DNA of 64,000 nucleotides from Flavobacterium sp. N1736. GTDB lineage: Bacteria; Bacteroidota; Bacteroidia; Flavobacteriales; Flavobacteriaceae. The notes beneath the pieces are model-generated. The model saw nothing but the letters and a program-made list of their open reading frames with translations, did no database searches and had not been told where the DNA came from. This document shows positions 1 to 64,000 of this stretch, in pieces. The number at the start of each line of letters is the position of its first letter. Position 1 is the first letter of the stretch. The translations under genes were made by a program, and so were the position numbers. Where the stretch lies: positions 2,294,001-2,358,000 of the forward strand of contig NZ_CP109994.1 in assembly GCF_025947065.1 (NCBI RefSeq), in the 5' to 3' direction.

Positions 1-633
1 GCAGATGATCATGTATTTGTGAGAGATGGAATAAAATCTTTATTGGAAAACGAAGCAAACATTGAGGTTGCAGGCGAAGCAGTTGATGGCGCAGATGCTC
101 TTGAGGTTATCGCAGCCACTAAACCTGATTTACTTATTGCTGATATTAGAATGCCAAACTTAACCGGTATTGAACTGGTAGAAAAACTTAGAAGCGAAAA
201 TAATAACATAAAAATTATTATGCTTTCTATGCACGAATCTGAAGAATATGTACTAAAATCTATCAAGGCAGGAGCCGACGGTTATTTACTAAAAGGATCC
301 AGCAAAGAAGAATTCCTGAAAGCATTGCATACAGTTGCTGCAGGCGGAAAATATTTTAGTGGCGATATCTCATCCATTTTAATTAGTCAGTTAACAAATT
401 CCTCTTCTTCATTAGAATCTAAGCATAATTTAGGCGAAGGAATGGTAATTACGAAAAGAGAAAAAGAAATTTTAACCCTTTTATTATCCGGAAAAGGAAA
501 CAAAGAAATCGCTGAAGCATTGGAAATTAGTAAAAGAACCGCCGAAGTGCATCGTTTTAACCTGATGAAAAAGCTAAAAGTGAAGAACTTAATGGAACTT
601 TCGAATAAAGCCGCTGAATATTCGCTTTTATAA
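1..633 (+). CDS. LuxR/NarL-family response regulator (5' partial)
   Basis: The reading frame is open from the first base, so the true start lies outside the window. The first residues read ADDHVFVRDG, the acidic pocket of a receiver domain. The phospho-acceptor Asp is in IADIRMPN, and the conserved Lys follows in YLLKG. The last 65 residues are a LuxR-type helix-turn-helix (TKREKEILTLLLSGKGNKEI). It would be a transcription factor controlled by an upstream sensor kinase that is not visible. Its place before the nitrate transporter gene suggests control of nitrate genes. The 10-bp-phased TAC(G/T)TA boxes in three nearby promoters are candidate targets; both statements are inference. Confidence 0.9.
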   Translation, partial: ADDHVFVRDGIKSLLENEANIEVAGEAVDGADALEVIAATKPDLLIADIRMPNLTGIELVEKLRSENNNIKIIMLSMHESEEYVLKSIKAGADGYLLKGSSKEEFLKALHTVAAGGKYFSGDISSILISQLTNSSSSLESKHNLGEGMVITKREKEILTLLLSGKGNKEIAEALEISKRTAEVHRFNLMKKLKVKNLMELSNKAAEYSLL

Positions 634-732
634 ATCTACTTAAAAGATAAAATTCGACTTTAAAAAATAGCATTTTAATAAAATAGAGAATCAATTTTGT
701 GATGTTGGCAAATCTACTTATTGAACTTAAAA

Positions 733-778
733 TACTTAATTAAAAATACGTATTAATACTTATATGTACTTAAATTTG
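733..778 (+). promoter_or_regulatory. narK promoter with 10-bp-phased TAC(G/T)TA boxes
   Basis: TACGTA at 747, TACTTA at 757 and TACTTA at 767 are exactly 10 bp apart, so they lie on one face of the helix. A further TACTTA is at 733. The last box runs into TAAATTTG (771-778), a match to the Bacteroidota -7 element TAnnTTTG. The narK start codon is 20 bp further on. The same layout precedes the nitrate reductase fusion gene and moeA. Confidence 0.6.
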
Positions 779-798
779 AAAAAACAAATCTAAGTACT

Positions 799-2277
799 AT
801 GAAAAATACAAACTCTTTATCACAATCACACAAGATTTTATTTTTGAATACTTTAGCATTCACCGTATGTTTTGCTTGTTGGACATTAAACGGTGTATTG
901 GTTACTTTTTTGGTTGACAATGACATTTTCAATTGGAGCGTTGTACAAGTGGGCTGGTTACTCGGCATTCCTATTTTAACCGGCTCAATTATGCGTTTGC
1001 CAATTGGTATTCTTACCGATAAATTTGGCGGGAAATATGTTTTTTCGCTTTTGCTCCTGCTCTGTTCGATTCCTTTATTTTTATTGCCTTATGCCGATAG
1101 TTTTATAATGTTTGCATTGTTAAGCTTTTTGTTTGGAATGGTGGGAACGAGTTTTGCTGTAGGAATTGGCTATACTTCTATTTGGTACCCTAAAGAATGG
1201 CAGGGACGCGCTTTGGGAATTTTTGGAATGGGAAATGCCGGAGCAGCGATCACTACATTTTTAGCGCCTTCATTACTTAATTATTTTTCGATTGATGATC
1301 CTCAAAACGGCTGGAAAATACTTCCTGTTATTTATGCTGTTGCATTAATTATTATTGGTTTTGCCTTTTTAATCTTCGCTAAAAATAAAAAAATAGAGAA
1401 CGATACCAGAACAGTTTCTCAAATGCTTCAATCCTTAAAATGTGCCAGAGTTTGGCGTTTTGGAGCGTACTATTTTTTGGTTTTCGGCTGTTTTGTTGCT
1501 TATTCGCAATGGCTTTTACCCAATTTTATGAATGTTTATCAAACCAGTTTGGTTATGGGAGGCTTATTTGCCACACTTTTTAGCTTGCCTTCAGGCGTTA
1601 TCAGAGCTTTTGGTGGTTATTTGTCAGATAAATTCGGAGCTCGAAAAGTGATGTATTGGGTTTTAAGTTCTTCTGTTATTTTGAGTGCCTTATTAATGAT
1701 TCCAAAAATGGAAATCACTACAACCGGACCCGGAATTTTAGCCTCTAAAAAAGGAAATATAACGGCTGTATCTGACAAAAATATTAAAATTGGAGAAACT
1801 GATTTTCCTATTGCTCAAAAAAAGGCAAATGAATCTGAAAATGCTATTTTTCCAACCAGAACATCGTGGCAGCAAGTGGTTGTTACAGAAAATCAATTGG
1901 TAAAGAAAAAAGAACTTTTAGCCAAAGGAATTACTGTGATTAAATTTGATGCTAATATGTGGGTTTTTCTAGTTCTGGTTATCCTAATAGGAATTTCGTG
2001 GGGAATTGGAAAAGCAGCCGTTTACAAACATATTCCGGAATATTTTCCAAAAGATGTAGGCGTTGTTGGCGGAATGGTGGGAATGATTGGTGGTTTGGGC
2101 GGTTTTTTTGGTCCAATTATCTTTAGTTATTTGCTTACTGCAACCGGAATTTGGTCCAGTTCGTGGATCTTTATTTTAGTGTTTTCGGCTATTTGTTTGA
2201 TTTGGATGCATTATACAATAACAAAAATTATGAATGAGAAACAACCTGTTTTATCCAAAGTAATTGATAGGCAGTAA
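799..2277 (+). CDS. narK: NarK-type nitrate/nitrite MFS transporter
   Basis: A 492-residue major facilitator protein of the nitrate/nitrite porter family, placed in the inner membrane. The family signature is seen in GIFGMGNAGAAITTF (about residues 141-155), and a second glycine-rich helix, GGMVGMIGGLGGFFGP, lies near residue 424. About twelve hydrophobic helices are visible. Unusually, residues 303-385 are a polar, strand-rich insertion between helices in the C-terminal half. The same insertion is in the close paralogue at 26047-27519. It should import nitrate for the reductases in the window, or export nitrite; direction cannot be told from sequence. A TAC(G/T)TA-box promoter lies just upstream. 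Confidence 0.93.
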   Translation: MKNTNSLSQSHKILFLNTLAFTVCFACWTLNGVLVTFLVDNDIFNWSVVQVGWLLGIPILTGSIMRLPIGILTDKFGGKYVFSLLLLLCSIPLFLLPYADSFIMFALLSFLFGMVGTSFAVGIGYTSIWYPKEWQGRALGIFGMGNAGAAITTFLAPSLLNYFSIDDPQNGWKILPVIYAVALIIIGFAFLIFAKNKKIENDTRTVSQMLQSLKCARVWRFGAYYFLVFGCFVAYSQWLLPNFMNVYQTSLVMGGLFATLFSLPSGVIRAFGGYLSDKFGARKVMYWVLSSSVILSALLMIPKMEITTTGPGILASKKGNITAVSDKNIKIGETDFPIAQKKANESENAIFPTRTSWQQVVVTENQLVKKKELLAKGITVIKFDANMWVFLVLVILIGISWGIGKAAVYKHIPEYFPKDVGVVGGMVGMIGGLGGFFGPIIFSYLLTATGIWSSSWIFILVFSAICLIWMHYTITKIMNEKQPVLSKVIDRQ

Positions 2278-2313
2278 TATAACTTAAAAAGATTAAAAAA
2301 GAATGAAATTGTA

Positions 2314-2356
2314 TGATTTTTATCACAAGTTAAACCTTTTTAATAATTTAAATTTG
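2314..2356 (+). promoter_or_regulatory. Porin promoter with FNR-like site
   Basis: TGAT-TTTT-ATCA (2314-2325) is the core of a CRP/FNR-superfamily operator (FNR consensus TTGAT-N4-ATCAA). It lies upstream of a TAAATTTG -7 element (2349-2356). With a transcription start a few bases past the -7 element, the operator centre is near -42, the usual position for activation. This is inference from spacing and motif only. Confidence 0.4.
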
Positions 2357-2378
2357 CCTCATATTAAACAAACCAATT

Positions 2379-3647
2379 ATGAAAAAAATCAAAATAATTG
2401 CTTTATTACTTTTGGGAGGAATCAGCCTTCATGTTGAAGCACAAGAACTAGATGTAAATTTACAAATCAGGCCGCGTTTCGAATACAGAAACGGATACAA
2501 AACACTTTTACCATACGGAAAGGAAGGTACTTCTCAAATATCGCAACGTTCCAGATTAAATTTTAATTACAAACAAGAAGATTTAACGGTAAAATTGACT
2601 TTACAAAATACCAGAACCTGGGGAGATGTAACTCCTACAGCAACAGCTGACAAAAATGGTGTTGCCGTTTTTGAAGCCTGGGCACAATATGATTTCACAA
2701 AAAAATGGAGCGCAAGAATGGGACGTCAGGTACTTTCATACGATAATCAACGTATTTTGGGAGAGCAAGACTGGGGCCAACAAGCACAAAGCCATGATGC
2801 ATTAACAGTAAGTTTTCATCCAGAAAATCAACGTTTAGACTTGGGAGTTGCTTACAATTCAGATGCTGAAAATACTTTTCAGACTCCTTATACTGTAGCC
2901 AATTATAAAGCGATGCAATATGCGTGGTATCACACCACTTTTGATAAAATTGGAGCAAGTTTATTATTGCTGAATACCGGCTATGAATATGCTAATACCG
3001 ATGCAAAATTATTAGTGGATTACAAGCAAACTTTTGGAACGTACTTAACCTATAAAACCGATAAGATTGATACTAATTTAAGCGCTTACGGACAAACCGG
3101 AAAAAGTACTAACCAACAAGTGAGTGCCTGGAATGCCGCAGCAAATTTTACATACTCTATAACTGATTCATTTAAAGCTGGTTTAGGTTATGAATTTTTA
3201 TCAGGAAAAGATACAAATGACGGAAGTACAGTAATAAAATCATTCAACCCGTTATTCGGAACAAATCATGGATTTAATGGATATATGGATTATTTTTATG
3301 TAGGCGGCGGTCATTTAAACAATGTTGGTTTGCAGGATGCATTCTTAAAACTAAATTACAGCGTAAACAAATGGCAATTTGCTTTGATGCCTCACGTATT
3401 TTTAGCTGCTGCTGATGTAGTTACGCCTTTACCTCAAGGTGAAAAAATGAATTCTTATTTAGGAACTGAAATTGATGCTACTTTTGGATATAATTTCAAA
3501 AAAGATATTGTGGTTTCAGGAGGATATTCTCAAATGTTTGGTTCTGGAACGTTAGAATTTATAAAAGGTGGAGACGCTAGTCATACTAACAATTGGGCGT
3601 GGTTAATGATTTCTGTTAATCCAAGAATTTTTAGCTGGAAAAAATAG
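2379..3647 (+). CDS. Outer-membrane porin, alginate_export-like
   Basis: A 422-residue protein with a signal peptide (MKKIKIIALLLLGGISLHVEA) and then alternating amphipathic strands ending in an aromatic/basic C-terminus, as in an outer-membrane beta barrel. The start (LQIRPRFEYRNGYK) and the motif GRQVLSYDNQRILG resemble the alginate_export family of porins. It stands alone between narK and a strong terminator. Its likely job here is passive entry of nitrate across the outer membrane. That is inferred from its neighbour; the family as a whole is not substrate-specific. Confidence 0.78.
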   Translation: MKKIKIIALLLLGGISLHVEAQELDVNLQIRPRFEYRNGYKTLLPYGKEGTSQISQRSRLNFNYKQEDLTVKLTLQNTRTWGDVTPTATADKNGVAVFEAWAQYDFTKKWSARMGRQVLSYDNQRILGEQDWGQQAQSHDALTVSFHPENQRLDLGVAYNSDAENTFQTPYTVANYKAMQYAWYHTTFDKIGASLLLLNTGYEYANTDAKLLVDYKQTFGTYLTYKTDKIDTNLSAYGQTGKSTNQQVSAWNAAANFTYSITDSFKAGLGYEFLSGKDTNDGSTVIKSFNPLFGTNHGFNGYMDYFYVGGGHLNNVGLQDAFLKLNYSVNKWQFALMPHVFLAAADVVTPLPQGEKMNSYLGTEIDATFGYNFKKDIVVSGGYSQMFGSGTLEFIKGGDASHTNNWAWLMISVNPRIFSWKK

Positions 3648-3676
3648 TTTTTCTTCAAAATTAACTGATATATTTT

Positions 3677-3714
3677 ACCCTTTTCCTATTTCGGAAAAGG
3701 GTTCTTTTTTTTTG
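3677..3714 (+). terminator. Rho-independent terminator after porin gene
   Basis: A perfect 10-bp stem (ACCCTTTTCC / GGAAAAGGGT) with a 6-base loop is followed by TCTTTTTTTTT. It ends the narK-porin unit. Confidence 0.9.
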
Positions 3715-3784
3715 TCTAATCAGAGCGTTATTATATGTATAATTAGTTATATTTGAAACGATTATGAACCCCAAATTCTATCCG

Positions 3785-4150
3785 ATGAAACAATTTTTAA
3801 AACTATCCATGTTAACCTTTATTGTAACTCAAACTGGTATTGCTCAAAAATTTAATGATGCTTTAATTTCAAAAAATTCAGAAATTAATTTTGCAAAAAC
3901 TCAAAAAAGAGGAATTAAAAAAAACAATATTATCTATTATGTTGAAAATGACTTACAAACAATATCTGCCTACAAAAGAAGCAAATTGAAATGGCAAACA
4001 AATGTAATTTCTGTTTGCGGAAAACCAAAAGTTGGGGAACCTCAAATAAGATATGTAGGATATAATGCAAACAAACTGCTTATCGTTATCGGGAAACATA
4101 ATTTTGCAGAAATTGACATAGATAGTGGCATAACAAAATTTGTTGGCTAA
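3785..4150 (+). CDS. Small exported protein of unknown function
   Basis: I do not recognise the family. The start at 3785 gives 121 residues beginning with a clean signal peptide (MKQFLKLSMLTFIVTQTGIAQ), so I prefer it to an in-frame ATG at 3764 that would put seven polar residues before it. The mature part is Lys/Asn-rich and appears mainly beta. It is placed alone after the porin terminator and before the EEP-family gene. No catalytic motif is visible. It is likely periplasmic or surface-exposed. Confidence 0.6.
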   Translation: MKQFLKLSMLTFIVTQTGIAQKFNDALISKNSEINFAKTQKRGIKKNNIIYYVENDLQTISAYKRSKLKWQTNVISVCGKPKVGEPQIRYVGYNANKLLIVIGKHNFAEIDIDSGITKFVG

Positions 4151-4202
4151 GATTAAAAATACATAGCGATATTTATTCTAAATTGCATATAAATTTCATT
4201 TG

Positions 4203-4916
4203 ATGAAAATTATAGCTTGGAATTGTAATATGGCATTTAGAAAAAAGGCAGGATTAATTCTGGCTTACACGCCTGATATTGCAATAATTTCAGAATGTGA
4301 AAGTCCTGAAAAACTAAAATTTCCAAGCGAAACAAAATTGCCAACAGACATTCTTTGGTATGGCACAAATGTGCACAAAGGTCTTGGCGTTTTCTCCTAT
4401 AGCGATTATCGATTTCAATTGCTTGATTGCCATAATCCAAGCTTCAAAAACATTTTGCCTATTGCTGTAACCGGCGGAAAGGTTGATTTTACTTTGTTCG
4501 CCGTTTGGGCAAATAATCCCGAAGACAAAGACGGACATTATGTAACGCAAGTTTGGAAAGCGATTAATTATTATGAAAATTTAATCTGCGAAAACAAAAC
4601 CATTTTAATTGGCGATTTCAACAGCAACACGATTTGGGATAAACCACGACGAGAAGGAAATCACTCGACAGTGGTAACTGCATTAGAATCTAAAAAAATC
4701 TACAGTACCTATCATAAATACTTCAATCAAATTCAAGGCAAAGAACAACATCCTACTTTGTACCTGTATCGTCACGAAAACAAACCTTACCATCTTGATT
4801 ATTGCTTTGCTTCAAATGATTTCATCGAAACTTTAGAAAGCGTTGAAGTTGGAAGTTATCACGATTGGACTTTACACAGTGATCATAAACCTTTAATAAT
4901 CAATTTTAATATATAA
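4203..4916 (+). CDS. Endonuclease/exonuclease/phosphatase family protein
   Basis: A 237-residue EEP-fold hydrolase. Visible motifs are IIAWNCNM at the N-terminus (metal-binding Asn), ILIGDFNSN near residue 138, and the C-terminal SDHKPLII (catalytic Asp-His pair). These are the hallmark residues of Mg-dependent phosphodiesterases of the exonuclease III/DNase I superfamily. No signal peptide is present, so it is probably cytoplasmic. A TTG three bases upstream is in frame, but the ATG is the better start. The methyltransferase gene begins 3 bp after its stop, suggesting co-transcription. Substrate is unknown. Confidence 0.82.
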   Translation: MKIIAWNCNMAFRKKAGLILAYTPDIAIISECESPEKLKFPSETKLPTDILWYGTNVHKGLGVFSYSDYRFQLLDCHNPSFKNILPIAVTGGKVDFTLFAVWANNPEDKDGHYVTQVWKAINYYENLICENKTILIGDFNSNTIWDKPRREGNHSTVVTALESKKIYSTYHKYFNQIQGKEQHPTLYLYRHENKPYHLDYCFASNDFIETLESVEVGSYHDWTLHSDHKPLIINFNI

Positions 4917-4919
4917 AAA

Positions 4920-5543
4920 ATGAACAACAACTGGACCGAAAGGTGGAACGACCGCTACAGCAATGAAGAATTTGCTTATGGGGAAGAACCCAACAATTAT
5001 TTTAAGGAACAAATCGAAAAATTAAATCCCGGAACGATTCTTTTTCCTGCCGAAGGCGAAGGGAGAAATGCAGTTTTTGCTGCAAAATTAGGTTGGAAAG
5101 CAGCTGCTTTTGACATAAGTGAAGAAGGAAAAAACAAAGCCTTAAAACTTGCTGAAGCTAATAATGTACATATTGACTATCAGGTTGGAGAATTAGAATC
5201 TTTACATTATCACACAGAACAATTTGATGCGATTGCCTTAATTTATGCTCATTTTCCGGCAGCAATAAAATCGTCTCTTCACAAAACATTAGAAACGTAT
5301 TTACACAAAGACGGAATTATTATTTTTGAAGCTTTCAGCAAAAAACATCTGAAATATCTTGCCCTAAACGATAAAGTTGGCGGACCAAAAGACATTGAAT
5401 CTTTATTTTCGATTGAAGAAATTCAAGATGATTTTCCTAATTATGAAATCATTCAGTTAGAAGAAAAAGAAATTGAATTAAACGAAGGTTTATTCCATAA
5501 CGGAAAAGGTTCTGTAATTCGATTTATCGGAAAGAAAAAATAA
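4920..5543 (+). CDS. Class I SAM-dependent methyltransferase (TehB-like)
   Basis: A 207-residue protein opening with [20 protein letters not shown], typical of the small TehB/thiopurine-type methyltransferases. The SAM-binding loop is degenerate but recognisable ([20 protein letters not shown]), followed by the acidic strand end AAFDISEEG. It starts 3 bp after the EEP-family stop codon. Members of this family methylate small molecules or oxyanions; the substrate cannot be read here. Confidence 0.82.
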
Positions 5544-5556
5544 ATTACACAATCAT

Positions 5557-5584
5557 GTAGAGACGTATTACGATGCGTCTCTAC
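5557..5584. repeat. GTAGAGACG short inverted repeat
   Basis: GTAGAGACG and its complement CGTCTCTAC are separated by 10 bases. It is followed by pyrimidine-rich simple sequence (about 5590-5695) without coding potential. It may act as a weak terminator of the methyltransferase gene, but no T-run directly follows. Confidence 0.6.
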
Positions 5585-5718
5585 GAACTGACTCTCTACA
5601 ATATTCTCCCATTTTACCTTTTACAATTCTCATTTTATTTTTTACACAATTTTCCCATTTTACTTCTCACAATCCTCTTTTTACTTTTTTTCTAAAAACT
5701 CAAAATAAATTCAAAAAA

Positions 5719-5750
5719 TACGTATTTATACGTAAAAATACTTATTTTTG
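5719..5750 (+). promoter_or_regulatory. Nitrate reductase promoter with phased TAC(G/T)TA boxes
   Basis: TACGTA (5719), TACGTA (5729) and TACTTA (5739) repeat at exactly 10 bp. The last overlaps a TATTTTTG -7 element (5743-5750) with the same 4-base offset as at narK. The first two boxes form the palindrome TACGTA-TTTA-TACGTA, reminiscent of NarL-type 7-2-7 sites. The gene starts 70 bp downstream. Confidence 0.6.
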
Positions 5751-5820
5751 TTTACACCAACATACGTGAATTATCTTAGACAAAGTAATTCATATTTTTA
5801 GTATTCAAAAACGAGTTATA

Positions 5821-8800
5821 ATGCAAAATACCAAAATCAAAACTACCTGTTCGTATTGTGGCGTTGGCTGCGGAATCATCGTAACCAATGATGCAAAAAA
5901 CGGTGTGATGGTAACGGGCGACAAAGATCATCCTGTCAACAAAGGAATGTTGTGCTCTAAAGGAATGAATTTGCATTATGTTGTCAACGATACTTCAGAC
6001 CGAATTTTATATCCTGAAATGCGAGGCAGCAAATCCTATCCGCTGGAACGTGTAAGTTGGGATACTGCTCTTGATCGCGCTGCCGCCGTTTTTACTTCTA
6101 TCATAAAAAAACACGGACCCGATAGTGTTGGTTTTTATATTTCGGGACAATGTTTAACCGAAGAATATTATCTCGTTAATAAACTCGTAAAAGGCTTTTT
6201 GAAAACCAATAATATCGATACCAACTCCAGACTTTGCATGAGTTCAGCCGTTGTGGGCTATAAAAAGACTTTTGGCGAAGATTCTGTTCCCATTGCGTAT
6301 GATGATATTGAACTGGCAGATACTTTCCTGATTACAGGCGCAAATCCGGCTTGGTGTCATCCAATTTTATTTAGAAGAATCGAAAAACACAAAGAGAAAA
6401 ATCCGAAAATAAAAATTATCGTTATTGACCCCAGACGAACTGATACGGCTGCTTTTGCCGATTTGCATTTGCAGATTCTTCCGGGATCTGATATTATTTT
6501 GTATCATGCTATCGCCAAACGCATTATCGAAAAAGGCTTTGTAGATCATGATTTTGTAAAAAATAATGCCGAAAATTTCAAACAATACAAAGACTTAGTT
6601 TTAAGTACTTCGCTTGAAAAAGCTTCAAAACTTTGCGGTATTTCGGTAAACGATATTAAACTTGCCGCAGATATTATCGGAAAAGCAAAAGGTTTTATTT
6701 CGCTTTGGGCAATGGGATTAAATCAAAGCGCTGTTGGCGTAGATAAAAATACGGCTTTACTGAATTTATCTTTATTAACGGGACAAATTGGAAAACCGGG
6801 TTCGGGACCGTTTTCGTTAACCGGACAACCCAATGCAATGGGCGGACGCGAAGTTGGCGGAATGGCGACTCTTTTAGCAGCGCATAAAGACATTGCAAAT
6901 CCCGAACATCGAAAAGAAGTCGCTGATTTTTGGGGTGTTGATTCAATTTCTGATAAACCCGGTTTGACCGCAACAGAAATGTTTGAAGCTCTGGAGTCAG
7001 GAAAAATGAAAGCTGTCTGGATTATCTGTACCAACCCAATGGTGAGTCTGCCGGATTCCCGCCGAATCGAAAAAGCTTTGCAAAAAGCCAAATTTGTTGT
7101 CGTTCAGGATATTTCGCATAATGCAGATACAGCCAAATATGCCGATTTATTATTGCCCGCTGCCGGTTGGTTAGAAAAAGAAGGCACAATGACCAATTCT
7201 GAACGTCGTATTTCGTATTTACCAAAGGGAATTAACGCTCCCGGAGAAGCACTTCCGGATATTGAAATCCTGATTCGCTTTGCTAAAAAAATGAATTTCA
7301 ATGGTTTTAATTTTAATAGTGCCGAAGAAATTTACAAGGAACATTGTGCGCTGACTAAAAACACCAACATTGATATTTCATTCTTAAATTATCACCGATT
7401 AAAAACCGAAGGCACTTTTCAATGGCCGGTTCCGGATTACAATCATCCGGGAACCCCTCGCCTATTTACTGATAAAAAATTCTATACGCCATCGCAAAAA
7501 GCCATTTTCAATTTACCCACTTTTATTGAAAATACATCAGAACAGCCAACGCCGCAATTTCCGTTTATTCTAACCACAGGACGTGTTCGCGATCAATGGC
7601 ATACGATGACTAAAACCGGAAAAGTTTCGAGATTGATGACACACACACCAAGTCCGGTTCTGGAAATAAACCCGATTGATGCTTATAAAAATGATATTAA
7701 AAATGGCGACATTGTAATTGTTTCCAGTAAAAACGGAGAAGTTCGTGTAAAAGCAAAAGTAACCGATTCGATCAAAGAAAAAGTCGTTTTTCTGCCCATG
7801 CATTGGGGAAAACAACTCGATAATGATTTAAACAGAACGAATAATTTAACGAATACAGTTGTTGATCCTGTTTCAAAAGAACCTGATTTTAAATATACTA
7901 CAGTTGCGATTTCAAAATATATAAAACCTTTTCAGAAAATTGTTATTGTTGGCGCGGGTGCAGCTTCGTTCCGATTTATTCAAAACTATCGTGAGTTTAA
8001 TGTAACAGATGAAATTATTGTTTTTTCAAATGAAGTAAACCCATTTTACAATCGTGTTTTACTTCCGGAATATATGACTGGCGAATTTACGTGGGAACAA
8101 TTATTAAAAGTAAAAGACGGTGAAGCTTTTAACAAGCTAAAAATCACCATGAAAACCGGTGTTGCAATTGAAAAAATAAATGCAAATGAAAAAACAGTTT
8201 TAGACAATCAGGGTAATTTGCACTTTTTCGATTCTTTGATTCTGGCAACCGGAAGCCGTCCGTTTGTGCCTGAAAATGCGCAGCTTCATTTGCCCGGCCG
8301 ATTTACAGTGAGAAGAAAAGAAGATGCTGATCGCCTAAAAACTTATTTGGACAACACCAATTTACCTCCTGAAGAACAACATGTTGTAATTATTGGCGGT
8401 GGCTTATTAGGTTTAGAATTAGCCGCAGCTTTAAAACATAAAAAAGTAAAAATTACCATTATACAAAGAGCTTCACGTTTAATGGAGCGTCAATTAGACA
8501 GAATTTCAAGTAAACTATTGGCCGAAGAAGTCCAGCTTCGCGATATTCAGATTTATTTTGATAATGAAGTAAGTACCGTCTTTAAAACAGATAATGACAA
8601 TGAAATTGAAATTGCATTAAAAAGTGGACGAATTATCATCGCAAATGCAATTGTTTATACTATTGGAACAATTCCGAATATTGAAATCGCCCGCGAAACA
8701 GGTCTTTCATGTGGTCGCGGTGTAAAGGTAAATCAGTATTTACAGTCATCAAATCCTAATATTTATGCGATTGGAGAAATAGCCGAATTCAACAATAAGC

Positions 8801-9339
8801 TATTCGGAATCACTTCTGCAGCAGAAGAACAAGCCGATATTCTCGCCAATTATCTTGCCGGCGATATCAGCAGTTATTATAAAGGTTCGATTTTAATGAA
8901 TATTTTAAAACTGGAAGATATTAATTTATGCAGTATTGGTGATATTGAGATTCCGGAAAACGACGATTCTTATGAAGAAATTATTTTTGCCGATTTAAAA
9001 AAACGTTATTACAAAAAATGCATCGTAAAAGATGATTTGCTTGTTGGTGCCATTTTAATGGGTGATAAAAATGAGTTTGCCGAATTTAAAACGATGATCG
9101 AAAGCAAAATCGAATTATCAGACAAGCGAAATTTATTATTAAGAGGAAGCTCAAATGCAAAACCTGTTTTAGGAAAATTAGTGTGTTCCTGCAGTCAGGT
9201 TGGTGCCGGAAATATTGAAGAAACCATCAAAAGCGGTGTCAACAACTTCACAGATTTATGCAAAAATACCGGCGCCGGATTAGGCTGCGGAAGCTGCAAA
9301 ACTGAGGTAAAAGAGATATTGGCGAAGTGTAAAGTTTAA
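5821..9339 (+). CDS. nasA: Assimilatory nitrate reductase fused to NAD(P)H/FAD domain and BFD domain
   Basis: A 1,172-residue fusion. Residues 1 to about 700 are a Nap/Nas-type molybdopterin oxidoreductase: [4Fe-4S] ligands Cys10, Cys13, Cys17 and Cys45, and a molybdenum-ligand Cys139 in SRLCMSSAVVGY. From about residue 705 a pyridine-nucleotide-disulfide reductase domain like the N-terminus of NirB follows, with an FAD loop (VIVGAGAASF) and an NAD loop near 855 (VIIGGGLLGLEL). The last 54 residues are a BFD-like [2Fe-2S] domain (Cys1122, Cys1124, Cys1156, Cys1159). It should reduce nitrate to nitrite in the cytoplasm with electrons taken directly from NAD(P)H. In Klebsiella the flavin subunit is a separate protein. 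No signal peptide is present. Confidence 0.92.
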   Translation: MQNTKIKTTCSYCGVGCGIIVTNDAKNGVMVTGDKDHPVNKGMLCSKGMNLHYVVNDTSDRILYPEMRGSKSYPLERVSWDTALDRAAAVFTSIIKKHGPDSVGFYISGQCLTEEYYLVNKLVKGFLKTNNIDTNSRLCMSSAVVGYKKTFGEDSVPIAYDDIELADTFLITGANPAWCHPILFRRIEKHKEKNPKIKIIVIDPRRTDTAAFADLHLQILPGSDIILYHAIAKRIIEKGFVDHDFVKNNAENFKQYKDLVLSTSLEKASKLCGISVNDIKLAADIIGKAKGFISLWAMGLNQSAVGVDKNTALLNLSLLTGQIGKPGSGPFSLTGQPNAMGGREVGGMATLLAAHKDIANPEHRKEVADFWGVDSISDKPGLTATEMFEALESGKMKAVWIICTNPMVSLPDSRRIEKALQKAKFVVVQDISHNADTAKYADLLLPAAGWLEKEGTMTNSERRISYLPKGINAPGEALPDIEILIRFAKKMNFNGFNFNSAEEIYKEHCALTKNTNIDISFLNYHRLKTEGTFQWPVPDYNHPGTPRLFTDKKFYTPSQKAIFNLPTFIENTSEQPTPQFPFILTTGRVRDQWHTMTKTGKVSRLMTHTPSPVLEINPIDAYKNDIKNGDIVIVSSKNGEVRVKAKVTDSIKEKVVFLPMHWGKQLDNDLNRTNNLTNTVVDPVSKEPDFKYTTVAISKYIKPFQKIVIVGAGAASFRFIQNYREFNVTDEIIVFSNEVNPFYNRVLLPEYMTGEFTWEQLLKVKDGEAFNKLKITMKTGVAIEKINANEKTVLDNQGNLHFFDSLILATGSRPFVPENAQLHLPGRFTVRRKEDADRLKTYLDNTNLPPEEQHVVIIGGGLLGLELAAALKHKKVKITIIQRASRLMERQLDRISSKLLAEEVQLRDIQIYFDNEVSTVFKTDNDNEIEIALKSGRIIIANAIVYTIGTIPNIEIARETGLSCGRGVKVNQYLQSSNPNIYAIGEIAEFNNKLFGITSAAEEQADILANYLAGDISSYYKGSILMNILKLEDINLCSIGDIEIPENDDSYEEIIFADLKKRYYKKCIVKDDLLVGAILMGDKNEFAEFKTMIESKIELSDKRNLLLRGSSNAKPVLGKLVCSCSQVGAGNIEETIKSGVNNFTDLCKNTGAGLGCGSCKTEVKEILAKCKV

Positions 9340-9404
9340 AAAAAATGTTTCAGGTTTCAGGTTTCAGGTTTACTTTGTCGATAGACTTTATCCAGACAAA
9401 GTAT

Positions 9405-9489
9405 TGTCATTTCGAGAGACGAGAAATCACATTACGGGATTCTCAGTTCGTTGCTCTCTGAATGTGATTTCTCGTCCCTCGAAATGACA
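9405..9489. repeat. REP-like inverted repeat, copy 1
   Basis: An 85-bp imperfect palindrome beginning TGTCATTTCGAGAGACGAGA and ending with the near complement. Related copies are at 14326-14426 and 39410-39497. The stems carry GAGAAATCAC/GTGATTTCTC and the loops share GCTCTCTG/CAGAGAGC. Confidence 0.8.
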
Positions 9490-9503
9490 CACAGGGCGAC
9501 AAC

Positions 9504-9562
9504 ATGAAACATGAAACCTGAAACAAAAAAAACCTGAAACCTGAAACAAAAAAACCTGAACC
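9504..9562. repeat. Purine-pyrimidine repeat of GAAACCTGAAAC
   Basis: Tandem and interrupted copies of CATGAAAC/CCTGAAAC fill this stretch. The complementary unit GTTTCAGG occurs at 9349-9371. The same unit recurs at 17161-17215, 18085-18170 and 23239-23249, always between genes of the nitrate region. No coding potential is seen. Confidence 0.75.
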
Positions 9563-9576
9563 AAAAACTAAAAAAA

Positions 9577-11007
9577 ATGAACCTAACAAGATTAATAGTA
9601 AAAGGAGGCGTTATTTCGCCGGGAGAATTGCGAGAAGTGGTTAATATCGCTATGGCTCATGATTTGGACTCAATTTCATTTGGTTCAAGACAGGATATTA
9701 TTTTCCCAAAAGGGTTAAAATCTTTAGATAAAGAAAAGCTTGGCAAGCATCATTTTGTTTTCCCTGATGAAAAAAGCGGTAATAATATTGTTTCATCTTA
9801 TGTTTCAACCGATATTTTCAGAAATACGAATTGGTTAACCGGCAACAAGTTTTTATATATTTTGGAGCAATTTAAGGAACAGCCAAAACTCAAAATAAAC
9901 ATTAATGATCCAAAACAGCAATTGGTTCCATTATTTACGGGTCATTTAAATTTTATTGCTTCAGAACAGGAAGATTATTGGTATTTATACATTCGTTTAC
10001 CAAAATGGGAACGTATGGAAGTGTATCCGGTTTTAATTTACAGCTGGGATATTGCAACAATTTATTATCAAATTGAAAGAATCGTAGACGAAGAATCTTG
10101 CGGAATCGATACACTTTTTTCTTTAGTCAGTGAGGTTTTAGAAACCAATAATCGTACGATTGATAAACCGCTCCATATTCCGTTTTATCCTTTTCCCTAT
10201 TATGAAGGCATGAACCGAATGGGAATTGATCAATATTGGCTGGGTTTATATTGGCGAAATAATTTATACAATTTAGACTTTCTGAAAGAAATGTGCGATT
10301 TGTGTTTTGATTGCAAAATTGGAAAAATATGCATAACACCCTGGAAATCCTTTATCATAAAAGGAATTCCGAAAGATCGAAAATTGGAATGGGAAAAATT
10401 CTTAGGTAAAAAAGGAATTAATGTCCGACATTCTTTACTCGAATTAAACTGGCATTTACCCGTTGCTATGGAATGGGCTTTGAATCTCAAAACCTTTCTG
10501 GTTCGTACGCTTGATCAGTTTGATATTAGTACGTATGGACTAACGTTTGGAATATCGGAATACAATCGTGAAGGTCACTATTTTACTTCGGTTGTCATTG
10601 AAAAAAATGATTTACCGGCAGCTTTAGAATCGATTAAAATCAGAGATACTTATAATGTTTTGTTTGCGAAGAATTTCGACCCAAATACTAGAGAATATAT
10701 TGTGCATTCGCAAGATATTGACAAACTCGAATTACCTACAATTTTAATTGAATTAAGTAAAAAATATTTCGAAGAATTAGGAAATTCGATTTCAGAAACT
10801 ACAGAGAATCCGCAAAAAAAAGAAAAACCACAATTAGATATTTATCAATGTCAGGAATGCCTAACGCTTTATAAATCAGAATACGGTGACGAAAGTCAGA
10901 ACATTCCAAAAGGCATATTATTCACTGATTTGCCCGAAACCTATTGTTGTTCTTTGTGTGAAGGTTCTAAAAGTAATTTCAAAATTTTAGAAATTGCAGA
11001 GAATTAA
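9577..11007 (+). CDS. Rubredoxin-tailed protein with nitrite/sulfite-reductase-like N-terminus
   Basis: 476 residues. Residues 11-44 (GGVISPGELREVV ... SRQDIIFP) match the ferredoxin-like half-domain that opens nitrite and sulfite reductases. A similar half-domain pattern may recur around residues 310-370. The last 54 residues are rubredoxin-like: Cys425-x2-Cys428 and Cys458-x2-Cys461. The siroheme/[4Fe-4S] cysteine signature of true nitrite reductases is not visible; a Cys cluster near residue 247 (MCDLCFDCKIGKIC) is the only other candidate ligand set. Coming directly after the nitrate reductase, it may be a diverged nitrite reductase or an electron carrier. Function is inferred only. Confidence 0.7.
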   Translation: MNLTRLIVKGGVISPGELREVVNIAMAHDLDSISFGSRQDIIFPKGLKSLDKEKLGKHHFVFPDEKSGNNIVSSYVSTDIFRNTNWLTGNKFLYILEQFKEQPKLKININDPKQQLVPLFTGHLNFIASEQEDYWYLYIRLPKWERMEVYPVLIYSWDIATIYYQIERIVDEESCGIDTLFSLVSEVLETNNRTIDKPLHIPFYPFPYYEGMNRMGIDQYWLGLYWRNNLYNLDFLKEMCDLCFDCKIGKICITPWKSFIIKGIPKDRKLEWEKFLGKKGINVRHSLLELNWHLPVAMEWALNLKTFLVRTLDQFDISTYGLTFGISEYNREGHYFTSVVIEKNDLPAALESIKIRDTYNVLFAKNFDPNTREYIVHSQDIDKLELPTILIELSKKYFEELGNSISETTENPQKKEKPQLDIYQCQECLTLYKSEYGDESQNIPKGILFTDLPETYCCSLCEGSKSNFKILEIAEN

Positions 11008-11183
11008 AACAAAAATTCCAGTGATGAAGCAATTATAATAAGCGGGTAATAAAAATCTTAACATTATGGTATTTAAATATTTCCTAACTTTAGCTTAACT
11101 AAAATTTAATAGTAAGATCGAATATTTTACGAATCTAACTATCAATTAGTTAAAAACATATTTACTCAACTAAAGAAACTGTT

Positions 11184-11813
11184 ATGATAAAAAGAACGCC
11201 AGGAACACCAGCTGAAAAAAACACAGAAACTTCAACAGAAACTGCCGAAACCATAATTGATACTACTGCAGAAGCACCAAAACCGGCAGCAAAAACTCCG
11301 GTAAAGAGAGCGCCAAGAACTACAACTGCCACAAAATCTCCTCAGGCAACTGTAAAAACACCAGCGAAAACGCCAGCAAAAACACCGGCAAGAACTCCAG
11401 CAAGAACACCTGTTAAACCAGCATCTGCAAGCACTCCAAAAGCAGTTATAAAAAGAACGACAGGATCTACTGCAAAAACAGGAACCATAACTCCTGAAAT
11501 TATAGAAATCACGACGGTTGATAAAAAAACGGAAAAACAACAACCAAGTGTAAATCAAAAGGAAACCGGTTTAAAAACTATAAAAGATAAGCTGAAAGAT
11601 GCTAAAAACAAGCAAAAGGAGAAAAAAGAAAACGTTAAGAAAAGAGAAAAAGAGATAAAAGCAGTCATAAAAAAACTGGAAAGAGAGAAAAAAGCAAAGC
11701 TTAAAGCTGAAACTAAAAAGAAAGAAAAAGCTAAAAAAGAAAAGGAGAAAGCAAAAGCAAAGAAGCTGGATAAGAAAAAATCTTCTAAGAAAACGAAATC
11801 AAAAAAGAAATAA
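11184..11813 (+). CDS. Highly basic Ala/Lys/Pro/Thr-rich repeat protein
   Basis: A 209-residue low-complexity protein. Residues about 35-85 carry tandem TPAK/TPAR units resembling eukaryotic histone H1 tails and bacterial histone-H1-like proteins. The last 85 residues are almost only Lys, Glu, Ala and Arg and should form a long charged helix ending in poly-Lys. No enzyme domain or signal peptide is seen. A nucleoid- or RNA-binding role is likely from composition, but this is inference. It ends in a plus-strand terminator. Confidence 0.7.
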   Translation: MIKRTPGTPAEKNTETSTETAETIIDTTAEAPKPAAKTPVKRAPRTTTATKSPQATVKTPAKTPAKTPARTPARTPVKPASASTPKAVIKRTTGSTAKTGTITPEIIEITTVDKKTEKQQPSVNQKETGLKTIKDKLKDAKNKQKEKKENVKKREKEIKAVIKKLEREKKAKLKAETKKKEKAKKEKEKAKAKKLDKKKSSKKTKSKKK

Positions 11814-11826
11814 TAATTATAACTAT

Positions 11827-11861
11827 AAGGTTTGACTTTAATTGAGTTGAGCCTTTTTTTT
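11827..11861 (+). terminator. Terminator after basic protein gene
   Basis: AAGGTTTGAC pairs with GTTGAGCCTT (two G-U wobbles) across a 9-base loop, followed by seven T. It separates this gene from the convergent moaA. Confidence 0.75.
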
Positions 11862-11872
11862 ACGCCTGCAAC

Positions 11873-12880
11873 TTAACCCCCAATCGCAATCATACTGCGA
11901 TTATCAAAATGCAGTGAAGGATCATTCATTTCTTCAAGAGTGACCATTCCTGCTCTGACTTTCTTTTTGTTTTTTATCGATTCTGAAATTAAATTCTCGA
12001 TTGGTTCACCGTTTCGAAGAGACGTCAATATATCAGTTTCTGAATTAGAAAAAAGACAATTTTTTATCTTTCCATTTGCCGTCAGACGAATTCTGTTGCA
12101 GCCGTCACAAAACGGATTTGTAATCGAACTGATAATTCCGAAATCACCCTGAAAACCTTTTATTTTATAGGTTCTTGCAGTAAAGTTTTTTTCGTCTTCC
12201 AATTTCTGAATTTCTTCAGCAGTGAAAGCGCTTCCAACTTCTGATAAAATCTCATTTTGAGAAACCATTTTGCTTTTATCCCACTCGTTTCCGGCAAATG
12301 GCATAAACTCTATAAACCGAATTGAAAGTGGCAAAAACTGTGTTAATTTGATAAAATCTATAATTTCATTATCATTAAAACCTTTCATCAAAACTACGTT
12401 TACTTTGACCAAAAAATCTTCATTTAAAAGTAAATGCAAATTATCAATTACCTTCTCAAATTGATTTCTTAGTGTTATCGAATTAAATTTTGATGCAACC
12501 AAAGTATCCAGACTCAAATTGATTTTTTTTATACCGGATTGCTTTAAAACATCAATATGACGATCAATTAAAATACCATTTGTGGTTATCGAAAGTGACG
12601 TTTTTAACGTTGATAGTCTTGAAATAATCTCTGGAAAATCTTTTCGTAATAAAGGTTCTCCGCCCGTTAATCTAATTTTATCAACACCATTTTCTACGAA
12701 AGTCCGGGCAATAGAAAAAATCTCATCAGCCGTCATTAAACTGGCTTTTGGAGACAAAGTTATTCCATCAGCAGGCATGCAATATGTACAACGCAAATTG
12801 CATTTCTCCAGCAACGAAATACGCAAATAATTGTGTTTTCGTCCAAAATCATCCGTTAAAATGGTTTTAGATGGTATCAT
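11873..12880 (-). CDS. moaA: GTP 3',8-cyclase MoaA
   Basis: 335 residues. It is a radical-SAM enzyme that, with MoaC, converts GTP to cyclic pyranopterin monophosphate, the first step of molybdenum cofactor synthesis. The N-terminal cluster motif is CNLRCTYCM. The C-terminal cluster motif is CDGCNRIRLTANGKIKNC, and the protein ends in the conserved Gly-Gly. It overlaps the end of moaCB by 14 bp, so the two are translationally linked. Confidence 0.96.
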   Translation of the reverse strand: MIPSKTILTDDFGRKHNYLRISLLEKCNLRCTYCMPADGITLSPKASLMTADEIFSIARTFVENGVDKIRLTGGEPLLRKDFPEIISRLSTLKTSLSITTNGILIDRHIDVLKQSGIKKINLSLDTLVASKFNSITLRNQFEKVIDNLHLLLNEDFLVKVNVVLMKGFNDNEIIDFIKLTQFLPLSIRFIEFMPFAGNEWDKSKMVSQNEILSEVGSAFTAEEIQKLEDEKNFTARTYKIKGFQGDFGIISSITNPFCDGCNRIRLTANGKIKNCLFSNSETDILTSLRNGEPIENLISESIKNKKKVRAGMVTLEEMNDPSLHFDNRSMIAIGG

Positions 12881-13781
12881 GATTTTTTCCTTTTAAAATA
12901 TGAAAAACGTGCATAACATGCGGAAAAACAGCATCCATAGATTCTCTGGCTCCGTTTGTTGATCCCGGCAAAGCCAAAATCAAACTTTTTCCTAATGTTC
13001 CTGCAACCGTTCTTGATAACATGGCGTATGGCATGCGTTGTTGTCCGTAATCGCGAATTGCTTCTTCAATTCCCGGAATTCTGCTTTCTAATAATGGCAA
13101 TAATGCTTCCGGTGTAACATCTCTTGGCGATAATCCCGTTCCTCCGGTAAAAATAACCAATTGATTTCCTTCGGCGAAAGCCTTCGTTTTTTCCTGAATA
13201 ATATCAATTTCGTCAGGAATGATTTCGTAATGCGAAGTTTCAACGCCGTACGAAGTTAATTTTTCGACGATAATTTTCCCGGAACGATCTTCTTTATCAC
13301 CTGCAAAAATAGAATCAGAGCACACAAAAACCGCCGCTTTTATTGCATTTGGAAATTTATTTTTGAAAGAAGATTTTCCGCCTTCTTTATTGATTAATTT
13401 AATAGTTGAAATTTCTATTTCCTTATCGATTGGTTTCAACATATCGTACATTGTCAATGCTACAATCGATGCGCCGTGCATAGCTTCAACCTCAACTCCG
13501 GTTTTGTAAACCGTTTTTACTTTAAAGATAATCTCAATCGTTAAACCTTCAATTTTATATTCTACCGAGGTAAATTCAATAGGAATCGGGTGACAATCCG
13601 GTATCGATAAATGGGTGTTTTTTACCGCAAATAATCCTGCCGTTTTTGCCATTTCAAATACATTCCCTTTCGGAACCAGATTGTTTACCACAGCATCAAT
13701 TGTTTCCTGTTTGCTAACTTTTACAATTGCTGTTGCTGTTGCGGCTCTTAAAGTGTTTATTTTATGTGTGATATCTACCAT
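12867..13781 (-). CDS. moaCB: Bifunctional MoaC/MoaB molybdenum cofactor protein
   Basis: 304 residues from the start at MVDITHKI; an upstream in-frame ATG at 13847 lies inside moaE and is not used. Residues 1 to about 145 are MoaC (cyclic pyranopterin monophosphate synthase; KTGVEVEAMHGASIVALTMYD). The rest is MoaB/MogA-like molybdopterin adenylyltransferase (FTGGTGLSPRDVTPEAL and LPGSTNGARESMD). The fusion joins an early and a late step of the pathway. It lies 1 bp after the moaE stop. Confidence 0.93.
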   Translation of the reverse strand: MVDITHKINTLRAATATAIVKVSKQETIDAVVNNLVPKGNVFEMAKTAGLFAVKNTHLSIPDCHPIPIEFTSVEYKIEGLTIEIIFKVKTVYKTGVEVEAMHGASIVALTMYDMLKPIDKEIEISTIKLINKEGGKSSFKNKFPNAIKAAVFVCSDSIFAGDKEDRSGKIIVEKLTSYGVETSHYEIIPDEIDIIQEKTKAFAEGNQLVIFTGGTGLSPRDVTPEALLPLLESRIPGIEEAIRDYGQQRMPYAMLSRTVAGTLGKSLILALPGSTNGARESMDAVFPHVMHVFHILKGKNHDTI

Positions 13782-13782
13782 T

Positions 13783-14214
13783 TTAGGTATTTTGTTTCCA
13801 GGTGAATGTATCATTTTCAAACATTTCTTTACCAAAAATCGGTACATCTGTTTTTATCCAGTTTACTATGGCTTCTGTTGCTTCATAAACTTGTTTGCGT
13901 CGTGTTGCCGAAACAAAAACGAACAAACAAATCTCGCCCGCTTTTACAATGCCTAAACTGTGATAAATATGCATACAGGTTAAATCGTATTTAGCGAAAG
14001 CTTTTTCTCTAATGGTGTGCAAAGCCTCATTTGCCATATCTGTATACGCCGAATAATCAATTGCAACAACTTTGTTATCATGAATTACATCAGCGCGAAC
14101 CTGACCCAGAAAAATATTGTGCGCACCAATCGTATGTTTTGATTGATGTTTGGCAATCGATTCTGCTATAAATTCAGGAGAAATTGGACCTTCTATAAAT
14201 ACATTTTTACTCAT
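13783..14214 (-). CDS. moaE: Molybdopterin synthase catalytic subunit MoaE
   Basis: 143 residues. The MoaE pattern is clear: NIFLGQVRAD, AIDYSAYTDMA, YHSLGIVKAGE and FVFVSATRRKQVYEA. It transfers sulfur from MoaD thiocarboxylate to form the dithiolene. MoaD is encoded upstream in the same block. It immediately precedes moaCB. Confidence 0.95.
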   Translation of the reverse strand: MSKNVFIEGPISPEFIAESIAKHQSKHTIGAHNIFLGQVRADVIHDNKVVAIDYSAYTDMANEALHTIREKAFAKYDLTCMHIYHSLGIVKAGEICLFVFVSATRRKQVYEATEAIVNWIKTDVPIFGKEMFENDTFTWKQNT

Positions 14215-14325
14215 TTCTTTTTATTTTTTACCACAGATTATTTTATCTTTTTGCCACAGATTTTAATGATTTTTTTTTGCCACGAATTTCATTAATTTTC
14301 ACTAATTGCTATAATTTCCCAACTT

Positions 14326-14426
14326 TGTCATTTCTGTGGAGGAGAAATCGCACTAGAAACTTACTCACAGTATGTCTATACAGTACGTCGCTCTCTGGAT
14401 GTGATTTCTCCTCCGTCGAAATGACA
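14326..14426. repeat. REP-like inverted repeat, copy 2
   Basis: A palindrome of about 100 bp beginning TTGTCATTTCTGTGGAGGAG and ending GTCGAAATGACAA, related to 9405-9489. It is itself framed by CCACAGATT (14233-14262) and AATCTGTGG (about 14455-14466), another dispersed repeat family. Confidence 0.75.
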
Positions 14427-14465
14427 AAATATAAAAATAATCCTTTTAATCTGTGTAATCTGTGG

Positions 14466-15536
14466 CTATACTTTTTCTTTTAATATTTGATTGAATGCTA
14501 AAGCGCCACCTATGACACTTTTTATATTTTTAAATTGTTTTTTCTCAAGTAATTCAACTGCCATTTTACTTCTGATTCCTGATTGACAGAAAACATAAAT
14601 AGTTTGGTTGTGATTTAATTTTCTAAATTCATTTTCGAGGTTCATTAACGGAATCTGAATTGAATTTTTGAAATTAATTTTAGGAAGTTCATCTTCATTT
14701 CTAACATCCAAAAAAAGAACTTCTTCATTATCTATTTCATTCAGAATTGCCTCAACAGAAATTTCTTCAATCTGATTTTCAGTTTCTTTATACTTTTCTT
14801 CGAAAGCTTTTTTATCTATCAAAACAAATGTATTCTTTTCAAAGTCATACTTTTGCTGTTCATTATTTAAAATATTATAAACCAGTATTTTACCACTCAA
14901 CACTTCACCTATTTCAAGAATCATTTTTATAACTTCATTCGCTTGCAGCATTCCAATAATTCCAACCGAGATTCCAATTACTCCTGCATCTTCACAATTT
15001 AAAGATTGGGTATTTTCATCCGGAAACAAACATTTGTACGTTGGTCCGCTTTGATAATTAAAAACCGAAACCTGACCCTGAAACCTAAAAATAGATCCGT
15101 AAACCATTGGTTTATTTGTAACACAACATGCATCATTAATTAAATATTTGATTGCTATATTATCTGTGGCGTCAACAATAATATCATATTTTTCGAATAA
15201 AAAAACGGCATTTTTCGCTGATAATTTCTCAGCAATTGCATTCACTTTTACGAACGGATTTAACTCAGAAATCATGGCTTTTGCCTCATCGGCTTTATAT
15301 TTTCCAAGTGCTGAACTTTTATAAATTACCTGACGCTGTAAATTCGAAATCTCGATAACATCATCATCCACAATTCCAATTTCACCAATTCCTGCTGCCG
15401 CCAGATAAGGCAATATAGCCGAAGCAAGACCACCGGCACCAATTACTAAAACTTTTGCTTTTAATAATTTAGATTGCCCGGTTTCTCCAATCTCCGGAAG
15501 AATGATTTGTCTGTTATAGCGTTCTGATGTATTCAT
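14466..15536 (-). CDS. moeB: MoeB/ThiF-type adenylyltransferase with C-terminal rhodanese domain
   Basis: 356 residues from the start at MNTSERYNRQIILPEIG, the normal MoeB opening. Residues 27-50 hold the nucleotide loop (LVIGAGGLASAILPYL). A rhodanese domain from about residue 265 has an intact active loop (VFCQSGIRS). It activates the MoaD C-terminus by adenylation, and the rhodanese can deliver sulfur. A longer start at 15587 would overlap moaD and is rejected. It lies 10 bp after moaD. Confidence 0.92.
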   Translation of the reverse strand: MNTSERYNRQIILPEIGETGQSKLLKAKVLVIGAGGLASAILPYLAAAGIGEIGIVDDDVIEISNLQRQVIYKSSALGKYKADEAKAMISELNPFVKVNAIAEKLSAKNAVFLFEKYDIIVDATDNIAIKYLINDACCVTNKPMVYGSIFRFQGQVSVFNYQSGPTYKCLFPDENTQSLNCEDAGVIGISVGIIGMLQANEVIKMILEIGEVLSGKILVYNILNNEQQKYDFEKNTFVLIDKKAFEEKYKETENQIEEISVEAILNEIDNEEVLFLDVRNEDELPKINFKNSIQIPLMNLENEFRKLNHNQTIYVFCQSGIRSKMAVELLEKKQFKNIKSVIGGALAFNQILKEKV

Positions 15537-15546
15537 AAAATTTATT

Positions 15547-15783
15547 TTATCCTCCGGCAAATGGAGGCAATAAGGCAACAACATCACTGGTTTTTAAAGT
15601 ATAATTTGTTGCTTTTGGAATTATTTTCTGGTTTACCGCAACACTAAATGACAACGAATCAAACTGATATTTTTCTTCAAGATTCTGCAATAATTTTTGC
15701 AATGAAATTTCAGAAGAAACAATCTTTTCAAACTCGCACTTGGTCTTTTCAGCGACAGCTCCAAAATATTTAATCTCAATCAT
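15547..15783 (-). CDS. moaD: Molybdopterin synthase sulfur carrier MoaD
   Basis: 78 residues of ubiquitin-like fold ending in the diagnostic PPFAGG, whose C-terminal glycine becomes the thiocarboxylate. It begins MIEIKYFGAVAEKTKC, as MoaD does. It sits between cobA and moeB with 2-bp and 10-bp gaps. Confidence 0.93.
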   Translation of the reverse strand: MIEIKYFGAVAEKTKCEFEKIVSSEISLQKLLQNLEEKYQFDSLSFSVAVNQKIIPKATNYTLKTSDVVALLPPFAGG

Positions 15784-15785
15784 TA

Positions 15786-16574
15786 TTATAAATTTAAATT
15801 TTGAAAAATAAATTCATCATCAAAATACTCCTTAAAATACGAAGTTAATTTTGAGGTATTTTTTACCACTTCTCCAATTACAATAATTGCCGGCGAAGAA
15901 ATCTTATTTTCTGATACTAATTTAGCAATTGAACTGATTGTTCCAACTACTTTTTGTTCGGTATTTTTTGTTCCGTTTTGAATAATTGCAATGGGCAAAT
16001 CATCGGTTCTGTTTTGTTGATAAATCGAAATAATCTCTTCCAATTTATGCATTCCCATCAAAATCACAACTGTTGCCGCTGATTTTGAGGCTAAATTTAT
16101 ATCTTTAGATAACTCATGATTCGAGGTTGTTCCTGTAATCACCCAAAAACTTTCAGCAATTTGGCGTTGTGTCAGACTAATTCCTACCGAAGCCGGAACA
16201 CCTAAAGCAGATGAAATTCCGGGAACAATGGCTGTTTCTAATCCTAATTTTTCTGCATATTCAATTTCTTCACTTCCTCTTCCAAAAATAAACGGATCAC
16301 CGCCTTTTAAGCGCACAACGTGACCGTAACGATTTGCCATTGACACGATCAACTCGTTAATCTGATCTTGTGTATACGCATGACAGCCTAAGCGTTTGCC
16401 TACAAAAACAATTTCTGCCTTTGTTGCATATTGTAATAATTCTTCGTTTACCAATGCGTCATACAAAACTACATCGGCACTTTCTAAGGCTTTAATCGCT
16501 TTTAAAGTAATCAATTCAGCGTCTCCCGGACCTGCGCCCACAATCGTCAATTTTGGTGTTTTTGAATTTCGCAT
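15786..16574 (-). CDS. cobA: Uroporphyrinogen-III C-methyltransferase
   Basis: 262 residues with all family motifs: VGAGPGDAELITLKA, VRLKGGDPFIFGRGSEE and VPGISSALGVPA. It makes precorrin-2, the siroheme precursor. Its place in a nitrate/molybdenum cofactor operon points to siroheme for a nitrite or sulfite reductase, although no siroheme reductase with the normal motif is visible in this window. It lies 5 bp after mobA. Confidence 0.95.
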   Translation of the reverse strand: MRNSKTPKLTIVGAGPGDAELITLKAIKALESADVVLYDALVNEELLQYATKAEIVFVGKRLGCHAYTQDQINELIVSMANRYGHVVRLKGGDPFIFGRGSEEIEYAEKLGLETAIVPGISSALGVPASVGISLTQRQIAESFWVITGTTSNHELSKDINLASKSAATVVILMGMHKLEEIISIYQQNRTDDLPIAIIQNGTKNTEQKVVGTISSIAKLVSENKISSPAIIVIGEVVKNTSKLTSYFKEYFDDEFIFQNLNL

Positions 16575-16579
16575 AACTT

Positions 16580-17152
16580 TTAACTTAAATTGATATTCAG
16601 GTCGTTTAATTCATCTGCCGAATTAATATTCGTTAAAGGAAAGTTTTCACTTTCGTCAATATTGATGATTTGATGCGGAACATTTGCTATTAAATTCATC
16701 ATTTTCAAATCATTGTTATCAATTGCAGTTTTAACAACGGGCAATAATTTTTTTGAATAAATTCCAATTAACGGATGCAATTTACTTTCTGATGCAAAAA
16801 CCGTAATCTCTGCTTCATCGTTATGTTTTGAAATTAATTCTGATAATAATTCCGTTGAAATTAATGGAATATCGCAGCTCAAAATCAAATTAAATTCAGA
16901 TTCAGAATGTGACAACGCTGTGTAAATTCCCCCCAACGGACCTTTATCTGTTATTATATCTGCTATTTTTAAATAGGGCAAATAATCGTAATCATTTGAA
17001 TTTGTAATCAAGACAATATTATCTGTAACGGGCAAAATTGCCTGAATTATATGTTCTACAAAAGGTTTATTCTGAAACAATACCAATCCTTTCTCTGACT
17101 GCATTCGAGAACTTTTTCCTCCGCAAAGAATAAAAACTGTTAGTGTTTTCAT
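16580..17152 (-). CDS. mobA: Molybdenum cofactor guanylyltransferase MobA
   Basis: 190 residues. The NTP-transferase loop is FILCGGKSSRMQSEKGLV and the metal-binding segment is ILSCDIPLIS. It attaches GMP to form the bis-MGD cofactor used by the Nap/Nas-type nitrate reductases here. The closely spaced block mobA-cobA-moaD-moeB follows it. Confidence 0.93.
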   Translation of the reverse strand: MKTLTVFILCGGKSSRMQSEKGLVLFQNKPFVEHIIQAILPVTDNIVLITNSNDYDYLPYLKIADIITDKGPLGGIYTALSHSESEFNLILSCDIPLISTELLSELISKHNDEAEITVFASESKLHPLIGIYSKKLLPVVKTAIDNNDLKMMNLIANVPHQIINIDESENFPLTNINSADELNDLNINLS

Positions 17153-17160
17153 GAGTGTTT

Positions 17161-17295
17161 TTGTTTCAAATTTTTTGTTTCAAGTTTCAGGTTTTTTGTT
17201 TCAGGTTTCAGGTTTTTGCCAATCTTATTTTTTTGTTTGCCACAGATTAAAGGATTAAAAAGATTAATCATTCTAATCTGTGAAATCTGTGGCAA
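17161..17295. repeat. GTTTCAGG repeat and CCACAGATT hairpin
   Basis: Repeated TTTCAGG units fill 17161-17215. A hairpin follows at 17237-17295 with arms TTGCCACAGATT and AATCTGTGGCAA. Related CCACAGATT elements occur at 14233-14466, 49502-49746 and about 50680. Confidence 0.75.
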
Positions 17296-17331
17296 ATAAT
17301 TTTTAATTATAATCTATGTTTATATTATTAT

Positions 17332-18078
17332 CTAAGGAAAAATCAATTTTATACTTGCCATTAAAATTACTACTCCCAAAACCATTTTTAAAGTTTTATT
17401 AGAGAAATAACCGCTTCCATAAAAACCTCCTAAAATGCCACCAATAACGGCAATTGGAACTAAATAAAAGCTGTCTATCGGAATTGTTTTTCCTCCTAAA
17501 AAGAAACCCAGCATTCCGGCAAATGAATTCACAAAAATGAATAAACTCGAAATCGCTGCCGATTCTTTTACGGTTGCCCATCCTAAAAATAATAAAATCG
17601 GGCTCAAAATAATGCCTCCGCCTATTCCTAACATTCCTGACAATAAACCAATTGCAAAACCAATAGTTAATGCAAAAGGAAGATTTATCTGAACGGTTTC
17701 TTTTTCTTTAAAATTAAATATTCCGAACAATCGTAATGCTGCAAAAACCAATACAATTCCTAAAATGATTTTATAGATTGCATTATCCAGAGTTACAAAA
17801 CCACCAATAAACGCTGCAGGAACTGATGCTATTGCAAACGGATAAAAGAGTTTTGGCTTGAAATAATTCATTCTGTAATAAAAGAAAAATGAAATACTGG
17901 AAACAAATAAATTCAACAGCAATGCCGAAGGTTTCATAATCGCCACCGGAAAAGCAAAAATCGTCATTAAAGCCAAATATCCAGATGCACCGCCATGTCC
18001 AACACTTGAGTATAAAAATGCGATCACAATTAATGCAAAGCTGAACAGAAGGATATTTTCGGAATTAAGGAGGTTCAT
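17332..18078 (-). CDS. TSUP (TauE/SafE) family permease
   Basis: 248 residues with about eight hydrophobic helices and the two family repeats (SSVGHGGASGYLAL near residue 25, GMLGIGGGIILSP near 145). TSUP proteins move sulfite, sulfonates or other small anions across the inner membrane. In this position, between mobA and moeA, it may export or import an anion connected with nitrate/sulfite handling; the substrate is not readable. Confidence 0.88.
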   Translation of the reverse strand: MNLLNSENILLFSFALIVIAFLYSSVGHGGASGYLALMTIFAFPVAIMKPSALLLNLFVSSISFFFYYRMNYFKPKLFYPFAIASVPAAFIGGFVTLDNAIYKIILGIVLVFAALRLFGIFNFKEKETVQINLPFALTIGFAIGLLSGMLGIGGGIILSPILLFLGWATVKESAAISSLFIFVNSFAGMLGFFLGGKTIPIDSFYLVPIAVIGGILGGFYGSGYFSNKTLKMVLGVVILMASIKLIFP

Positions 18079-18084
18079 AGGTTT

Positions 18085-18266
18085 TGTTTCAGGTTTTTTT
18101 TGTTTCAGGTTTCAGGTTTTCTTTGTTTCAGGTTTCAAGTTTTTTTGTTTCAGGTTTAAGGTTTCAGGCTGTGTGTTTAATTTTACATACTGCATTACCC
18201 ATTTCAAATTATCTAATTTTCTAATTGCCTAATTATCTAATTGTCTAATTGTCTAATTGTCTAATT
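18085..18266. repeat. GTTTCAGG repeats followed by (TCTAATTG)n tandem array
   Basis: GTTTCAGG-type units run over 18085-18170. From about 18212 a tandem array of TCTAATT(G/A) repeats runs right into the moeA stop codon (complement at 18265-18267). Confidence 0.75.
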
Positions 18267-19437
18267 AATCAATTGGCAACAAAGTCACTTCTTGTCCTTT
18301 TTTTAAAATTTCAATATCGTTTGGAACAATCAATAAACAATTGGCTATTGCGAAGGTATTTAGCATTGCTGAACTTTGTCCTTCTAAAATTGTTACGGTT
18401 GTTTCGTCATACAATGCTTTTAAAAACAATGTTTTTTCGGTTGTATTTGTAAAGCCTGTGTTTAATTTTCGAACTAATTTCGGTAAATGCGTTTTAGAAA
18501 ATCCCATTCGGTTTTTAATTGTGGGATACACATATACATAAAAATTGGTAAGCGATGATGCGGGATTTCCGGGTAATGCAAATACTAATGTCTCATTTTT
18601 AGATCCAAAAAACATGGGTTTTCCGGGTTTTTGATTGATCTTATAAAAAAGTTCTTCTACTCCATTTTCTAATAAGGCTTCTTTCACAAAATCATAATCT
18701 CCAACAGAAATTCCACCGGAAATTAGAACAATATCAAATTTTGGAAGAATATTTTTTAAAGCTTTTTTTGTTGCTTTAAGGTTATCTTTTACTTTATAAA
18801 CTTTCGTCTTAGTAACTCCAATGGTTTGCAGCGCTGCCTGCAACATTATCGAATTACTTTCATAAATTTTCCCTTTTGGTAATTTTTTACCTGCTTTTAC
18901 CAATTCGTTGCCTGTAACTAAAATAGCCACTTTTGGTTTTTTATAAACGGTTACTTCCGTAATTCCCAAGCAGGCTAAAAAACCAATTGCTGCGGGAGTT
19001 ATTAAAGTATTCGCCTCAAAAACAACCTCTTCTTTTACGATTTGTTCTCCTTTTGCCCTAACATTTGTAAATTGTTCCGGCATTCTGGTAATCAAAATCG
19101 AATTTTCATTAGCCAGTACATGTTCCTGCATTACAACTGTATCGGCATTTTTAGGTACAAAAGCACCGGTAAAAATACGTACTGCTTCATTCTCTTTCAA
19201 TTTTATATCAGTATGATCTCCTGCCTGCGAAATACCAATTACATCATACTGATGTCTTTGACTGTGAATAAAAGCATAACCATCCATAGCAGATTGACGA
19301 AAAGGCGGCATATTTATGGGCGAATAAACGGTTTCTGCTAAAATATATCCTAATGCTTTATGCACAGAAATTTTCTGAATGGGCATTGTGGCGCTATTCT
19401 CTGCAATAATTGATAAGGCTTGTTCAACTTGAATCAT
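18265..19437 (-). CDS. moeA: Molybdopterin molybdotransferase MoeA
   Basis: 390 residues from the ATG at 19437; a TTG eight codons upstream is in frame but less likely. Family motifs are MPPFRQSAMDGYA, IFTGAFVPKNADTVVMQEH, SGGISVGDYDFV and LPGNPASS. It inserts molybdate into adenylated molybdopterin. It has its own promoter with the phased boxes seen at the two nitrate genes, so it is likely co-regulated with them. A gap of 178 bp separates it from the upstream membrane-protein gene. Confidence 0.95.
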   Translation of the reverse strand: MIQVEQALSIIAENSATMPIQKISVHKALGYILAETVYSPINMPPFRQSAMDGYAFIHSQRHQYDVIGISQAGDHTDIKLKENEAVRIFTGAFVPKNADTVVMQEHVLANENSILITRMPEQFTNVRAKGEQIVKEEVVFEANTLITPAAIGFLACLGITEVTVYKKPKVAILVTGNELVKAGKKLPKGKIYESNSIMLQAALQTIGVTKTKVYKVKDNLKATKKALKNILPKFDIVLISGGISVGDYDFVKEALLENGVEELFYKINQKPGKPMFFGSKNETLVFALPGNPASSLTNFYVYVYPTIKNRMGFSKTHLPKLVRKLNTGFTNTTEKTLFLKALYDETTVTILEGQSSAMLNTFAIANCLLIVPNDIEILKKGQEVTLLPID

Positions 19438-19474
19438 GGCTGCTATTTTGTATACAAGCAAAAAATACTTATTA

Positions 19475-19496
19475 CAAATATAAGTATTTTTACTTA
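19475..19496 (-). promoter_or_regulatory. moeA promoter with phased TAAGTA/TACTTA boxes
   Basis: Reading the minus strand, TAAGTA (19496-19491) and TACTTA (19486-19481) are 10 bp apart and run into TATATTTG (19482-19475), a -7 element with the same 4-base overlap as at narK and the nitrate reductase fusion gene. A further TAAGTA lies at 19471-19466. On the plus strand the first pair is the palindrome TAAGTA-TTTT-TACTTA. Confidence 0.55.
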
Positions 19497-19615
19497 GTTT
19501 AAAACATTAGTAAATATAAATTTTAAAAGAATATAAATTTAGGGCTAATTCTTCTAATTCTATCAAAAAAACAGATTAATAGATGTATTGTTTACTTCTG
19601 ATTAAACGGACAACC

Positions 19616-19867
19616 TTATTTTTTGCTTTTAAAATTTCCTGTTGGAAGAAAATATAACCACGCAAAACCAATAAAAAATAAAAGCGCTGAGGCAATAAAA
19701 GCAGGCAATAATATCTCTTTATTATTATCAAGTGCATTATTTAATGAAGCATATAACAGCCAAATCTGAATACTGACATTTAAAATTAAAATAAAAATAA
19801 GTGTCGAAAGTATGTTGTTCAGTTTATTAGGATTTACTCGATTCTGACTTCTTCTAAAAGTACTCAT
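19616..19867 (-). CDS. Small two-helix membrane protein of nitrate reductase operon
   Basis: 83 residues with two clear transmembrane segments (about 19-42 and 53-74) and basic ends. It may belong to the DUF6755 group, but I am not sure of that. It lies 18 bp after the Rieske gene at the end of the second nitrate operon, suggesting a small subunit or assembly factor of the membrane complex. Confidence 0.6.
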   Translation of the reverse strand: MSTFRRSQNRVNPNKLNNILSTLIFILILNVSIQIWLLYASLNNALDNNKEILLPAFIASALLFFIGFAWLYFLPTGNFKSKK

Positions 19868-19885
19868 ACTTATTAAATTTAGGAT

Positions 19886-20404
19886 TTATAAATAACTGTT
19901 TTTATTTGCTGCAAGTGCTTTTACAAAAACGGCATTTTCTTTAAAAAATACTTCTAACTGCGGCAACGCTCTTGGCGGTGGTCCTGCAATTACATCTCCT
20001 GTCATGGCATCAAAAGATCCTTCGTGACAAGGGCAATGTATTATTCCTGTTCCGGGTTTGTAAAAAACAGAACAGGACAAATGTGTACATTTTTGTTCGT
20101 AAGCCCTGAAATCTCCGCTTTCAAGATGTACTAAAATATACGGAATTGTGCTTCCTTCAATTACAAATCCTCGTGTTCCTCCTACCGGAATTTCTTCTTT
20201 ATTACAAATAAAATGTTCTCCCTGAACACTTTCTTTTGGCAATAAATAGGCTTTTGCAGCAACAAATCCACTGCCAACCATTAATCCGCCTGAAACAAAA
20301 GTCAGGAATTTGGCAAAATCCCGTCGGCTCACCTGAGTTGATTCCTGTTTTTTTATCGGGAAATCTTTTTTCCAGTTTTCGTTTAAATTATCTTCTTTTG
20401 ACAT
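19886..20404 (-). CDS. Rieske [2Fe-2S] protein with Tat-type signal anchor
   Basis: 172 residues. A twin-arginine stretch SRRDFAKF at about residues 27-34 precedes a hydrophobic segment (FVSGGLMVGSGFVAAKAYLL), so the protein should be exported folded and stay anchored. The Rieske ligands are in CTHLSC and CPCHEGSFD. It would pass electrons from menaquinol, via the operon's b-type cytochrome, to another acceptor. It lies 11 bp after the ferredoxin gene. Confidence 0.9.
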   Translation of the reverse strand: MSKEDNLNENWKKDFPIKKQESTQVSRRDFAKFLTFVSGGLMVGSGFVAAKAYLLPKESVQGEHFICNKEEIPVGGTRGFVIEGSTIPYILVHLESGDFRAYEQKCTHLSCSVFYKPGTGIIHCPCHEGSFDAMTGDVIAGPPPRALPQLEVFFKENAVFVKALAANKNSYL

Positions 20405-20415
20405 CGATTCCGGAT

Positions 20416-20985
20416 TTAATATATTCTTAATTCATTACTGCCTTTTGGCATCATAATATTTACTTTGGTATTTACTGTTTCTTTACCGAATATGAAGGTA
20501 TTAACAGGAGAACTATTGGGTCTCATTTCTTCGATTTCGGCCTTTGTGCCGTAGAATAATGCTCCGCTGGGACAAACAGTTGCGCACATTGGTTTTTTAC
20601 CTACGCTTGTTCTGTCGTAACACATGGTACATTTCATCATCAAATCATACTCTTCCATTTTTTTAGGAACTCCAAAAGGACATGCCATTACGCAATTTGA
20701 GCAGCCAATACATCTTTCTGTATTTGCGGTATGAACAATTCCAAATTCATCTTGCGAAATCGCATCGGCAGGACAAACATTTGCACATACCGGATCTTCG
20801 CAATGCATACAAACCTGTACTGTGGTTTGAATCGTTGATGATCTTTCTACATAATTCACGCTTATCAAAGATTCCTGTCCGTTTGTCTCACATTCTGCAC
20901 ACGCCATTTCACAGGCTTTACAGCCAATACAACGCTGCAGATCTACAAAAAACTCTTCATTTTTATTAAAATTAGTCAAGTTCAT
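20416..20985 (-). CDS. Four-cluster ferredoxin subunit (NrfC/NarH-like)
   Basis: 189 residues with four cysteine groups: [35 protein letters not shown] and [20 protein letters not shown]. This is the pattern of the electron-transfer subunit of molybdopterin oxidoreductases. It has no signal peptide. It lies 19 bp after the molybdopterin oxidoreductase gene and should link it to the quinol-oxidising part. Confidence 0.93.
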
Positions 20986-21004
20986 AATTTTGCAATTTTA
21001 TAGA

Positions 21005-23220
21005 TTAAACACTTGCATAAGCTTCTGATTCTTTTGATGGCGGTGCAATTTCCCCCAGCGGATCTAATAAACAGGCACAAACTTTAAATTCGGGTATTTT
21101 TGAAACAGGATCTAAAATTCCGGTTGTAAGTTGATTTGCAGATTTGGCTCCCGGCCAATGATATGGTATAAAAACGGTGTCTTTGCGTATAGTTTCAACG
21201 ATATTCGCCGGAAAAATTCCTTCACCTCTCCTTGTTGCTACCCGAACCAGTTCTCGTTGTTTAATTCCATATTTTAAAGCCAGTTCCGGATGAATTTCTA
21301 ACATAGGTTCAGGGAACTGGTCTACCAATTTACCTATTCTGCGTGTTTGAGTACCGCTTAAATATTGTGAAACTACACGACCTGTAGTAAGGGTTATTGG
21401 GTATTCGTCATTAGTAATTTCTCCGGGTTCTCTATATGGAGCAGGATTAAAATGTGCTTTTTTATCGGGAGTTGCAAATACTTTATCTTCCCATAATCTT
21501 GGTGTTCCCGGATGATCATCTGTTGGACAAGGCCAAAAAACGCCCATATTATCTTCTATTTTTTTATAGGATATTCCAAAATAATCTGCGGTTCCGCCTT
21601 TTGAGGCTACGCGCAATTCATTAAAAATAGCTTCGCTGTTTTCGTATGTAAATTTATCTTCTTCTCCTAGTCGTTTGGCTATTTCCAGCAATATTGACGT
21701 ATCTGTTCTGGCTTCTCCGGAGGCGTAACTGCCTGACGAATTCTAATAACACGACCTTCTGCAGATGTTGTTGTTCCTTCTTCTTCTTCCTGCAAAGAAC
21801 CTGCTAAAACAATATCCGCATGACGAGCCGTTTCATTTAAAAAGAAATCGATACAAACGTAGAATTCTAATTTTTCAAGTGCAGCCCTGACATAATTATT
21901 ATTTGGAAGCGAAACCAGCGGATTAAAACAAATGGAAATCAATCCTTTGATCTCTCCGCTATGAATGGCTTCTATAATTTCATAAGCTGTTAATCCTTTT
22001 CCGGGCATGTCTTTCTCGTCAATTCCCCAAACTTGAGAAATATATTTACGATGTTCCGGATTTTCAATATCACGATTTCCCGGTAATTGATCGCATTTAT
22101 GACCGTGTTCTCTTCCGCCTTGTCCGTTTCCTTGTCCGGTTATGGTTCCATATCCGCAATAAGGTCTTCCAATTCTTCCGGTTGCGAGAACGAGATTTAT
22201 ACAGCCAACTACATTATCAACACCTTTGGAGTGATGTTCGATTCCGCGTGCGTGAAGTAAAAAGCTAGTCTTTGCTTTTCCCCATAATTCTGCGGCTTCT
22301 TGTATTTTATATTTATCAATTCCTGTAATTTCTTCTGCCCATTCTAAGGTATAATCTTTTACAGCATCGATTGTTTCCTGAAATCCTGATGTATAATTGT
22401 CTATAAAATCATGATCAAGCATATCGTGATCTACCAGATATTTTAGCATTGCGCCATATAAAGCGGAGTCTGTTCCGGGTTTTACATCTAAATGCACATC
22501 AGCAGTTCTGGCTAACGGTATCATTCTTGGATCGATTACAATTAATTTTGCGCCGCGATCTCTGGCTTTCCAAATCCAGTGCGTTAATGTTGGAAACGTT
22601 TCGCTGATATTGGCTCCGGCAACAATAATTACTTCTGCATATTCTAAATCAGAATAATTGTTTGAGGCGCGATCTAAACCAAAAGCTTTTTTATTTCCGG
22701 CTCCGGCACTTACCATACAAAGTCTTCCGTTATAATCCAGATTTCTGGTTTTTAAGGCTACACGGGCAAATTTTCCAACGAGATAACTTTTTTCATTGGT
22801 TAGTGATACGCCTGATAACATCGAGAATGCATGTTTACCATATTTCTCCTGTATTCTTTTTATTTCAGATACGGTTTTATCCATTGCTTCATCCCAGGAT
22901 GTTTTCTCAAAACCTTTGCCTTCTATTCTTTTTATGGGATGCAAAAGACGATCAGGATGATTATTTTGCAAATAACGCTGTACTCCTTTTGGGCACAAAC
23001 GACCTTCGTTAAACGGAAATTCCATCCACGGTTCAAAACCAACTACTTTATTTTCTTTTACCAATAACTGAATTCCACATTGCATTCCGCAAAAACAACA
23101 ATGTGTTTTTACTACTTCATCCGGTTCATCTCTACCTGTGTAACCATCTTTTGGCGCATAATTTAAATGAGGACCAAAATCTTCAATAATTTTCTCGATT
23201 GATACGGGTAATTTTGCCAT
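21005..23220 (-). pseudogene. Second molybdopterin oxidoreductase (nitrate reductase type), frameshifted
   Basis: Two overlapping frames together encode one protein of about 739 residues. The first (23220-21679) holds the [4Fe-4S] motif [10 protein letters not shown] ... LCPKG, the cysteine molybdenum ligand in [10 protein letters not shown] and cofactor-binding segments. It then goes out of frame at TPP|EKPEQ. The second frame (to 21005) continues as [19 protein letters not shown], exactly what the family has there, and carries the C-terminal cofactor domain. One missing G near 21716-21721 explains it. It is either a real inactivating deletion or a sequence error; everything else looks intact. 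It lacks a Tat signal. The gene sits among subunits for electron delivery from quinol. Confidence 0.88.
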
Positions 23221-23238
23221 GTCTTTTTTTTTATTTTT

Positions 23239-23340
23239 GTTTCAGGTTTTCAGTCTCAGTTTTCAGTCTCAGTTCTCAGTTCTCAGTCTACAAACTGTGA
23301 CTGCTTTTACTGTCACTGTAAACTGAGACTGTAAACTGTT
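23239..23340. repeat. TCAGTCTCAGT simple repeat with inverted copy
   Basis: Repeats of TCAGT(C/T)(T/C)CAG, partly tandem, face a near-complementary ACTGAGACTG copy at about 23319-23330. It fills the gap between the molybdopterin oxidoreductase and the b-type cytochrome genes. Confidence 0.65.
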
Positions 23341-23354
23341 TTTTCACTGCGACT

Positions 23355-24407
23355 TTATCCAAACAGCTTACCGCCGTTTTCTAATCTTGCTTTTAAGTGT
23401 GCTTTCGCCAAACGTGATCTTTTTCCTTCGGGGCTTAAATCGAGATGGGAAGTTCCGTCTTCATGTGTAAAATCAAAACCTAATTGTTTGGTTACAATTT
23501 TTAAATCATCGATATGAAGTTGTGTTGCAAATTCTTCGCCTGTATGCGGGCAAACTGCCATTCCTTTTTTTCTTCCTTCTTGTTTATAAATATGTGCTCC
23601 TATTTGAGCCGGACGCTGTATGATGTGAAAGAATTTCCCAAACGGAATCCATATTAAAAACATAATTACGGTTACGGCATGAATTACGGCAAGAAAATCA
23701 TATGCAAATCCTTTCATAAATTGATACGAATAGGTAAGACATAATCCTGTAACTGATATTGCTATTAATAGAATTAAGGGTAATAAATCGCCTTCAAAAG
23801 TTTGAGTTGCAATTAATCCCGGATTTGTCAATCGCCTGCGCAAATAATAAACAGATCCAATTATAACTAACCATGAAGACCAGTTTAAGGCATGAAAAAT
23901 TAGAAATGCCAAGAATGAGTTTATTTTAAAATCCATCATTTTGAATCCAAAAAAATGAGCTTCATAAATTGAAATGGAATCTGGCGCCAATGTAAAATGA
24001 ATCCACCCAAACGTAAGCGGAATTGTTATTGCAAAGGCAGAAAGACAGCCTAAAGCAATACAAAAATGCGCCATCCAGCGGTATTTACTTCTGGGATAAA
24101 TAAATTTTTGAACTACTATATTTTCAACCGATTCTTTGCCTAAAAACCACATATGTTCAACTATTTTTCCGGTAAACAAAAAAGTAATGCTTCGTTTAAA
24201 ATACATCCAGGTTGGCGGTCGCTGCAGCCAAACGGTATAACGATATACGATTCCAAAAAAAGCAAATACAGTCCCGAATAAATAAGTGATTAAAGCGGCA
24301 TCAAAATTTTGCAGCTGTCTTGATCCTAAAAAAACCAATACTATCGTTAATGCAGAAACGAGCGTTGCGATAAGTAAAGCTTTTGTATTGAACGTTTTAG
24401 TCTTCAT
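23355..24407 (-). CDS. Integral membrane b-type cytochrome-like subunit
   Basis: 350 residues with about six transmembrane helices. Candidate haem-ligand histidines lie within helices (RWMAHFCIALGC, LIFHALNWSSW, DFLAVIHAVTVIMF) and in the NarI-like ending GKFFHIIQRP. A soluble tail of about 75 residues follows. It has the traits of a quinol-oxidising subunit, and it shares an operon with a molybdopterin oxidoreductase, a ferredoxin and a Rieske protein. Automated annotation could mistake it for a transporter. Confidence in membrane topology is high and in haem binding moderate. Confidence 0.72.
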   Translation of the reverse strand: MKTKTFNTKALLIATLVSALTIVLVFLGSRQLQNFDAALITYLFGTVFAFFGIVYRYTVWLQRPPTWMYFKRSITFLFTGKIVEHMWFLGKESVENIVVQKFIYPRSKYRWMAHFCIALGCLSAFAITIPLTFGWIHFTLAPDSISIYEAHFFGFKMMDFKINSFLAFLIFHALNWSSWLVIIGSVYYLRRRLTNPGLIATQTFEGDLLPLILLIAISVTGLCLTYSYQFMKGFAYDFLAVIHAVTVIMFLIWIPFGKFFHIIQRPAQIGAHIYKQEGRKKGMAVCPHTGEEFATQLHIDDLKIVTKQLGFDFTHEDGTSHLDLSPEGKRSRLAKAHLKARLENGGKLFG

Positions 24408-24433
24408 CCTTAATAAATTTTAATGATTACTTA

Positions 24434-26026
24434 TTAACTTGGTTTTTCGCAATTTTTACGATTATAAAACCACCAATTGATACTTGTTGCCAGTATTGTG
24501 AAAACTGCAACTCCAATAAAAAATTGATTTACAGTGCCGTTCGCTGAAAGATTATTTCCAATTAATTTAGAAAATATAAAGGGTCCAAATGCAGCGATTG
24601 CAGCTGTCCAGCCAATTACTCCGGCTGCCTGACGTTGGTTTTCTGCAAAAATAATTGGGTATTGTCTAAACGTTCCCGCATTTCCAATTCCGGTAAAGAA
24701 GAACATTCCCAGTATTACTGCTACAAAAAGAGGAAATTGCTCCATACTTGTTGGCGCCACTAATCCTTGAGTAACTAAAATAATTGCTCCCGCTAAAATT
24801 CCTAAACCGGTAATTGTAGTCAAAATTGCGCCTCCAACTTTATCGGCGACAAATCCAAAAGCAATTCTGCTTGCTGACCCAATAAGCGGTCCGTAAAAAG
24901 CATAAACCAAAGGATCAGGAGCATTTGGGAAATCTCCGTATAAAAATTTAATCATTAACGGAAACGCCGCAGATAAACCCGCAAATGTTCCAAAAGTCAT
25001 CACATACGTAATGGTGCAATACCAGGTATGTTTATTCGAGAAGATGTCCATTTGTTCTCTAACAGAGGCTTTCATTGGAATACTTCTTAAATAAAACCAG
25101 CTTATAATTGATAATAGGATTAAAAAAGGAACGTACCAAAATGCCGCTGATTGCAGGTATATTGTTGTGTTTTTAACCGCCGTATTTTCAGGACTGATAT
25201 CATTTAATATTTTTTCGGCCATTTTTGGGTTGGCATTTGCGATCGCCTTGGCTTTTGCTTTTAAAGGCAATGAAACAAAAACGACGACTTTATCATTAGA
25301 ATGTGTAGCAGTTCTTACTGAATCAGTTATATTTTCATTTACGTTTGTCAATATTCTGGCTTGTACATCAGGATCTAAAGCTGCAAAAACCTCTTTTTGT
25401 TTTTCAATACTGGCATTCTGAAAAACAACTATTGCTTCTTTATGATCGATACTTGTAAATACTGACGCGGCGCCAAAAATACTGACGCTTATAATAAGCG
25501 GCGTAACAAATTGCGCTACCGAAACACCAAAATTTCCAATTCCTGCCTGAATTCCAAGCGCTGTTCCTTTAAGTCTTTTAGGAAAAAATAAACTTGTACT
25601 TGGCATGTAGGATGAAAAATCTCCTCCGCCAAAACCTGTTGTAAAGGCTAATAATGCAAAGACCCAAAATGGTGTGTTGACATCCATTACTGCAAAACCA
25701 ATTCCGATTACGGGAATTAACTTTATAAGCGTTGCAAATGAAACGACATGCCGTGTTCCGAAAATGGGTAATATAAAAGTGTGAATAATTCTTAAAAGTC
25801 CTGCCGCCAATCCGGGAATTGCTGTTAACCAAAAAAGCTGATCTTTAGTAAAACGAAATCCTAACCCGGGTAATTTAACTGCAATCACACTCATCATGAA
25901 CCAGGAGGCAAATGATAATATTAAAGTAAGCGTTGTTATTGTTAACGTTCTCCATGCAATTTTACTTCCATTAGAATTCCAAAACGTTTCATCTTCGGGC
26001 TCCCATTTATCTAACCAAGTTTTCAT
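24434..26026 (-). CDS. NarK-type MFS transporter with helical insertion
   Basis: 530 residues, nitrate/nitrite porter family (GIQAGIGNFGVSVAQF near 158, GNAGTFRQYP near 450). It differs from the other two NarK proteins. Residues about 189-290 are an extramembrane insertion made of a duplicated unit of about 37 residues (199-234 and 247-283). Each copy holds an ALDPDVQARIL-type motif like the helical repeats of MgtE N-domain or FliG. It lies between the other narK copy and the cytochrome gene, with gaps of 20-27 bp. It probably forms an import/antiport pair with the upstream gene. Confidence 0.88.
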   Translation of the reverse strand: MKTWLDKWEPEDETFWNSNGSKIAWRTLTITTLTLILSFASWFMMSVIAVKLPGLGFRFTKDQLFWLTAIPGLAAGLLRIIHTFILPIFGTRHVVSFATLIKLIPVIGIGFAVMDVNTPFWVFALLAFTTGFGGGDFSSYMPSTSLFFPKRLKGTALGIQAGIGNFGVSVAQFVTPLIISVSIFGAASVFTSIDHKEAIVVFQNASIEKQKEVFAALDPDVQARILTNVNENITDSVRTATHSNDKVVVFVSLPLKAKAKAIANANPKMAEKILNDISPENTAVKNTTIYLQSAAFWYVPFLILLSIISWFYLRSIPMKASVREQMDIFSNKHTWYCTITYVMTFGTFAGLSAAFPLMIKFLYGDFPNAPDPLVYAFYGPLIGSASRIAFGFVADKVGGAILTTITGLGILAGAIILVTQGLVAPTSMEQFPLFVAVILGMFFFTGIGNAGTFRQYPIIFAENQRQAAGVIGWTAAIAAFGPFIFSKLIGNNLSANGTVNQFFIGVAVFTILATSINWWFYNRKNCEKPS

Positions 26027-26046
26027 ATTATTTTATATTCGTTTAA

Positions 26047-27519
26047 TTATTTATCTTCTATATCTCGGGTAAAATCCGGTGATTTTATTCGCATTGCATT
26101 TATAATTGTTCGGTGCATCCAGAGTAAACAAAGTACTGATACTACAAAAATGAATATCCATGAACTGGTCCAGAGTCCGGTATAATTAAGGAGATAACCA
26201 AAAATAATGGGACCGATAAATCCACCAAGTCCGCCTATTAAGCCCACCATTCCGCCAACTACGCCCACTTCATTAGGAAAATATTCCGGAATATGTTTGT
26301 AAACAGCCGCCTTACCAATTCCCCATGAAATACCTATTAAGATTACTAAAACCAAATAAACCCAGATATTTGCACTAAACTTGATTTGTGTAATGCCTTT
26401 GGCTAATAATTCTTTCTTTTTTACTTCCTGATTTTGTTTTACAACAATTTCCTGCCATGAGTTTTTTACAGGAAAAACAGCCGTTTCACGATTTTCTGAA
26501 ATTTCTTTTTTATAGATATTATGTGTTTTACCATTTACAATTACGGTATTGGCAGAAACTTCGGTTACGACACCATTTGTAGAAGATAAAACTCCGGGAC
26601 CGGCTGTAAATATTTCCATTTTTGGAAACATCAATAAAAAGCTAATTACGATTGATGAACCTAAAACCCAATACATTACTTTTCTTGCGCCATATTTATC
26701 TGATAAATAGCCTCCAAAAGCCCTGATAATTCCGGATGGTAAACTAAACATCGTAGCAAACATTCCGCCCATTACAAGTGTCGTATGATAAACATTCATA
26801 AAGTTTGGAAGCAGCCATTGTGAATAGGCTACAAAAAAGCCGAAAACTAAAAAGTAGTATGCTCCAAAACGCCAAACCCGTATGTTTTTAAGCGGAGACA
26901 TCAACTCTGTCATTGTTTTTGAAACGGCGTTATTTGTTTTATTTTTTGCAAAAACGATAAAAAGAATCCCTATTATTACTAAAACACCACCATAAATAAT
27001 GGGCAGCATTTTCCAGCCATTTACAGGATCTTTTTCTGATAAATGATTGAGTAATGTTGGAGCAATAAAAGTTGTGATTGCTGCACCGGCATTTCCCATT
27101 CCGAAAATACCTAAAGCTCTTCCCTGCCATTCTTTAGGATACCAAATTGAAGTATAACCAATTCCTACTGCAAAACTGGTTCCTACCAATCCGAAGAAAA
27201 AACTTAAAACGGCAAAACTCCAGAATGAATCAGCAAAAGGAAGAAGAAAAAGCGGAATCGAACAAAGTAATAATAAGATTGAAAATACAATTTTACCACC
27301 ATATTTATCTGTTAAAATACCAATAGGAAGCCGAAATATGGAACCTGATAAAATAGGAATTCCTAACAACCAGCCTGTTTCTACAACTGTCCAGTTAAAA
27401 ATACCTTTATCTACCAAATACGTAACTAAAACGCCATTTAATGTCCAACAGGCAAAACATATTGTAAATGCCAGTGTATTTAAGAATAAAATTCTGTGAG
27501 ACTGAGATAAACTACTCAT
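26047..27519 (-). CDS. narK: NarK-type nitrate/nitrite MFS transporter
   Basis: 490 residues, a close paralogue of the protein at 799-2277 along its whole length. It shares GIFGMGNAGAAITTFIAP and the polar insertion at about residues 300-383. It is the first gene of the second nitrate operon, 20 bp ahead of the second transporter. A palindrome of CRP/FNR type lies about 105 bp upstream. Confidence 0.93.
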   Translation of the reverse strand: MSSLSQSHRILFLNTLAFTICFACWTLNGVLVTYLVDKGIFNWTVVETGWLLGIPILSGSIFRLPIGILTDKYGGKIVFSILLLLCSIPLFLLPFADSFWSFAVLSFFFGLVGTSFAVGIGYTSIWYPKEWQGRALGIFGMGNAGAAITTFIAPTLLNHLSEKDPVNGWKMLPIIYGGVLVIIGILFIVFAKNKTNNAVSKTMTELMSPLKNIRVWRFGAYYFLVFGFFVAYSQWLLPNFMNVYHTTLVMGGMFATMFSLPSGIIRAFGGYLSDKYGARKVMYWVLGSSIVISFLLMFPKMEIFTAGPGVLSSTNGVVTEVSANTVIVNGKTHNIYKKEISENRETAVFPVKNSWQEIVVKQNQEVKKKELLAKGITQIKFSANIWVYLVLVILIGISWGIGKAAVYKHIPEYFPNEVGVVGGMVGLIGGLGGFIGPIIFGYLLNYTGLWTSSWIFIFVVSVLCLLWMHRTIINAMRIKSPDFTRDIEDK

Positions 27520-27592
27520 ATAAGCTTATTTTTTAATATGGATTTTAACAAATTGGTATTCAATTAAAAAAAGGATTCTTTACTTTAAAACA

Positions 27593-27636
27593 CAAAATTG
27601 ATTAAATAAATTCTTACACAAAATGACAATTGTCAT
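27593..27636 (-). promoter_or_regulatory. Candidate CRP/FNR-type operator and -7 element before second nitrate operon
   Basis: ATGACAATTGTCAT (27623-27636) is a perfect palindrome with TGAC-N4-GTCA geometry, as bound by nitrogen-oxide and anaerobic regulators of the CRP/FNR superfamily. On the minus strand CAATTTTG (27600-27593) is a near match to TAnnTTTG. The operator centre would be about 43 bp from the start of transcription. Confidence 0.4.
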
Positions 27637-28179
27637 ATATGAAATACATTTCAAATTTTTAATATTTTATAATTAATATAAAAAATGAGTGTTTAGGTAT
27701 TGTTATTCTGGCAGGTATAATGAAGGAAATAAAAAGAAGCAGATATCTTTATTTTTGCATAAATTTAGTAATAAAATTCTACTAAAATGGATTTATTTTT
27801 TATTTTTTAAAACATAAACAACTCATACACTTATAATTAGCATTTACAAACCGAAAATTAAATTTAAATTGATTTTTTGAGACTGCTTTTTCTCAAAAAA
27901 ATAGCATTAAATTCTAAATCAGTGCTTAACGTGACGTTTTATGGTTCTGTTTTGAAATTTACAAGTAATTCAGAGCGAATATATTAAGTATAAAATACTA
28001 CATTTTGTGGTTTGTATAATAGTAATTTTTAACATTTATAAGTTTTTCAAAAATGCAAATAAACAACTGAAAATCAATAAATTAAACTCTAAAAACACGA
28101 GTAAATCTTGCTTATAAATTAGCCGTTTTAAAAAAAAATGTATTTTTTTTTGGATTTTATTATATTAAAATTAACTTTG

Positions 28180-28213
28180 TCTATAGGATTAGTAGAGTTT
28201 AAAATTATATTTG
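28180..28213 (+). promoter_or_regulatory. Putative sulfur-locus operator and promoter
   Basis: TCTATAGGATTAGTAGA (28180-28196) is a dyad with half-sites TCTA/TAGA, followed 9 bp later by TATATTTG (28206-28213), a -7 element. Nearly the same dyad is at 37053-37069. Transcription from here would leave a leader of about 450 nt before the SusC gene. The dyad resembles sites of Rrf2-type sulfur regulators; this is inference. Confidence 0.5.
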
Positions 28214-28549
28214 AAATCAAAAAAACTATATTTTGAAAACAACCGAAAGCATATCGTATTACATTCTTCCTAAAAAATACACTTATAACACATTCTGTTA
28301 TATGTGCTTCTGTTGCTAAATCTCTCGGCATCACTTTCGTTTTATATCGATTTATAAATAATCGGATAAAAAAAACGAGTCCAAAAAAACACACCAAAAG
28401 TTTCTTATTGAAAATTACAAAATCTATCAGATACCTGAATTTGTATCGAAATGATTCCTGAAACTATACCTATAAATCCAAAAAAAATAATTAATAACTA
28501 AAAAAACTAAAATGAAAAATATGCAATGTTGCTGTAAATAAATAAAAAA

Positions 28550-28639
28550 GCCATTTCTGCGGCAACAGAAATGGCGAGGCTTAAAGAAAATTTATCGCTA
28601 AATGAAAGAACCTGTATGAGAGTTGAAATATCAACTTTC
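28550..28639 (+). promoter_or_regulatory. Structured leader upstream of SusC gene
   Basis: Two hairpins lie in the presumed leader. GCCATTTCTG/CAGAAATGGC (28550-28575) is a perfect 10-bp stem with a 6-base loop. GAGAGTTGA/TCAACTTTC (28618-28639) has a 4-base loop. A T-run does not follow either, so they are not simple terminators. I do not recognise a known riboswitch class. Confidence 0.4.
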
Positions 28640-28677
28640 AAGGCTCCTTGTTAATTACTAAAAACCAATACAAAGAA

Positions 28678-31600
28678 ATGAAAAAATATTTAAACATATA
28701 CTCATTGCTTTTTCTCCTTCTGTTATCAGCAGGAATTAATGCTCAAAATACAACCCCGCTTATACAATCTAAACTCGACGGAACTGTTGTCGACGACATT
28801 ACAAATCAGCCTATTATAGGCGCTTCTGTAAACATAAAAGGTACAACGCACGGTGTTGTAACCGATGCAGAAGGAAAATTTTATTTTCAAACCGGTCAAA
28901 AACTTCCTTATACTTTAATAGTAAGTTATATTGGATATAAGAAAACTGAAATAATAGTTGACAAAAATCCGGTTACGATTAGCTTAAAAGAAGAAAGACA
29001 GGAACTGGACGAATTAGTTGTTGTTGGATACGGAACGCAAAAGAGAAAAGATATTACTGGTTCTGTAGCTTCTGTGCCAAAAGCCAATTTATCTCAGGTA
29101 ACCTCATCGGCAGATAATTTATTAAGAGGCGCCGTTGCGGGAGTTGTAGTTACACAAAGTTCAGGACGTCCTGGTGCATCTTCAAGTGTACGTATTCGTG
29201 GCGGAAACTCTATTACAGCGGGTAACGAACCTTTGTATGTTTTAGACGGAATCTTAATATATAATGACAACAATAATGGTTCGGCAGGAGTTTCAAATGC
29301 CGGGGCAAGTATTAATGTATTGTCTACTATAAATCCTGCTGATATTGAATCTATTGAGGTTTTAAAAGATGCATCGGCAACTGCTATTTATGGTTCACGC
29401 GGCTCAAATGGTGTTGTTATTATTACGACTAAAAAAGGTACAAAAGGTCAGGATAGTATTTCGTATCAGGGTTATTTTGGATTTCAGGATGTGTCAAAAA
29501 AACTTCATTTAATGAATGCCAGCCAATGGGCAAGTTTGCGAAATGATGTTCAGGCAAGTATTGGTCAGGCACCATCTTTTAGTGATGCGCAAATCGAAGC
29601 TTTTAAAACTTCAGGCGGATACGACTGGCAATCGGCTGCTTTTAGATCTGCCGCTCCCGTTCAAAATCATCAGCTTTCTTTTTCAGGCGGTGACGAAAGA
29701 TCTCGTTACGCTATTTCTGCAGGATATTTTGATCAGGAAGGAACTGTTATTGGATCTGATTTTAAAAGAATTTCTCTTCGTATTAACTATGAAAAAAACT
29801 ATTCTCAGAATTTTAAATTTGGCGTAAACGCTAATTATAGTAACTCAATTTCAAATGGTGTAGGAACAAACAGCGCTGGCGGAAGAACTCCGAATCCGTT
29901 GGTAAGCGCCGTACTTACTGCTCCGGTAGTGCCTATTAAAAATGCAGACGGAAGTTATAATGTAACCAATAATATTTATGCAACTTCTGTAAATGGTTTT
30001 GTTCCAAATCCTATTAACGATTTAGAAAATACAATTAACGAAACTAAAATCAACAGAATCCTAACCAGCTTATTTGGTGAATATAAAATCACTAAAAAGC
30101 TAACTGCAAAAGTGGCTGTAAGCGGCGACGTAATTAACACGAAACAAAATTATTATGCGCCTGCAAATACAACAAACGGTGCAGGAACAAAAGGATTGGC
30201 GTCTATTGGAGACCGATTGGTAAGTTCTGTATTGAATGAAAATACGCTGAATTATAATACCACTTTCGGTGAAAACCATAAATTTTCAGCTTTAGGAGGT
30301 TATACGCTTCAATATACACAAGGTGAAACGGTAACGGCAGGTGCAAACACTTTTGTAAACGATGCAAATACGTACAATTCTATTCAGGATGGTGTTCCTG
30401 TAAAACCATATAGTGATGCATTCGAAAGTGTTTTAAAATCATGGCTTGCCAGAGTAAATTACTCTTACAGAGGAAAATACAACTTTACACTTTCCGGACG
30501 TGCAGATGGTTCTTCAAGATTTGGTTCTAAATCACTTTGGGGATATTTCCCGTCAGCAGGTTTTTCATGGAATATTACTGATGAAGAATTCGCCAATAAC
30601 ATTAAAGGTGTAACCGAAGCCAAACTTAGACTTACAGCAGGAACAACAGGAAATCAGGAAATTGGAAATTATCTTTCACTGGCTTCAATGGGGTCTGTAA
30701 ATTATTCTTTTGGAGGTACTTTATATACAGGATTAGCCCCTACCCGTTTGGCAAATCCGGATTTGAAATGGGAAAAAACAACGCAATATAATGTTGGTTT
30801 GGATTTATCATTATTAGACAGAAAAGTAAATTTTGTTTTTGATGTTTATTACAAAAAAACAAACGATTTATTAATCAGCGTTCCGGTGCCGTTAACTTCA
30901 GGATATGCGAGTGTACTTCAAAACATTGGAGGTGTTGAAAATAAAGGTCTTGAAATTGGTTTAACGACTGAAAATTTAAGAACAGAAAACTTTTCATGGA
31001 ACTCAAACATTGTGTTTTCTGCAAACAGAAATAAAGTAGTTTCTATAGGAAATGGCGTTGATCAGTTTTTTCCTGTAGTGCCAAACGGCTCCTTATTACA
31101 GCAACAGCCTGTAACGGTTAAAGTTGGTTTGCCTTTGGGAACTTTCTGGGGATACAAAACAAATGGTATTTTCCAGACTCAGGAAGAAGTAAATACACAA
31201 CCAAAAATAAACAGTCTTGCCAATACAAAAGTGGGAGACAGAAAGTATGTTGATACCAACGGAGACGGTGTAATTACAGCGCTTGATAAAGGAAATTTAG
31301 GAACATCGCAGCCAAAATTTGTGGCAAGTTTCAGCAACACGATTTCGTATCATGACTTCGATTTAAATTTCTCTTTTCAGGGATCTTATGGCGCAAAAAT
31401 CTTCAACGCTTTAAATCAGCAGTTAGAAATTTCTACACTTGGTACCAATGCTAATGTTACTTTGGTAGACCGTTGGACTCCGGCAAACCCAACCAACGAC
31501 GTTCCAAGAGCATCAAGTTCTCCTTTAGGAATTGTTTCTGAGCGCTATGTTGAAGATGCTTCTTTTGTTAGATTAAAATTAATCACGCTTGGTTATACAT

Positions 31601-31803
31601 TACCAAAAAGCACTTCTAAAAAACTGGGAGCAACAAGCGTGAAATTCTATGTCTCTGCAGAAAATCTGGTTACATGGACAAAATACACCGGATTTGATCC
31701 TGAGGTAAGTTCATACGAACAAAATAACTTATATCCGGGAATTGATTTTGGTTCTTATCCAAACTCAAGAACATTCATTTCCGGTCTGAACGTAACTTTC
31801 TAA
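28678..31803 (+). CDS. SusC/RagA-family TonB-dependent outer-membrane transporter
   Basis: 1,041 residues from the ATG at 28678; an in-frame TTG ten codons upstream is less likely because the signal peptide begins at MKKYLNIYS. After it comes a carboxypeptidase-like domain (DGTVVDDITNQPIIGASVNI), the SusC motif (ELVVVGYGTQKRKDITGSV), a plug domain (VRIRGGNSI, ATAIYGSRGSNGVV) and a beta barrel ending in FISGLNVTF. It imports a ligand captured by SusD across the outer membrane using TonB energy. With four sulfatases downstream, the ligand is probably a sulfated organic compound; this is inferred from context. Confidence 0.95.
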   Translation: MKKYLNIYSLLFLLLLSAGINAQNTTPLIQSKLDGTVVDDITNQPIIGASVNIKGTTHGVVTDAEGKFYFQTGQKLPYTLIVSYIGYKKTEIIVDKNPVTISLKEERQELDELVVVGYGTQKRKDITGSVASVPKANLSQVTSSADNLLRGAVAGVVVTQSSGRPGASSSVRIRGGNSITAGNEPLYVLDGILIYNDNNNGSAGVSNAGASINVLSTINPADIESIEVLKDASATAIYGSRGSNGVVIITTKKGTKGQDSISYQGYFGFQDVSKKLHLMNASQWASLRNDVQASIGQAPSFSDAQIEAFKTSGGYDWQSAAFRSAAPVQNHQLSFSGGDERSRYAISAGYFDQEGTVIGSDFKRISLRINYEKNYSQNFKFGVNANYSNSISNGVGTNSAGGRTPNPLVSAVLTAPVVPIKNADGSYNVTNNIYATSVNGFVPNPINDLENTINETKINRILTSLFGEYKITKKLTAKVAVSGDVINTKQNYYAPANTTNGAGTKGLASIGDRLVSSVLNENTLNYNTTFGENHKFSALGGYTLQYTQGETVTAGANTFVNDANTYNSIQDGVPVKPYSDAFESVLKSWLARVNYSYRGKYNFTLSGRADGSSRFGSKSLWGYFPSAGFSWNITDEEFANNIKGVTEAKLRLTAGTTGNQEIGNYLSLASMGSVNYSFGGTLYTGLAPTRLANPDLKWEKTTQYNVGLDLSLLDRKVNFVFDVYYKKTNDLLISVPVPLTSGYASVLQNIGGVENKGLEIGLTTENLRTENFSWNSNIVFSANRNKVVSIGNGVDQFFPVVPNGSLLQQQPVTVKVGLPLGTFWGYKTNGIFQTQEEVNTQPKINSLANTKVGDRKYVDTNGDGVITALDKGNLGTSQPKFVASFSNTISYHDFDLNFSFQGSYGAKIFNALNQQLEISTLGTNANVTLVDRWTPANPTNDVPRASSSPLGIVSERYVEDASFVRLKLITLGYTLPKSTSKKLGATSVKFYVSAENLVTWTKYTGFDPEVSSYEQNNLYPGIDFGSYPNSRTFISGLNVTF

Positions 31804-31820
31804 GTAAAAAAAAATAAACG

Positions 31821-33296
31821 ATGAAAAAGATAATCATAACAATAATAGTAAGCGCCACGTTACTTGTATCGTGCGCAGATTTAGAGGTAACGCCAACCTC
31901 TTTTGTAACCGAAGATAATTACTTCAAGACTCAGGATGACGCTGTTGCAAGTGTAACTGCGGTTTATGCTTCATTAAGCCTTGATCCGGGTGAACAAAGT
32001 TTATTTGGAAGAAACCTTTATTTCTTAACCGATATGGGTTCTGATTATGCAGCAGCGGGAGTTTCTGCAACAAATCCGCAGGTACGAGCCATGAGCGCCT
32101 TAACACACGACGCTACTAATGACCGCGTTCAGGTTGCGTGGAGACAAATTTATGCCGGAATTAACAGAGCCAATGTTTCTATTGATAATATCCCGAAAGT
32201 TTCAGGTTCTGAAGTAGTTAAAACCAGATTAATTAATGAAGCAAAATTTATTAGAGGTTTATTATACTTTCAGGCAGTTCGCCTTTGGGGAGGAGTTCCG
32301 ATTGTTTTGCACGAACCAACTTCTATTCAGTTAGAAAGTTTAAAATCAAAAAGAGCAACAGTTGATGAAGTGTACACGCAGATTATTTCTGATTTAAAAG
32401 ATGCCGAAAACTTACCTCCTACTTATACTGCTGCCGATGCCGGACGTGCAACATCCGGAGCTGCAAAAGCTATTTTAACAAAAGTATATATAACACGAAA
32501 AGATTGGCCAAATACAATTGCAAAAGCAAGAGAAGTCATCAATGGCGGTTACGGATATGCTTTGTTCGAAAACTTTCAGGATATATTTACTAAAACGAAA
32601 AAGAACGGAAAAGAGCATATTTTCTCTGTTCAGTTTGAGCCAAATCAGGCAGGAAACGGATCTAGCGGAAGCACTTTTCAATCTACTTCTTTTACCGGAT
32701 TTACAGCTACAGAACCTGCTGATATTATCTCTGACGTAGCTTTGTTTTACGACATTTATGCTCCGGGAGATACACGCAGAGATGTGAGTTACGCCAAACA
32801 ATTAGTAAACCCAACAACCGGAACTTTGTATACTTTTCCAAAACCAATTTTTAAAAAATATTTGGATTTGACCAATTTGGCAACGCCCGGAAATGTCGCA
32901 ATCAATTTTCCTCTTATTCGTTATGCCGATATTTTATTGTCTTTGGCAGAAGCCATAAATGAACAGGGAGCGCCCACTGCTGAAGCTTACGAATTGATTA
33001 ATCAGGTAAGAAGAAGAGCTTTTGGAAAACCAATTACGACTCCTGATGCTACCGTAGATTTGGCTGGTTTGGATCAAATCTCTTTTAGAGCAGCTATTCA
33101 GGAAGAACGCAAAAAAGAATTTGTTCAGGAAGGACAAAGATGGTTTGACTTAGTACGCTGGGGAACTTTGGTTACCGAAGTAAAAAAAGTAACCGCTAAA
33201 AATTCAGTTTCTGAAAAAAATAATCTTTATCCAATTCCGCAAAGCGAAAGAAATTTTGATCCGGTTGGATTGCCACAAAATCCGGGATATAATTAA
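31821..33296 (+). CDS. SusD/RagB-family surface lipoprotein
   Basis: 491 residues. The lipobox is LLVSC at the N-terminus, so it is lipid-anchored. The SusD features EAKFIRGLLYFQAVRLWGGVP, RYADILLSLAEAINE and the C-terminal EERKKEFVQEGQRWFDLVRW are all present. It lies 17 bp after SusC, its obligate partner, and forms the ligand-binding lid of the transporter. Confidence 0.95.
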   Translation: MKKIIITIIVSATLLVSCADLEVTPTSFVTEDNYFKTQDDAVASVTAVYASLSLDPGEQSLFGRNLYFLTDMGSDYAAAGVSATNPQVRAMSALTHDATNDRVQVAWRQIYAGINRANVSIDNIPKVSGSEVVKTRLINEAKFIRGLLYFQAVRLWGGVPIVLHEPTSIQLESLKSKRATVDEVYTQIISDLKDAENLPPTYTAADAGRATSGAAKAILTKVYITRKDWPNTIAKAREVINGGYGYALFENFQDIFTKTKKNGKEHIFSVQFEPNQAGNGSSGSTFQSTSFTGFTATEPADIISDVALFYDIYAPGDTRRDVSYAKQLVNPTTGTLYTFPKPIFKKYLDLTNLATPGNVAINFPLIRYADILLSLAEAINEQGAPTAEAYELINQVRRRAFGKPITTPDATVDLAGLDQISFRAAIQEERKKEFVQEGQRWFDLVRWGTLVTEVKKVTAKNSVSEKNNLYPIPQSERNFDPVGLPQNPGYN

Positions 33297-33314
33297 CCAC
33301 AACCAAAACTATAA

Positions 33315-34883
33315 ATGATTAAAAAACTGCTCATTATTGCCCTATTGGTTGTTGCACAATCTTCGCTATTTGCCCAGAAAAAGCAACCTAATATCATCGT
33401 CATTTTGGCAGATGATCTGGGTTTCTCAGATATTGGTGCTTTTGGCTCAGAAATTTACACACCAAACTTGAATAAGCTCGCTCAAAACGGGCTTATTCTA
33501 AAGCAATTTTACAATGCAGGGCGATGTTGTCCTTCTCGGGCGTCATTGCTCACGGGTTTGTATCCGCATCAGGCAGGCGTTGGAGACATGGTTCAGGACA
33601 AAGGATTTCCAGCCTATCAGGGATATTTAAACGAGCATTGTATTACGATTGGGCAAGCACTTAAACAGGCAGGATACAACACGATTGTTTCAGGAAAATG
33701 GCATGTTGGTTTAGTACCATCAGCTTGGGCGGTGAATCGGGGATTTGATGATTCTTTTACTTTACAAAATAACGGAAGCAGTTATTTCAACTCGCAGCCT
33801 TTGTATAATGACGGAAGAAAAGTCACTTTTTTGAAAGGAGATAAAGAAATTATCCGCACGGATACGGCTACTTATCTGACACAAGAGATTACCAATTTTG
33901 CTATAAATTCTTTAGAAAAACAGCGAAATCAGCAAAAGCCATTTTTTCTTTATGTTGCTTATAATGCACCACATTGGCCCATTCAGGCATTGCCGGAAGA
34001 TATTGCAAAATACAAAGGTAAATACCTCGAAGGCTGGGATAAATTGAGAGCAAGCCGTTTTAAAAAATTAAAAGAACTGGGAATCATTGATAAAAACTGG
34101 GACTTATCAAGTCGTTTTGAAAAAGTACCGGATTGGGAAAAACTAAGCGCCGAAGAAAAAGACAAATGGGATACACGAATGGCAATTTACGCCGCCATGA
34201 TCGACAGAATGGATGCCGGAATTGGAGAAATCCTGCAGAAAGTGAAGTCTTTGGGAGAAGAAAATAATACGCTTGTTCTTTTTCTTTCAGATAATGGAGG
34301 AAGTGCCGATGATGTGAAAAACTGGAATTATGTTACACAAAAAAACGGAACACCAGGTTCAGTTGCATCAATTGACAGTTATGAAAGCCCGTGGGGAAAT
34401 GTGAGCAACACGCCATTTCAATTATTCAAAAAAAACACCCACGAAGGCGGGATTGCCTCCCCTTTTATTGCTTATTATCCAAACCATATTAAGGCAAGGA
34501 CACAAAGCAACAGAGTAAGTCATTTGATCGATATTTTTCCAACTTTTCTGGAATATGCCGGTTTTCAATATCCCGATACTTTTCAGGGAAAAAGTCTCAC
34601 GCCATTAGAAGGAATTAGTTTAAAAAAGGAATTTGAAGGACAAAAATCTGAAGCACATGAAGCCTTGTTTTGGGAACACGAAGGCAGCAAAGCAGTAAGA
34701 AAAGGCGATTGGAAAGCAGTAGCCGAAAACAATCAGCCTTGGGAATTATACAATCTTGCTACAGACCGGACAGAAACAAAAAACGTAGCAAAATCAGAAC
34801 CAAAACTACTCCAGAACCTGATTGAATTACACCAGCAATGGTCCGTAAAAGTAGGTGTCGAAGATTGGAATAAAATAAAATAG
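33315..34883 (+). CDS. Sulfatase (arylsulfatase type) 1
   Basis: 522 residues with a signal peptide ending at LFAQ. The metal site is IVILADDLGFSDIG. The formylglycine motif is C-C-P-S-R with Cys71, followed by ASLLTG. The substrate Lys/His loop is SGKWHVG and the second metal motif is SDNGGS. It hydrolyses sulfate esters in the periplasm after a maturase converts Cys71 to formylglycine; no maturase gene is in this window. It follows SusD by 18 bp and is probably in the same transcript. Confidence 0.95.
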   Translation: MIKKLLIIALLVVAQSSLFAQKKQPNIIVILADDLGFSDIGAFGSEIYTPNLNKLAQNGLILKQFYNAGRCCPSRASLLTGLYPHQAGVGDMVQDKGFPAYQGYLNEHCITIGQALKQAGYNTIVSGKWHVGLVPSAWAVNRGFDDSFTLQNNGSSYFNSQPLYNDGRKVTFLKGDKEIIRTDTATYLTQEITNFAINSLEKQRNQQKPFFLYVAYNAPHWPIQALPEDIAKYKGKYLEGWDKLRASRFKKLKELGIIDKNWDLSSRFEKVPDWEKLSAEEKDKWDTRMAIYAAMIDRMDAGIGEILQKVKSLGEENNTLVLFLSDNGGSADDVKNWNYVTQKNGTPGSVASIDSYESPWGNVSNTPFQLFKKNTHEGGIASPFIAYYPNHIKARTQSNRVSHLIDIFPTFLEYAGFQYPDTFQGKSLTPLEGISLKKEFEGQKSEAHEALFWEHEGSKAVRKGDWKAVAENNQPWELYNLATDRTETKNVAKSEPKLLQNLIELHQQWSVKVGVEDWNKIK

Positions 34884-34928
34884 CATAGTTAAAATATTGA
34901 TTACGATTAACCAACAAACTATTTAAAT

Positions 34929-36863
34929 ATGAAAAAAATTAATAATAACAGTACAATCAAAAGTCCTAAAAAAGGGCTTTTGATTACTGCACTACTTGTA
35001 GCACAATTAGGAGCAGTACAAGGATTTGCACAATCAAATCCTGATCAGGAATTTAAAGGTACAATTGGAAAAACCTTAGCCGATTCTAAAGAATATTGGC
35101 CTGAGCCGGTAAAAGCGCCACAAGGTGCGCCAAATATCGTTTGGATATTATTAGACGATGTTGGTTTTGGAGCTTCAAGTAGTTTTGGAGGATTAATACA
35201 AACACCCACTTTTGATGAATTGGCTAATAACGGTTTACGTTATACAAATTTCCATACAACAGCAATTTGTGCGCCTACCCGCGCCGCTTTATTAACCGGA
35301 AGAAATTCAGGACGAGTGCATGTTAGCGGTTTCTCTCACACGGTTTTATCAGCAGGTTTTCCGGGTTGGGATGGCAGAATTCCATCTGATAAAGGAACAA
35401 TTGCAGAGATTTTAAGAGACAAAGGATACAACACTTTTGCAGTTGGTAAATACGGATTAACGCCTGACGAAGAAGCTTCAGACGCCGGACCGTTTGACAG
35501 ATGGCCGACAGGAAAAGGTTTTGAACACTTTTTTGGTTTCTTAGGATCTCAAACGGATCAGTACAAACCTGATTTAGTGGAAGATAATACACACATTGTT
35601 CCTGACGGAAGACACTTAACAGAGCAAATTACGGATAAAGCAATTACGTACATTAAAAACCAACATAAAGCGGCTCCAAACAAACCATTCTTTTTGTACT
35701 ATGCGCCGGGAGCAGTCCATGCACCTCATCAGGTTGAAGAAAAATGGAGCGATCAATACAAAGGAAAATTTGATGATGGCTGGGATGCTTACCGCGAAAA
35801 AGTATTGGCAAACCAAAAGAAATTAGGTGTAATTCCTGCCAATGCCGTTTTACCGGAACGTAATCCGCTTATTACAGACTGGAAAAAATTAACGCCGGAT
35901 CAAAAGAAAGTTTATGCACGTTTCATGGAAGTTTACGCCGGATATCTTACGTATACAGATTACGAAATTGGAAGAGTTGTAAATTATCTAAAAGAAACCA
36001 ATCAACTTGAAAACACTTTGATTTTTGTTGCGATTGGCGATAACGGAGCAAGTAAAGAAGGTACAACGCAAGGTACAATCAACCAAAATTTATTTGCCGG
36101 CGGCGTATCTGATGAAAAAAATCTTCAGGATAATTTAAACAACATTGGAGAAATTGGAACTGCAAAAGGTTTAAATACCAATTATCCATTAGGTTGGGCT
36201 CAGGCAACTAATTCACCTTTTAAAAACTGGAAACAAGATGCACATTCTGAAGGCGGAACGCGCAATCCGTTGATTGTTTATTATCCAAAAGGAATTAAAG
36301 ATAAAGGCGGAATCAGAAATCAATACAGCCACGTAACTGATTTATTGCCAACAACATTGGATATTGCAGGACTTAAAGCTCCGGAAACTATCCGTGAAAT
36401 CAAACAGGATAAAATTCAGGGTTCATCTTTCTATGCTTCCTTAAATGATGCAAAAGCAGAATCATTACACAAAGTACAATACTATTATATTTTTGGAAAC
36501 AGAGCTATTTACAAAGATGGATGGAAAGCCGCTGCGGCACATTTACCGGATTCTTTTGCTTTGAAAAATAATTTGGGTAAAGGCGAAAAACCTGCACCAA
36601 GCAATTTTGATGCTGATGTTTGGGAATTGTACAACTTAAACGAAGATTTTAACGAGCGTAACAATCTTGCTAAAAAATATCCTGAAAAATTAGCCGAACT
36701 TCAAAAATTATTTGATGAACAAGCGAAGGAAAATAACGTTTATCCGCTAATCGACTGGCAGGATGTATTTAGCAGAAGAATACATAATAACGGAACTGAT
36801 AAAAGTAAAAATCTTCAGGAATTAATTCGTCAGGCAAATAAACCAGCCGGAAGTACCAATTAA
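34929..36863 (+). CDS. Sulfatase (arylsulfatase type) 2
   Basis: 644 residues, about 100 longer than its neighbours. A signal peptide ends near GFAQ. Motifs are IVWILLDDVGFGAS, C-A-P-T-R (Cys114) and IGDNGAS. The SGKWH-type loop is replaced by VGKYGL, a sign of a different subfamily and substrate. It would cleave sulfate esters in the periplasm. It starts 45 bp after sulfatase 1. Confidence 0.93.
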   Translation: MKKINNNSTIKSPKKGLLITALLVAQLGAVQGFAQSNPDQEFKGTIGKTLADSKEYWPEPVKAPQGAPNIVWILLDDVGFGASSSFGGLIQTPTFDELANNGLRYTNFHTTAICAPTRAALLTGRNSGRVHVSGFSHTVLSAGFPGWDGRIPSDKGTIAEILRDKGYNTFAVGKYGLTPDEEASDAGPFDRWPTGKGFEHFFGFLGSQTDQYKPDLVEDNTHIVPDGRHLTEQITDKAITYIKNQHKAAPNKPFFLYYAPGAVHAPHQVEEKWSDQYKGKFDDGWDAYREKVLANQKKLGVIPANAVLPERNPLITDWKKLTPDQKKVYARFMEVYAGYLTYTDYEIGRVVNYLKETNQLENTLIFVAIGDNGASKEGTTQGTINQNLFAGGVSDEKNLQDNLNNIGEIGTAKGLNTNYPLGWAQATNSPFKNWKQDAHSEGGTRNPLIVYYPKGIKDKGGIRNQYSHVTDLLPTTLDIAGLKAPETIREIKQDKIQGSSFYASLNDAKAESLHKVQYYYIFGNRAIYKDGWKAAAAHLPDSFALKNNLGKGEKPAPSNFDADVWELYNLNEDFNERNNLAKKYPEKLAELQKLFDEQAKENNVYPLIDWQDVFSRRIHNNGTDKSKNLQELIRQANKPAGSTN

Positions 36864-36880
36864 AATTATAAGCAACCCAA

Positions 36881-36966
36881 CCTGCAAGGTTTTCAAAACC
36901 TTGTAGGTTTAAATAAGATTTTGCAAGTCTCAAATCATACCTACAAGGTTTTGAAAACCTTGCAGG
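36881..36966. repeat. AAGGTTTTGAAAACCTT inverted repeat
   Basis: Arms CCTGCAAGGTTTTCAAAACC and the near complement are 86 bp end to end. A related shorter palindrome (ACAGGTTTTAAAAACCTGT) is at about 60111-60130. It probably ends the SusCD-sulfatase transcript or is a dispersed repeat. Confidence 0.75.
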
Positions 36967-37051
36967 ATTACATAAAAAAATCAATCAAAAAGTAAAACAA
37001 TACCATTTTTGACAGGATTGTAACAAAATTCATGAAAATAAATAAAATAAA

Positions 37052-37095
37052 TTCTACTAAATCTATAGAGTTAAAAGAATAAATTTTTATTTTTG
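37052..37095 (+). promoter_or_regulatory. Putative sulfur-locus operator and promoter, second copy
   Basis: TCTACTAAATCTATAGA (37053-37069) is the 28180 dyad in opposite orientation. It is followed 18 bp later by TATTTTTG (37088-37095), a -7 element. The next genes are the 39-residue peptide and the fatty-acid-hydroxylase-type enzyme. Confidence 0.5.
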
Positions 37096-37199
37096 TGATA
37101 TACAAAGCATTATTGATTTTCAGGACAAGTCTAAAGAGTTCTTGAAAATTAAAAAAATACCCTTTAAAAAAAATAAATAATAACATAAAACACAAGATA

Positions 37200-37319
37200 A
37201 TGAAACGAGTAGACTATGAAATTATCGGAAAAAAGATTGTCGTTGGCGCAATTGTATTTCTAGTTCCACTGGCGATTTTAGCAGGTGGTTTAGCATTAAT
37301 TAATCAAATTTTAAAATAA
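37200..37319 (+). CDS. 39-residue single-pass membrane peptide
   Basis: The frame reads MKRVDYEIIGKKIVVGAIVF, then a hydrophobic helix with small residues, ending in NQILK. It has a charged N-terminus and one transmembrane segment (about 12-35). It starts about 105 bp after a -7 element and ends 6 bp before the fatty acid hydroxylase family gene. That spacing, with its own ATG and a sensible protein composition, makes it a likely real small gene. It may be a subunit or regulator of the membrane enzyme that follows. Function is unknown. Confidence 0.6.
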   Translation: MKRVDYEIIGKKIVVGAIVFLVPLAILAGGLALINQILK

Positions 37320-37325
37320 GAAATC

Positions 37326-38393
37326 ATGGCAATAGTTCAAAAAGAAAAACTAACAAGAGATTTAAGCATCAGTCTTTTAATATACAGTTTGCCTGTAGTG
37401 GCAATTTTCCTTTATTTTAAACTAACAAATGGTGTTGTAGCAGAATCACATATCACATTACCAGCATTTTTACAATTTGCACAACCTGCATTTCAACACA
37501 TTAGAACCTGGGGATTAATCGTTTTCATGCTTGTTTTAGGAGCAATCGAATTTGCCGCAGGTTTATACGATGACGAATGGACGGGCGAAGAACGTAAAAT
37601 TGATATCGTTTGTTTCTTAGCTCCAAAATTGCTTTTACCGCCTGTAATTGCATTTTTCAGTTTAACTGCATTACCTTATTTAATTCCAAATTTAGCCAAT
37701 ACACTTTCATGGGTTCCGTTTTGGGGAGGTTTTTTCCTAATCGCCATTGCCGATGATTTAACGCAATATTGGTACCACCGTTTACACCACCAAGTTCCGT
37801 TTTTATGGCGTTTTCACAGAACACACCACTCCGCTCCATACATGGGAATGGCGATGGCTTCGAGACAAAACTTTATCTATACTGTGTTATTTTCTCAAAT
37901 ATATTTAACAGCAACTTTAACGTATTTAGGTTTAGGTTTACCGGCACTTTTTGTTTTGGTTATTAAAAGTTTCATCACTTTAGGAGCGCACTCAAGCATT
38001 GCATGGGACAAACCTTTTTACAAATACAAAGTTTTACATCCAATTGCATGGGTTTTAGAACGTTTAATCTCAACTCCGGCAACGCATCACGCGCATCATG
38101 CTGATACAAGCGGTGACGGTGTTGGACATTTTAAAGGCAACTTCGGAAATATGTTTTTCATCTGGGATGTGATTTTCGGAACGGGTTTAATTACACGTAA
38201 ATTCCCAAAATCATACGGAATGAAATCATACAAACAAGAAGAATGGTACGCACAATTTTTGTGGCCAATATTCAAATCTAAAAAAGAAGGAAGTGCTTTG
38301 GCAGAAGGCGTTTTATCAGTTCCGTTAAAACCAAAAGCAGAACCTGTTGTTGCAGCAAGTCCGGTTTATTACGACGAACCGGCTCAGGTATAA
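37326..38393 (+). CDS. Sterol desaturase / fatty acid hydroxylase family protein
   Basis: 355 residues with about four to six membrane helices and the three His clusters of di-iron membrane hydroxylases: HRLHH, HRTHH and HHAHH. The family uses oxygen to hydroxylate or desaturate lipids. It lies inside a sulfatase locus after a sulfur-type operator, so the substrate may be a sulfated lipid or sterol, or a compound released by the sulfatases. That link is inference. Confidence 0.88.
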   Translation: MAIVQKEKLTRDLSISLLIYSLPVVAIFLYFKLTNGVVAESHITLPAFLQFAQPAFQHIRTWGLIVFMLVLGAIEFAAGLYDDEWTGEERKIDIVCFLAPKLLLPPVIAFFSLTALPYLIPNLANTLSWVPFWGGFFLIAIADDLTQYWYHRLHHQVPFLWRFHRTHHSAPYMGMAMASRQNFIYTVLFSQIYLTATLTYLGLGLPALFVLVIKSFITLGAHSSIAWDKPFYKYKVLHPIAWVLERLISTPATHHAHHADTSGDGVGHFKGNFGNMFFIWDVIFGTGLITRKFPKSYGMKSYKQEEWYAQFLWPIFKSKKEGSALAEGVLSVPLKPKAEPVVAASPVYYDEPAQV

Positions 38394-38625
38394 ACCTTTC
38401 TGGATTTAATCATTGGGTGTCCATAAAAATTTAATTTAACACATAGAAACATAGATTTTTCCTCTTTTCAAAGAAGATTAAATAAATGATACATCATTTA
38501 CACATAGTCCCGAAGCATCGGGATGTATTAAAATAAGTGGAACGCCTTTTTTAGACTTTCAAAAACTATGTCTCTATGTGTTAAAAATAATTACACCTAA
38601 AGGCTTGTCCTAATATAAAATAAAT

Positions 38626-38662
38626 TGGCAGTGTATTCAAAATAATCCTGAATACACTGCCA
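38626..38662 (+). promoter_or_regulatory. Perfect 14-bp hairpin in leader of rhodanese-thioredoxin gene
   Basis: TGGCAGTGTATTCA and its exact complement flank a 9-base loop, ending 23 bp before the start codon. No T-run follows, so it is unlikely to be a terminator. A role in mRNA stability, translation control or protein binding is possible. Confidence 0.5.
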
Positions 38663-38685
38663 AACTTATGCAAAAACCAAAAGTT

Positions 38686-39399
38686 ATGAAAAATAAAATA
38701 CTCAAAACCAGTATTACAACGCTGATATTGCTCTTTACAATTGTAGGTTTTTCGCAAGGAAACAGTGCCAATATATTGTTGGATGCTTTTTATGCTAAAA
38801 TTAAAAGTCAAAAAAATCCACAGATAATTGATGCCAGAGGCGCAGATGAATTTGCTTTAAATCATATTGAAGGCGCCGTAAATTTCAATCTTAAATCTGA
38901 AGATTACGAAAAACAAGTTGCCGCCTTAAATTCGTCGCAACCCGTATTTATTTATTCTATTGCGGCATATCGAAGCGGTCTTTTATCAACTGATTTAGCA
39001 AAAAGAGGTTTCTCTGAAGTTTATATTTTAGAAGGCGGAATTGCAAGCTGGATTGGCGGTGGAAAACCTTTTTATACCAATTTAAAAAGCAAATTAACGC
39101 TTCCTGAATACAAAAAAATTGTCGCAGATAATCAATATGTTTTGGTAGATATTGGATCAAAATATTGCGCTACCTGCAAAACCGTAAAACCAATTTTAGA
39201 AGACCTGAGAACAAAATACGGCGAGAAATTAAAAATCGTTCAAATCGAGTTAGAAGAAAGTCCGCAGGTTATTGCTGATTTAAAAACAGTAAAGGTCTTC
39301 CCTACTTTGATTTTATATCAAAACGGAAAAATTATTTTCAAAAAAGATGGCTTAGGAAATCTTAAAACTGCTGTAGATGTGGCTTTGGCTTCAAAATAA
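38686..39399 (+). CDS. Exported rhodanese-thioredoxin fusion with degenerate rhodanese
   Basis: 237 residues from the start with signal peptide MKNKILKTSITTLILLFTIV; an in-frame ATG 18 bp upstream adds polar residues before it. Residues about 30-125 are a rhodanese domain (IIDARGADEFALNHIEGAVN). Its active loop reads YSIAAYRSG, with Ser91 where the catalytic Cys should be. Residues about 140-237 are thioredoxin-like with Cys161-Ala-Thr-Cys164 and a cis-Pro (VFPTLIL). It is probably a periplasmic thiol-redox or persulfide-handling protein tied to sulfur use here. The rhodanese half likely binds rather than transfers sulfur. Confidence 0.85.
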   Translation: MKNKILKTSITTLILLFTIVGFSQGNSANILLDAFYAKIKSQKNPQIIDARGADEFALNHIEGAVNFNLKSEDYEKQVAALNSSQPVFIYSIAAYRSGLLSTDLAKRGFSEVYILEGGIASWIGGGKPFYTNLKSKLTLPEYKKIVADNQYVLVDIGSKYCATCKTVKPILEDLRTKYGEKLKIVQIELEESPQVIADLKTVKVFPTLILYQNGKIIFKKDGLGNLKTAVDVALASK

Positions 39400-39409
39400 T
39401 TCATACTGT

Positions 39410-39497
39410 TTGTCATTTCGAGGAACGAGAATCACATCCAGAGAGCAACGTACTGTATGGTTACGTTATGTGATTTCTCCTTGCGTCGAAATGACAA
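39410..39497. repeat. REP-like inverted repeat, copy 3
   Basis: An 88-bp palindrome from TTGTCATTTCGAGGAACGAG to GTCGAAATGACAA, in the opposite loop orientation to copies 1 and 2 (CAGAGAGCAACGTACTG). Confidence 0.78.
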
Positions 39498-39571
39498 ATC
39501 TTACCAAAATTTAAAAGAAACTGGACTACTTTGAACATAAAAACCTCAATACCAAAAACTAAATCAAAAAC

Positions 39572-41191
39572 ATGGCATCATTCACAAGAATTAAAAAAAT
39601 ACTTATACCAATTCTGCTTGTGCTTTTTATTGCCGTACTATTTTTATTCTGGCCCATTAATACCAATGGAAAATTAATAGAACCGGACAAAAAATTAGTC
39701 GACGGAAAAGCAGCATTTCTGGCACAAAAAGACACCTCAAAATCTTCAGAAAAAAAACCTAATATCATCATTCTACTTGCTGATGATTTAGGTAAATACG
39801 ATATTTCATTATACGGAGGAAAAGCAACGCCAACACCTCAAATTGATTCTTTGGCAGCTTCCGGCGTAACCTTTACAGATGGGTATGTTTCAGCTTCTAT
39901 TTGTTCGCCATCTCGTGCCGGTTTGTTGACCGGGCGTTATCAGGAACGTTTTGGTCATGAATATCAACCCGGAGACCGATATCCGAAAAATAACTTAGAA
40001 TATTATGCTTTCAAATATTTGATAAATACCAATAACTGGCGATTAAATCAAAAAATTGAATATCCAAATGATGCTTCGATTGCAACTCAGGGTTTACCGC
40101 AATCTGAAATTACTTTTGCAGATTTAGCAAAAAAACAAGGTTATGCAACAGCCATTATAGGAAAATGGCATTTGGGACACAACAAAGGATTTTTTCCGCT
40201 GGACAGAGGTTTCGATTACCACTACGGCTTTTATCAGGCATTTTCGCTTTATACGCCCGAAGATGATAATCCGGATATTATCAATCATCATCATAAAGAT
40301 TTTACCGATAAAACAATTTGGGGGAACGGACGTGTTGGAATTGGACAAATTCGCCGCGATACAACGATTATAAAAAATAAAGCCTATTTAACTGAAACAT
40401 TTGCTGATGAAGCTGAGGCTTTTATCGACAAAAATAAAACAAAACCATTTTTGCTTTATGTTCCGTTTAATGCACCACACACGCCTTTTCAGGTTCGTAA
40501 AAAATATTACGATCGTTTTCCGAATGTAAAAGACGAAAACAAACGCGTGTATTTTGCCATGATCAGCGCGCTTGATGACGCCGTTGGAAGAATTGTTGCC
40601 AAAGTAAAAAAAGAAGGTCTTGAAGAAAATACCTTAATCATTTTTGCCAGCGATAACGGCGGCGCAGATTATACTTTTGCCACAACAAATGCGCCATTAA
40701 AAGGCGGTAAATTTTCTCATTTTGAAGGCGGAATCAATGTTCCGTTTGCATTGTCATGGAAAGGAAAAATCAAACCGCATACCGTTTATAAAACTCCTGT
40801 AAGTTCATTGGATATTTTTAGTACAGTTGCAGCCGTTACACATTCCGGTTTACCAAAAGACAGGGTTTATGATGGTGTCGATTTGATCTCAACCGTAAAC
40901 AATAATACAGAAGCGCATAAAAATTTATACTGGCGTTCCGGCGATGCAAAAGCAATTCGAAGCGGTGATTGGAAATTAATTATCAGCGGAAAAACACACG
41001 AAGAATGGCTTTATAATTTGGCAAACGACAAGTCTGAAACGACAGATCTTTCTCAAAAAAATCCGGCAAAAGTAAAAGAACTTCATGCGGCATTGCAAAA
41101 CTGGGAAAAAGGTCTTGTAAAACCTTTATGGCCTAATTTAACTTATTACGAATTTGACTTTGGCAAACAAAAATACTTTGTCGATTTGTAA
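39572..41191 (+). CDS. Sulfatase (arylsulfatase type) 3
   Basis: 539 residues. The N-terminus is a long hydrophobic signal anchor (residues about 8-28). Motifs are IIILLADDLGKYDIS, C-S-P-S-R (Cys111), IGKWHLG and ASDNGGADY. It should desulfate small organic sulfates in the periplasm or at the membrane. It stands alone between two intergenic repeats (39410 and 41225), so it may be transcribed separately. Confidence 0.94.
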   Translation: MASFTRIKKILIPILLVLFIAVLFLFWPINTNGKLIEPDKKLVDGKAAFLAQKDTSKSSEKKPNIIILLADDLGKYDISLYGGKATPTPQIDSLAASGVTFTDGYVSASICSPSRAGLLTGRYQERFGHEYQPGDRYPKNNLEYYAFKYLINTNNWRLNQKIEYPNDASIATQGLPQSEITFADLAKKQGYATAIIGKWHLGHNKGFFPLDRGFDYHYGFYQAFSLYTPEDDNPDIINHHHKDFTDKTIWGNGRVGIGQIRRDTTIIKNKAYLTETFADEAEAFIDKNKTKPFLLYVPFNAPHTPFQVRKKYYDRFPNVKDENKRVYFAMISALDDAVGRIVAKVKKEGLEENTLIIFASDNGGADYTFATTNAPLKGGKFSHFEGGINVPFALSWKGKIKPHTVYKTPVSSLDIFSTVAAVTHSGLPKDRVYDGVDLISTVNNNTEAHKNLYWRSGDAKAIRSGDWKLIISGKTHEEWLYNLANDKSETTDLSQKNPAKVKELHAALQNWEKGLVKPLWPNLTYYEFDFGKQKYFVDL

Positions 41192-41224
41192 TAGTGTAAT
41201 AAAAAATTAAATCAAACCTCTTTT

Positions 41225-41350
41225 AATTGCCTCCAGCTTTAGCTGGAGGTTTAAAAATTTAAGCAAAATAAAAGGCTTTAGCCAAATAAATTTCGGCTAA
41301 AGCCAATTTCAATTATAATAAGTTATCTCCAGCTAAAGCTGGAGGCAATT
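41225..41350. repeat. CCAGCTTTAGCTGGAGG nested inverted repeat
   Basis: Outer arms AATTGCCTCCAGCTTTAGCT and the complement enclose an inner pair GGCTTTAGCC/GGCTAAAGCC. The whole 126 bp can fold as a long cruciform with secondary hairpins and lies between sulfatase 3 and the YeiH-type gene. Confidence 0.8.
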
Positions 41351-41369
41351 CAAAGTAAATACATATACA

Positions 41370-42632
41370 ATGTCAACCCAAACAAAACAATATAATGTTC
41401 ACGAAGACTGGACGGTTGTAATTCTCGGATTTCTAATTATCGGGATTTCGCTATTTGTTTTTCTTCCAGAAGTTCCTGCTTTCAGCTGGTCAAATAGTAC
41501 CGATTTAACAACGAAAGTCTTTGCTTTTGAAAACCTGCAAATCCTTTTAATTCAATTTTTATATTTGATTACGATTGGAACTTTAGGTGCTTTTTTAATT
41601 GGAAAATCTGTAAAATATTTTCTTTTTACTTTTCCCATAGTTTATTTCTTAACACTGATTGCACTTGTTCTGGCAGGAAATTCAGCTATAAAATCTATCA
41701 ATTTAGAAGCCGTTATTTTCAGTTTAATAATTGGTTTGGTAATCGGTAATTTCTTCAAACTTCCTGAATGGTTTCGATCAGCGCTTTCTACAGAAGTTTT
41801 TGTCAAAATTGGATTGGTTTTATTGGGAACCAGCGTAATTTTTTCAGACATTTTAAAAGCGGGTTCATTAGGATTAATTCAGGCATTGGTTGTGGTTTTA
41901 TCGGTTTGGTATTTTGCTTTTTGGCTTTGCCGAAAATTAAAAGTTGATGACGAATTAACGATGATGATTTCGAGTGCGGTTTCTATCTGCGGCGTTTCTG
42001 CTGCAATTGCAACTTCGGGCGCTATAAAAGGAGATTCAAAAAAACTGTCTTATGTAATTTCGATGGTTTTGGTAACCGCAATTCCCATGATGATTTTTAT
42101 GCCCATAATTGCTAAACATTTCCATTTTCCCGAAGAAGTAACGGGCGCATGGCTTGGCGGAAGTATCGATACATCCGGCGCAGTTGTCGCCTCCGGAACT
42201 TTGGTTGGCGAAACGGCATTGAAAATTAGCACGATTGTAAAATTCTCTCAAAATGTTTTATTAGGAGTGGCCGCTTTTGCAATCTCTGTTTATTGGACAT
42301 ATACACATAATAAATCAGAAGAAGCTGTGGCATCAAAACCAACCCTGAGCGTTATTTGGGAACGTTTTCCGAAATTTGTTATTGGCTTTATTGTCGCTTC
42401 ACTGGTATTTTCTTTTTTAATTACTCCGGAAGTTCGGGATGAAGTAAAAGACAGTTTAAAAAACCTGCAGGGCATTTGGTTTGCATTGGCTTTTACAAGC
42501 ATTGGTTTAGAAACTAATTTTAAAGATTTACTCAGCAACAACAGCAAAAAACCTTTATATGCCTTTTTAATCGCGCAATTATTTAATGTGATTATTACGT
42601 TGATAATCGCTTTTTTACTGTTTGGCAAATAA
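41370..42632 (+). CDS. yeiH: YeiH-family putative sulfate exporter
   Basis: 420 residues, about ten transmembrane helices, UPF0324 family. The core motifs LGTSVIFSDILKAG, AVSICGVSAAIATSGAI and GGSIDTSGAVVASGT are present. Family members are annotated as putative sulfate exporters. In this locus it could remove excess sulfate or sulfite produced from organosulfates. The role is from context and family naming, not from a proven mechanism. Confidence 0.88.
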   Translation: MSTQTKQYNVHEDWTVVILGFLIIGISLFVFLPEVPAFSWSNSTDLTTKVFAFENLQILLIQFLYLITIGTLGAFLIGKSVKYFLFTFPIVYFLTLIALVLAGNSAIKSINLEAVIFSLIIGLVIGNFFKLPEWFRSALSTEVFVKIGLVLLGTSVIFSDILKAGSLGLIQALVVVLSVWYFAFWLCRKLKVDDELTMMISSAVSICGVSAAIATSGAIKGDSKKLSYVISMVLVTAIPMMIFMPIIAKHFHFPEEVTGAWLGGSIDTSGAVVASGTLVGETALKISTIVKFSQNVLLGVAAFAISVYWTYTHNKSEEAVASKPTLSVIWERFPKFVIGFIVASLVFSFLITPEVRDEVKDSLKNLQGIWFALAFTSIGLETNFKDLLSNNSKKPLYAFLIAQLFNVIITLIIAFLLFGK

Positions 42633-42715
42633 CCGCAATCATTGTCATTGCAAGGCACGAAGCAACCTCACTAACAATTAGACACAATGTTTGATTTACT
42701 AAAATATCAATTACA

Positions 42716-44371
42716 ATGAAAAAAACAATTCTTACACTAAACCTTCTGTTATCAACAGTAGTTTTAGTTTCGGCACAAAACAAAACCACAACCGATACTT
42801 CAAAACCCAACATCGTTTTGATTATGGTAGACGATATGGGCTATTCTGATTTAGGAAATTACGGTTCAGAAATTAAAACGCCCAATTTAGATAAACTTGC
42901 CAGCGAAGGTTTACGCCTGCGCGAATTTTACAATAATTCGATTTGTGCGCCTACGAGAGCTTCTTTATTAACGGGACAATATCAGCATAAAGCAGGAGTT
43001 GGTTTTTTTGATGTCAATTTAGGATTGCCGGCTTATCAGGGCTATTTAAATAAAGAATCATTAACACTTGGCGAAGTTTTTCGTTCAGGCGGTTACAGTA
43101 CGATTTTATCCGGAAAATGGCATGTTGGTTCAGAAGATCAGGCGCAATGGCCAAACCAAAGAGGTTTTGATAAATTCTACGGAATCTTAAAAGGCGCTTC
43201 GAATTATTTTGATACCAAACCTTTGCCTTTCGGAAAAAATCCATATCCGGTTTCTTTAATCAGAAACAATGAAATTTTACATCCAAAAGATGATTCGTAT
43301 TATTTTACAGATGAAATTGGCAATAACGCGGTTACATTTTTAGATGAACAAAATAAAGAAAACAAACCGTTCTTTTTGTATCTGGCTTTTACGGCTCCGC
43401 ATTGGCCGTTGCAGGCAAAACCTGTTGACATTGCAAAATACAGAGGCAAGTTTGATGAAGGCTGGGATGTTTTAAGAGAGAAAAGAATTGAGAAACTAAA
43501 AGCAAACGGCATTTTACCCGCAGATCAAACCATATCGCCAAGAGATCCTGATGTTCCGGAATGGGATAAATTAACCTACGACGAAAAACAATTCTGGAAA
43601 GCCAAAATGGAAGTTTACGCCGCAATGGTTGATAATATGGATCAGAATGTTGGGAAGGTTTTAGAGAAAATAAAAGCGCTGAAAAAAGATAAAAACACAT
43701 TGATTATTTTCATTTCAGATAATGGTGCACAAGGCGGTTTCAATACGTATAATCCTTTAGGACGCGGACTTGTGAGAAACACGGGACCAGTTGGAACTTC
43801 GGGTTCTTTTGATTATCAGGAACAAAACTGGGCGTATTTATCGAATACGCCGCTTCAGCAATATAAAAATAATATGCACGAAGGCGGATTCAGTTCTCCG
43901 TTTATTGCGTGGTTTCCATCAAAAATAAAAGCCGGAAGAATCGATAAGGGAACGGGACATATTATTGACCTTGCTCCTACTTTTTATGAATTGGCGGGAA
44001 TTGAATATCCCAAAGAATATAATGGTGTGACCACAAATCCTTTGGTTGGAAAGAGCTTATTGCCTGTTTTATTTAATAATGTTTCTCAGGTTGACAGAGG
44101 CGCACCATTATTTTGGGAAAGAGCCGGAAACAGAGCTGTTCGTGACGGTAAATGGAAATTAGTTTCGATTTATCCGTCTTATGAATGGGAACTTTATGAT
44201 CTGGATACTGACAGAGGTGAAACCAAAAATGTAGCCAAACAAAATCTTGCGGTTGTGAATCAGTTATCAGCCAAATATTTTGACTGGGCAGATAAAACCG
44301 GAGTTGTAGAATATAGTAAATTCAGTTTAAAAGCTGAACAAATGCCTGGTGGTGCAGCGCTAAAAAAATAG
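42716..44371 (+). CDS. Sulfatase (arylsulfatase type) 4
   Basis: 551 residues with a signal peptide ending VSAQ. Motifs are IVLIMVDDMGYSDLG, C-A-P-T-R (Cys77), LSGKWHVGS and FISDNGAQGG. It is most like sulfatase 1 in layout (shared HKAGVG-type stretch and PAYQGYLN). It lies 83 bp after the YeiH-type gene and 134 bp before the encapsulin gene. Confidence 0.95.
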   Translation: MKKTILTLNLLLSTVVLVSAQNKTTTDTSKPNIVLIMVDDMGYSDLGNYGSEIKTPNLDKLASEGLRLREFYNNSICAPTRASLLTGQYQHKAGVGFFDVNLGLPAYQGYLNKESLTLGEVFRSGGYSTILSGKWHVGSEDQAQWPNQRGFDKFYGILKGASNYFDTKPLPFGKNPYPVSLIRNNEILHPKDDSYYFTDEIGNNAVTFLDEQNKENKPFFLYLAFTAPHWPLQAKPVDIAKYRGKFDEGWDVLREKRIEKLKANGILPADQTISPRDPDVPEWDKLTYDEKQFWKAKMEVYAAMVDNMDQNVGKVLEKIKALKKDKNTLIIFISDNGAQGGFNTYNPLGRGLVRNTGPVGTSGSFDYQEQNWAYLSNTPLQQYKNNMHEGGFSSPFIAWFPSKIKAGRIDKGTGHIIDLAPTFYELAGIEYPKEYNGVTTNPLVGKSLLPVLFNNVSQVDRGAPLFWERAGNRAVRDGKWKLVSIYPSYEWELYDLDTDRGETKNVAKQNLAVVNQLSAKYFDWADKTGVVEYSKFSLKAEQMPGGAALKK

Positions 44372-44505
44372 AGAAAAATACAAGTATATTTTTTTAACAT
44401 TTTAGAGTTAATTGTAAATAAATTGAACGTATAATATTTCGGGTGCATTTATTTTTAACATAAATTTACCTATGAACTAATAATAACCTTTAAAACCATT
44501 CAGCC

Positions 44506-45426
44506 ATGGCAGAATCAAAACAACAACAGACTGCATTAGGCGATGTTGCAGCAAGACAGTTAGCAATCGCAACACGTACAGTTCCTCAAATAGGAACGAC
44601 ATCGCCACGTTGGTTAACGCATCTTTTACATTGGACTCCGGTCGAATCGGGTGTGTTTCGTTTGAATAAAGTAAAAGACGGAAGTCATATAGAAGTAGAT
44701 TGTTCTGCAAGAGATGAAAGGGTTTTACCAAATACTTTTGTTGATTATATCGAGAATCCAAGAGAATATAATCTGGCAGCAGTTCAAACAATTGTCGATG
44801 TTCATACTCGTGTTTCTGACTTATACAGCAAACCATACAATCAAATTTCTGAGCAGCTTCGTCTGGCAATTGAAACCATTAAGGAACGTCAGGAAAGCGA
44901 ATTAATCAATAATAAAGATTACGGTTTATTGAGTAATGTGGCTAAATCTCAAATTATAAAAACGCGTACAGGCGCTCCAACTCCGGATGATCTGGACGAA
45001 TTACTAACTAAAGTATGGAAAGAACCGGGCTTTTTTCTTTTGCATCCGTTGGCTATTGCAGCTTTCGGACGTGAATGTACGCGTCGTGGAGTTCCTCCGC
45101 CAACTATTTCTTTATTTGGATCTCAGTTCTTGACATGGAGAGGAATTCCGCTTATTCCATCTGATAAATTACCCATCGTAAACGGGAAATCAAAAATCAT
45201 TTTATTGCGTACAGGTGAAAGCCGTCAGGGCGTTATCGGACTTATTCAGCCGGGACTTCAGGGTGAACAATCGCCTGGATTATCGGTTCGTTTTATGGGA
45301 ATAAATGAAAAAGCAATTGCTTCCTATCTGGTTTCTCTTTATTGTTCGTTAGCGATATTGGTTGATGATGCCATTGCCGTATTAGAAGATGTAGAAATAG
45401 GAAAGTACCATGAGTATAAATACTAA
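44506..45426 (+). CDS. srpI: Family 2A encapsulin shell protein (SrpI-like)
   Basis: 306 residues, the usual length for the SrpI/MMPI group. Family features are the opening QTALGDVAARQLAIATRT, SPRWLTHLLHWTPVESGVFRL, FLLHPLAIAAFGRECTRRG, IPLIPSDKLPI, and GLIQPGLQGEQSPGLSVRFM. It has the HK97 coat-protein fold and self-assembles into an icosahedral compartment. The next gene overlaps its last 17 bp and encodes the known cargo class, a cysteine desulfurase. Family 2A shells have been linked to sulfur starvation and to storing elemental sulfur. There is no signal peptide; it acts in the cytoplasm. Confidence 0.96.
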   Translation: MAESKQQQTALGDVAARQLAIATRTVPQIGTTSPRWLTHLLHWTPVESGVFRLNKVKDGSHIEVDCSARDERVLPNTFVDYIENPREYNLAAVQTIVDVHTRVSDLYSKPYNQISEQLRLAIETIKERQESELINNKDYGLLSNVAKSQIIKTRTGAPTPDDLDELLTKVWKEPGFFLLHPLAIAAFGRECTRRGVPPPTISLFGSQFLTWRGIPLIPSDKLPIVNGKSKIILLRTGESRQGVIGLIQPGLQGEQSPGLSVRFMGINEKAIASYLVSLYCSLAILVDDAIAVLEDVEIGKYHEYKY

Positions 45427-47350
45427 CAACAACGGTTTACCTAACATCGACGATTTGCAGTTTTTAGCAAACGAGCTGTTCAAAACGTTACCCAATGAGT
45501 TTCCTAAAGAAATTTCACTGAGTCCGAATAAAGACGAACATCCGCGTGCCGTAAAAGCTGTAGAAACGTTGTTGCAGGCAGGAAATTTAGGCGATTATAA
45601 CCAATCGACTATTTCGTTGCAGCAGTTAGAAAACATACCGGAAGCACCTCCAGCCTTTGGAGGTTTTGGTGTTTCACCGTCTGTTGCCAGTTTTGGAAAT
45701 ACAGGAATTTCATCTTTATATCCAAATACAATAAGCGGATTTGATCCCAATAGTGCCCTTTCTCCGCTAGAGATTCCGCATGGAAATAATGTGAACCTTA
45801 ATAATCCGCAAACCGGATTTTCTGATACTAATTTTAAAAATGGAGGAACAGCAGCGTCAACAGAGAAAAATATTTTTTCTGAATTGAATCTCAATCAGCA
45901 ATATTCACCATTTGAAATTGGCGGTTTTTCGTTTGAAAAAGAATTGGATGAAGCCTTAAAAACAGTTGATACCCAATTTACAAAACGATTAAATATACCT
46001 TCAAATCCGGCTGAAATTCCGAATTCATATTATTTCCTCGATCAGAATCCTTTTGCTTTTGATAAAAGAAATACAAATGTGGTACTGGGAAACTCTTTCG
46101 ATTCAAAGGAATTTCACACTTTAGAAAGTTCTCCTTTTAATGCCAATCTGATTAAAAAAGATTTTCCAATTCTAAATCAAACCGTAAATGGCAAACCGTT
46201 AATTTGGTTTGATAACGCGGCAACGACTCAAAAACCTCAATCGGTAATTGATCGTATTGCTTATTTTTATGAGAATGAAAATTCGAATATTCACCGTGCA
46301 GCGCATGAATTGGCAGCGAGAGCTTCTGATGCTTACGAAGCAGCGCGTGAAAAAGTAAAAGTTTTTTTGAATACGAATTCTGTAAACGAAGTTGTATTTG
46401 TCCGCGGTGCAACAGAAGCAATTAATCTTGTGGCACAAAGCTGGGGCGATCATAATCTGGTTTCCGGCGATGAAATAATCGTTAGTAATCTTGAACATCA
46501 CGCCAATATTGTACCGTGGAAACGTCTTGCTGATAAAAAAGGATTAAAACTTCGTGTAATTCCGGTTGACGACGACGGGCAAATCCTGTTGGAAGAATAT
46601 GCCAAATTGCTAAATTCTAAAACGCGTCTCGTTGCTTTTACTCAGGTTTCAAACGCATTGGGAACGGTAACTCCTGCCAAAAAAATAGTTGAAATGGCGC
46701 ATGCCGCCGGAGCGAAAGTTTTAATTGACGGTGCACAATCTGTTTCGCATATGAAAGTCGATGTTCAGGATTTAAATCCCGATTGGCTGGTTTTTTCCGG
46801 ACATAAGTTATTTGGTCCTACCGGAATTGGCGTTTTATACGGAAAAGAAGATTTGCTAAACGAAATGCAGCCGTATCAATCTGGCGGAAACATGATTCAG
46901 GATGTTACTTTTGAGGAAATAAAATACCACAAAGCACCCAATCGTTTCGAAGCAGGAACAGGAAATATTGCCGACGCTATTGGTCTTGGAGCGGCAATTG
47001 ATTATGTCACCAAAACCGGAATCGAAGCAATTGGGCAATATGAGCATTTTTTATTAGATTATGCCACGAAGCTTATAAAGGAAATTCCGGGTGTACGATT
47101 GATAGGAACTGCAGCTAATAAAGCAAGTGTGCTTTCTTTTAATCTGCAGGGATATTCTAACGATCAGGTTGGTCAGGCGCTAAACAAAGAAGGAATTGCA
47201 GTGCGAACCGGACATCATTGTGCGCAGCCTATTTTACGCAGAATGGGTGTTGAAACCACAGTTCGTCCGTCGCTGGCATTTTACAATACTACGCAAGATG
47301 TAGATACTTTTATTAAAACGTTGTGGGAACTTAAAAAAGTTAGGTTCTAA
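45410..47350 (+). CDS. Encapsulin cargo cysteine desulfurase (SufS-like) with N-terminal targeting domain
   Basis: 646 residues. Residues 247-646 are a SufS-type PLP enzyme: Lys466 in FSGHKLFGPTGIG binds PLP and Cys604 in TGHHCAQPILRRMG is the sulfur acceptor. It removes sulfur from cysteine to give alanine and persulfide. Residues 1-246 are Asn/Ser/Pro/Gly-rich and look disordered, with patches LQFLANELFKTLPNEFP (17-31), FGGFGVSPSVASFG (83-96) and YYFLDQNPFAF (207-217). Such N-terminal domains direct the enzyme into Family 2A encapsulins. The start overlaps the shell gene by 17 bp, so translation is probably coupled. The standard SufS has no such extension. Confidence 0.95.
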   Translation: MSINTNNNGLPNIDDLQFLANELFKTLPNEFPKEISLSPNKDEHPRAVKAVETLLQAGNLGDYNQSTISLQQLENIPEAPPAFGGFGVSPSVASFGNTGISSLYPNTISGFDPNSALSPLEIPHGNNVNLNNPQTGFSDTNFKNGGTAASTEKNIFSELNLNQQYSPFEIGGFSFEKELDEALKTVDTQFTKRLNIPSNPAEIPNSYYFLDQNPFAFDKRNTNVVLGNSFDSKEFHTLESSPFNANLIKKDFPILNQTVNGKPLIWFDNAATTQKPQSVIDRIAYFYENENSNIHRAAHELAARASDAYEAAREKVKVFLNTNSVNEVVFVRGATEAINLVAQSWGDHNLVSGDEIIVSNLEHHANIVPWKRLADKKGLKLRVIPVDDDGQILLEEYAKLLNSKTRLVAFTQVSNALGTVTPAKKIVEMAHAAGAKVLIDGAQSVSHMKVDVQDLNPDWLVFSGHKLFGPTGIGVLYGKEDLLNEMQPYQSGGNMIQDVTFEEIKYHKAPNRFEAGTGNIADAIGLGAAIDYVTKTGIEAIGQYEHFLLDYATKLIKEIPGVRLIGTAANKASVLSFNLQGYSNDQVGQALNKEGIAVRTGHHCAQPILRRMGVETTVRPSLAFYNTTQDVDTFIKTLWELKKVRF

Positions 47351-47357
47351 AATAAAA

Positions 47358-47386
47358 TGAGCCAATGCATCTGGTACATTGGCTCA
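47358..47386 (+). terminator. Hairpin after encapsulin operon
   Basis: TGAGCCAATG/CATTGGCTCA, a perfect 10-bp stem with a 9-base loop, 7 bp after the desulfurase stop. A T-run follows about 11 bases later (47399-47407). Confidence 0.65.
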
Positions 47387-47429
47387 AAGAAATAGTTACT
47401 TTTTTTTGATATTTTAAGTAATTATAACC

Positions 47430-47467
47430 AAAAGGCGATTGTTTATACAGTCGCCTTTTTATATTTT
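47430..47467 (+). terminator. Second terminator after encapsulin operon
   Basis: AAAGGCGA/TCGCCTTT stem with a 12-base loop followed by T-rich sequence. It closes the sulfur locus. Confidence 0.75.
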
Positions 47468-47591
47468 TTTAAACACATAGAATCATAGATTCTGTAACCT
47501 TAAAAAAGACATTTCATTTATTTAAACAAACATAGTTTGAGTTCGTTATGCGAAAGAAATATGCTTTTGTCTGTTAAAAAAACTTTTTATA

Positions 47592-48845
47592 TTAATCTCT
47601 AAAATCGTTTAATGATTTTTCGATAATTTCAAGACATTCCTGTATTTGAGTTTCTGTCATTACCAAAGGCGGCGCTAATCTGATTTTATTTCCGTGAGTT
47701 GGTTTTGCCAGTAATCCGTTATCTCTGAATCTTAGGCAAATTTCCCAAGCCAAATCAGAATCTTCTCCACAATTAATTACAATGGCATTTAATAAACCTT
47801 TACCACGAACCAGCGTAATTAAATTGTTACGTTCTGCGATTTCGTTTAATCCTTTTCTTAAAATGATTCCTAAACGTTCTGCATTTTCGGCTAATTTTTC
47901 GTCTTTTACCACTTCAAGCGCTGCAATGGCAACGGCAGCCGCAACTGGATTTCCTCCAAAAGTAGAACCGTGCTGTCCTGGTTTTATTACATTCATGATT
48001 TCATTATTCGCCAAAACTGCCGAAACAGGATAAACTCCGCCAGAAATTGCTTTTCCTAAAATCAAAATATCAGGCTGAACATTTTCATGATGAACGGCTA
48101 ATAATTTTCCGGTACGTGCAATTCCCGTTTGAACCTCATCTGCAATAAACAATACATTATGTTTTTCACACAATGCTTTTGCTTTCGCCAAATATCCTTC
48201 TGATGGAACATAAACTCCTGCTTCACCCTGAATTGGTTCTACTAAAAATCCGGCAATATTTTTTGATGATTCTAAAACTTTTTCCAAAGCTTCAAGATTA
48301 TCGTATTCAATTTTTATAAATCCATCTGTAAAAGGTCCGAAGTTTTTACGGGCACTTTCATCATTCGAAAATGAAATAATAGTTGTTGTTCTTCCGTGAA
48401 AATTATTTTCGCAAACAATAACCTGCGCTAAATTTTCATGAATTCCTTTTACTTCATACGCCCATTTTCTACAAAGTTTCAAAGCCGTTTCTACCGCTTC
48501 TGCTCCCGTATTCATTGGTAAAACTTTATCAAAACCAAAATAATTGGTCACATATTCTTCGTAGTTTCCTAATTTATCATTGTAAAAAGCTCTTGAAGTC
48601 AAAGTCAGTTTTTGCGCCTGATCGACCATTGCCTGCACAATTTTTGGATGACAATGTCCCTGATTTACTGCAGAATAAGCAGACAGAAAATCATAATATT
48701 TTTTTCCGTCAACATCCCAGACATATACACCTTCTCCTCTTTCTAAAACTACCGGAAGCGGATGGTAATTGTGAGCTCCGTATTTATTCTCTTTTTCGAT
48801 TAAAACTTCCGATTTTGACGAAAGAATTTCTTGTGTATGTGCCAT
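47592..48845 (-). CDS. rocD: Ornithine aminotransferase
   Basis: 417 residues from MAHTQEIL; a longer in-frame start at 48887 adds a poor extension. It is a class-III PLP aminotransferase with [53 protein letters not shown] and the PLP lysine in [18 protein letters not shown]. It converts ornithine and 2-oxoglutarate to glutamate semialdehyde, in arginine breakdown. It is divergent from an Lrp-type regulator, its probable controller. Confidence 0.95.
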
Positions 48846-49038
48846 AATATTTCTTTTTATTGAAACAAAAATATAAAATTTATTCATTTAAAGGTATGAA
48901 ATAGATATATTTAACTTATTAATTGATATTTTAAAATCAAAATAACTTATTTTTACACTAATTAAAGTCATATCTTATTATAATCCTAAGTTTCAAATAA
49001 GAGTTATTTTTATCTTTACAAAAATTAAACAGCATTGC

Positions 49039-49491
49039 ATGGATATTTTAGATGAGTTCGACGTAAAAATTATCAAAGAATTGGAGAAAGATGGACGAAT
49101 TGCTTATTCGACGATTGCTACTAATTTAAAAATCTCAAATACTATGGTGCATCAACGCATAAACCGCTTATTTGAGCAAGGCATAATTACTGGCATCAAA
49201 CCTATTTTAAACGAAAAGCAAATTGGGTATGACTGGGCTTCGTTTACCGGAATTACTCTTAATAAAGATTCTGATTCTGAAGGAGTTATTGAAGTTTTAA
49301 AACAAATACCGGAAGTAACAGAATGTTATTTTGTAACGGGTTCTTTTACGCTTTACCTAAAAATTACGGCGAAAAACCATGAGCACATGCGTAAAATATT
49401 ATACGAGCAAATCGATAATATTCCGGGAATTGCTAAAACCGATTCTATGATTGAGTTGGGATGTGCGTTTAAGAGAAATATTTCCTTGTAG
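49039..49491 (+). CDS. Lrp/AsnC-family transcriptional regulator
   Basis: 150 residues. The N-terminal winged helix (DEFDVKIIKELEKDGRIAYS) and the C-terminal RAM ligand domain (TGSFTLYLKI ... GCAFKRN) are standard. It is divergently transcribed from rocD with a 193-bp shared control region, so it probably senses an amino acid and regulates rocD. Confidence 0.93.
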   Translation: MDILDEFDVKIIKELEKDGRIAYSTIATNLKISNTMVHQRINRLFEQGIITGIKPILNEKQIGYDWASFTGITLNKDSDSEGVIEVLKQIPEVTECYFVTGSFTLYLKITAKNHEHMRKILYEQIDNIPGIAKTDSMIELGCAFKRNISL

Positions 49492-49501
49492 AGAAAAATA
49501 G

Positions 49502-49746
49502 CACGCAGATTATTTTTAAAAAATCATAATAATCTTTTAATCTGTGGCAAAAAAAATGGCTCGCAGATTTTGCAGATTGAGCAGATTTTATTTTTTGATT
49601 TTTTCTAAAATGAACTTATATAAAAGATTTCACGCAGATTGATTTTTATCATAATAATCTTTTAATCTGTGGCAAAAAAATGGGCTCGCAGATTTTGCAG
49701 ATTGAGCAGATTTTATTTTTTGATTTTTTTGAAAATGAACTTATAT
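49502..49746. repeat. Two direct copies of a ~120-bp element
   Basis: Copy 1 (49502-49622) and copy 2 (49631-49746) both run from CACGCAGATT through TAATCTTTTAATCTGTGGCA and CTCGCAGATTTTGCAGATTG to TGAACTTATAT, with small differences. They fill most of a 364-bp gap after the Lrp gene. They carry the CCACAGATT-type motif seen elsewhere. Nothing coding is seen. Confidence 0.85.
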
Positions 49747-49855
49747 CCATGATATGATTTAAATGAGTTAATTTAAGTTTTATGGTTAAAAAAGTATTGT
49801 TTTCAGGTTTTTTTGTAACATATTATTTCTGATATTTGTTAAAAATTGTGAAACC

Positions 49856-50629
49856 ATGAAAAATTCAACATTAATCATTATTGCTACTATATTGTTCACC
49901 GGAACTGTAAACGCACAATTAAAAACTGTAAAATATACTGACGGAACTCAGGTATTAAACGGTTTATCTATAAAAGCTGCTAAAAAAAGCAGTCAAAACC
50001 CTGGAATTTTACTTTTACCGGCTTGGCTCGGAATTGATAATGCTTCAAAAGAAATTGCGGCTAATTTATCAAAACTAGGCTATCATGTTTTTATCGCTGA
50101 TATTTATGGAGAAGGCAACTATCCGAAAAATACAGGAGAAGCAGGAAAACTGGCTGGCTTTTACAAAACAAACATCAACGATTATCAAAGAAGAATAAAT
50201 CTGGCATTGCAGGAATTAATTAAATCCGGAGCAAATGCTGATAATATTGTTGCTATTGGATATTGTTTTGGAGGAACGGGAGTTCTTGAAGCTGCACGCG
50301 GACATTTGAATGTAAAAGGCGTTGCTTCGTTTCACGGTGGTTTAGGCAAAGATGCAAGTCGTGTCGTTGAACCAATTACAGCTAAAGTTTTAGTTTGTCA
50401 CGGTGCTGACGATCCGTACGAATCTAAAGAAGAAATTACTGCTTTTCAACAAGAAATGCGTGACGCAAAAGCCGATTGGCAAATGATTTATTATGCAAAT
50501 GCCGTACACTCGTTTACAAATCCGGAAGCCGGAAATGATAACTCAAAAGGTGCCGCTTACAATCCGGTTGCTGCAAAAAGATCTTTTGAACATTTACAGC
50601 TTTTCCTGAATGAAGTGTTGAAAAAATAG
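49856..50629 (+). CDS. Exported dienelactone hydrolase family protein
   Basis: 257 residues with a signal peptide ending VNAQ. The alpha/beta hydrolase triad is visible: Cys in AIGYCFGGTG, Asp in CHGADDPYES and His in NAVHSFTNPEAG. A cysteine nucleophile is typical of dienelactone hydrolases. It is periplasmic; the substrate is unknown. Confidence 0.88.
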   Translation: MKNSTLIIIATILFTGTVNAQLKTVKYTDGTQVLNGLSIKAAKKSSQNPGILLLPAWLGIDNASKEIAANLSKLGYHVFIADIYGEGNYPKNTGEAGKLAGFYKTNINDYQRRINLALQELIKSGANADNIVAIGYCFGGTGVLEAARGHLNVKGVASFHGGLGKDASRVVEPITAKVLVCHGADDPYESKEEITAFQQEMRDAKADWQMIYYANAVHSFTNPEAGNDNSKGAAYNPVAAKRSFEHLQLFLNEVLKK

Positions 50630-50737
50630 CATTCATAACTATGGATTAAAAGGTGTGTGATTTTAAAATCATTTTAATCTTTTAATCTGTGACAAAAAAA
50701 AACTTAACAACCAAAACCAAATCAATTGCAATAACCA

Positions 50738-51703
50738 ATGTCACATAGTCCTATTAGAAAAGACAAAACCTGCTTGAATTGCAGGCACGTTGTCGAGCAA
50801 AGATTTTGTCCAAATTGTGGACAGGAAAATACAGACAGCCGAAAGACGTTTCACCATTTATTTATTCATTTTTTTGAAGATTTAACCCATTACGAAAACG
50901 CTTTTTGGAAAACAATTAAAAATTTACTTTTTAAACCTGCAACTTTAACTAAAGAATATCTTTCAGGAAGAAGATTGTCTTATCTGGCGCCGGTTCGTCT
51001 TTATATTTTTATCAGTTTTATTACTTTTCTTTTAATTGCTCTCTTTCCAAATCACGTAAGCGAAAATCTAAATAATAGCGAAAAAGAGATTACAACAAAC
51101 CTTATTAAGCAAGATAAAAAGGCAACTAAAACTTTTAACGAAAACCCCTATTTTGAATTACAGCCGATGAAAGAAATCGACTCCATTCAAAAATATGGAA
51201 AACCGAGTGAAAAGTATACCGATTTTGAATATTGGGTTTATGAAAAGGTCGTGCATGTTACTGAAAATAATACCAAGAAAGAAATTGTAGAAAAATTTAT
51301 TGAATCATTTGTTCATAATATCCCTAAAATATTATTTATAATAATGCCGTTTTTTGCCTTCTTTTTATGGATTTTTCATGATAAAAAGAAATGGTATTAT
51401 TTTGATCACGGAATATTTACGCTGCATTATTTTTCGTTTTTACTTTTAATATTCCTCATTCTGTTTATTATTCAGAGAGTTACTGATTTGTTTGGAAGCA
51501 CTTTAGGTTTTATAGCCGATATTGCAAATTTTGTGGGTATACTATGGATGTCATACTATTTTTATCCTGCGCATCATCGTTTTTACGGAGAAAGCAGAAT
51601 TGTTTCTTTTATTAAAAGTGTGTTTCTATTCTTCATAAACTCATTTTTTATACTATTTTTACTAACTTTTTATGTTTTTTACATATTCATTAATTTACAC
51701 TAA
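50738..51703 (+). CDS. DUF3667 membrane protein with zinc ribbon
   Basis: 321 residues. The N-terminus has a CLNC ... CPNCGQ zinc ribbon, followed by the DUF3667 pattern (FFEDLTHYENAFWKTIKNLLF, EYLSGRRLSYLAPVRLYIF) and four or five transmembrane helices. The function of the family is unknown. It ends 8 bp before the M28 peptidase gene, so the two are probably co-transcribed. Confidence 0.88.
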   Translation: MSHSPIRKDKTCLNCRHVVEQRFCPNCGQENTDSRKTFHHLFIHFFEDLTHYENAFWKTIKNLLFKPATLTKEYLSGRRLSYLAPVRLYIFISFITFLLIALFPNHVSENLNNSEKEITTNLIKQDKKATKTFNENPYFELQPMKEIDSIQKYGKPSEKYTDFEYWVYEKVVHVTENNTKKEIVEKFIESFVHNIPKILFIIMPFFAFFLWIFHDKKKWYYFDHGIFTLHYFSFLLLIFLILFIIQRVTDLFGSTLGFIADIANFVGILWMSYYFYPAHHRFYGESRIVSFIKSVFLFFINSFFILFLLTFYVFYIFINLH

Positions 51704-51711
51704 ACCCCATA

Positions 51712-52728
51712 ATGAAAAAACTCGTAGTTCTATTATTAATTGCCTCAGCATTTTCATGTAAAAATGCACAGTCGGTTGTATCGAAGGATAATTCAGATCC
51801 AACCAAATACGTGAAAGTGATTACCCAAAAAGATTTAAAAAAAATGTTATATGTAGTTGCTTCTGATGAAATGGAAGGTCGTCAAACTGGCTCACAAGGT
51901 CAGAAAAAAGCAGGTCTTTACATGATCGAACAATACAAGAAAAATAAGATTTCGTTTCCTAAAGGTGCAAAAGATTATTATCAAACGGTTCCCGCAGCTT
52001 TTTTAAATGCAAAACGTAACGAAAACCTGCCTGATTCTGAAAATATCTGGGCTTATATAGAAGGTTCTGAAAAACCGGATGAAGTTTTGGTAATTTCGGC
52101 TCATTATGACCACGTTGGTATTAAAAATGGTGAAGTTTATAACGGTGCCGATGATGACGGTTCCGGAACTGTTGCTGTAATGGAAATGGCGAAAGCTTTT
52201 GCAAAAGCTAAAAAAGACGGACACGGACCAAAACGTTCTATTTTATTTTTGCATGTAACAGGTGAAGAACACGGATTACACGGTTCTCGTTATTATTCTG
52301 AAAATCCATTGTTTCCAATTGCTAATACAATTACAGACATCAATATTGATATGATTGGCCGTCGCGATGTAGAGCATGCTAATACAAACAATTATGTGTA
52401 TGTTATTGGTGCCGACAGGTTATCATCAGACTTGCATAATATTGTAGTTGCTCAAAATGAAAAATATACTAAAGTCGATTTAGATTTTAAATTTAATGAT
52501 CCTAAAGATCCAAATCATTTTTATGAGCGTTCTGATCATTATAACTTTGCAAAAAACGGTATTCCGGCAGTTTTCTTTTTTAACGGAGTTCACGAAGATT
52601 ATCACGGTAAGGGTGACGAACCTCAAAAAATTGAATACGACGCTTTAACAAAAAGAACACAATTAGCTTTTGTTGTTGCGTGGGAATTAGCGAATAGAGA
52701 AAATCGCCCAGTAGTTGATAAAAAATAG
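51712..52728 (+). CDS. M28-family zinc metallopeptidase lipoprotein
   Basis: 338 residues with a lipobox (ASAFSC). The zinc-binding motifs are SAHYDHVG, NGADDDGSGT and HVTGEEHGLHGS, with DINIDMIGR following. These are the co-catalytic zinc residues of M28 aminopeptidases. It is anchored in the envelope and likely trims peptides. Confidence 0.93.
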   Translation: MKKLVVLLLIASAFSCKNAQSVVSKDNSDPTKYVKVITQKDLKKMLYVVASDEMEGRQTGSQGQKKAGLYMIEQYKKNKISFPKGAKDYYQTVPAAFLNAKRNENLPDSENIWAYIEGSEKPDEVLVISAHYDHVGIKNGEVYNGADDDGSGTVAVMEMAKAFAKAKKDGHGPKRSILFLHVTGEEHGLHGSRYYSENPLFPIANTITDINIDMIGRRDVEHANTNNYVYVIGADRLSSDLHNIVVAQNEKYTKVDLDFKFNDPKDPNHFYERSDHYNFAKNGIPAVFFFNGVHEDYHGKGDEPQKIEYDALTKRTQLAFVVAWELANRENRPVVDKK

Positions 52729-52792
52729 GACAAAGGTCAAAGAGACAAAGGTTCTGAGGTTTTTAAACTAAATCTATATTATCTGAAAAAAC

Positions 52793-52830
52793 AAAAAAGG
52801 GATTAAGTTTAAAACTTCATCCCTTTTTTT
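52793..52830. terminator. Bidirectional terminator between M28 peptidase and rho genes
   Basis: AAAAAGGGATTAAGTTT pairs with AAACTTCATCCCTTTTT (one mismatch), giving an A-run on one side and a T-run on the other, as expected between convergent genes. Confidence 0.85.
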
Positions 52831-52887
52831 ATATTATAGATTCCAAAAAGAAAACCTTAGTCCCTTAGAACCTTTGTACCTTTTCTC

Positions 52888-54741
52888 TTAGTCATTCATA
52901 GAAATCAAAAACTCTTCGTTATTTTTGGTTTTCTTGAAACGGTCGTTTACAAAATCCATAGATTCTACAGGATTCATATCTGATAGATATTTACGCATAA
53001 TCCACATTCTTTGTAATGTTTTTTCGTCTAACAACAAATCATCACGACGTGTACTTGACGAAGTAAGATCGATTGCAGGGAAAATACGTTTGTTTGCAAT
53101 TTTACGATCCAATTGAAGTTCCATATTACCTGTACCTTTAAATTCTTCAAAGATAACCTCATCCATTTTAGAACCTGTTTCTGTCAATGCTGTTGCGATG
53201 ATACTTAACGAACCACCGTTTTCTACATTTCTGGCAGCTCCAAAGAAACGTTTTGGTTTTTGCAATGCATTGGCATCCACACCTCCACTTAAAACTTTTC
53301 CTGATGCAGGCTGAACTGTATTGTAAGCTCTTGCTAAACGTGTAATCGAATCTAAAAGAATCACTACATCGTGTCCGCATTCTACCAAACGTTTTGCTTT
53401 TTCAAGAACGATGTTTGCAATTTTTACGTGTTCCTGTGGTTCTCTGTCAAAAGTAGAAGCAATAACTTCACCACGAACGCTGCGTTGCATATCTGTAACC
53501 TCTTCCGGGCGCTCATCAATTAAAAGAACGATTAGATAAACTTCAGGATGATTGGCTGCAATCGCATTTGCAATGTCTTTTAATAACATTGTTTTACCGG
53601 TTTTCGGTTGTGCGACTATCATACCACGCTGTCCTTTTCCTATTGGAGAAAATAAATCGATAATACGTGTTGAAACTGAACTGCCTTTTTCGGCTAATTT
53701 GAATTTTTCTGAAGGGAAAACCGGTGTTAAGTGTTCGAAAGAAACTCTGTCGCGAACTACTTGCGGATCGTGACCATTAATTTTTAGTACACGAACCAGG
53801 GGAAAAAACTTTTCGCCTTCTTTAGGAGGACGAACTACTCCTTTTACTGTATCTCCGGTTTTAAGACCGAATAATCTGATTTGTGAAGTTGATAAATAAA
53901 TATCATCCGGAGAAGCTAAATAATTATAATCTGATGAACGTAAGAATCCGTATCCGTCAGGCATCATTTCAAGAACACCTTCACTTTCTATAATTCCGTC
54001 AAATTCAAAATCTGAATCTCTGAAATTATTCTTTTTATTTTTATGATTTGGGTTTTGGTTTCCGTTAGTCCCGTTTCCATTTCCATTTCCGTTTACATTC
54101 CCATTTTGATTAGGATTTGGGTTTGCGTTTTGATTCGGATTTGCGTTTTGGTTGGGATTTTGATTCGGATTCTGCTTTTTAAGCTGATTTGGGTTGATCT
54201 TTTTTACAGGAGCAATTTCTTCTGCTTTTTCAGCTACAGGTGTTGAAGTCGAATCAATGTTTTCTAAAACTTCATCAGTAACAACTTCTTTTACAGCTTC
54301 TTTTTCTTTTTGCAAAGCGACTTTTTTCTCGTAAGCTGATTTATTAAATTTGACAATTTTTGGTCCTTTCTTTTCTACTTCTCCGTTTTCTACAGTTTCT
54401 TCAACTGTTGGAGTTTCCTGTACTTTTGGGTTTTGTTTTGAAATTACCGGAGCATCAATTTTTTCAGGGGTTTCTTCTACTTTATCAAATTCCAGAATGG
54501 GAGCATTTTTACTGATTGCTGCTTTTTTTGCAGGTACAATTCGTGCTCTTTTGGGTTTGTCATCAACTTCTGCCTGAGCAACAGCAGGTACAGGCGGCGC
54601 TACAGTCGCTTCTTGATGTGCTAAAATCTGACTTATTAAAGTCTCTTTTTTAACACCATTAAACTTTATAGTTTTAGCTAACTTAGCTATTTCTTGAAGC
54701 TCAGAAAGCTTCATTTCTTTTAATGCAGAAATATCAAACAT
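52888..54741 (-). CDS. rho: Transcription termination factor Rho with Asn-rich insert
   Basis: 617 residues, about 200 longer than the E. coli protein. The order is a Rho N-terminal domain ([20 protein letters not shown]), a long acidic/basic linker, an Asn/Pro/Gln/Gly-rich segment (about residues 185-240; [20 protein letters not shown]), the RNA-binding cold-shock domain ([15 protein letters not shown]) and the ATPase (Walker A in QPKTGKTML). Asn-rich disordered inserts occur in Bacteroidota Rho; in Bacteroides such a region promotes condensate formation. The ATPase core looks intact. Confidence 0.96.
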
Positions 54742-54924
54742 GAATATTCTATGAATTTAATTATTTTAAAGGAAATACTGTAAAAAGAATAGGTAGATAA
54801 TTGTTTTCAACTAACCGCAGTATGAAGTGCTTACGGTATTATGATGCAATAATACGAATAAAATTTAATCATACAATAGTATTTTATAAAAAGAAAATAT
54901 ATTTTTGTAAAACAATTTTACACC

Positions 54925-55341
54925 ATGATACAACGAATTCAAACCGTATATTTAATTCTTACCTTTGTAGTAACAGGGGTTTTATTGTTTTTTATTCCGC
55001 TTTGGACATTAAATACCGGAAAAGCTTTCTATTTTATGCAAGACCAGGTTTATACTATTATTTTAGGTTTAAGCACGATGCTTACCGTTATTAGTATTAT
55101 TTCATACAAAAAAAGACAAAATCAGTTTGTAATGGGCAGGCTGAACATAATATTAAATTTAATTTTATTAGGATTATTTGTATACCGATCACTAAATTTA
55201 TCTGGAGAGACTGTTAACGCAGTTTCTGAGAAAGGTATTGGGATGTTTCTTCCGATTGTTGCTATCGTATTATTAGTGTTAGCTAATAAGGCCATCAAGA
55301 AAGACGAAGATCTCGTAAAATCTGTAGATCGTTTGAGGTAA
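54925..55341 (+). CDS. DUF4293 membrane protein
   Basis: 138 residues opening with MIQRIQTVYLILTFVV, the typical DUF4293 start, with four transmembrane helices. It is divergent from rho, an arrangement common in this group. Function is unknown. It ends before a strong terminator. Confidence 0.85.
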   Translation: MIQRIQTVYLILTFVVTGVLLFFIPLWTLNTGKAFYFMQDQVYTIILGLSTMLTVISIISYKKRQNQFVMGRLNIILNLILLGLFVYRSLNLSGETVNAVSEKGIGMFLPIVAIVLLVLANKAIKKDEDLVKSVDRLR

Positions 55342-55370
55342 ACCTATAAACTTAATTTATGTGCGAAGAG

Positions 55371-55400
55371 AACCCGGATTTTATAATTCGGGTTTTTTTG
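55371..55400 (+). terminator. Terminator after DUF4293 gene
   Basis: AACCCG/CGGGTT stem with a 12-base AT loop followed by TTTTTTTG. Confidence 0.85.
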
Positions 55401-55508
55401 TGTCCAAAATTTTCTTCAATTCTTCCCGAACTCCCAAAAAACAAGCGCTAAAGAGTTAATTTGTAAGATAAATTTCATAAGTTTGATTTCTCAGACTCAA
55501 AAACAATC

Positions 55509-56171
55509 ATGAAACATAAAATAAGGATACACCTTGCTGATGATCACCAAGTGCTTATCGATGGACTTACCAATTTATTGCGTACTGTTTCTGACTTTGA
55601 AGTGGTAGGGAATTCATTAGACGGAACATCAATTTATGAAGATGTATTACACAATAAAACAGATATTTTATTATTGGATATCAGCATGCCTGCAAAAGAC
55701 GGAATTGAAGTTTTGAAGGAATTTAATGAAAAAGGATTTCCATGCAAAGTAATTATTCTTTCCAGTTATGATGATTTGAAAATTGTAAAAGAAGTAATGA
55801 AACTGGGCGCAAAAGGATATCTGACAAAAAAAAGTGCCGGAGAAAATATTATCGAAGCAATTGAAGCCGTAAATAAAGATGAAGAATATTTCGATAAACA
55901 TATAAGAGAAAAAATATTTACCAACTTTACTCAAAATAATCCAAAATTAAACAGACCGGATTTTATAGATAATCATTTTTTAAGTGAACGGGAAATTGAA
56001 ATCATTACTTTAATTTCTTTAGAATATAGTGCAAGAGAAATTAGTGAAGAACTTTTTATAAGCGTCAATACGGTCGAAACACATCGTAAAAACATCATGA
56101 AAAAACTAAATACTAAAAATGTTGTTGGTGTTGTAAAATATGCTTTGAAAAATAATTTAATAAAACCCTAA
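55509..56171 (+). CDS. LuxR-family response regulator
   Basis: 220 residues. It has a receiver domain (LADDHQVLIDG, phospho-Asp in LLLDISMPAKDG, Lys in GYLTKKS) and a LuxR HTH (LSEREIEIITLISLEYSARE). It is followed 10 bp later by its probable histidine kinase gene. Confidence 0.93.
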   Translation: MKHKIRIHLADDHQVLIDGLTNLLRTVSDFEVVGNSLDGTSIYEDVLHNKTDILLLDISMPAKDGIEVLKEFNEKGFPCKVIILSSYDDLKIVKEVMKLGAKGYLTKKSAGENIIEAIEAVNKDEEYFDKHIREKIFTNFTQNNPKLNRPDFIDNHFLSEREIEIITLISLEYSAREISEELFISVNTVETHRKNIMKKLNTKNVVGVVKYALKNNLIKP

Positions 56172-56181
56172 TTGTGTTACC

Positions 56182-57111
56182 ATGTACATTTTTAGAATAA
56201 TTCTATTACTTGTTTTTTTCTCTGGCTTAAACGCGATTCCGGTTTTTAGCCAGCACGCATCTACACCAAAAACTGGCTTAAAAGAATTAAAAAAAGAAAT
56301 CAAAGTTAATATAGCACCTGAAAAAAATCAATTGCTTGAACTGGAAAAATCTACAAATAAAAAAATAGTAAGCTTATTTATGGTTCTTGCCATAACAATG
56401 ATTGTTTTACTTTATTTTGTGTATCAGAATGACAAATTGAAACGAAAAAACAAGCAAAAAGATATACAGCAAAAAATACAGCTCAACATTATTAATGCCG
56501 GAATTGACGGGCAGGAAAATGAAAGAAAAAAAATCGCCTCTTTTTTACATGATAATATCAACTCTTTATTATCATCAGTTGGTTTACATTTAAATGTTTT
56601 TACTGCTCAAAACGATATAAAATCAGAAGAACTTATTAAAGCTAAATCTATTCTTGAAGATGCCCACGATCGTTTGCGTGATATGTCGCACGAATTAATT
56701 CCAACACTTTTGGTTCGGTTTGGTTTGGTTTATGCCTTAGAAGATTTATGCGAAAAAAATTCTAATTCAAGTCTTCAGTTTGATTTTTTAAGTTCGATCG
56801 CAACTACAAAAAGATATAATGAAAAATTTGAAATAAAACTTTATTTCGTAGTAAGCGAGCTTTTTAGCAATATTATAAAACATAGTGAAGCAAAAAAAGC
56901 GCAAATTTCATTACACGAAAAACAAAATAATTTAATCATTATTATTCACGATAACGGAATAGGTTTTAATTGTGAAAAATTAAATCAGGAAGGTTTTGGC
57001 CTTAACCGAATCAGAGCAAGAATTAAAAAATTAAAAGGAAGTTTTGCTATTATTTCAAGAGAAAATGATAATGCCGGTACTTCTGTCAAAATAAAAGTTC
57101 CTGTTTTATAA
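56182..57111 (+). CDS. Membrane sensor histidine kinase (HisKA_3 type)
   Basis: 309 residues: a signal-like N-terminal helix, a short periplasmic part, a transmembrane segment (about 63-83), a HisKA_3 dimerisation motif with the phospho-His in ERKKIASFLHDNINSLLSS, and an HATPase domain (VVSELFSNIIKHSEA, HDNGIGFN, GFGLNRIRAR). It pairs with the response regulator just upstream. It lacks the TPR sensor repeats common in this family, so the signal is unclear. Confidence 0.92.
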   Translation: MYIFRIILLLVFFSGLNAIPVFSQHASTPKTGLKELKKEIKVNIAPEKNQLLELEKSTNKKIVSLFMVLAITMIVLLYFVYQNDKLKRKNKQKDIQQKIQLNIINAGIDGQENERKKIASFLHDNINSLLSSVGLHLNVFTAQNDIKSEELIKAKSILEDAHDRLRDMSHELIPTLLVRFGLVYALEDLCEKNSNSSLQFDFLSSIATTKRYNEKFEIKLYFVVSELFSNIIKHSEAKKAQISLHEKQNNLIIIIHDNGIGFNCEKLNQEGFGLNRIRARIKKLKGSFAIISRENDNAGTSVKIKVPVL

Positions 57112-57115
57112 AATC

Positions 57116-57610
57116 TTATTTTTTTCCTATTTCTATAATTTCAAGATCCTTTATTTTATCATCATCAATTACAAATCGCAACATAGTTCGCATTTGATGA
57201 AATCCGCTTTTTCCGGCAGCACCGGGATTCATATGTAATAAATTGTTCTTTTTATCAAATATGACTTTCAAAATGTGCGAATGTCCGCAGATGAATAATT
57301 TAGGCGGATTCGACGCCATTTCTTCTCTTATCGCCGGATTGTATTTACCCGGATAACCGCCAATATGTGTAATCCAGACCGAAACGTTTTCGCATAAAAA
57401 ACGATTGTGCAACGGGAATTCTAATCTTGCTTGTGCATCATCTATATTTCCATAAACACATCGTAAAGGTTTCAATTTTTTTATGGTATCCGTTACATTC
57501 AAATCTCCAATATCTCCAGCATGCCAAACTTCATCGGCCTGATTAACATATTTTAAAATTACATCGTCAATATGACTGTGAGTATCGGAAAGAAGGAGAA
57601 TTTTTTTCAT
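57116..57610 (-). CDS. YfcE/MJ0936-type metallophosphoesterase
   Basis: 164 residues from MKKILLLSDTHSH; a longer in-frame ATG at 57655 arises from an intergenic repeat. Metal-binding motifs are LLSDTHSHID, HAGDIGD, YGNIDDAQ and ICGHSHI. It is a small cytoplasmic phosphodiesterase, convergent with the kinase gene. Confidence 0.92.
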   Translation of the reverse strand: MKKILLLSDTHSHIDDVILKYVNQADEVWHAGDIGDLNVTDTIKKLKPLRCVYGNIDDAQARLEFPLHNRFLCENVSVWITHIGGYPGKYNPAIREEMASNPPKLFICGHSHILKVIFDKKNNLLHMNPGAAGKSGFHQMRTMLRFVIDDDKIKDLEIIEIGKK

Positions 57611-57721
57611 TTTTTCTAAAGGGAAGATCAAAGTTTCAGAGGTGCAAAGGTACAAAGGTTTTCTTGAAAGATGCTATCCCGAGGCTTCGGGATTGAGATA
57701 CTAAGTTGCTCAGCTTTTAAC

Positions 57722-57754
57722 AAAAAAATCCGATCTGCTTTCGCAAACCGGATT
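57722..57754 (-). terminator. Terminator after SPFH protein gene
   Basis: Reading the minus strand, AATCCGGTTTGC-GAAA-GCAGATCGGATT forms a 12-bp stem (with G-U pairs) and a GAAA tetraloop, followed by TTTTTTG. Confidence 0.8.
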
Positions 57755-57866
57755 TAAAACTTTGTGTTAGACGTACTGCTGTGCGGCTCTACGTTATACG
57801 ATGTATTTTACATTCATATCTGACATTTTACATCTAACAATTTGCATTTTTACAATGCACAAATAC

Positions 57867-59783
57867 TTATTGTTTCTTAGGATTCTTACTGTCTTTAGAA
57901 TCTTTGGTATCCATCATTTCCATTAATTTTAAACCTAATAGTCCACTGATAGAACCATCAGAACCACCGTTTCCGGAAATTAAAACATCTGGAATTACTT
58001 TGATATTTCCTTTACCAATTTCTTCGGTTACTTTATATCTGGTGAAGTTATCACCGCCCATTGCACTAACCTGAAGTTGGTATGATTCTGCAGTCGATTT
58101 ACCAATTGCCATAATTTTTTCCGCTTCGGCTAAACCTGTTTTCGAGATTCTTTCTGCTTCGGCGCTTGCATTTAGTTTAGTTGCTTCTGCCTGTGCTCCC
58201 GCTCTTGCTTTTGTTGCTTCGGCTTCGGCATTTGCACGCATTTTTGTAGCTTCGGCTTCGGCGTTTACGTTTAGTTTTAAACTCGTTGCATCTCCTTCTG
58301 CTTTTTTAACGGTTGCATCGGCTGTACGTTGTGCGATTTCAACACTTTGCGAAGCACGAACAATTTCTTTTTGCATATCTGCGATGGCCGTTTCTTTCTC
58401 CATTCCCTGACGCTGTTCCTGCGCCATTCTTTGGGTTTGATATGTTTTTTGCTCCTCTTCTGCCAATTTTCTGTCGGTTAGAGTTTTCATCAATGAATCT
58501 GGCGGAACAATATCTCCAATCAAAGTATCAACTGCGTTTACATTGTATTCGTCAAGAACTAATTTAATATGATTTTTAGCCGATTCCTGACGTTCTTTTC
58601 TTGTTGATAAAAAAGAAATCACATCGCTGTCCTGCGCCGAGTTTCTAAAATAGTTACCAATAGTAGGTTCTAAAACCTGAGAAACGAGGTTGTTCATACT
58701 TCCAAAACGGGCAATTACTTTTGGCGCTTCATTTGCCGGAACGTGAATAATTTGCGCTACATCAAGATTAAAAGGGAAACCATCTTTTGAACGAACGGTA
58801 ATCGTAGAAAGATTTTTATCTAAATCATGCGATTCACTTCTTGCATTTGCCCAGTTTAAAACCAGGTTTGTTGTTGGAACTGCTTCTAGTTTTGTTGTAT
58901 ATTTATTCAAAGCATATTTTCCCGGACCAAGTGGTTCCATCCAAACACCACGCTGCCCTTTCGAAACAATATTTCCGTGTTTAAAAGTATCTCCTGTAAC
59001 ATCTTGTCCGTCTTCTCCAATATACGAGATTACAACACCAACATATCCAATTGGCACATCTGTCATTGGGTTTTGTTCGATTAAAATTCCCCAAGTATTA
59101 ATATAATAAGAACCTGCCAACATTACCTGAGGCTGTAAGCCACGGTTTCCTCCACTTCCTAAAAACTTGTCAAAATCCTGAAAGTTGTTATGACCTTCAA
59201 CAAATTTACCTGCAATTTGTCCCTGCGGAATTGGTTCTCCGTCAAGTGCCGTTACAATACCAATCATGTTCTCGTAAATCTTAATCTGATCTGCGATTAC
59301 AATTTCGAACAAAAACGTGTTTATACGATACGAACCTGTTGTAATAAATGCTGTCTGACGTCCTTTTTGTCCGCCGTTGTTTAAGAAAAAAGTAGCATCC
59401 TGAAAGTTGTCACTGTCTACTTTTCTGGCCAAGATTCGTCCGGTTGGAATTTCCTGTCCGTCTTTACTTAAAACCAATCCAATTTTGCCTTCCGGAATCA
59501 CGGTAAATCCGGTCATGTCGATTGAATATTGCCAAATCCACATTCCCCAGTATAAACCCGGAGCGAGTGTTTTTGCCTGATATCCGGCTTCTCCTTTTGT
59601 TGCAATAATACGACCGTCAGGAAGCGATTTATCGGCACCAAACAAAACGAACTTTTTGGTTACCAAACCAATTTTATCTTCCGGAACCATTACCATTCCG
59701 AAGAAAACGCGTAAAATAAATTTGTAAAAAAGAATGGAGAATAAGATTAAAATTATCCACCAGTAAGAAGTAATTTCATTCAT
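57867..59783 (-). CDS. Flotillin-like SPFH domain protein
   Basis: 638 residues. An N-terminal membrane anchor (YWWIILILFSILFYKFILRV) is followed by four degenerate copies of a strand-rich unit starting near IGLV/IGIV/VGVV. The SPFH core follows, then a long Ala/Glu coiled coil (AEATKMRANAEAEATKARAG) as in flotillins, and a Gly-rich end. Flotillin-like proteins form scaffolds in membrane microdomains. The extended repeat region is a variation on the simple flotillin plan. Confidence 0.9.
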   Translation of the reverse strand: MNEITSYWWIILILFSILFYKFILRVFFGMVMVPEDKIGLVTKKFVLFGADKSLPDGRIIATKGEAGYQAKTLAPGLYWGMWIWQYSIDMTGFTVIPEGKIGLVLSKDGQEIPTGRILARKVDSDNFQDATFFLNNGGQKGRQTAFITTGSYRINTFLFEIVIADQIKIYENMIGIVTALDGEPIPQGQIAGKFVEGHNNFQDFDKFLGSGGNRGLQPQVMLAGSYYINTWGILIEQNPMTDVPIGYVGVVISYIGEDGQDVTGDTFKHGNIVSKGQRGVWMEPLGPGKYALNKYTTKLEAVPTTNLVLNWANARSESHDLDKNLSTITVRSKDGFPFNLDVAQIIHVPANEAPKVIARFGSMNNLVSQVLEPTIGNYFRNSAQDSDVISFLSTRKERQESAKNHIKLVLDEYNVNAVDTLIGDIVPPDSLMKTLTDRKLAEEEQKTYQTQRMAQEQRQGMEKETAIADMQKEIVRASQSVEIAQRTADATVKKAEGDATSLKLNVNAEAEATKMRANAEAEATKARAGAQAEATKLNASAEAERISKTGLAEAEKIMAIGKSTAESYQLQVSAMGGDNFTRYKVTEEIGKGNIKVIPDVLISGNGGSDGSISGLLGLKLMEMMDTKDSKDSKNPKKQ

Positions 59784-60330
59784 AGTTTTTGATTATTTAG
59801 GTTACAAACATAGGAGAAATATTTCCTATTAAAATGAAATATTTTTAAAATTAACTTTTGCTAATTTCCTCTAAATAATGTTAAAAAAAAGCTTTCATTA
59901 AATCGTTGGAATTGTCAATTTCTGACACGATTTTTTGTCGGGTAAACTATGATTTGCATTTTGGGTTTTAACAGTTTTTACAAAGGTGCAAAGATGCAGA
60001 GAGGTAAAGGTTCAAAGGGTTCTTTTATTCAGGTGCAGAGGACCAAAGGAGAAAGGGTTTCTTTGGAGATTCATAACAGCCTATCTTTTTTTGTCTTCAA
60101 TATAGACTTGACAGGTTTTAAAAACCTGTCAGGTCTGGCAACATTAAAATCTTTATCGTTTTCTTACTTTAAATCTATGAAACGTTAGACGCACTATAGA
60201 AAAATCCATGAACCTTTGTTGCTTCGAACCTGAATAAAAAAAACCTTTGAACCTTTGTATCTATAAACCTTTGAACCTATAAAGAAAAAAATCTTTGTAC
60301 CTTTGCACCTCAGAACCTCTGCACCTTAAA
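59784..60330. other. 547-bp repeat-rich gap before truA
   Basis: No gene is supported. It holds repeats of AGGTGCAAAG/CTTTGCACCT type (59980-60020, 60230-60325), also seen at 57635-57660 and about 52735-52880. The palindrome ACAGGTTTTAAAAACCTGT lies at about 60111-60130. A plus-strand open frame at 59949-60188 is built from these repeats. Confidence 0.7.
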
Positions 60331-61071
60331 ATGAGATATTTTATTCAATTCGCTTATAACGGAACACATTATCATGGCTGGCAATTTCAGCCTAATGCAT
60401 CTTCTGTTCAGGAAACGTTAAACAAAGCCTTTTCGGTTTTATTAAATGCTCCTATTAATATAATGGGCGCTGGCAGAACTGATACCGGGGTTCATGCGCA
60501 GGAAATGTACGGTCATTTTGATTTTGACAAAACTATTGATACTCTGACTTTACTGCATAAACTAAATTCATATTTGCCAAAAGACATTGCGATTTTTGAT
60601 ATTATCTTAGTTCATGATGACGCGCATTGCAGGTTTGACGCTACTAAACGAACATATGAATATCATATCAATACTGTTAAAAATCCATTTTTGGAGGAAT
60701 TGAGTTGGTATTTTAATCAAAAATTAGATGTAGCTTTGATGAATGAAGCGGCGAAGATTTTATTAAATCACACGGATTTTCAGTGTTTTTCGAAAGTTAA
60801 TACAGATGTGAACACTTTTGATTGCACGATTTTTGAGGCGTATTGGAAACAGGAAAACGACAAACTGGTTTTTACTATTTCGGCAAATCGGTTTTTACGA
60901 AATATGGTTCGCGCCATTGTGGGCACTTTGGTAAATATTGGTTTACACAAAATTTCTCTGGTTGATTTTGAAAATATTATTGCAAGCAAAAGCAGGGAAA
61001 AAGCTGGATTTTCGGTTCCGGCACACGGATTATATTTAACCGAAATTTATTACGATTACATCATAAAATAG
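60331..61071 (+). CDS. truA: tRNA pseudouridine synthase A
   Basis: 246 residues from MRYFIQFAYNGTHYHGWQ; a start 36 bp upstream is made of intergenic repeat. The catalytic Asp is in GAGRTDTGVHA, and NRFLRNMVRAIVGTLV is typical. It makes pseudouridine at positions 38-40 of tRNA. Confidence 0.96.
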   Translation: MRYFIQFAYNGTHYHGWQFQPNASSVQETLNKAFSVLLNAPINIMGAGRTDTGVHAQEMYGHFDFDKTIDTLTLLHKLNSYLPKDIAIFDIILVHDDAHCRFDATKRTYEYHINTVKNPFLEELSWYFNQKLDVALMNEAAKILLNHTDFQCFSKVNTDVNTFDCTIFEAYWKQENDKLVFTISANRFLRNMVRAIVGTLVNIGLHKISLVDFENIIASKSREKAGFSVPAHGLYLTEIYYDYIIK

Positions 61072-61220
61072 CCCTGATTGAAGTGAAAAGCTTTTTTGAG
61101 AAAAATTATAGTTTTTGTGTTTTTATAGAGCGACCAACGGAAGCTTTATAAAAACAATACAAAAACATATTTTTGAGAAAAACTTGTAACGGAAAGCAGG
61201 AATAGCTCCTAAAAAAATAA

Positions 61221-62975
61221 ATGAAAGCAAAAGCATTTGATACCGGATTATTCAAACGAATTTTAAAATATACAAAACCTTATAAATGGCGTTATTATGG
61301 CGTTATTATTTTTGCAATTTCATTGTCTGTTTTTGCGGCACTTCGCCCCTATTTACTAAAACAAACGGTTGACGGTTATATTAAAACGCATGATAAACAA
61401 GGTTTATTGATGTACATTATATTAATGGGAGTGGTTCTTTTATGCGAAGTTTTCTCTCAGTTTTATTTTGTGTATTGGGCAAACTGGCTTGGTCAGGATA
61501 TTGTAAAAGACATTCGTACAAAGCTTTTCAAACATATTTTGAGTTTTAGAATGAAGTATTTTGATTTGGTTCCGGTGGGTCAATTGGTAACCAGATCTGT
61601 ATCTGATATTGAATCGATTGCGCGTATTTTCAGTCAGGGATTATTCATGATTATAAGCGATTTGATGAAAATGCTGGTTGTGCTGCTTTTTATGTTTTAT
61701 ATGAACTGGGAATTAACATGGATTGTCGTTATTGCAATGCCAATTTTGGTTTATATCACCAGAATTTTTCAACGCAAAATGCAGGTTGCTTTTGAAGAAG
61801 TTCGTACGCAAATCGCTAATATGAACTCTTTTGTTCAGGAACGTGTTACGGGAATGAAAATCGTACAGCTTTTTAACCGTGAAAAAATTGAAGCCGAAAA
61901 TTTCAGAGTAATCAACGACAAACATAGAGTTGCGTGGATTAAAACTATTCTGTACAACTCGATATTTTTTCCAATTGCCGATATTATTTCGTCTATTACT
62001 TTAGGTTTAGTGGTGGTTTATGGCGGATTCAAAATCCTTAACGGAGATCATTTTACAACTTTTGGAGATTTATTTTCTTATACAATGTTTATAGGTATGT
62101 TGTTTAACCCATTGCGTCAAATTGCAGATAAATTTAATGAGATGCAATTAGGAATGATTGCTGCCAATCGTGTTTTTGACATTATTGACACTCAGGATCA
62201 TATTCAGGATACAGGTACGCTGGAAGCTCCAATTTTTGATGGAAGTATCGAATTCAAAGAAGTTCGTTTTAGTTATATTCCCGAAGAAGAAGTAATAAAA
62301 GGTATTGATCTTTCTGTTGCCTCTGGACAAACTATTGCAATTGTGGGTTCGACGGGAGCAGGAAAATCAACCATTATAAACTTGCTGAACCGTTTTTACG
62401 AAATAAACAGCGGAACGATTTTTATAGACGGTCATAATATCGAAAATTATACTTTGGCTTCTTTGCGTAAACAAATTGCGGTTGTTTTACAAGATGTATT
62501 TTTATTTGCCGATACTATTTATAACAATATCACACTTCATAATCCTGAAATTACGCGTGAACATGTTCTTAATGCTGCCAAAAAAATTGGTGTGCATGAT
62601 TTTATAATGAGCTTGCCGGATAATTATGATTTTGATGTAAAAGAGCGCGGCGTAATGCTTTCGTCAGGACAAAGACAATTAATCGCCTTTTTGCGATCAT
62701 ATGTGAGTAATCCTAGTATTTTAATTTTAGATGAAGCTACTTCTTCTATAGATACTTATTCTGAAGAATTGATTCAGCGTGCTACAGAAACGATTACAAA
62801 AGGCAGAACTTCGATTATTATTGCGCATCGTTTGGCGACTATTGTGAACGCAGATAAAATTGTAGTTATGGATAAAGGTTTAATTGTAGAGCAAGGTACA
62901 CATCAGGAATTACTAAATAAGTCAGATGGTTATTACAAAAATTTATATGACTCACAATTCTCGGTTGCAAACTAA
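61221..62975 (+). CDS. ABC exporter, fused membrane and ATPase domains
   Basis: 584 residues. Six membrane helices (residues about 20-310) precede an ATPase with Walker A (GSTGAGKST), signature (LSSGQRQLIAF) and Walker B (LILDEATSSID). It is of the MsbA/MdlB type and acts as a homodimer or with a partner. Substrate could be lipid or drug; not readable. Confidence 0.95.
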   Translation: MKAKAFDTGLFKRILKYTKPYKWRYYGVIIFAISLSVFAALRPYLLKQTVDGYIKTHDKQGLLMYIILMGVVLLCEVFSQFYFVYWANWLGQDIVKDIRTKLFKHILSFRMKYFDLVPVGQLVTRSVSDIESIARIFSQGLFMIISDLMKMLVVLLFMFYMNWELTWIVVIAMPILVYITRIFQRKMQVAFEEVRTQIANMNSFVQERVTGMKIVQLFNREKIEAENFRVINDKHRVAWIKTILYNSIFFPIADIISSITLGLVVVYGGFKILNGDHFTTFGDLFSYTMFIGMLFNPLRQIADKFNEMQLGMIAANRVFDIIDTQDHIQDTGTLEAPIFDGSIEFKEVRFSYIPEEEVIKGIDLSVASGQTIAIVGSTGAGKSTIINLLNRFYEINSGTIFIDGHNIENYTLASLRKQIAVVLQDVFLFADTIYNNITLHNPEITREHVLNAAKKIGVHDFIMSLPDNYDFDVKERGVMLSSGQRQLIAFLRSYVSNPSILILDEATSSIDTYSEELIQRATETITKGRTSIIIAHRLATIVNADKIVVMDKGLIVEQGTHQELLNKSDGYYKNLYDSQFSVAN

Positions 62976-63118
62976 TTTTAGAAATGCTAAAAAAGTTCTT
63001 AAAAAAGTTAAAATAGCGTTATAGGAATCATAAATGTAAGATCTGGAAGAAATTATGTAACTGTGTTAGCTTTCGAATTTTTTATATTTGAGAATATATA
63101 AATCAAATGTAAAAGAAA

Positions 63119-63700
63119 ATGCCACAAAGATTTTATCCTAACGAAGAATTTAAAGAAATAGAAATAAACGCTTCATTACAACTTCGATACGCTATTTCAA
63201 ACAGAGGCCGTTTAATTAGTTTTTCTGACGAAATTGAAAACGGACGAATATTAAAAGGAGGTTTAAGCGACGGTTATCCTACCTTTAGATTCAAGATTAA
63301 AAAAGATGATAAGATTGTCAACAAATATTTGTTTTTATACAAATTGGTTGCTCAATATTTTATTCCGAAACAATCTGAAGAACAAACTTATGTTTTACAT
63401 CTCGATTACAACCGAAGTAATGATGATGTAAAAAATTTACGCTGGGCTACCAAAGCCGAAATGATGGCGCACAGTCGTAAAAGTCCGCGCGTTATCCAGG
63501 CGAAAAAGAATCTGATTGAACACAATCTAAAAGCCGACGGAAGAAAATTAACTACCACAAAAGTGATGTTAATTAAGAAAATCCTTGGCAGACCAGAACA
63601 AAAAACACGTCTTAAAATGATCGCGAAGCAATTTGGCGTAAGCGAAATGCAAATTAGACGAATTGCCAGCGGAGAAAACTGGGGACACGTTAAAGTTTAA
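63119..63700 (+). CDS. NUMOD4/HNH-type protein
   Basis: 193 residues. The N-terminus matches NUMOD4 (EIEINASLQLRYAISNRGRL). The middle has an HNH-like core (HLDYNRSNDDVKNLRWAT), and the C-terminus a small HTH (MIAKQFGVSEMQIRRIASGE). These pieces are found in homing-type endonucleases and DNA-binding proteins. The order resembles a standalone homing-endonuclease-like gene, but there is no intron or phage context here. Whether the nuclease is active is uncertain. Confidence 0.8.
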   Translation: MPQRFYPNEEFKEIEINASLQLRYAISNRGRLISFSDEIENGRILKGGLSDGYPTFRFKIKKDDKIVNKYLFLYKLVAQYFIPKQSEEQTYVLHLDYNRSNDDVKNLRWATKAEMMAHSRKSPRVIQAKKNLIEHNLKADGRKLTTTKVMLIKKILGRPEQKTRLKMIAKQFGVSEMQIRRIASGENWGHVKV

Positions 63701-63780
63701 GGGTTAATTATGAATGGTTAATTGTTAATGGTTTTCGATGCCTTAATTAATTCATCATTAACAATTATTTTGTCACTCTG

Positions 63781-63828
63781 AGCGAAGTCGAAGAGCTTTT
63801 TCAACACGAAAAGCTCTTCGACTTCGCT
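63781..63828. repeat. Perfect 20-bp inverted repeat
   Basis: AGCGAAGTCGAAGAGCTTTT and its exact complement with an 8-base loop. The rest of 63701-64000 is simple AT-rich or pyrimidine-rich sequence with no gene. Confidence 0.85.
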
Positions 63829-64000
63829 TTGTTTATGAAAGTATTGTTTTACAGATTTAGAGCAACAAAGATAATTTACGATTAATAATTTACAATTCAC
63901 ATTTTGTCTTTTTACCTTTTTACCTTTTTACTGTTTTACATCTTACTGTTTTTTAAAATAAATCCTTAAATTCGCAATCACAAATAACAAGAGAAATCGA

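Follow-up and report, generated by a model that had tools for sequence, protein, structure and literature searches.

A family 2A encapsulin–desulfurase gene pair beside a candidate organosulfur-scavenging island in Flavobacterium

The 64,000-nucleotide window analysed here, from Flavobacterium sp. N1736, carries a family 2A encapsulin shell gene and a cysteine desulfurase cargo gene. Together they probably constitute a genuine compartment, an optional two-gene add-on that ends a sulfur-scavenging island and would handle cysteine sulfur downstream of organosulfur scavenging, banking it. The pair itself is of an already known kind; the new part is its neighbourhood. The founding paper, set in a sulfate-starved cyanobacterium, leaves open whether family 2A compartments store or deliver sulfur (PMC8049743). 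In N1736 the same compartment is tied to apparent scavenging of organosulfur, and numerous species of the genus are in culture. The features of the locus are as follows.

28648..31803, + strand: SusC-like TonB-dependent outer-membrane transporter (PF07715, PF00593)
31821..33296, + strand: SusD-like outer-membrane binding protein (PF07980, PF14322)
33315..34883, + strand: Cys-type sulfatase A, apparently a secreted protein as read by eye (PF00884; CPSR motif; nearest solved arylsulfatases 7all, 1hdh)
34929..36863, + strand: Cys-type sulfatase B, apparently a secreted protein as read by eye (PF00884; CAPTR motif; nearest solved arylsulfatases 4cxk/1hdh)
37326..38393, + strand: FA_hydroxylase-family membrane protein (PF04116)
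38668..39399, + strand: rhodanese-thioredoxin fusion, apparently secreted, with a hydrophobic N-terminus by eye (PF00581 + PF00085; CATC motif)
39572..41191, + strand: sulfatase C, Cys-type (PF00884; CSPSR motif; nearest solved kappa-carrageenan S1 sulfatase 6prm)
41370..42632, + strand: putative sulfate exporter family protein, YeiH/PF03601
42716..44371, + strand: Cys-type sulfatase D, apparently a secreted protein as read by eye, adjoining the shell gene upstream (PF00884; CAPTR motif; nearest solved arylsulfatases 7all, 1hdh)
44506..45426, + strand: SrpI-like shell protein of encapsulin family 2A, 306 aa (PF19307, NF041162, 6x8m match)
45410..47350, + strand: cargo cysteine desulfurase, 646 aa, with a ~240-aa N-terminal loading domain (NF041166, SufS-type domain, motifs)

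Shell and cargo

Encapsulins of family 2A form T=1 shells of 60 subunits, about 25 nm across. The product of 44506-45426 is firmly supported by profile scores as a shell protein of this family, in agreement with the original prediction. PF19307 is its sole Pfam match (355.5 bits, cut-off 22.8), the family 2A model NF041162 is passed with 526.1 bits (cut-off 380), and the best solved relative is SrpI (PDB 6x8m; E=1.9e-151, residues 7-306 covered). The family 2B model is also passed (421.9 bits, cut-off 400), the match being best at shell residues 60-299 against model positions 210-449, the C-terminal part of that model. The cNMP-binding domain that discriminates 2B from 2A is absent, and is excluded because 306 residues leave no room for it. 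Pore residues Gly195 and Pro197 and cargo-site residues Phe263 and Tyr274 are kept, and the best 120 matches listed in a wider shell search are all at least 85% identical. Structure prediction had been proposed as a check, but an AlphaFold monomer model obtained from 17 close sequences (relatives 86-97% identical) reached a pLDDT of 32.5 and was left unused, so that the identification is carried by full-length similarity to solved 2A shells.

The product of 45410-47350 is likewise firmly supported, as a cysteine desulfurase cargo of family 2A type. It scores 888.7 bits against NF041166 over residues 5-641 (cut-off 800) and 552.8 bits against TIGR01979, with a SufS-type domain starting at about residue 243. 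The long N-terminal cargo domain that had been proposed is confirmed by the NF041166 score together with variants of both family motifs, LARLANEFFS and AASPYYFLDG: LQFLANELFK lies from residue 16, and NSYYFLDQ has its YYFLD region at about residue 207. Strict patterns for these motifs match 71/80 and 55/80 relatives, respectively. The PLP lysine Lys466 (the end of SGHK), Cys604 (the end of HHC) and the 17 bp shared by the two same-strand genes had all been called exactly, to the residue and the base. Of 80 relatives, 60 likewise have a mechanical reading-frame overlap of 17 bp; in the others it spans 14-125 bp, where the mechanical start may sit too far upstream.

The upstream island

The nine genes at 28648-44371 all lie on the strand of the shell gene and are recognised by Pfam, and the sulfatase/SusCD neighbourhood described earlier is thus real. 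The mechanical start of the SusC-like gene is TTG, and its true start may be further in. The YeiH-family transporter scores 93.6 bits against TIGR00698, below the cut-off of 232.6. Three of the four sulfatases (A, B and D) have arylsulfatases such as 7all and 1hdh as nearest solved relatives, and their further matches include sulfated-glycan sulfatases. For these three enzymes, the two top-ranking groups of solved relatives include the arylsulfatase 1hdh, the Pseudomonas aeruginosa enzyme AtsA, whose expression sulfate starvation induces. The similarity is moderate (218-325 bits), and the genes here differ in forming a multi-sulfatase block with SusCD.

Several features of the locus count against the banking explanation. 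A gap of 134 bp precedes the shell gene, across which transcription may or may not continue, and Rfam searches at gathering scores recognised no riboswitch near the locus, their sole match, Flavo-1, lying far away. A Flavobacterium-type promoter pattern was sought in eight stretches and had no match before the shell; its one full match lies at 28150-28179, far upstream of the SusC-like gene. The -7 half of the pattern also occurs at 28206 and 37088.

Neighbourhood across Flavobacterium

Among 55 Flavobacterium-type loci having 10 kb upstream of the shell, sulfatases occur in 45, a methanesulfonate-monooxygenase-like enzyme in 9 and both together in none, so that 54/55 hold one or the other. 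The suggestion of an organosulfate-fed compartment is thereby strengthened beyond one genome, as far as gene content can indicate. A YeiH-family gene is found in 41 loci (intact in 39), the rhodanese-thioredoxin in 38 and the FA_hydroxylase-family gene in 35 (intact in 34). A sulfatase is the recognised gene immediately before the shell in 12/55. Sulfatases are nearby in 2/21 other Bacteroidota loci, and the sulfatase link is, judged from these neighbourhoods, a Flavobacterium trait.

The locus had also been contrasted with the serine acetyltransferase (SAT) and cysteine synthase (CysK) setting described in cyanobacteria. That contrast is valid for this window yet fails in the majority of relatives: SAT is intact upstream in 34/55 loci, CysK in 33/55 and both in 27/55, and CysK immediately precedes the shell in 34/55, including one 99-aa remnant (L050). 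The SAT of locus L013 is broken. The presence of these genes in most relatives points to the known setting, extended by an organosulfur front end, and not to an alternative to it, and the idea that the setting of the window replaces cysteine synthesis was dropped on the same grounds.

All 17 shell-bearing genomes searched within the genus carry at least one sulfatase within 20 kb upstream of the shell, 57 in total against 0.73 expected under an even spread (a hand count), and none carries the sulfonate-type module. These genomes do not amount to a second sample, because they are probably largely the same as the named loci. In G053 and L011, for example, the shell lies at the same contig position.

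The enzyme of the sulfonate-type module, found in 9 relatives and absent from this window, has its closest known counterparts in the methanesulfonate sulfonatase 7olf and the alkanesulfonate monooxygenase 7oh2, for which the name MsuD is in use. In locus L004 it matches 7olf over residues 17-386 (449 bits, E=1.3e-133) and scores 239.5 bits against the NCBIfam alkanesulfonate monooxygenase model, below the cut-off of 518.2. Across 150 sampled genomes of the genus, MsuD-like enzymes gave only three weak matches (28-32% identity).

Exchange of modules and presence or absence of the compartment

On the shell-cargo tree the upstream module switches type at least 4 times, and on the OAT flanking-gene tree 5 times, 4 changes being forced by starred branches on each. 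Alongside this repeated swapping of sulfate-ester and sulfonate-type modules, the shell pair itself is present or absent at one fixed position: the same site lacks the pair in 12 relatives among those examined, and in one of these a colinearity comparison reveals a 4.9-kb absence between flanks 90-93% identical. These 12 relatives are 9/10 loci of one set and 3/13 of another, in which the island is present without the compartment. Scavenging does not need the compartment, since the island also occurs without it, which counts against the banking explanation.

Relation to known family 2A systems

The closest characterised system is SrpI-CyD of Synechococcus elongatus PCC 7942 (6x8m), which shares with the Flavobacterium pair the full-length shell match, adjacent genes, a sulfur-metabolism setting and, in the cargo, an N-terminal loading domain with variants of both conserved motifs (PMC8049743). 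In that paper, SrpI of S. elongatus is upregulated under sulfate starvation, cargo loading via the N-terminal domain is demonstrated in the same organism, and sulfur delivery and sulfur storage are both proposed as models. Unlike SrpI-CyD as described there, the Flavobacterium pair is preceded by SusCD, four sulfatases, a rhodanese-thioredoxin and YeiH; the main text of that paper does not mention sulfatase, sulfonate, rhodanese, Flavobacterium or Bacteroidetes. The 111 Bacteroidetes family 2A desulfurase operons of PMC8346489 belong to the same family and have the same cargo type. SAT and rhodaneses are their most enriched accessories, and both recur in Flavobacterium loci, although the rhodanese here differs in being a secreted-looking thioredoxin fusion. 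The main text of PMC8346489 mentions neither sulfatase, sulfonate, organosulfur nor Flavobacterium.

The literature search found no paper joining encapsulin, sulfatase and Bacteroidetes, and the three papers pairing encapsulin with Flavobacterium concerned other subjects, judged by title. Within the literature searched, the encapsulin-organosulfur link appears to be unprinted. In its title, a 2024 paper by Benisch et al. claims for this encapsulin family the storage of zero-valent sulfur.

Role of the compartment

In the proposed mechanism, SusCD would take in organic sulfate, from which the cell-envelope sulfatases would free sulfate. The assimilation pathway of the cell itself would then convert sulfate to cysteine; CysK-like and CysE-like genes are present elsewhere in the N1736 genome, as are two PAPS-reductase-family genes side by side. 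The shell and desulfurase genes would be co-expressed, the shell presumably assembling around its cargo. Cysteine would enter the compartment and be cleaved by the desulfurase to alanine and sulfur, the latter being retained inside the shell as persulfide, polysulfide or elemental sulfur. Such a store may buffer an intermittent supply. A wider reading, put forward tentatively, is that of a modular Flavobacterium organosulfur island whose front ends, for sulfate esters or for sulfonates, can be exchanged and adjoin a cysteine-synthesis middle, and the family 2A compartment is an optional buffer banking sulfur from organic sources, gained and lost while the scavenging genes stay.

Instead of storing sulfur, the compartment might feed cysteine-derived persulfide sulfur to iron-sulfur or thio-cofactor synthesis in starvation, its scavenging neighbours reflecting shared starvation control only. 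The SufS-type score of the cargo accords with this, as do the SAT and CysK neighbours, which suit any cysteine-supply operon, and delivery is one of the two models in PMC8049743. The genome, however, encodes a separate SufS-like enzyme at 4079141 (53% identity), and the island's rhodanese-thioredoxin, secreted in appearance when read by eye, is therefore a poor candidate as a cytoplasmic acceptor; such a supply role is considered unlikely. A single insertion of the pair beside the island in an ancestral Flavobacterium, retained by descent without a working link, is rather improbable. The near absence of sulfatase linkage outside the genus, the 90-99% identity of Flavobacterium-type shells to that of N1736 and the coming and going of the pair all suit such a history. 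It sits poorly with the exchange of upstream modules, nearly all loci retaining one of the two organosulfur-type modules, and with the shell-free control sites, 10/13 of which have neither sulfatase nor SusCD recognised by the models used. The site thus does not draw just any SusCD block.

Least probable among these alternatives is an ordinary polysaccharide utilisation locus, in which the SusCD-sulfatase block would serve a sulfated glycan as carbon source, unrelated to the encapsulin. The SusC/SusD pair that defines such loci is present along with several sulfatases, some of whose further matches act on sulfated glycans, and the proximity of sulfatase C to carrageenan sulfatases speaks for this origin and also against the banking explanation. 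Glycoside hydrolase and polysaccharide lyase families, however, are missing from the Pfam matches of the nine genes, three sulfatases are nearest arylsulfatases, the alternative module carries a sulfonate-monooxygenase-like enzyme instead, and most relatives have SAT or CysK within the block as well.

Banking and supply could be told apart in natural pairs that differ in the compartment or in the scavenging module, which make the question directly testable in ordinary laboratory strains. Shell-bearing strains of this kind include the F. johnsoniae strain with locus L052 and ATCC 35103 with locus L008. Locus L008 has the compartment and L084 lacks both it and the adjoining sulfatase, the two being otherwise chiefly alike at the locus; L023 and L083 form a natural pair that differs in the scavenging module.

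A family 2A shell with its desulfurase cargo

The original prediction of a family 2A encapsulin gene followed by a cargo cysteine desulfurase gene stands at the level of gene identity: both ORFs lie on one strand at exactly the predicted positions and overlap by the predicted 17 bp. For the 306-aa shell, the matches to NCBIfam NF041162 (526.1 bits, cut-off 380), PF19307 (355.5 bits) and SrpI (Protein Data Bank 6x8m, residues 7-306 aligned, E=1.9e-151) agree on family 2A. The family 2B model also exceeds its threshold (421.9 bits, cut-off 400) and has the shell part in common; a 2B identity is rejected, since 306 aa are too few for that model's extra domain. PMC8049743 names Gly194 and Pro196 at the five-fold pore and Phe262 and Tyr273 near cargo density. 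In the 6x8m alignment, all four are kept here as Gly195, Pro197, Phe263 and Tyr274; Arg192 is kept as Arg193, and Arg304 is changed to Lys305.

The 646-aa ORF is the family's cargo desulfurase (NF041166, 888.7 bits, cut-off 800, residues 5-641), with Lys466 and Cys604 present as anticipated and both loading-domain motifs, in variant forms, in the N-terminal domain. Shell and cargo are ordinary family 2A members, and public records already give this family name to shells of other Flavobacterium. The source genome (5.1 Mb, one contig) holds a single shell gene and four desulfurase-like matches besides the cargo, the closest being a SufS-type frame of 405 aa (53% identity).

The upstream sulfur-gene island

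The predicted SusCD/sulfatase neighbourhood was recovered, with SusC, SusD and four sulfatases upstream of the shell on the same strand.

Genes in order on the shell strand, with the distance to the next gene
SusC; 17 bp
SusD; 18 bp
33315-34883, sulfatase A; 45 bp
34929-36863, sulfatase B; 462 bp
FA_hydroxylase-family protein; 274 bp
rhodanese-thioredoxin; 172 bp
39572-41191, sulfatase C; 178 bp
YeiH-family transporter; 83 bp
42716-44371, sulfatase D; 134 bp
44506-45426, shell; 17-bp overlap
45410-47350, cargo

All four sulfatases, a third of the 12 PF00884 matches in the genome, carry the maturation motif with cysteine. The nearest solved relatives of A, B and D are arylsulfatases (7all, 1hdh/4cxk), and that of C is a kappa-carrageenan sulfatase. 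The locus is of the type with a sulfatase next to the shell. The genome's closest CysE-like gene (50% identity) stands together with a CysK-like gene at 547.7-549.3 kb, and two genes of the PAPS-reductase family are neighbours at 4.45 Mb.

Interchangeable modules

Relatives were taken as the best 80 of 438 loci from one scan of named genomes: 59 Flavobacterium-type, some recorded only as Flavobacteriaceae or [Flexibacter], and 21 from other Bacteroidota. Dropping L045, L056, L057 and L061 for short upstream DNA left 55 Flavobacterium-type loci among these best 80. A sulfatase lies within 10 kb upstream in 45 of them; in nine, SusCD is followed by an amidohydrolase, a luciferase-type monooxygenase and an amino-acid permease replacing the sulfatase, and none of the 55 has both modules. 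The remaining locus, L055, carries SusD, an unassigned membrane-protein pair, YeiH, serine acetyltransferase (SAT) and cysteine synthase (CysK). The module monooxygenase matches methanesulfonate sulfonatase (7olf, E=1.3e-133) far better than alkanesulfonate monooxygenase (1nqk, 1e-48), and falls below the NCBIfam cut-off for the latter.

Intact SAT occurs upstream in 34 of these 55 loci, intact CysK in 33 and both in 27. Directly 5′ of the shell, the recognised gene is CysK in 34 loci (once as a 99-aa remnant); in 12 it is a sulfatase, in seven SAT and in two the permease of the alternative module. The SAT, a relative of serine acetyltransferases, scores 172.2 bits, under the cysE equivalog cut-off (210.65) and over that of EpsC; CysK exceeds its own.

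A second SusC/SusD pair lies 3′ of the cargo in 21 of the 55 (e.g. L003, L005, L011); the window has none. Pairs of related membrane proteins occur upstream of the shell, between SusD and YeiH, in three loci, one from Flavobacterium and two from other Bacteroidota (L055:580-3563, L060:3236-6221, L069:1791-4835). The two members tabulated, L069:3168-4832 and L060:3236-4666, have no Pfam match, and by eye the pair may be somewhat DoxX-like.

Could the sulfatases stand beside the shell by chance? The shell occurs in 18 of 150 sampled genus genomes, and all 17 searched (G062 was left out) have at least one sulfatase within 20 kb upstream, totalling at least 57 by hand count against 0.73 expected under an even spread. 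Because the loci are related and the genomes are probably in large part those of the named loci, these 17 cannot be counted as separate observations or as a further sample. Swaps of the module are what carries independent weight. On quick trees of 61 rows each, supported by SH-aLRT only, module type changes at least four times for shell plus cargo DNA and at least five for the flanking aminotransferase, starred branches forcing four in each. Between L023 and L083, DNA is colinear from 33 bp 3′ of the cargo gene onward, and upstream DNA gives no blastn match.

An optional shell-cargo pair

A YeiH orthologue (at least 79% identity) is present in 27 of the 150 genus genomes: 17 of 18 with the shell versus 10 of 132 without it (Fisher p=1.3e-14, kinship ignored). 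Nine of these ten shell-free places are the same chromosomal site, with the sulfatase module beside the aminotransferase and Lrp genes and neither shell nor cargo; the tenth lies elsewhere. L084, whose flanks are 90-93% identical to those of L008, lacks the stretch L008 8069-12942, which holds sulfatase D, shell and cargo. The flank tree shows at least seven changes in shell presence, six of them forced, a count that is not an unbiased rate because shell-free rows were selected for having YeiH.

As a site control, the flanking Lrp gene was looked for in 20 hand-picked genomes that have neither the shell nor a close full-length YeiH, and 13 contain it. SusCD and sulfatases stand alongside at three of these sites, and the models used recognised neither at ten (one with a weak SAT-like match, 28 bits); in this sample, wherever SusCD was recognised at the site, sulfatases were too. 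The literature searched contains no account of an organosulfur island whose modules are exchangeable and whose compartment is optional. The YeiH orthologue of shell-bearing genome G083 (C35:73785-75035) has an in-frame TAA.

Beyond the genus

Among the 21 other Bacteroidota loci (from the best 80 of 438), the models found upstream sulfatase in two, TauE in three and YeiH in two, with YeiH downstream in one more; SAT is upstream in three and downstream in seven, CysK is present in three, and several loci have no sulfur gene recognised by these models. Pooled Pfam scans of a hand-picked subset of neighbours gave TonB receptors, PALP, hexapeptide proteins and a PhyH-SDR pair, with TauE in 4 of 87. 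A sulfur theme is part of some of these loci and not all, and the sulfatase link is a Flavobacterium trait.

Outside Flavobacterium, the neighbours of family 2A shells repeatedly include a PhyH-family dioxygenase and a short-chain dehydrogenase (L071, L072, L075, L077, L080, L081, L093). In the phylum sample, 55 of 62 shell-matching genomes fall in one family code (f18), whose matches mostly start near residue 60, with frames about 490 aa long, the pattern expected of family 2B shells.

Proposed function

For family 2A, PMC8049743 describes induction by starvation, cargo loading through the N-terminal domain and a desulfurase that is more active when encapsulated. In this organism, we infer every step beyond gene identity: organic sulfate would be taken in via SusCD and its sulfate set free in the cell envelope, the cell's own pathway would assimilate it to cysteine, and the encapsulated desulfurase would move cysteine sulfur into the shell. 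Storage is favoured over direct supply on two grounds, which amount to a judgement: the genome encodes a SufS-like enzyme apart from the cargo, and a buffer would suit a source as intermittent as organic sulfate. Elemental sulfur storage is reportedly claimed for the family in the title of Benisch et al. 2024.

Other features of the window

61066-61207 (+), Flavo-1 RNA (RF01705; 50.5 bits against a cut-off of 42); the window has no other Rfam match at gathering score
21679-23220 (-), molybdopterin oxidoreductase, catalytic part
21005-21691 (-), molybdopterin oxidoreductase, C-terminal binding part

The two oxidoreductase ORFs (together 21005-23220) share 13 bp, and MFS transporters and MoeA are encoded in the same stretch; the apparent split may reflect a frameshift within a cluster that resembles those for nitrate assimilation.
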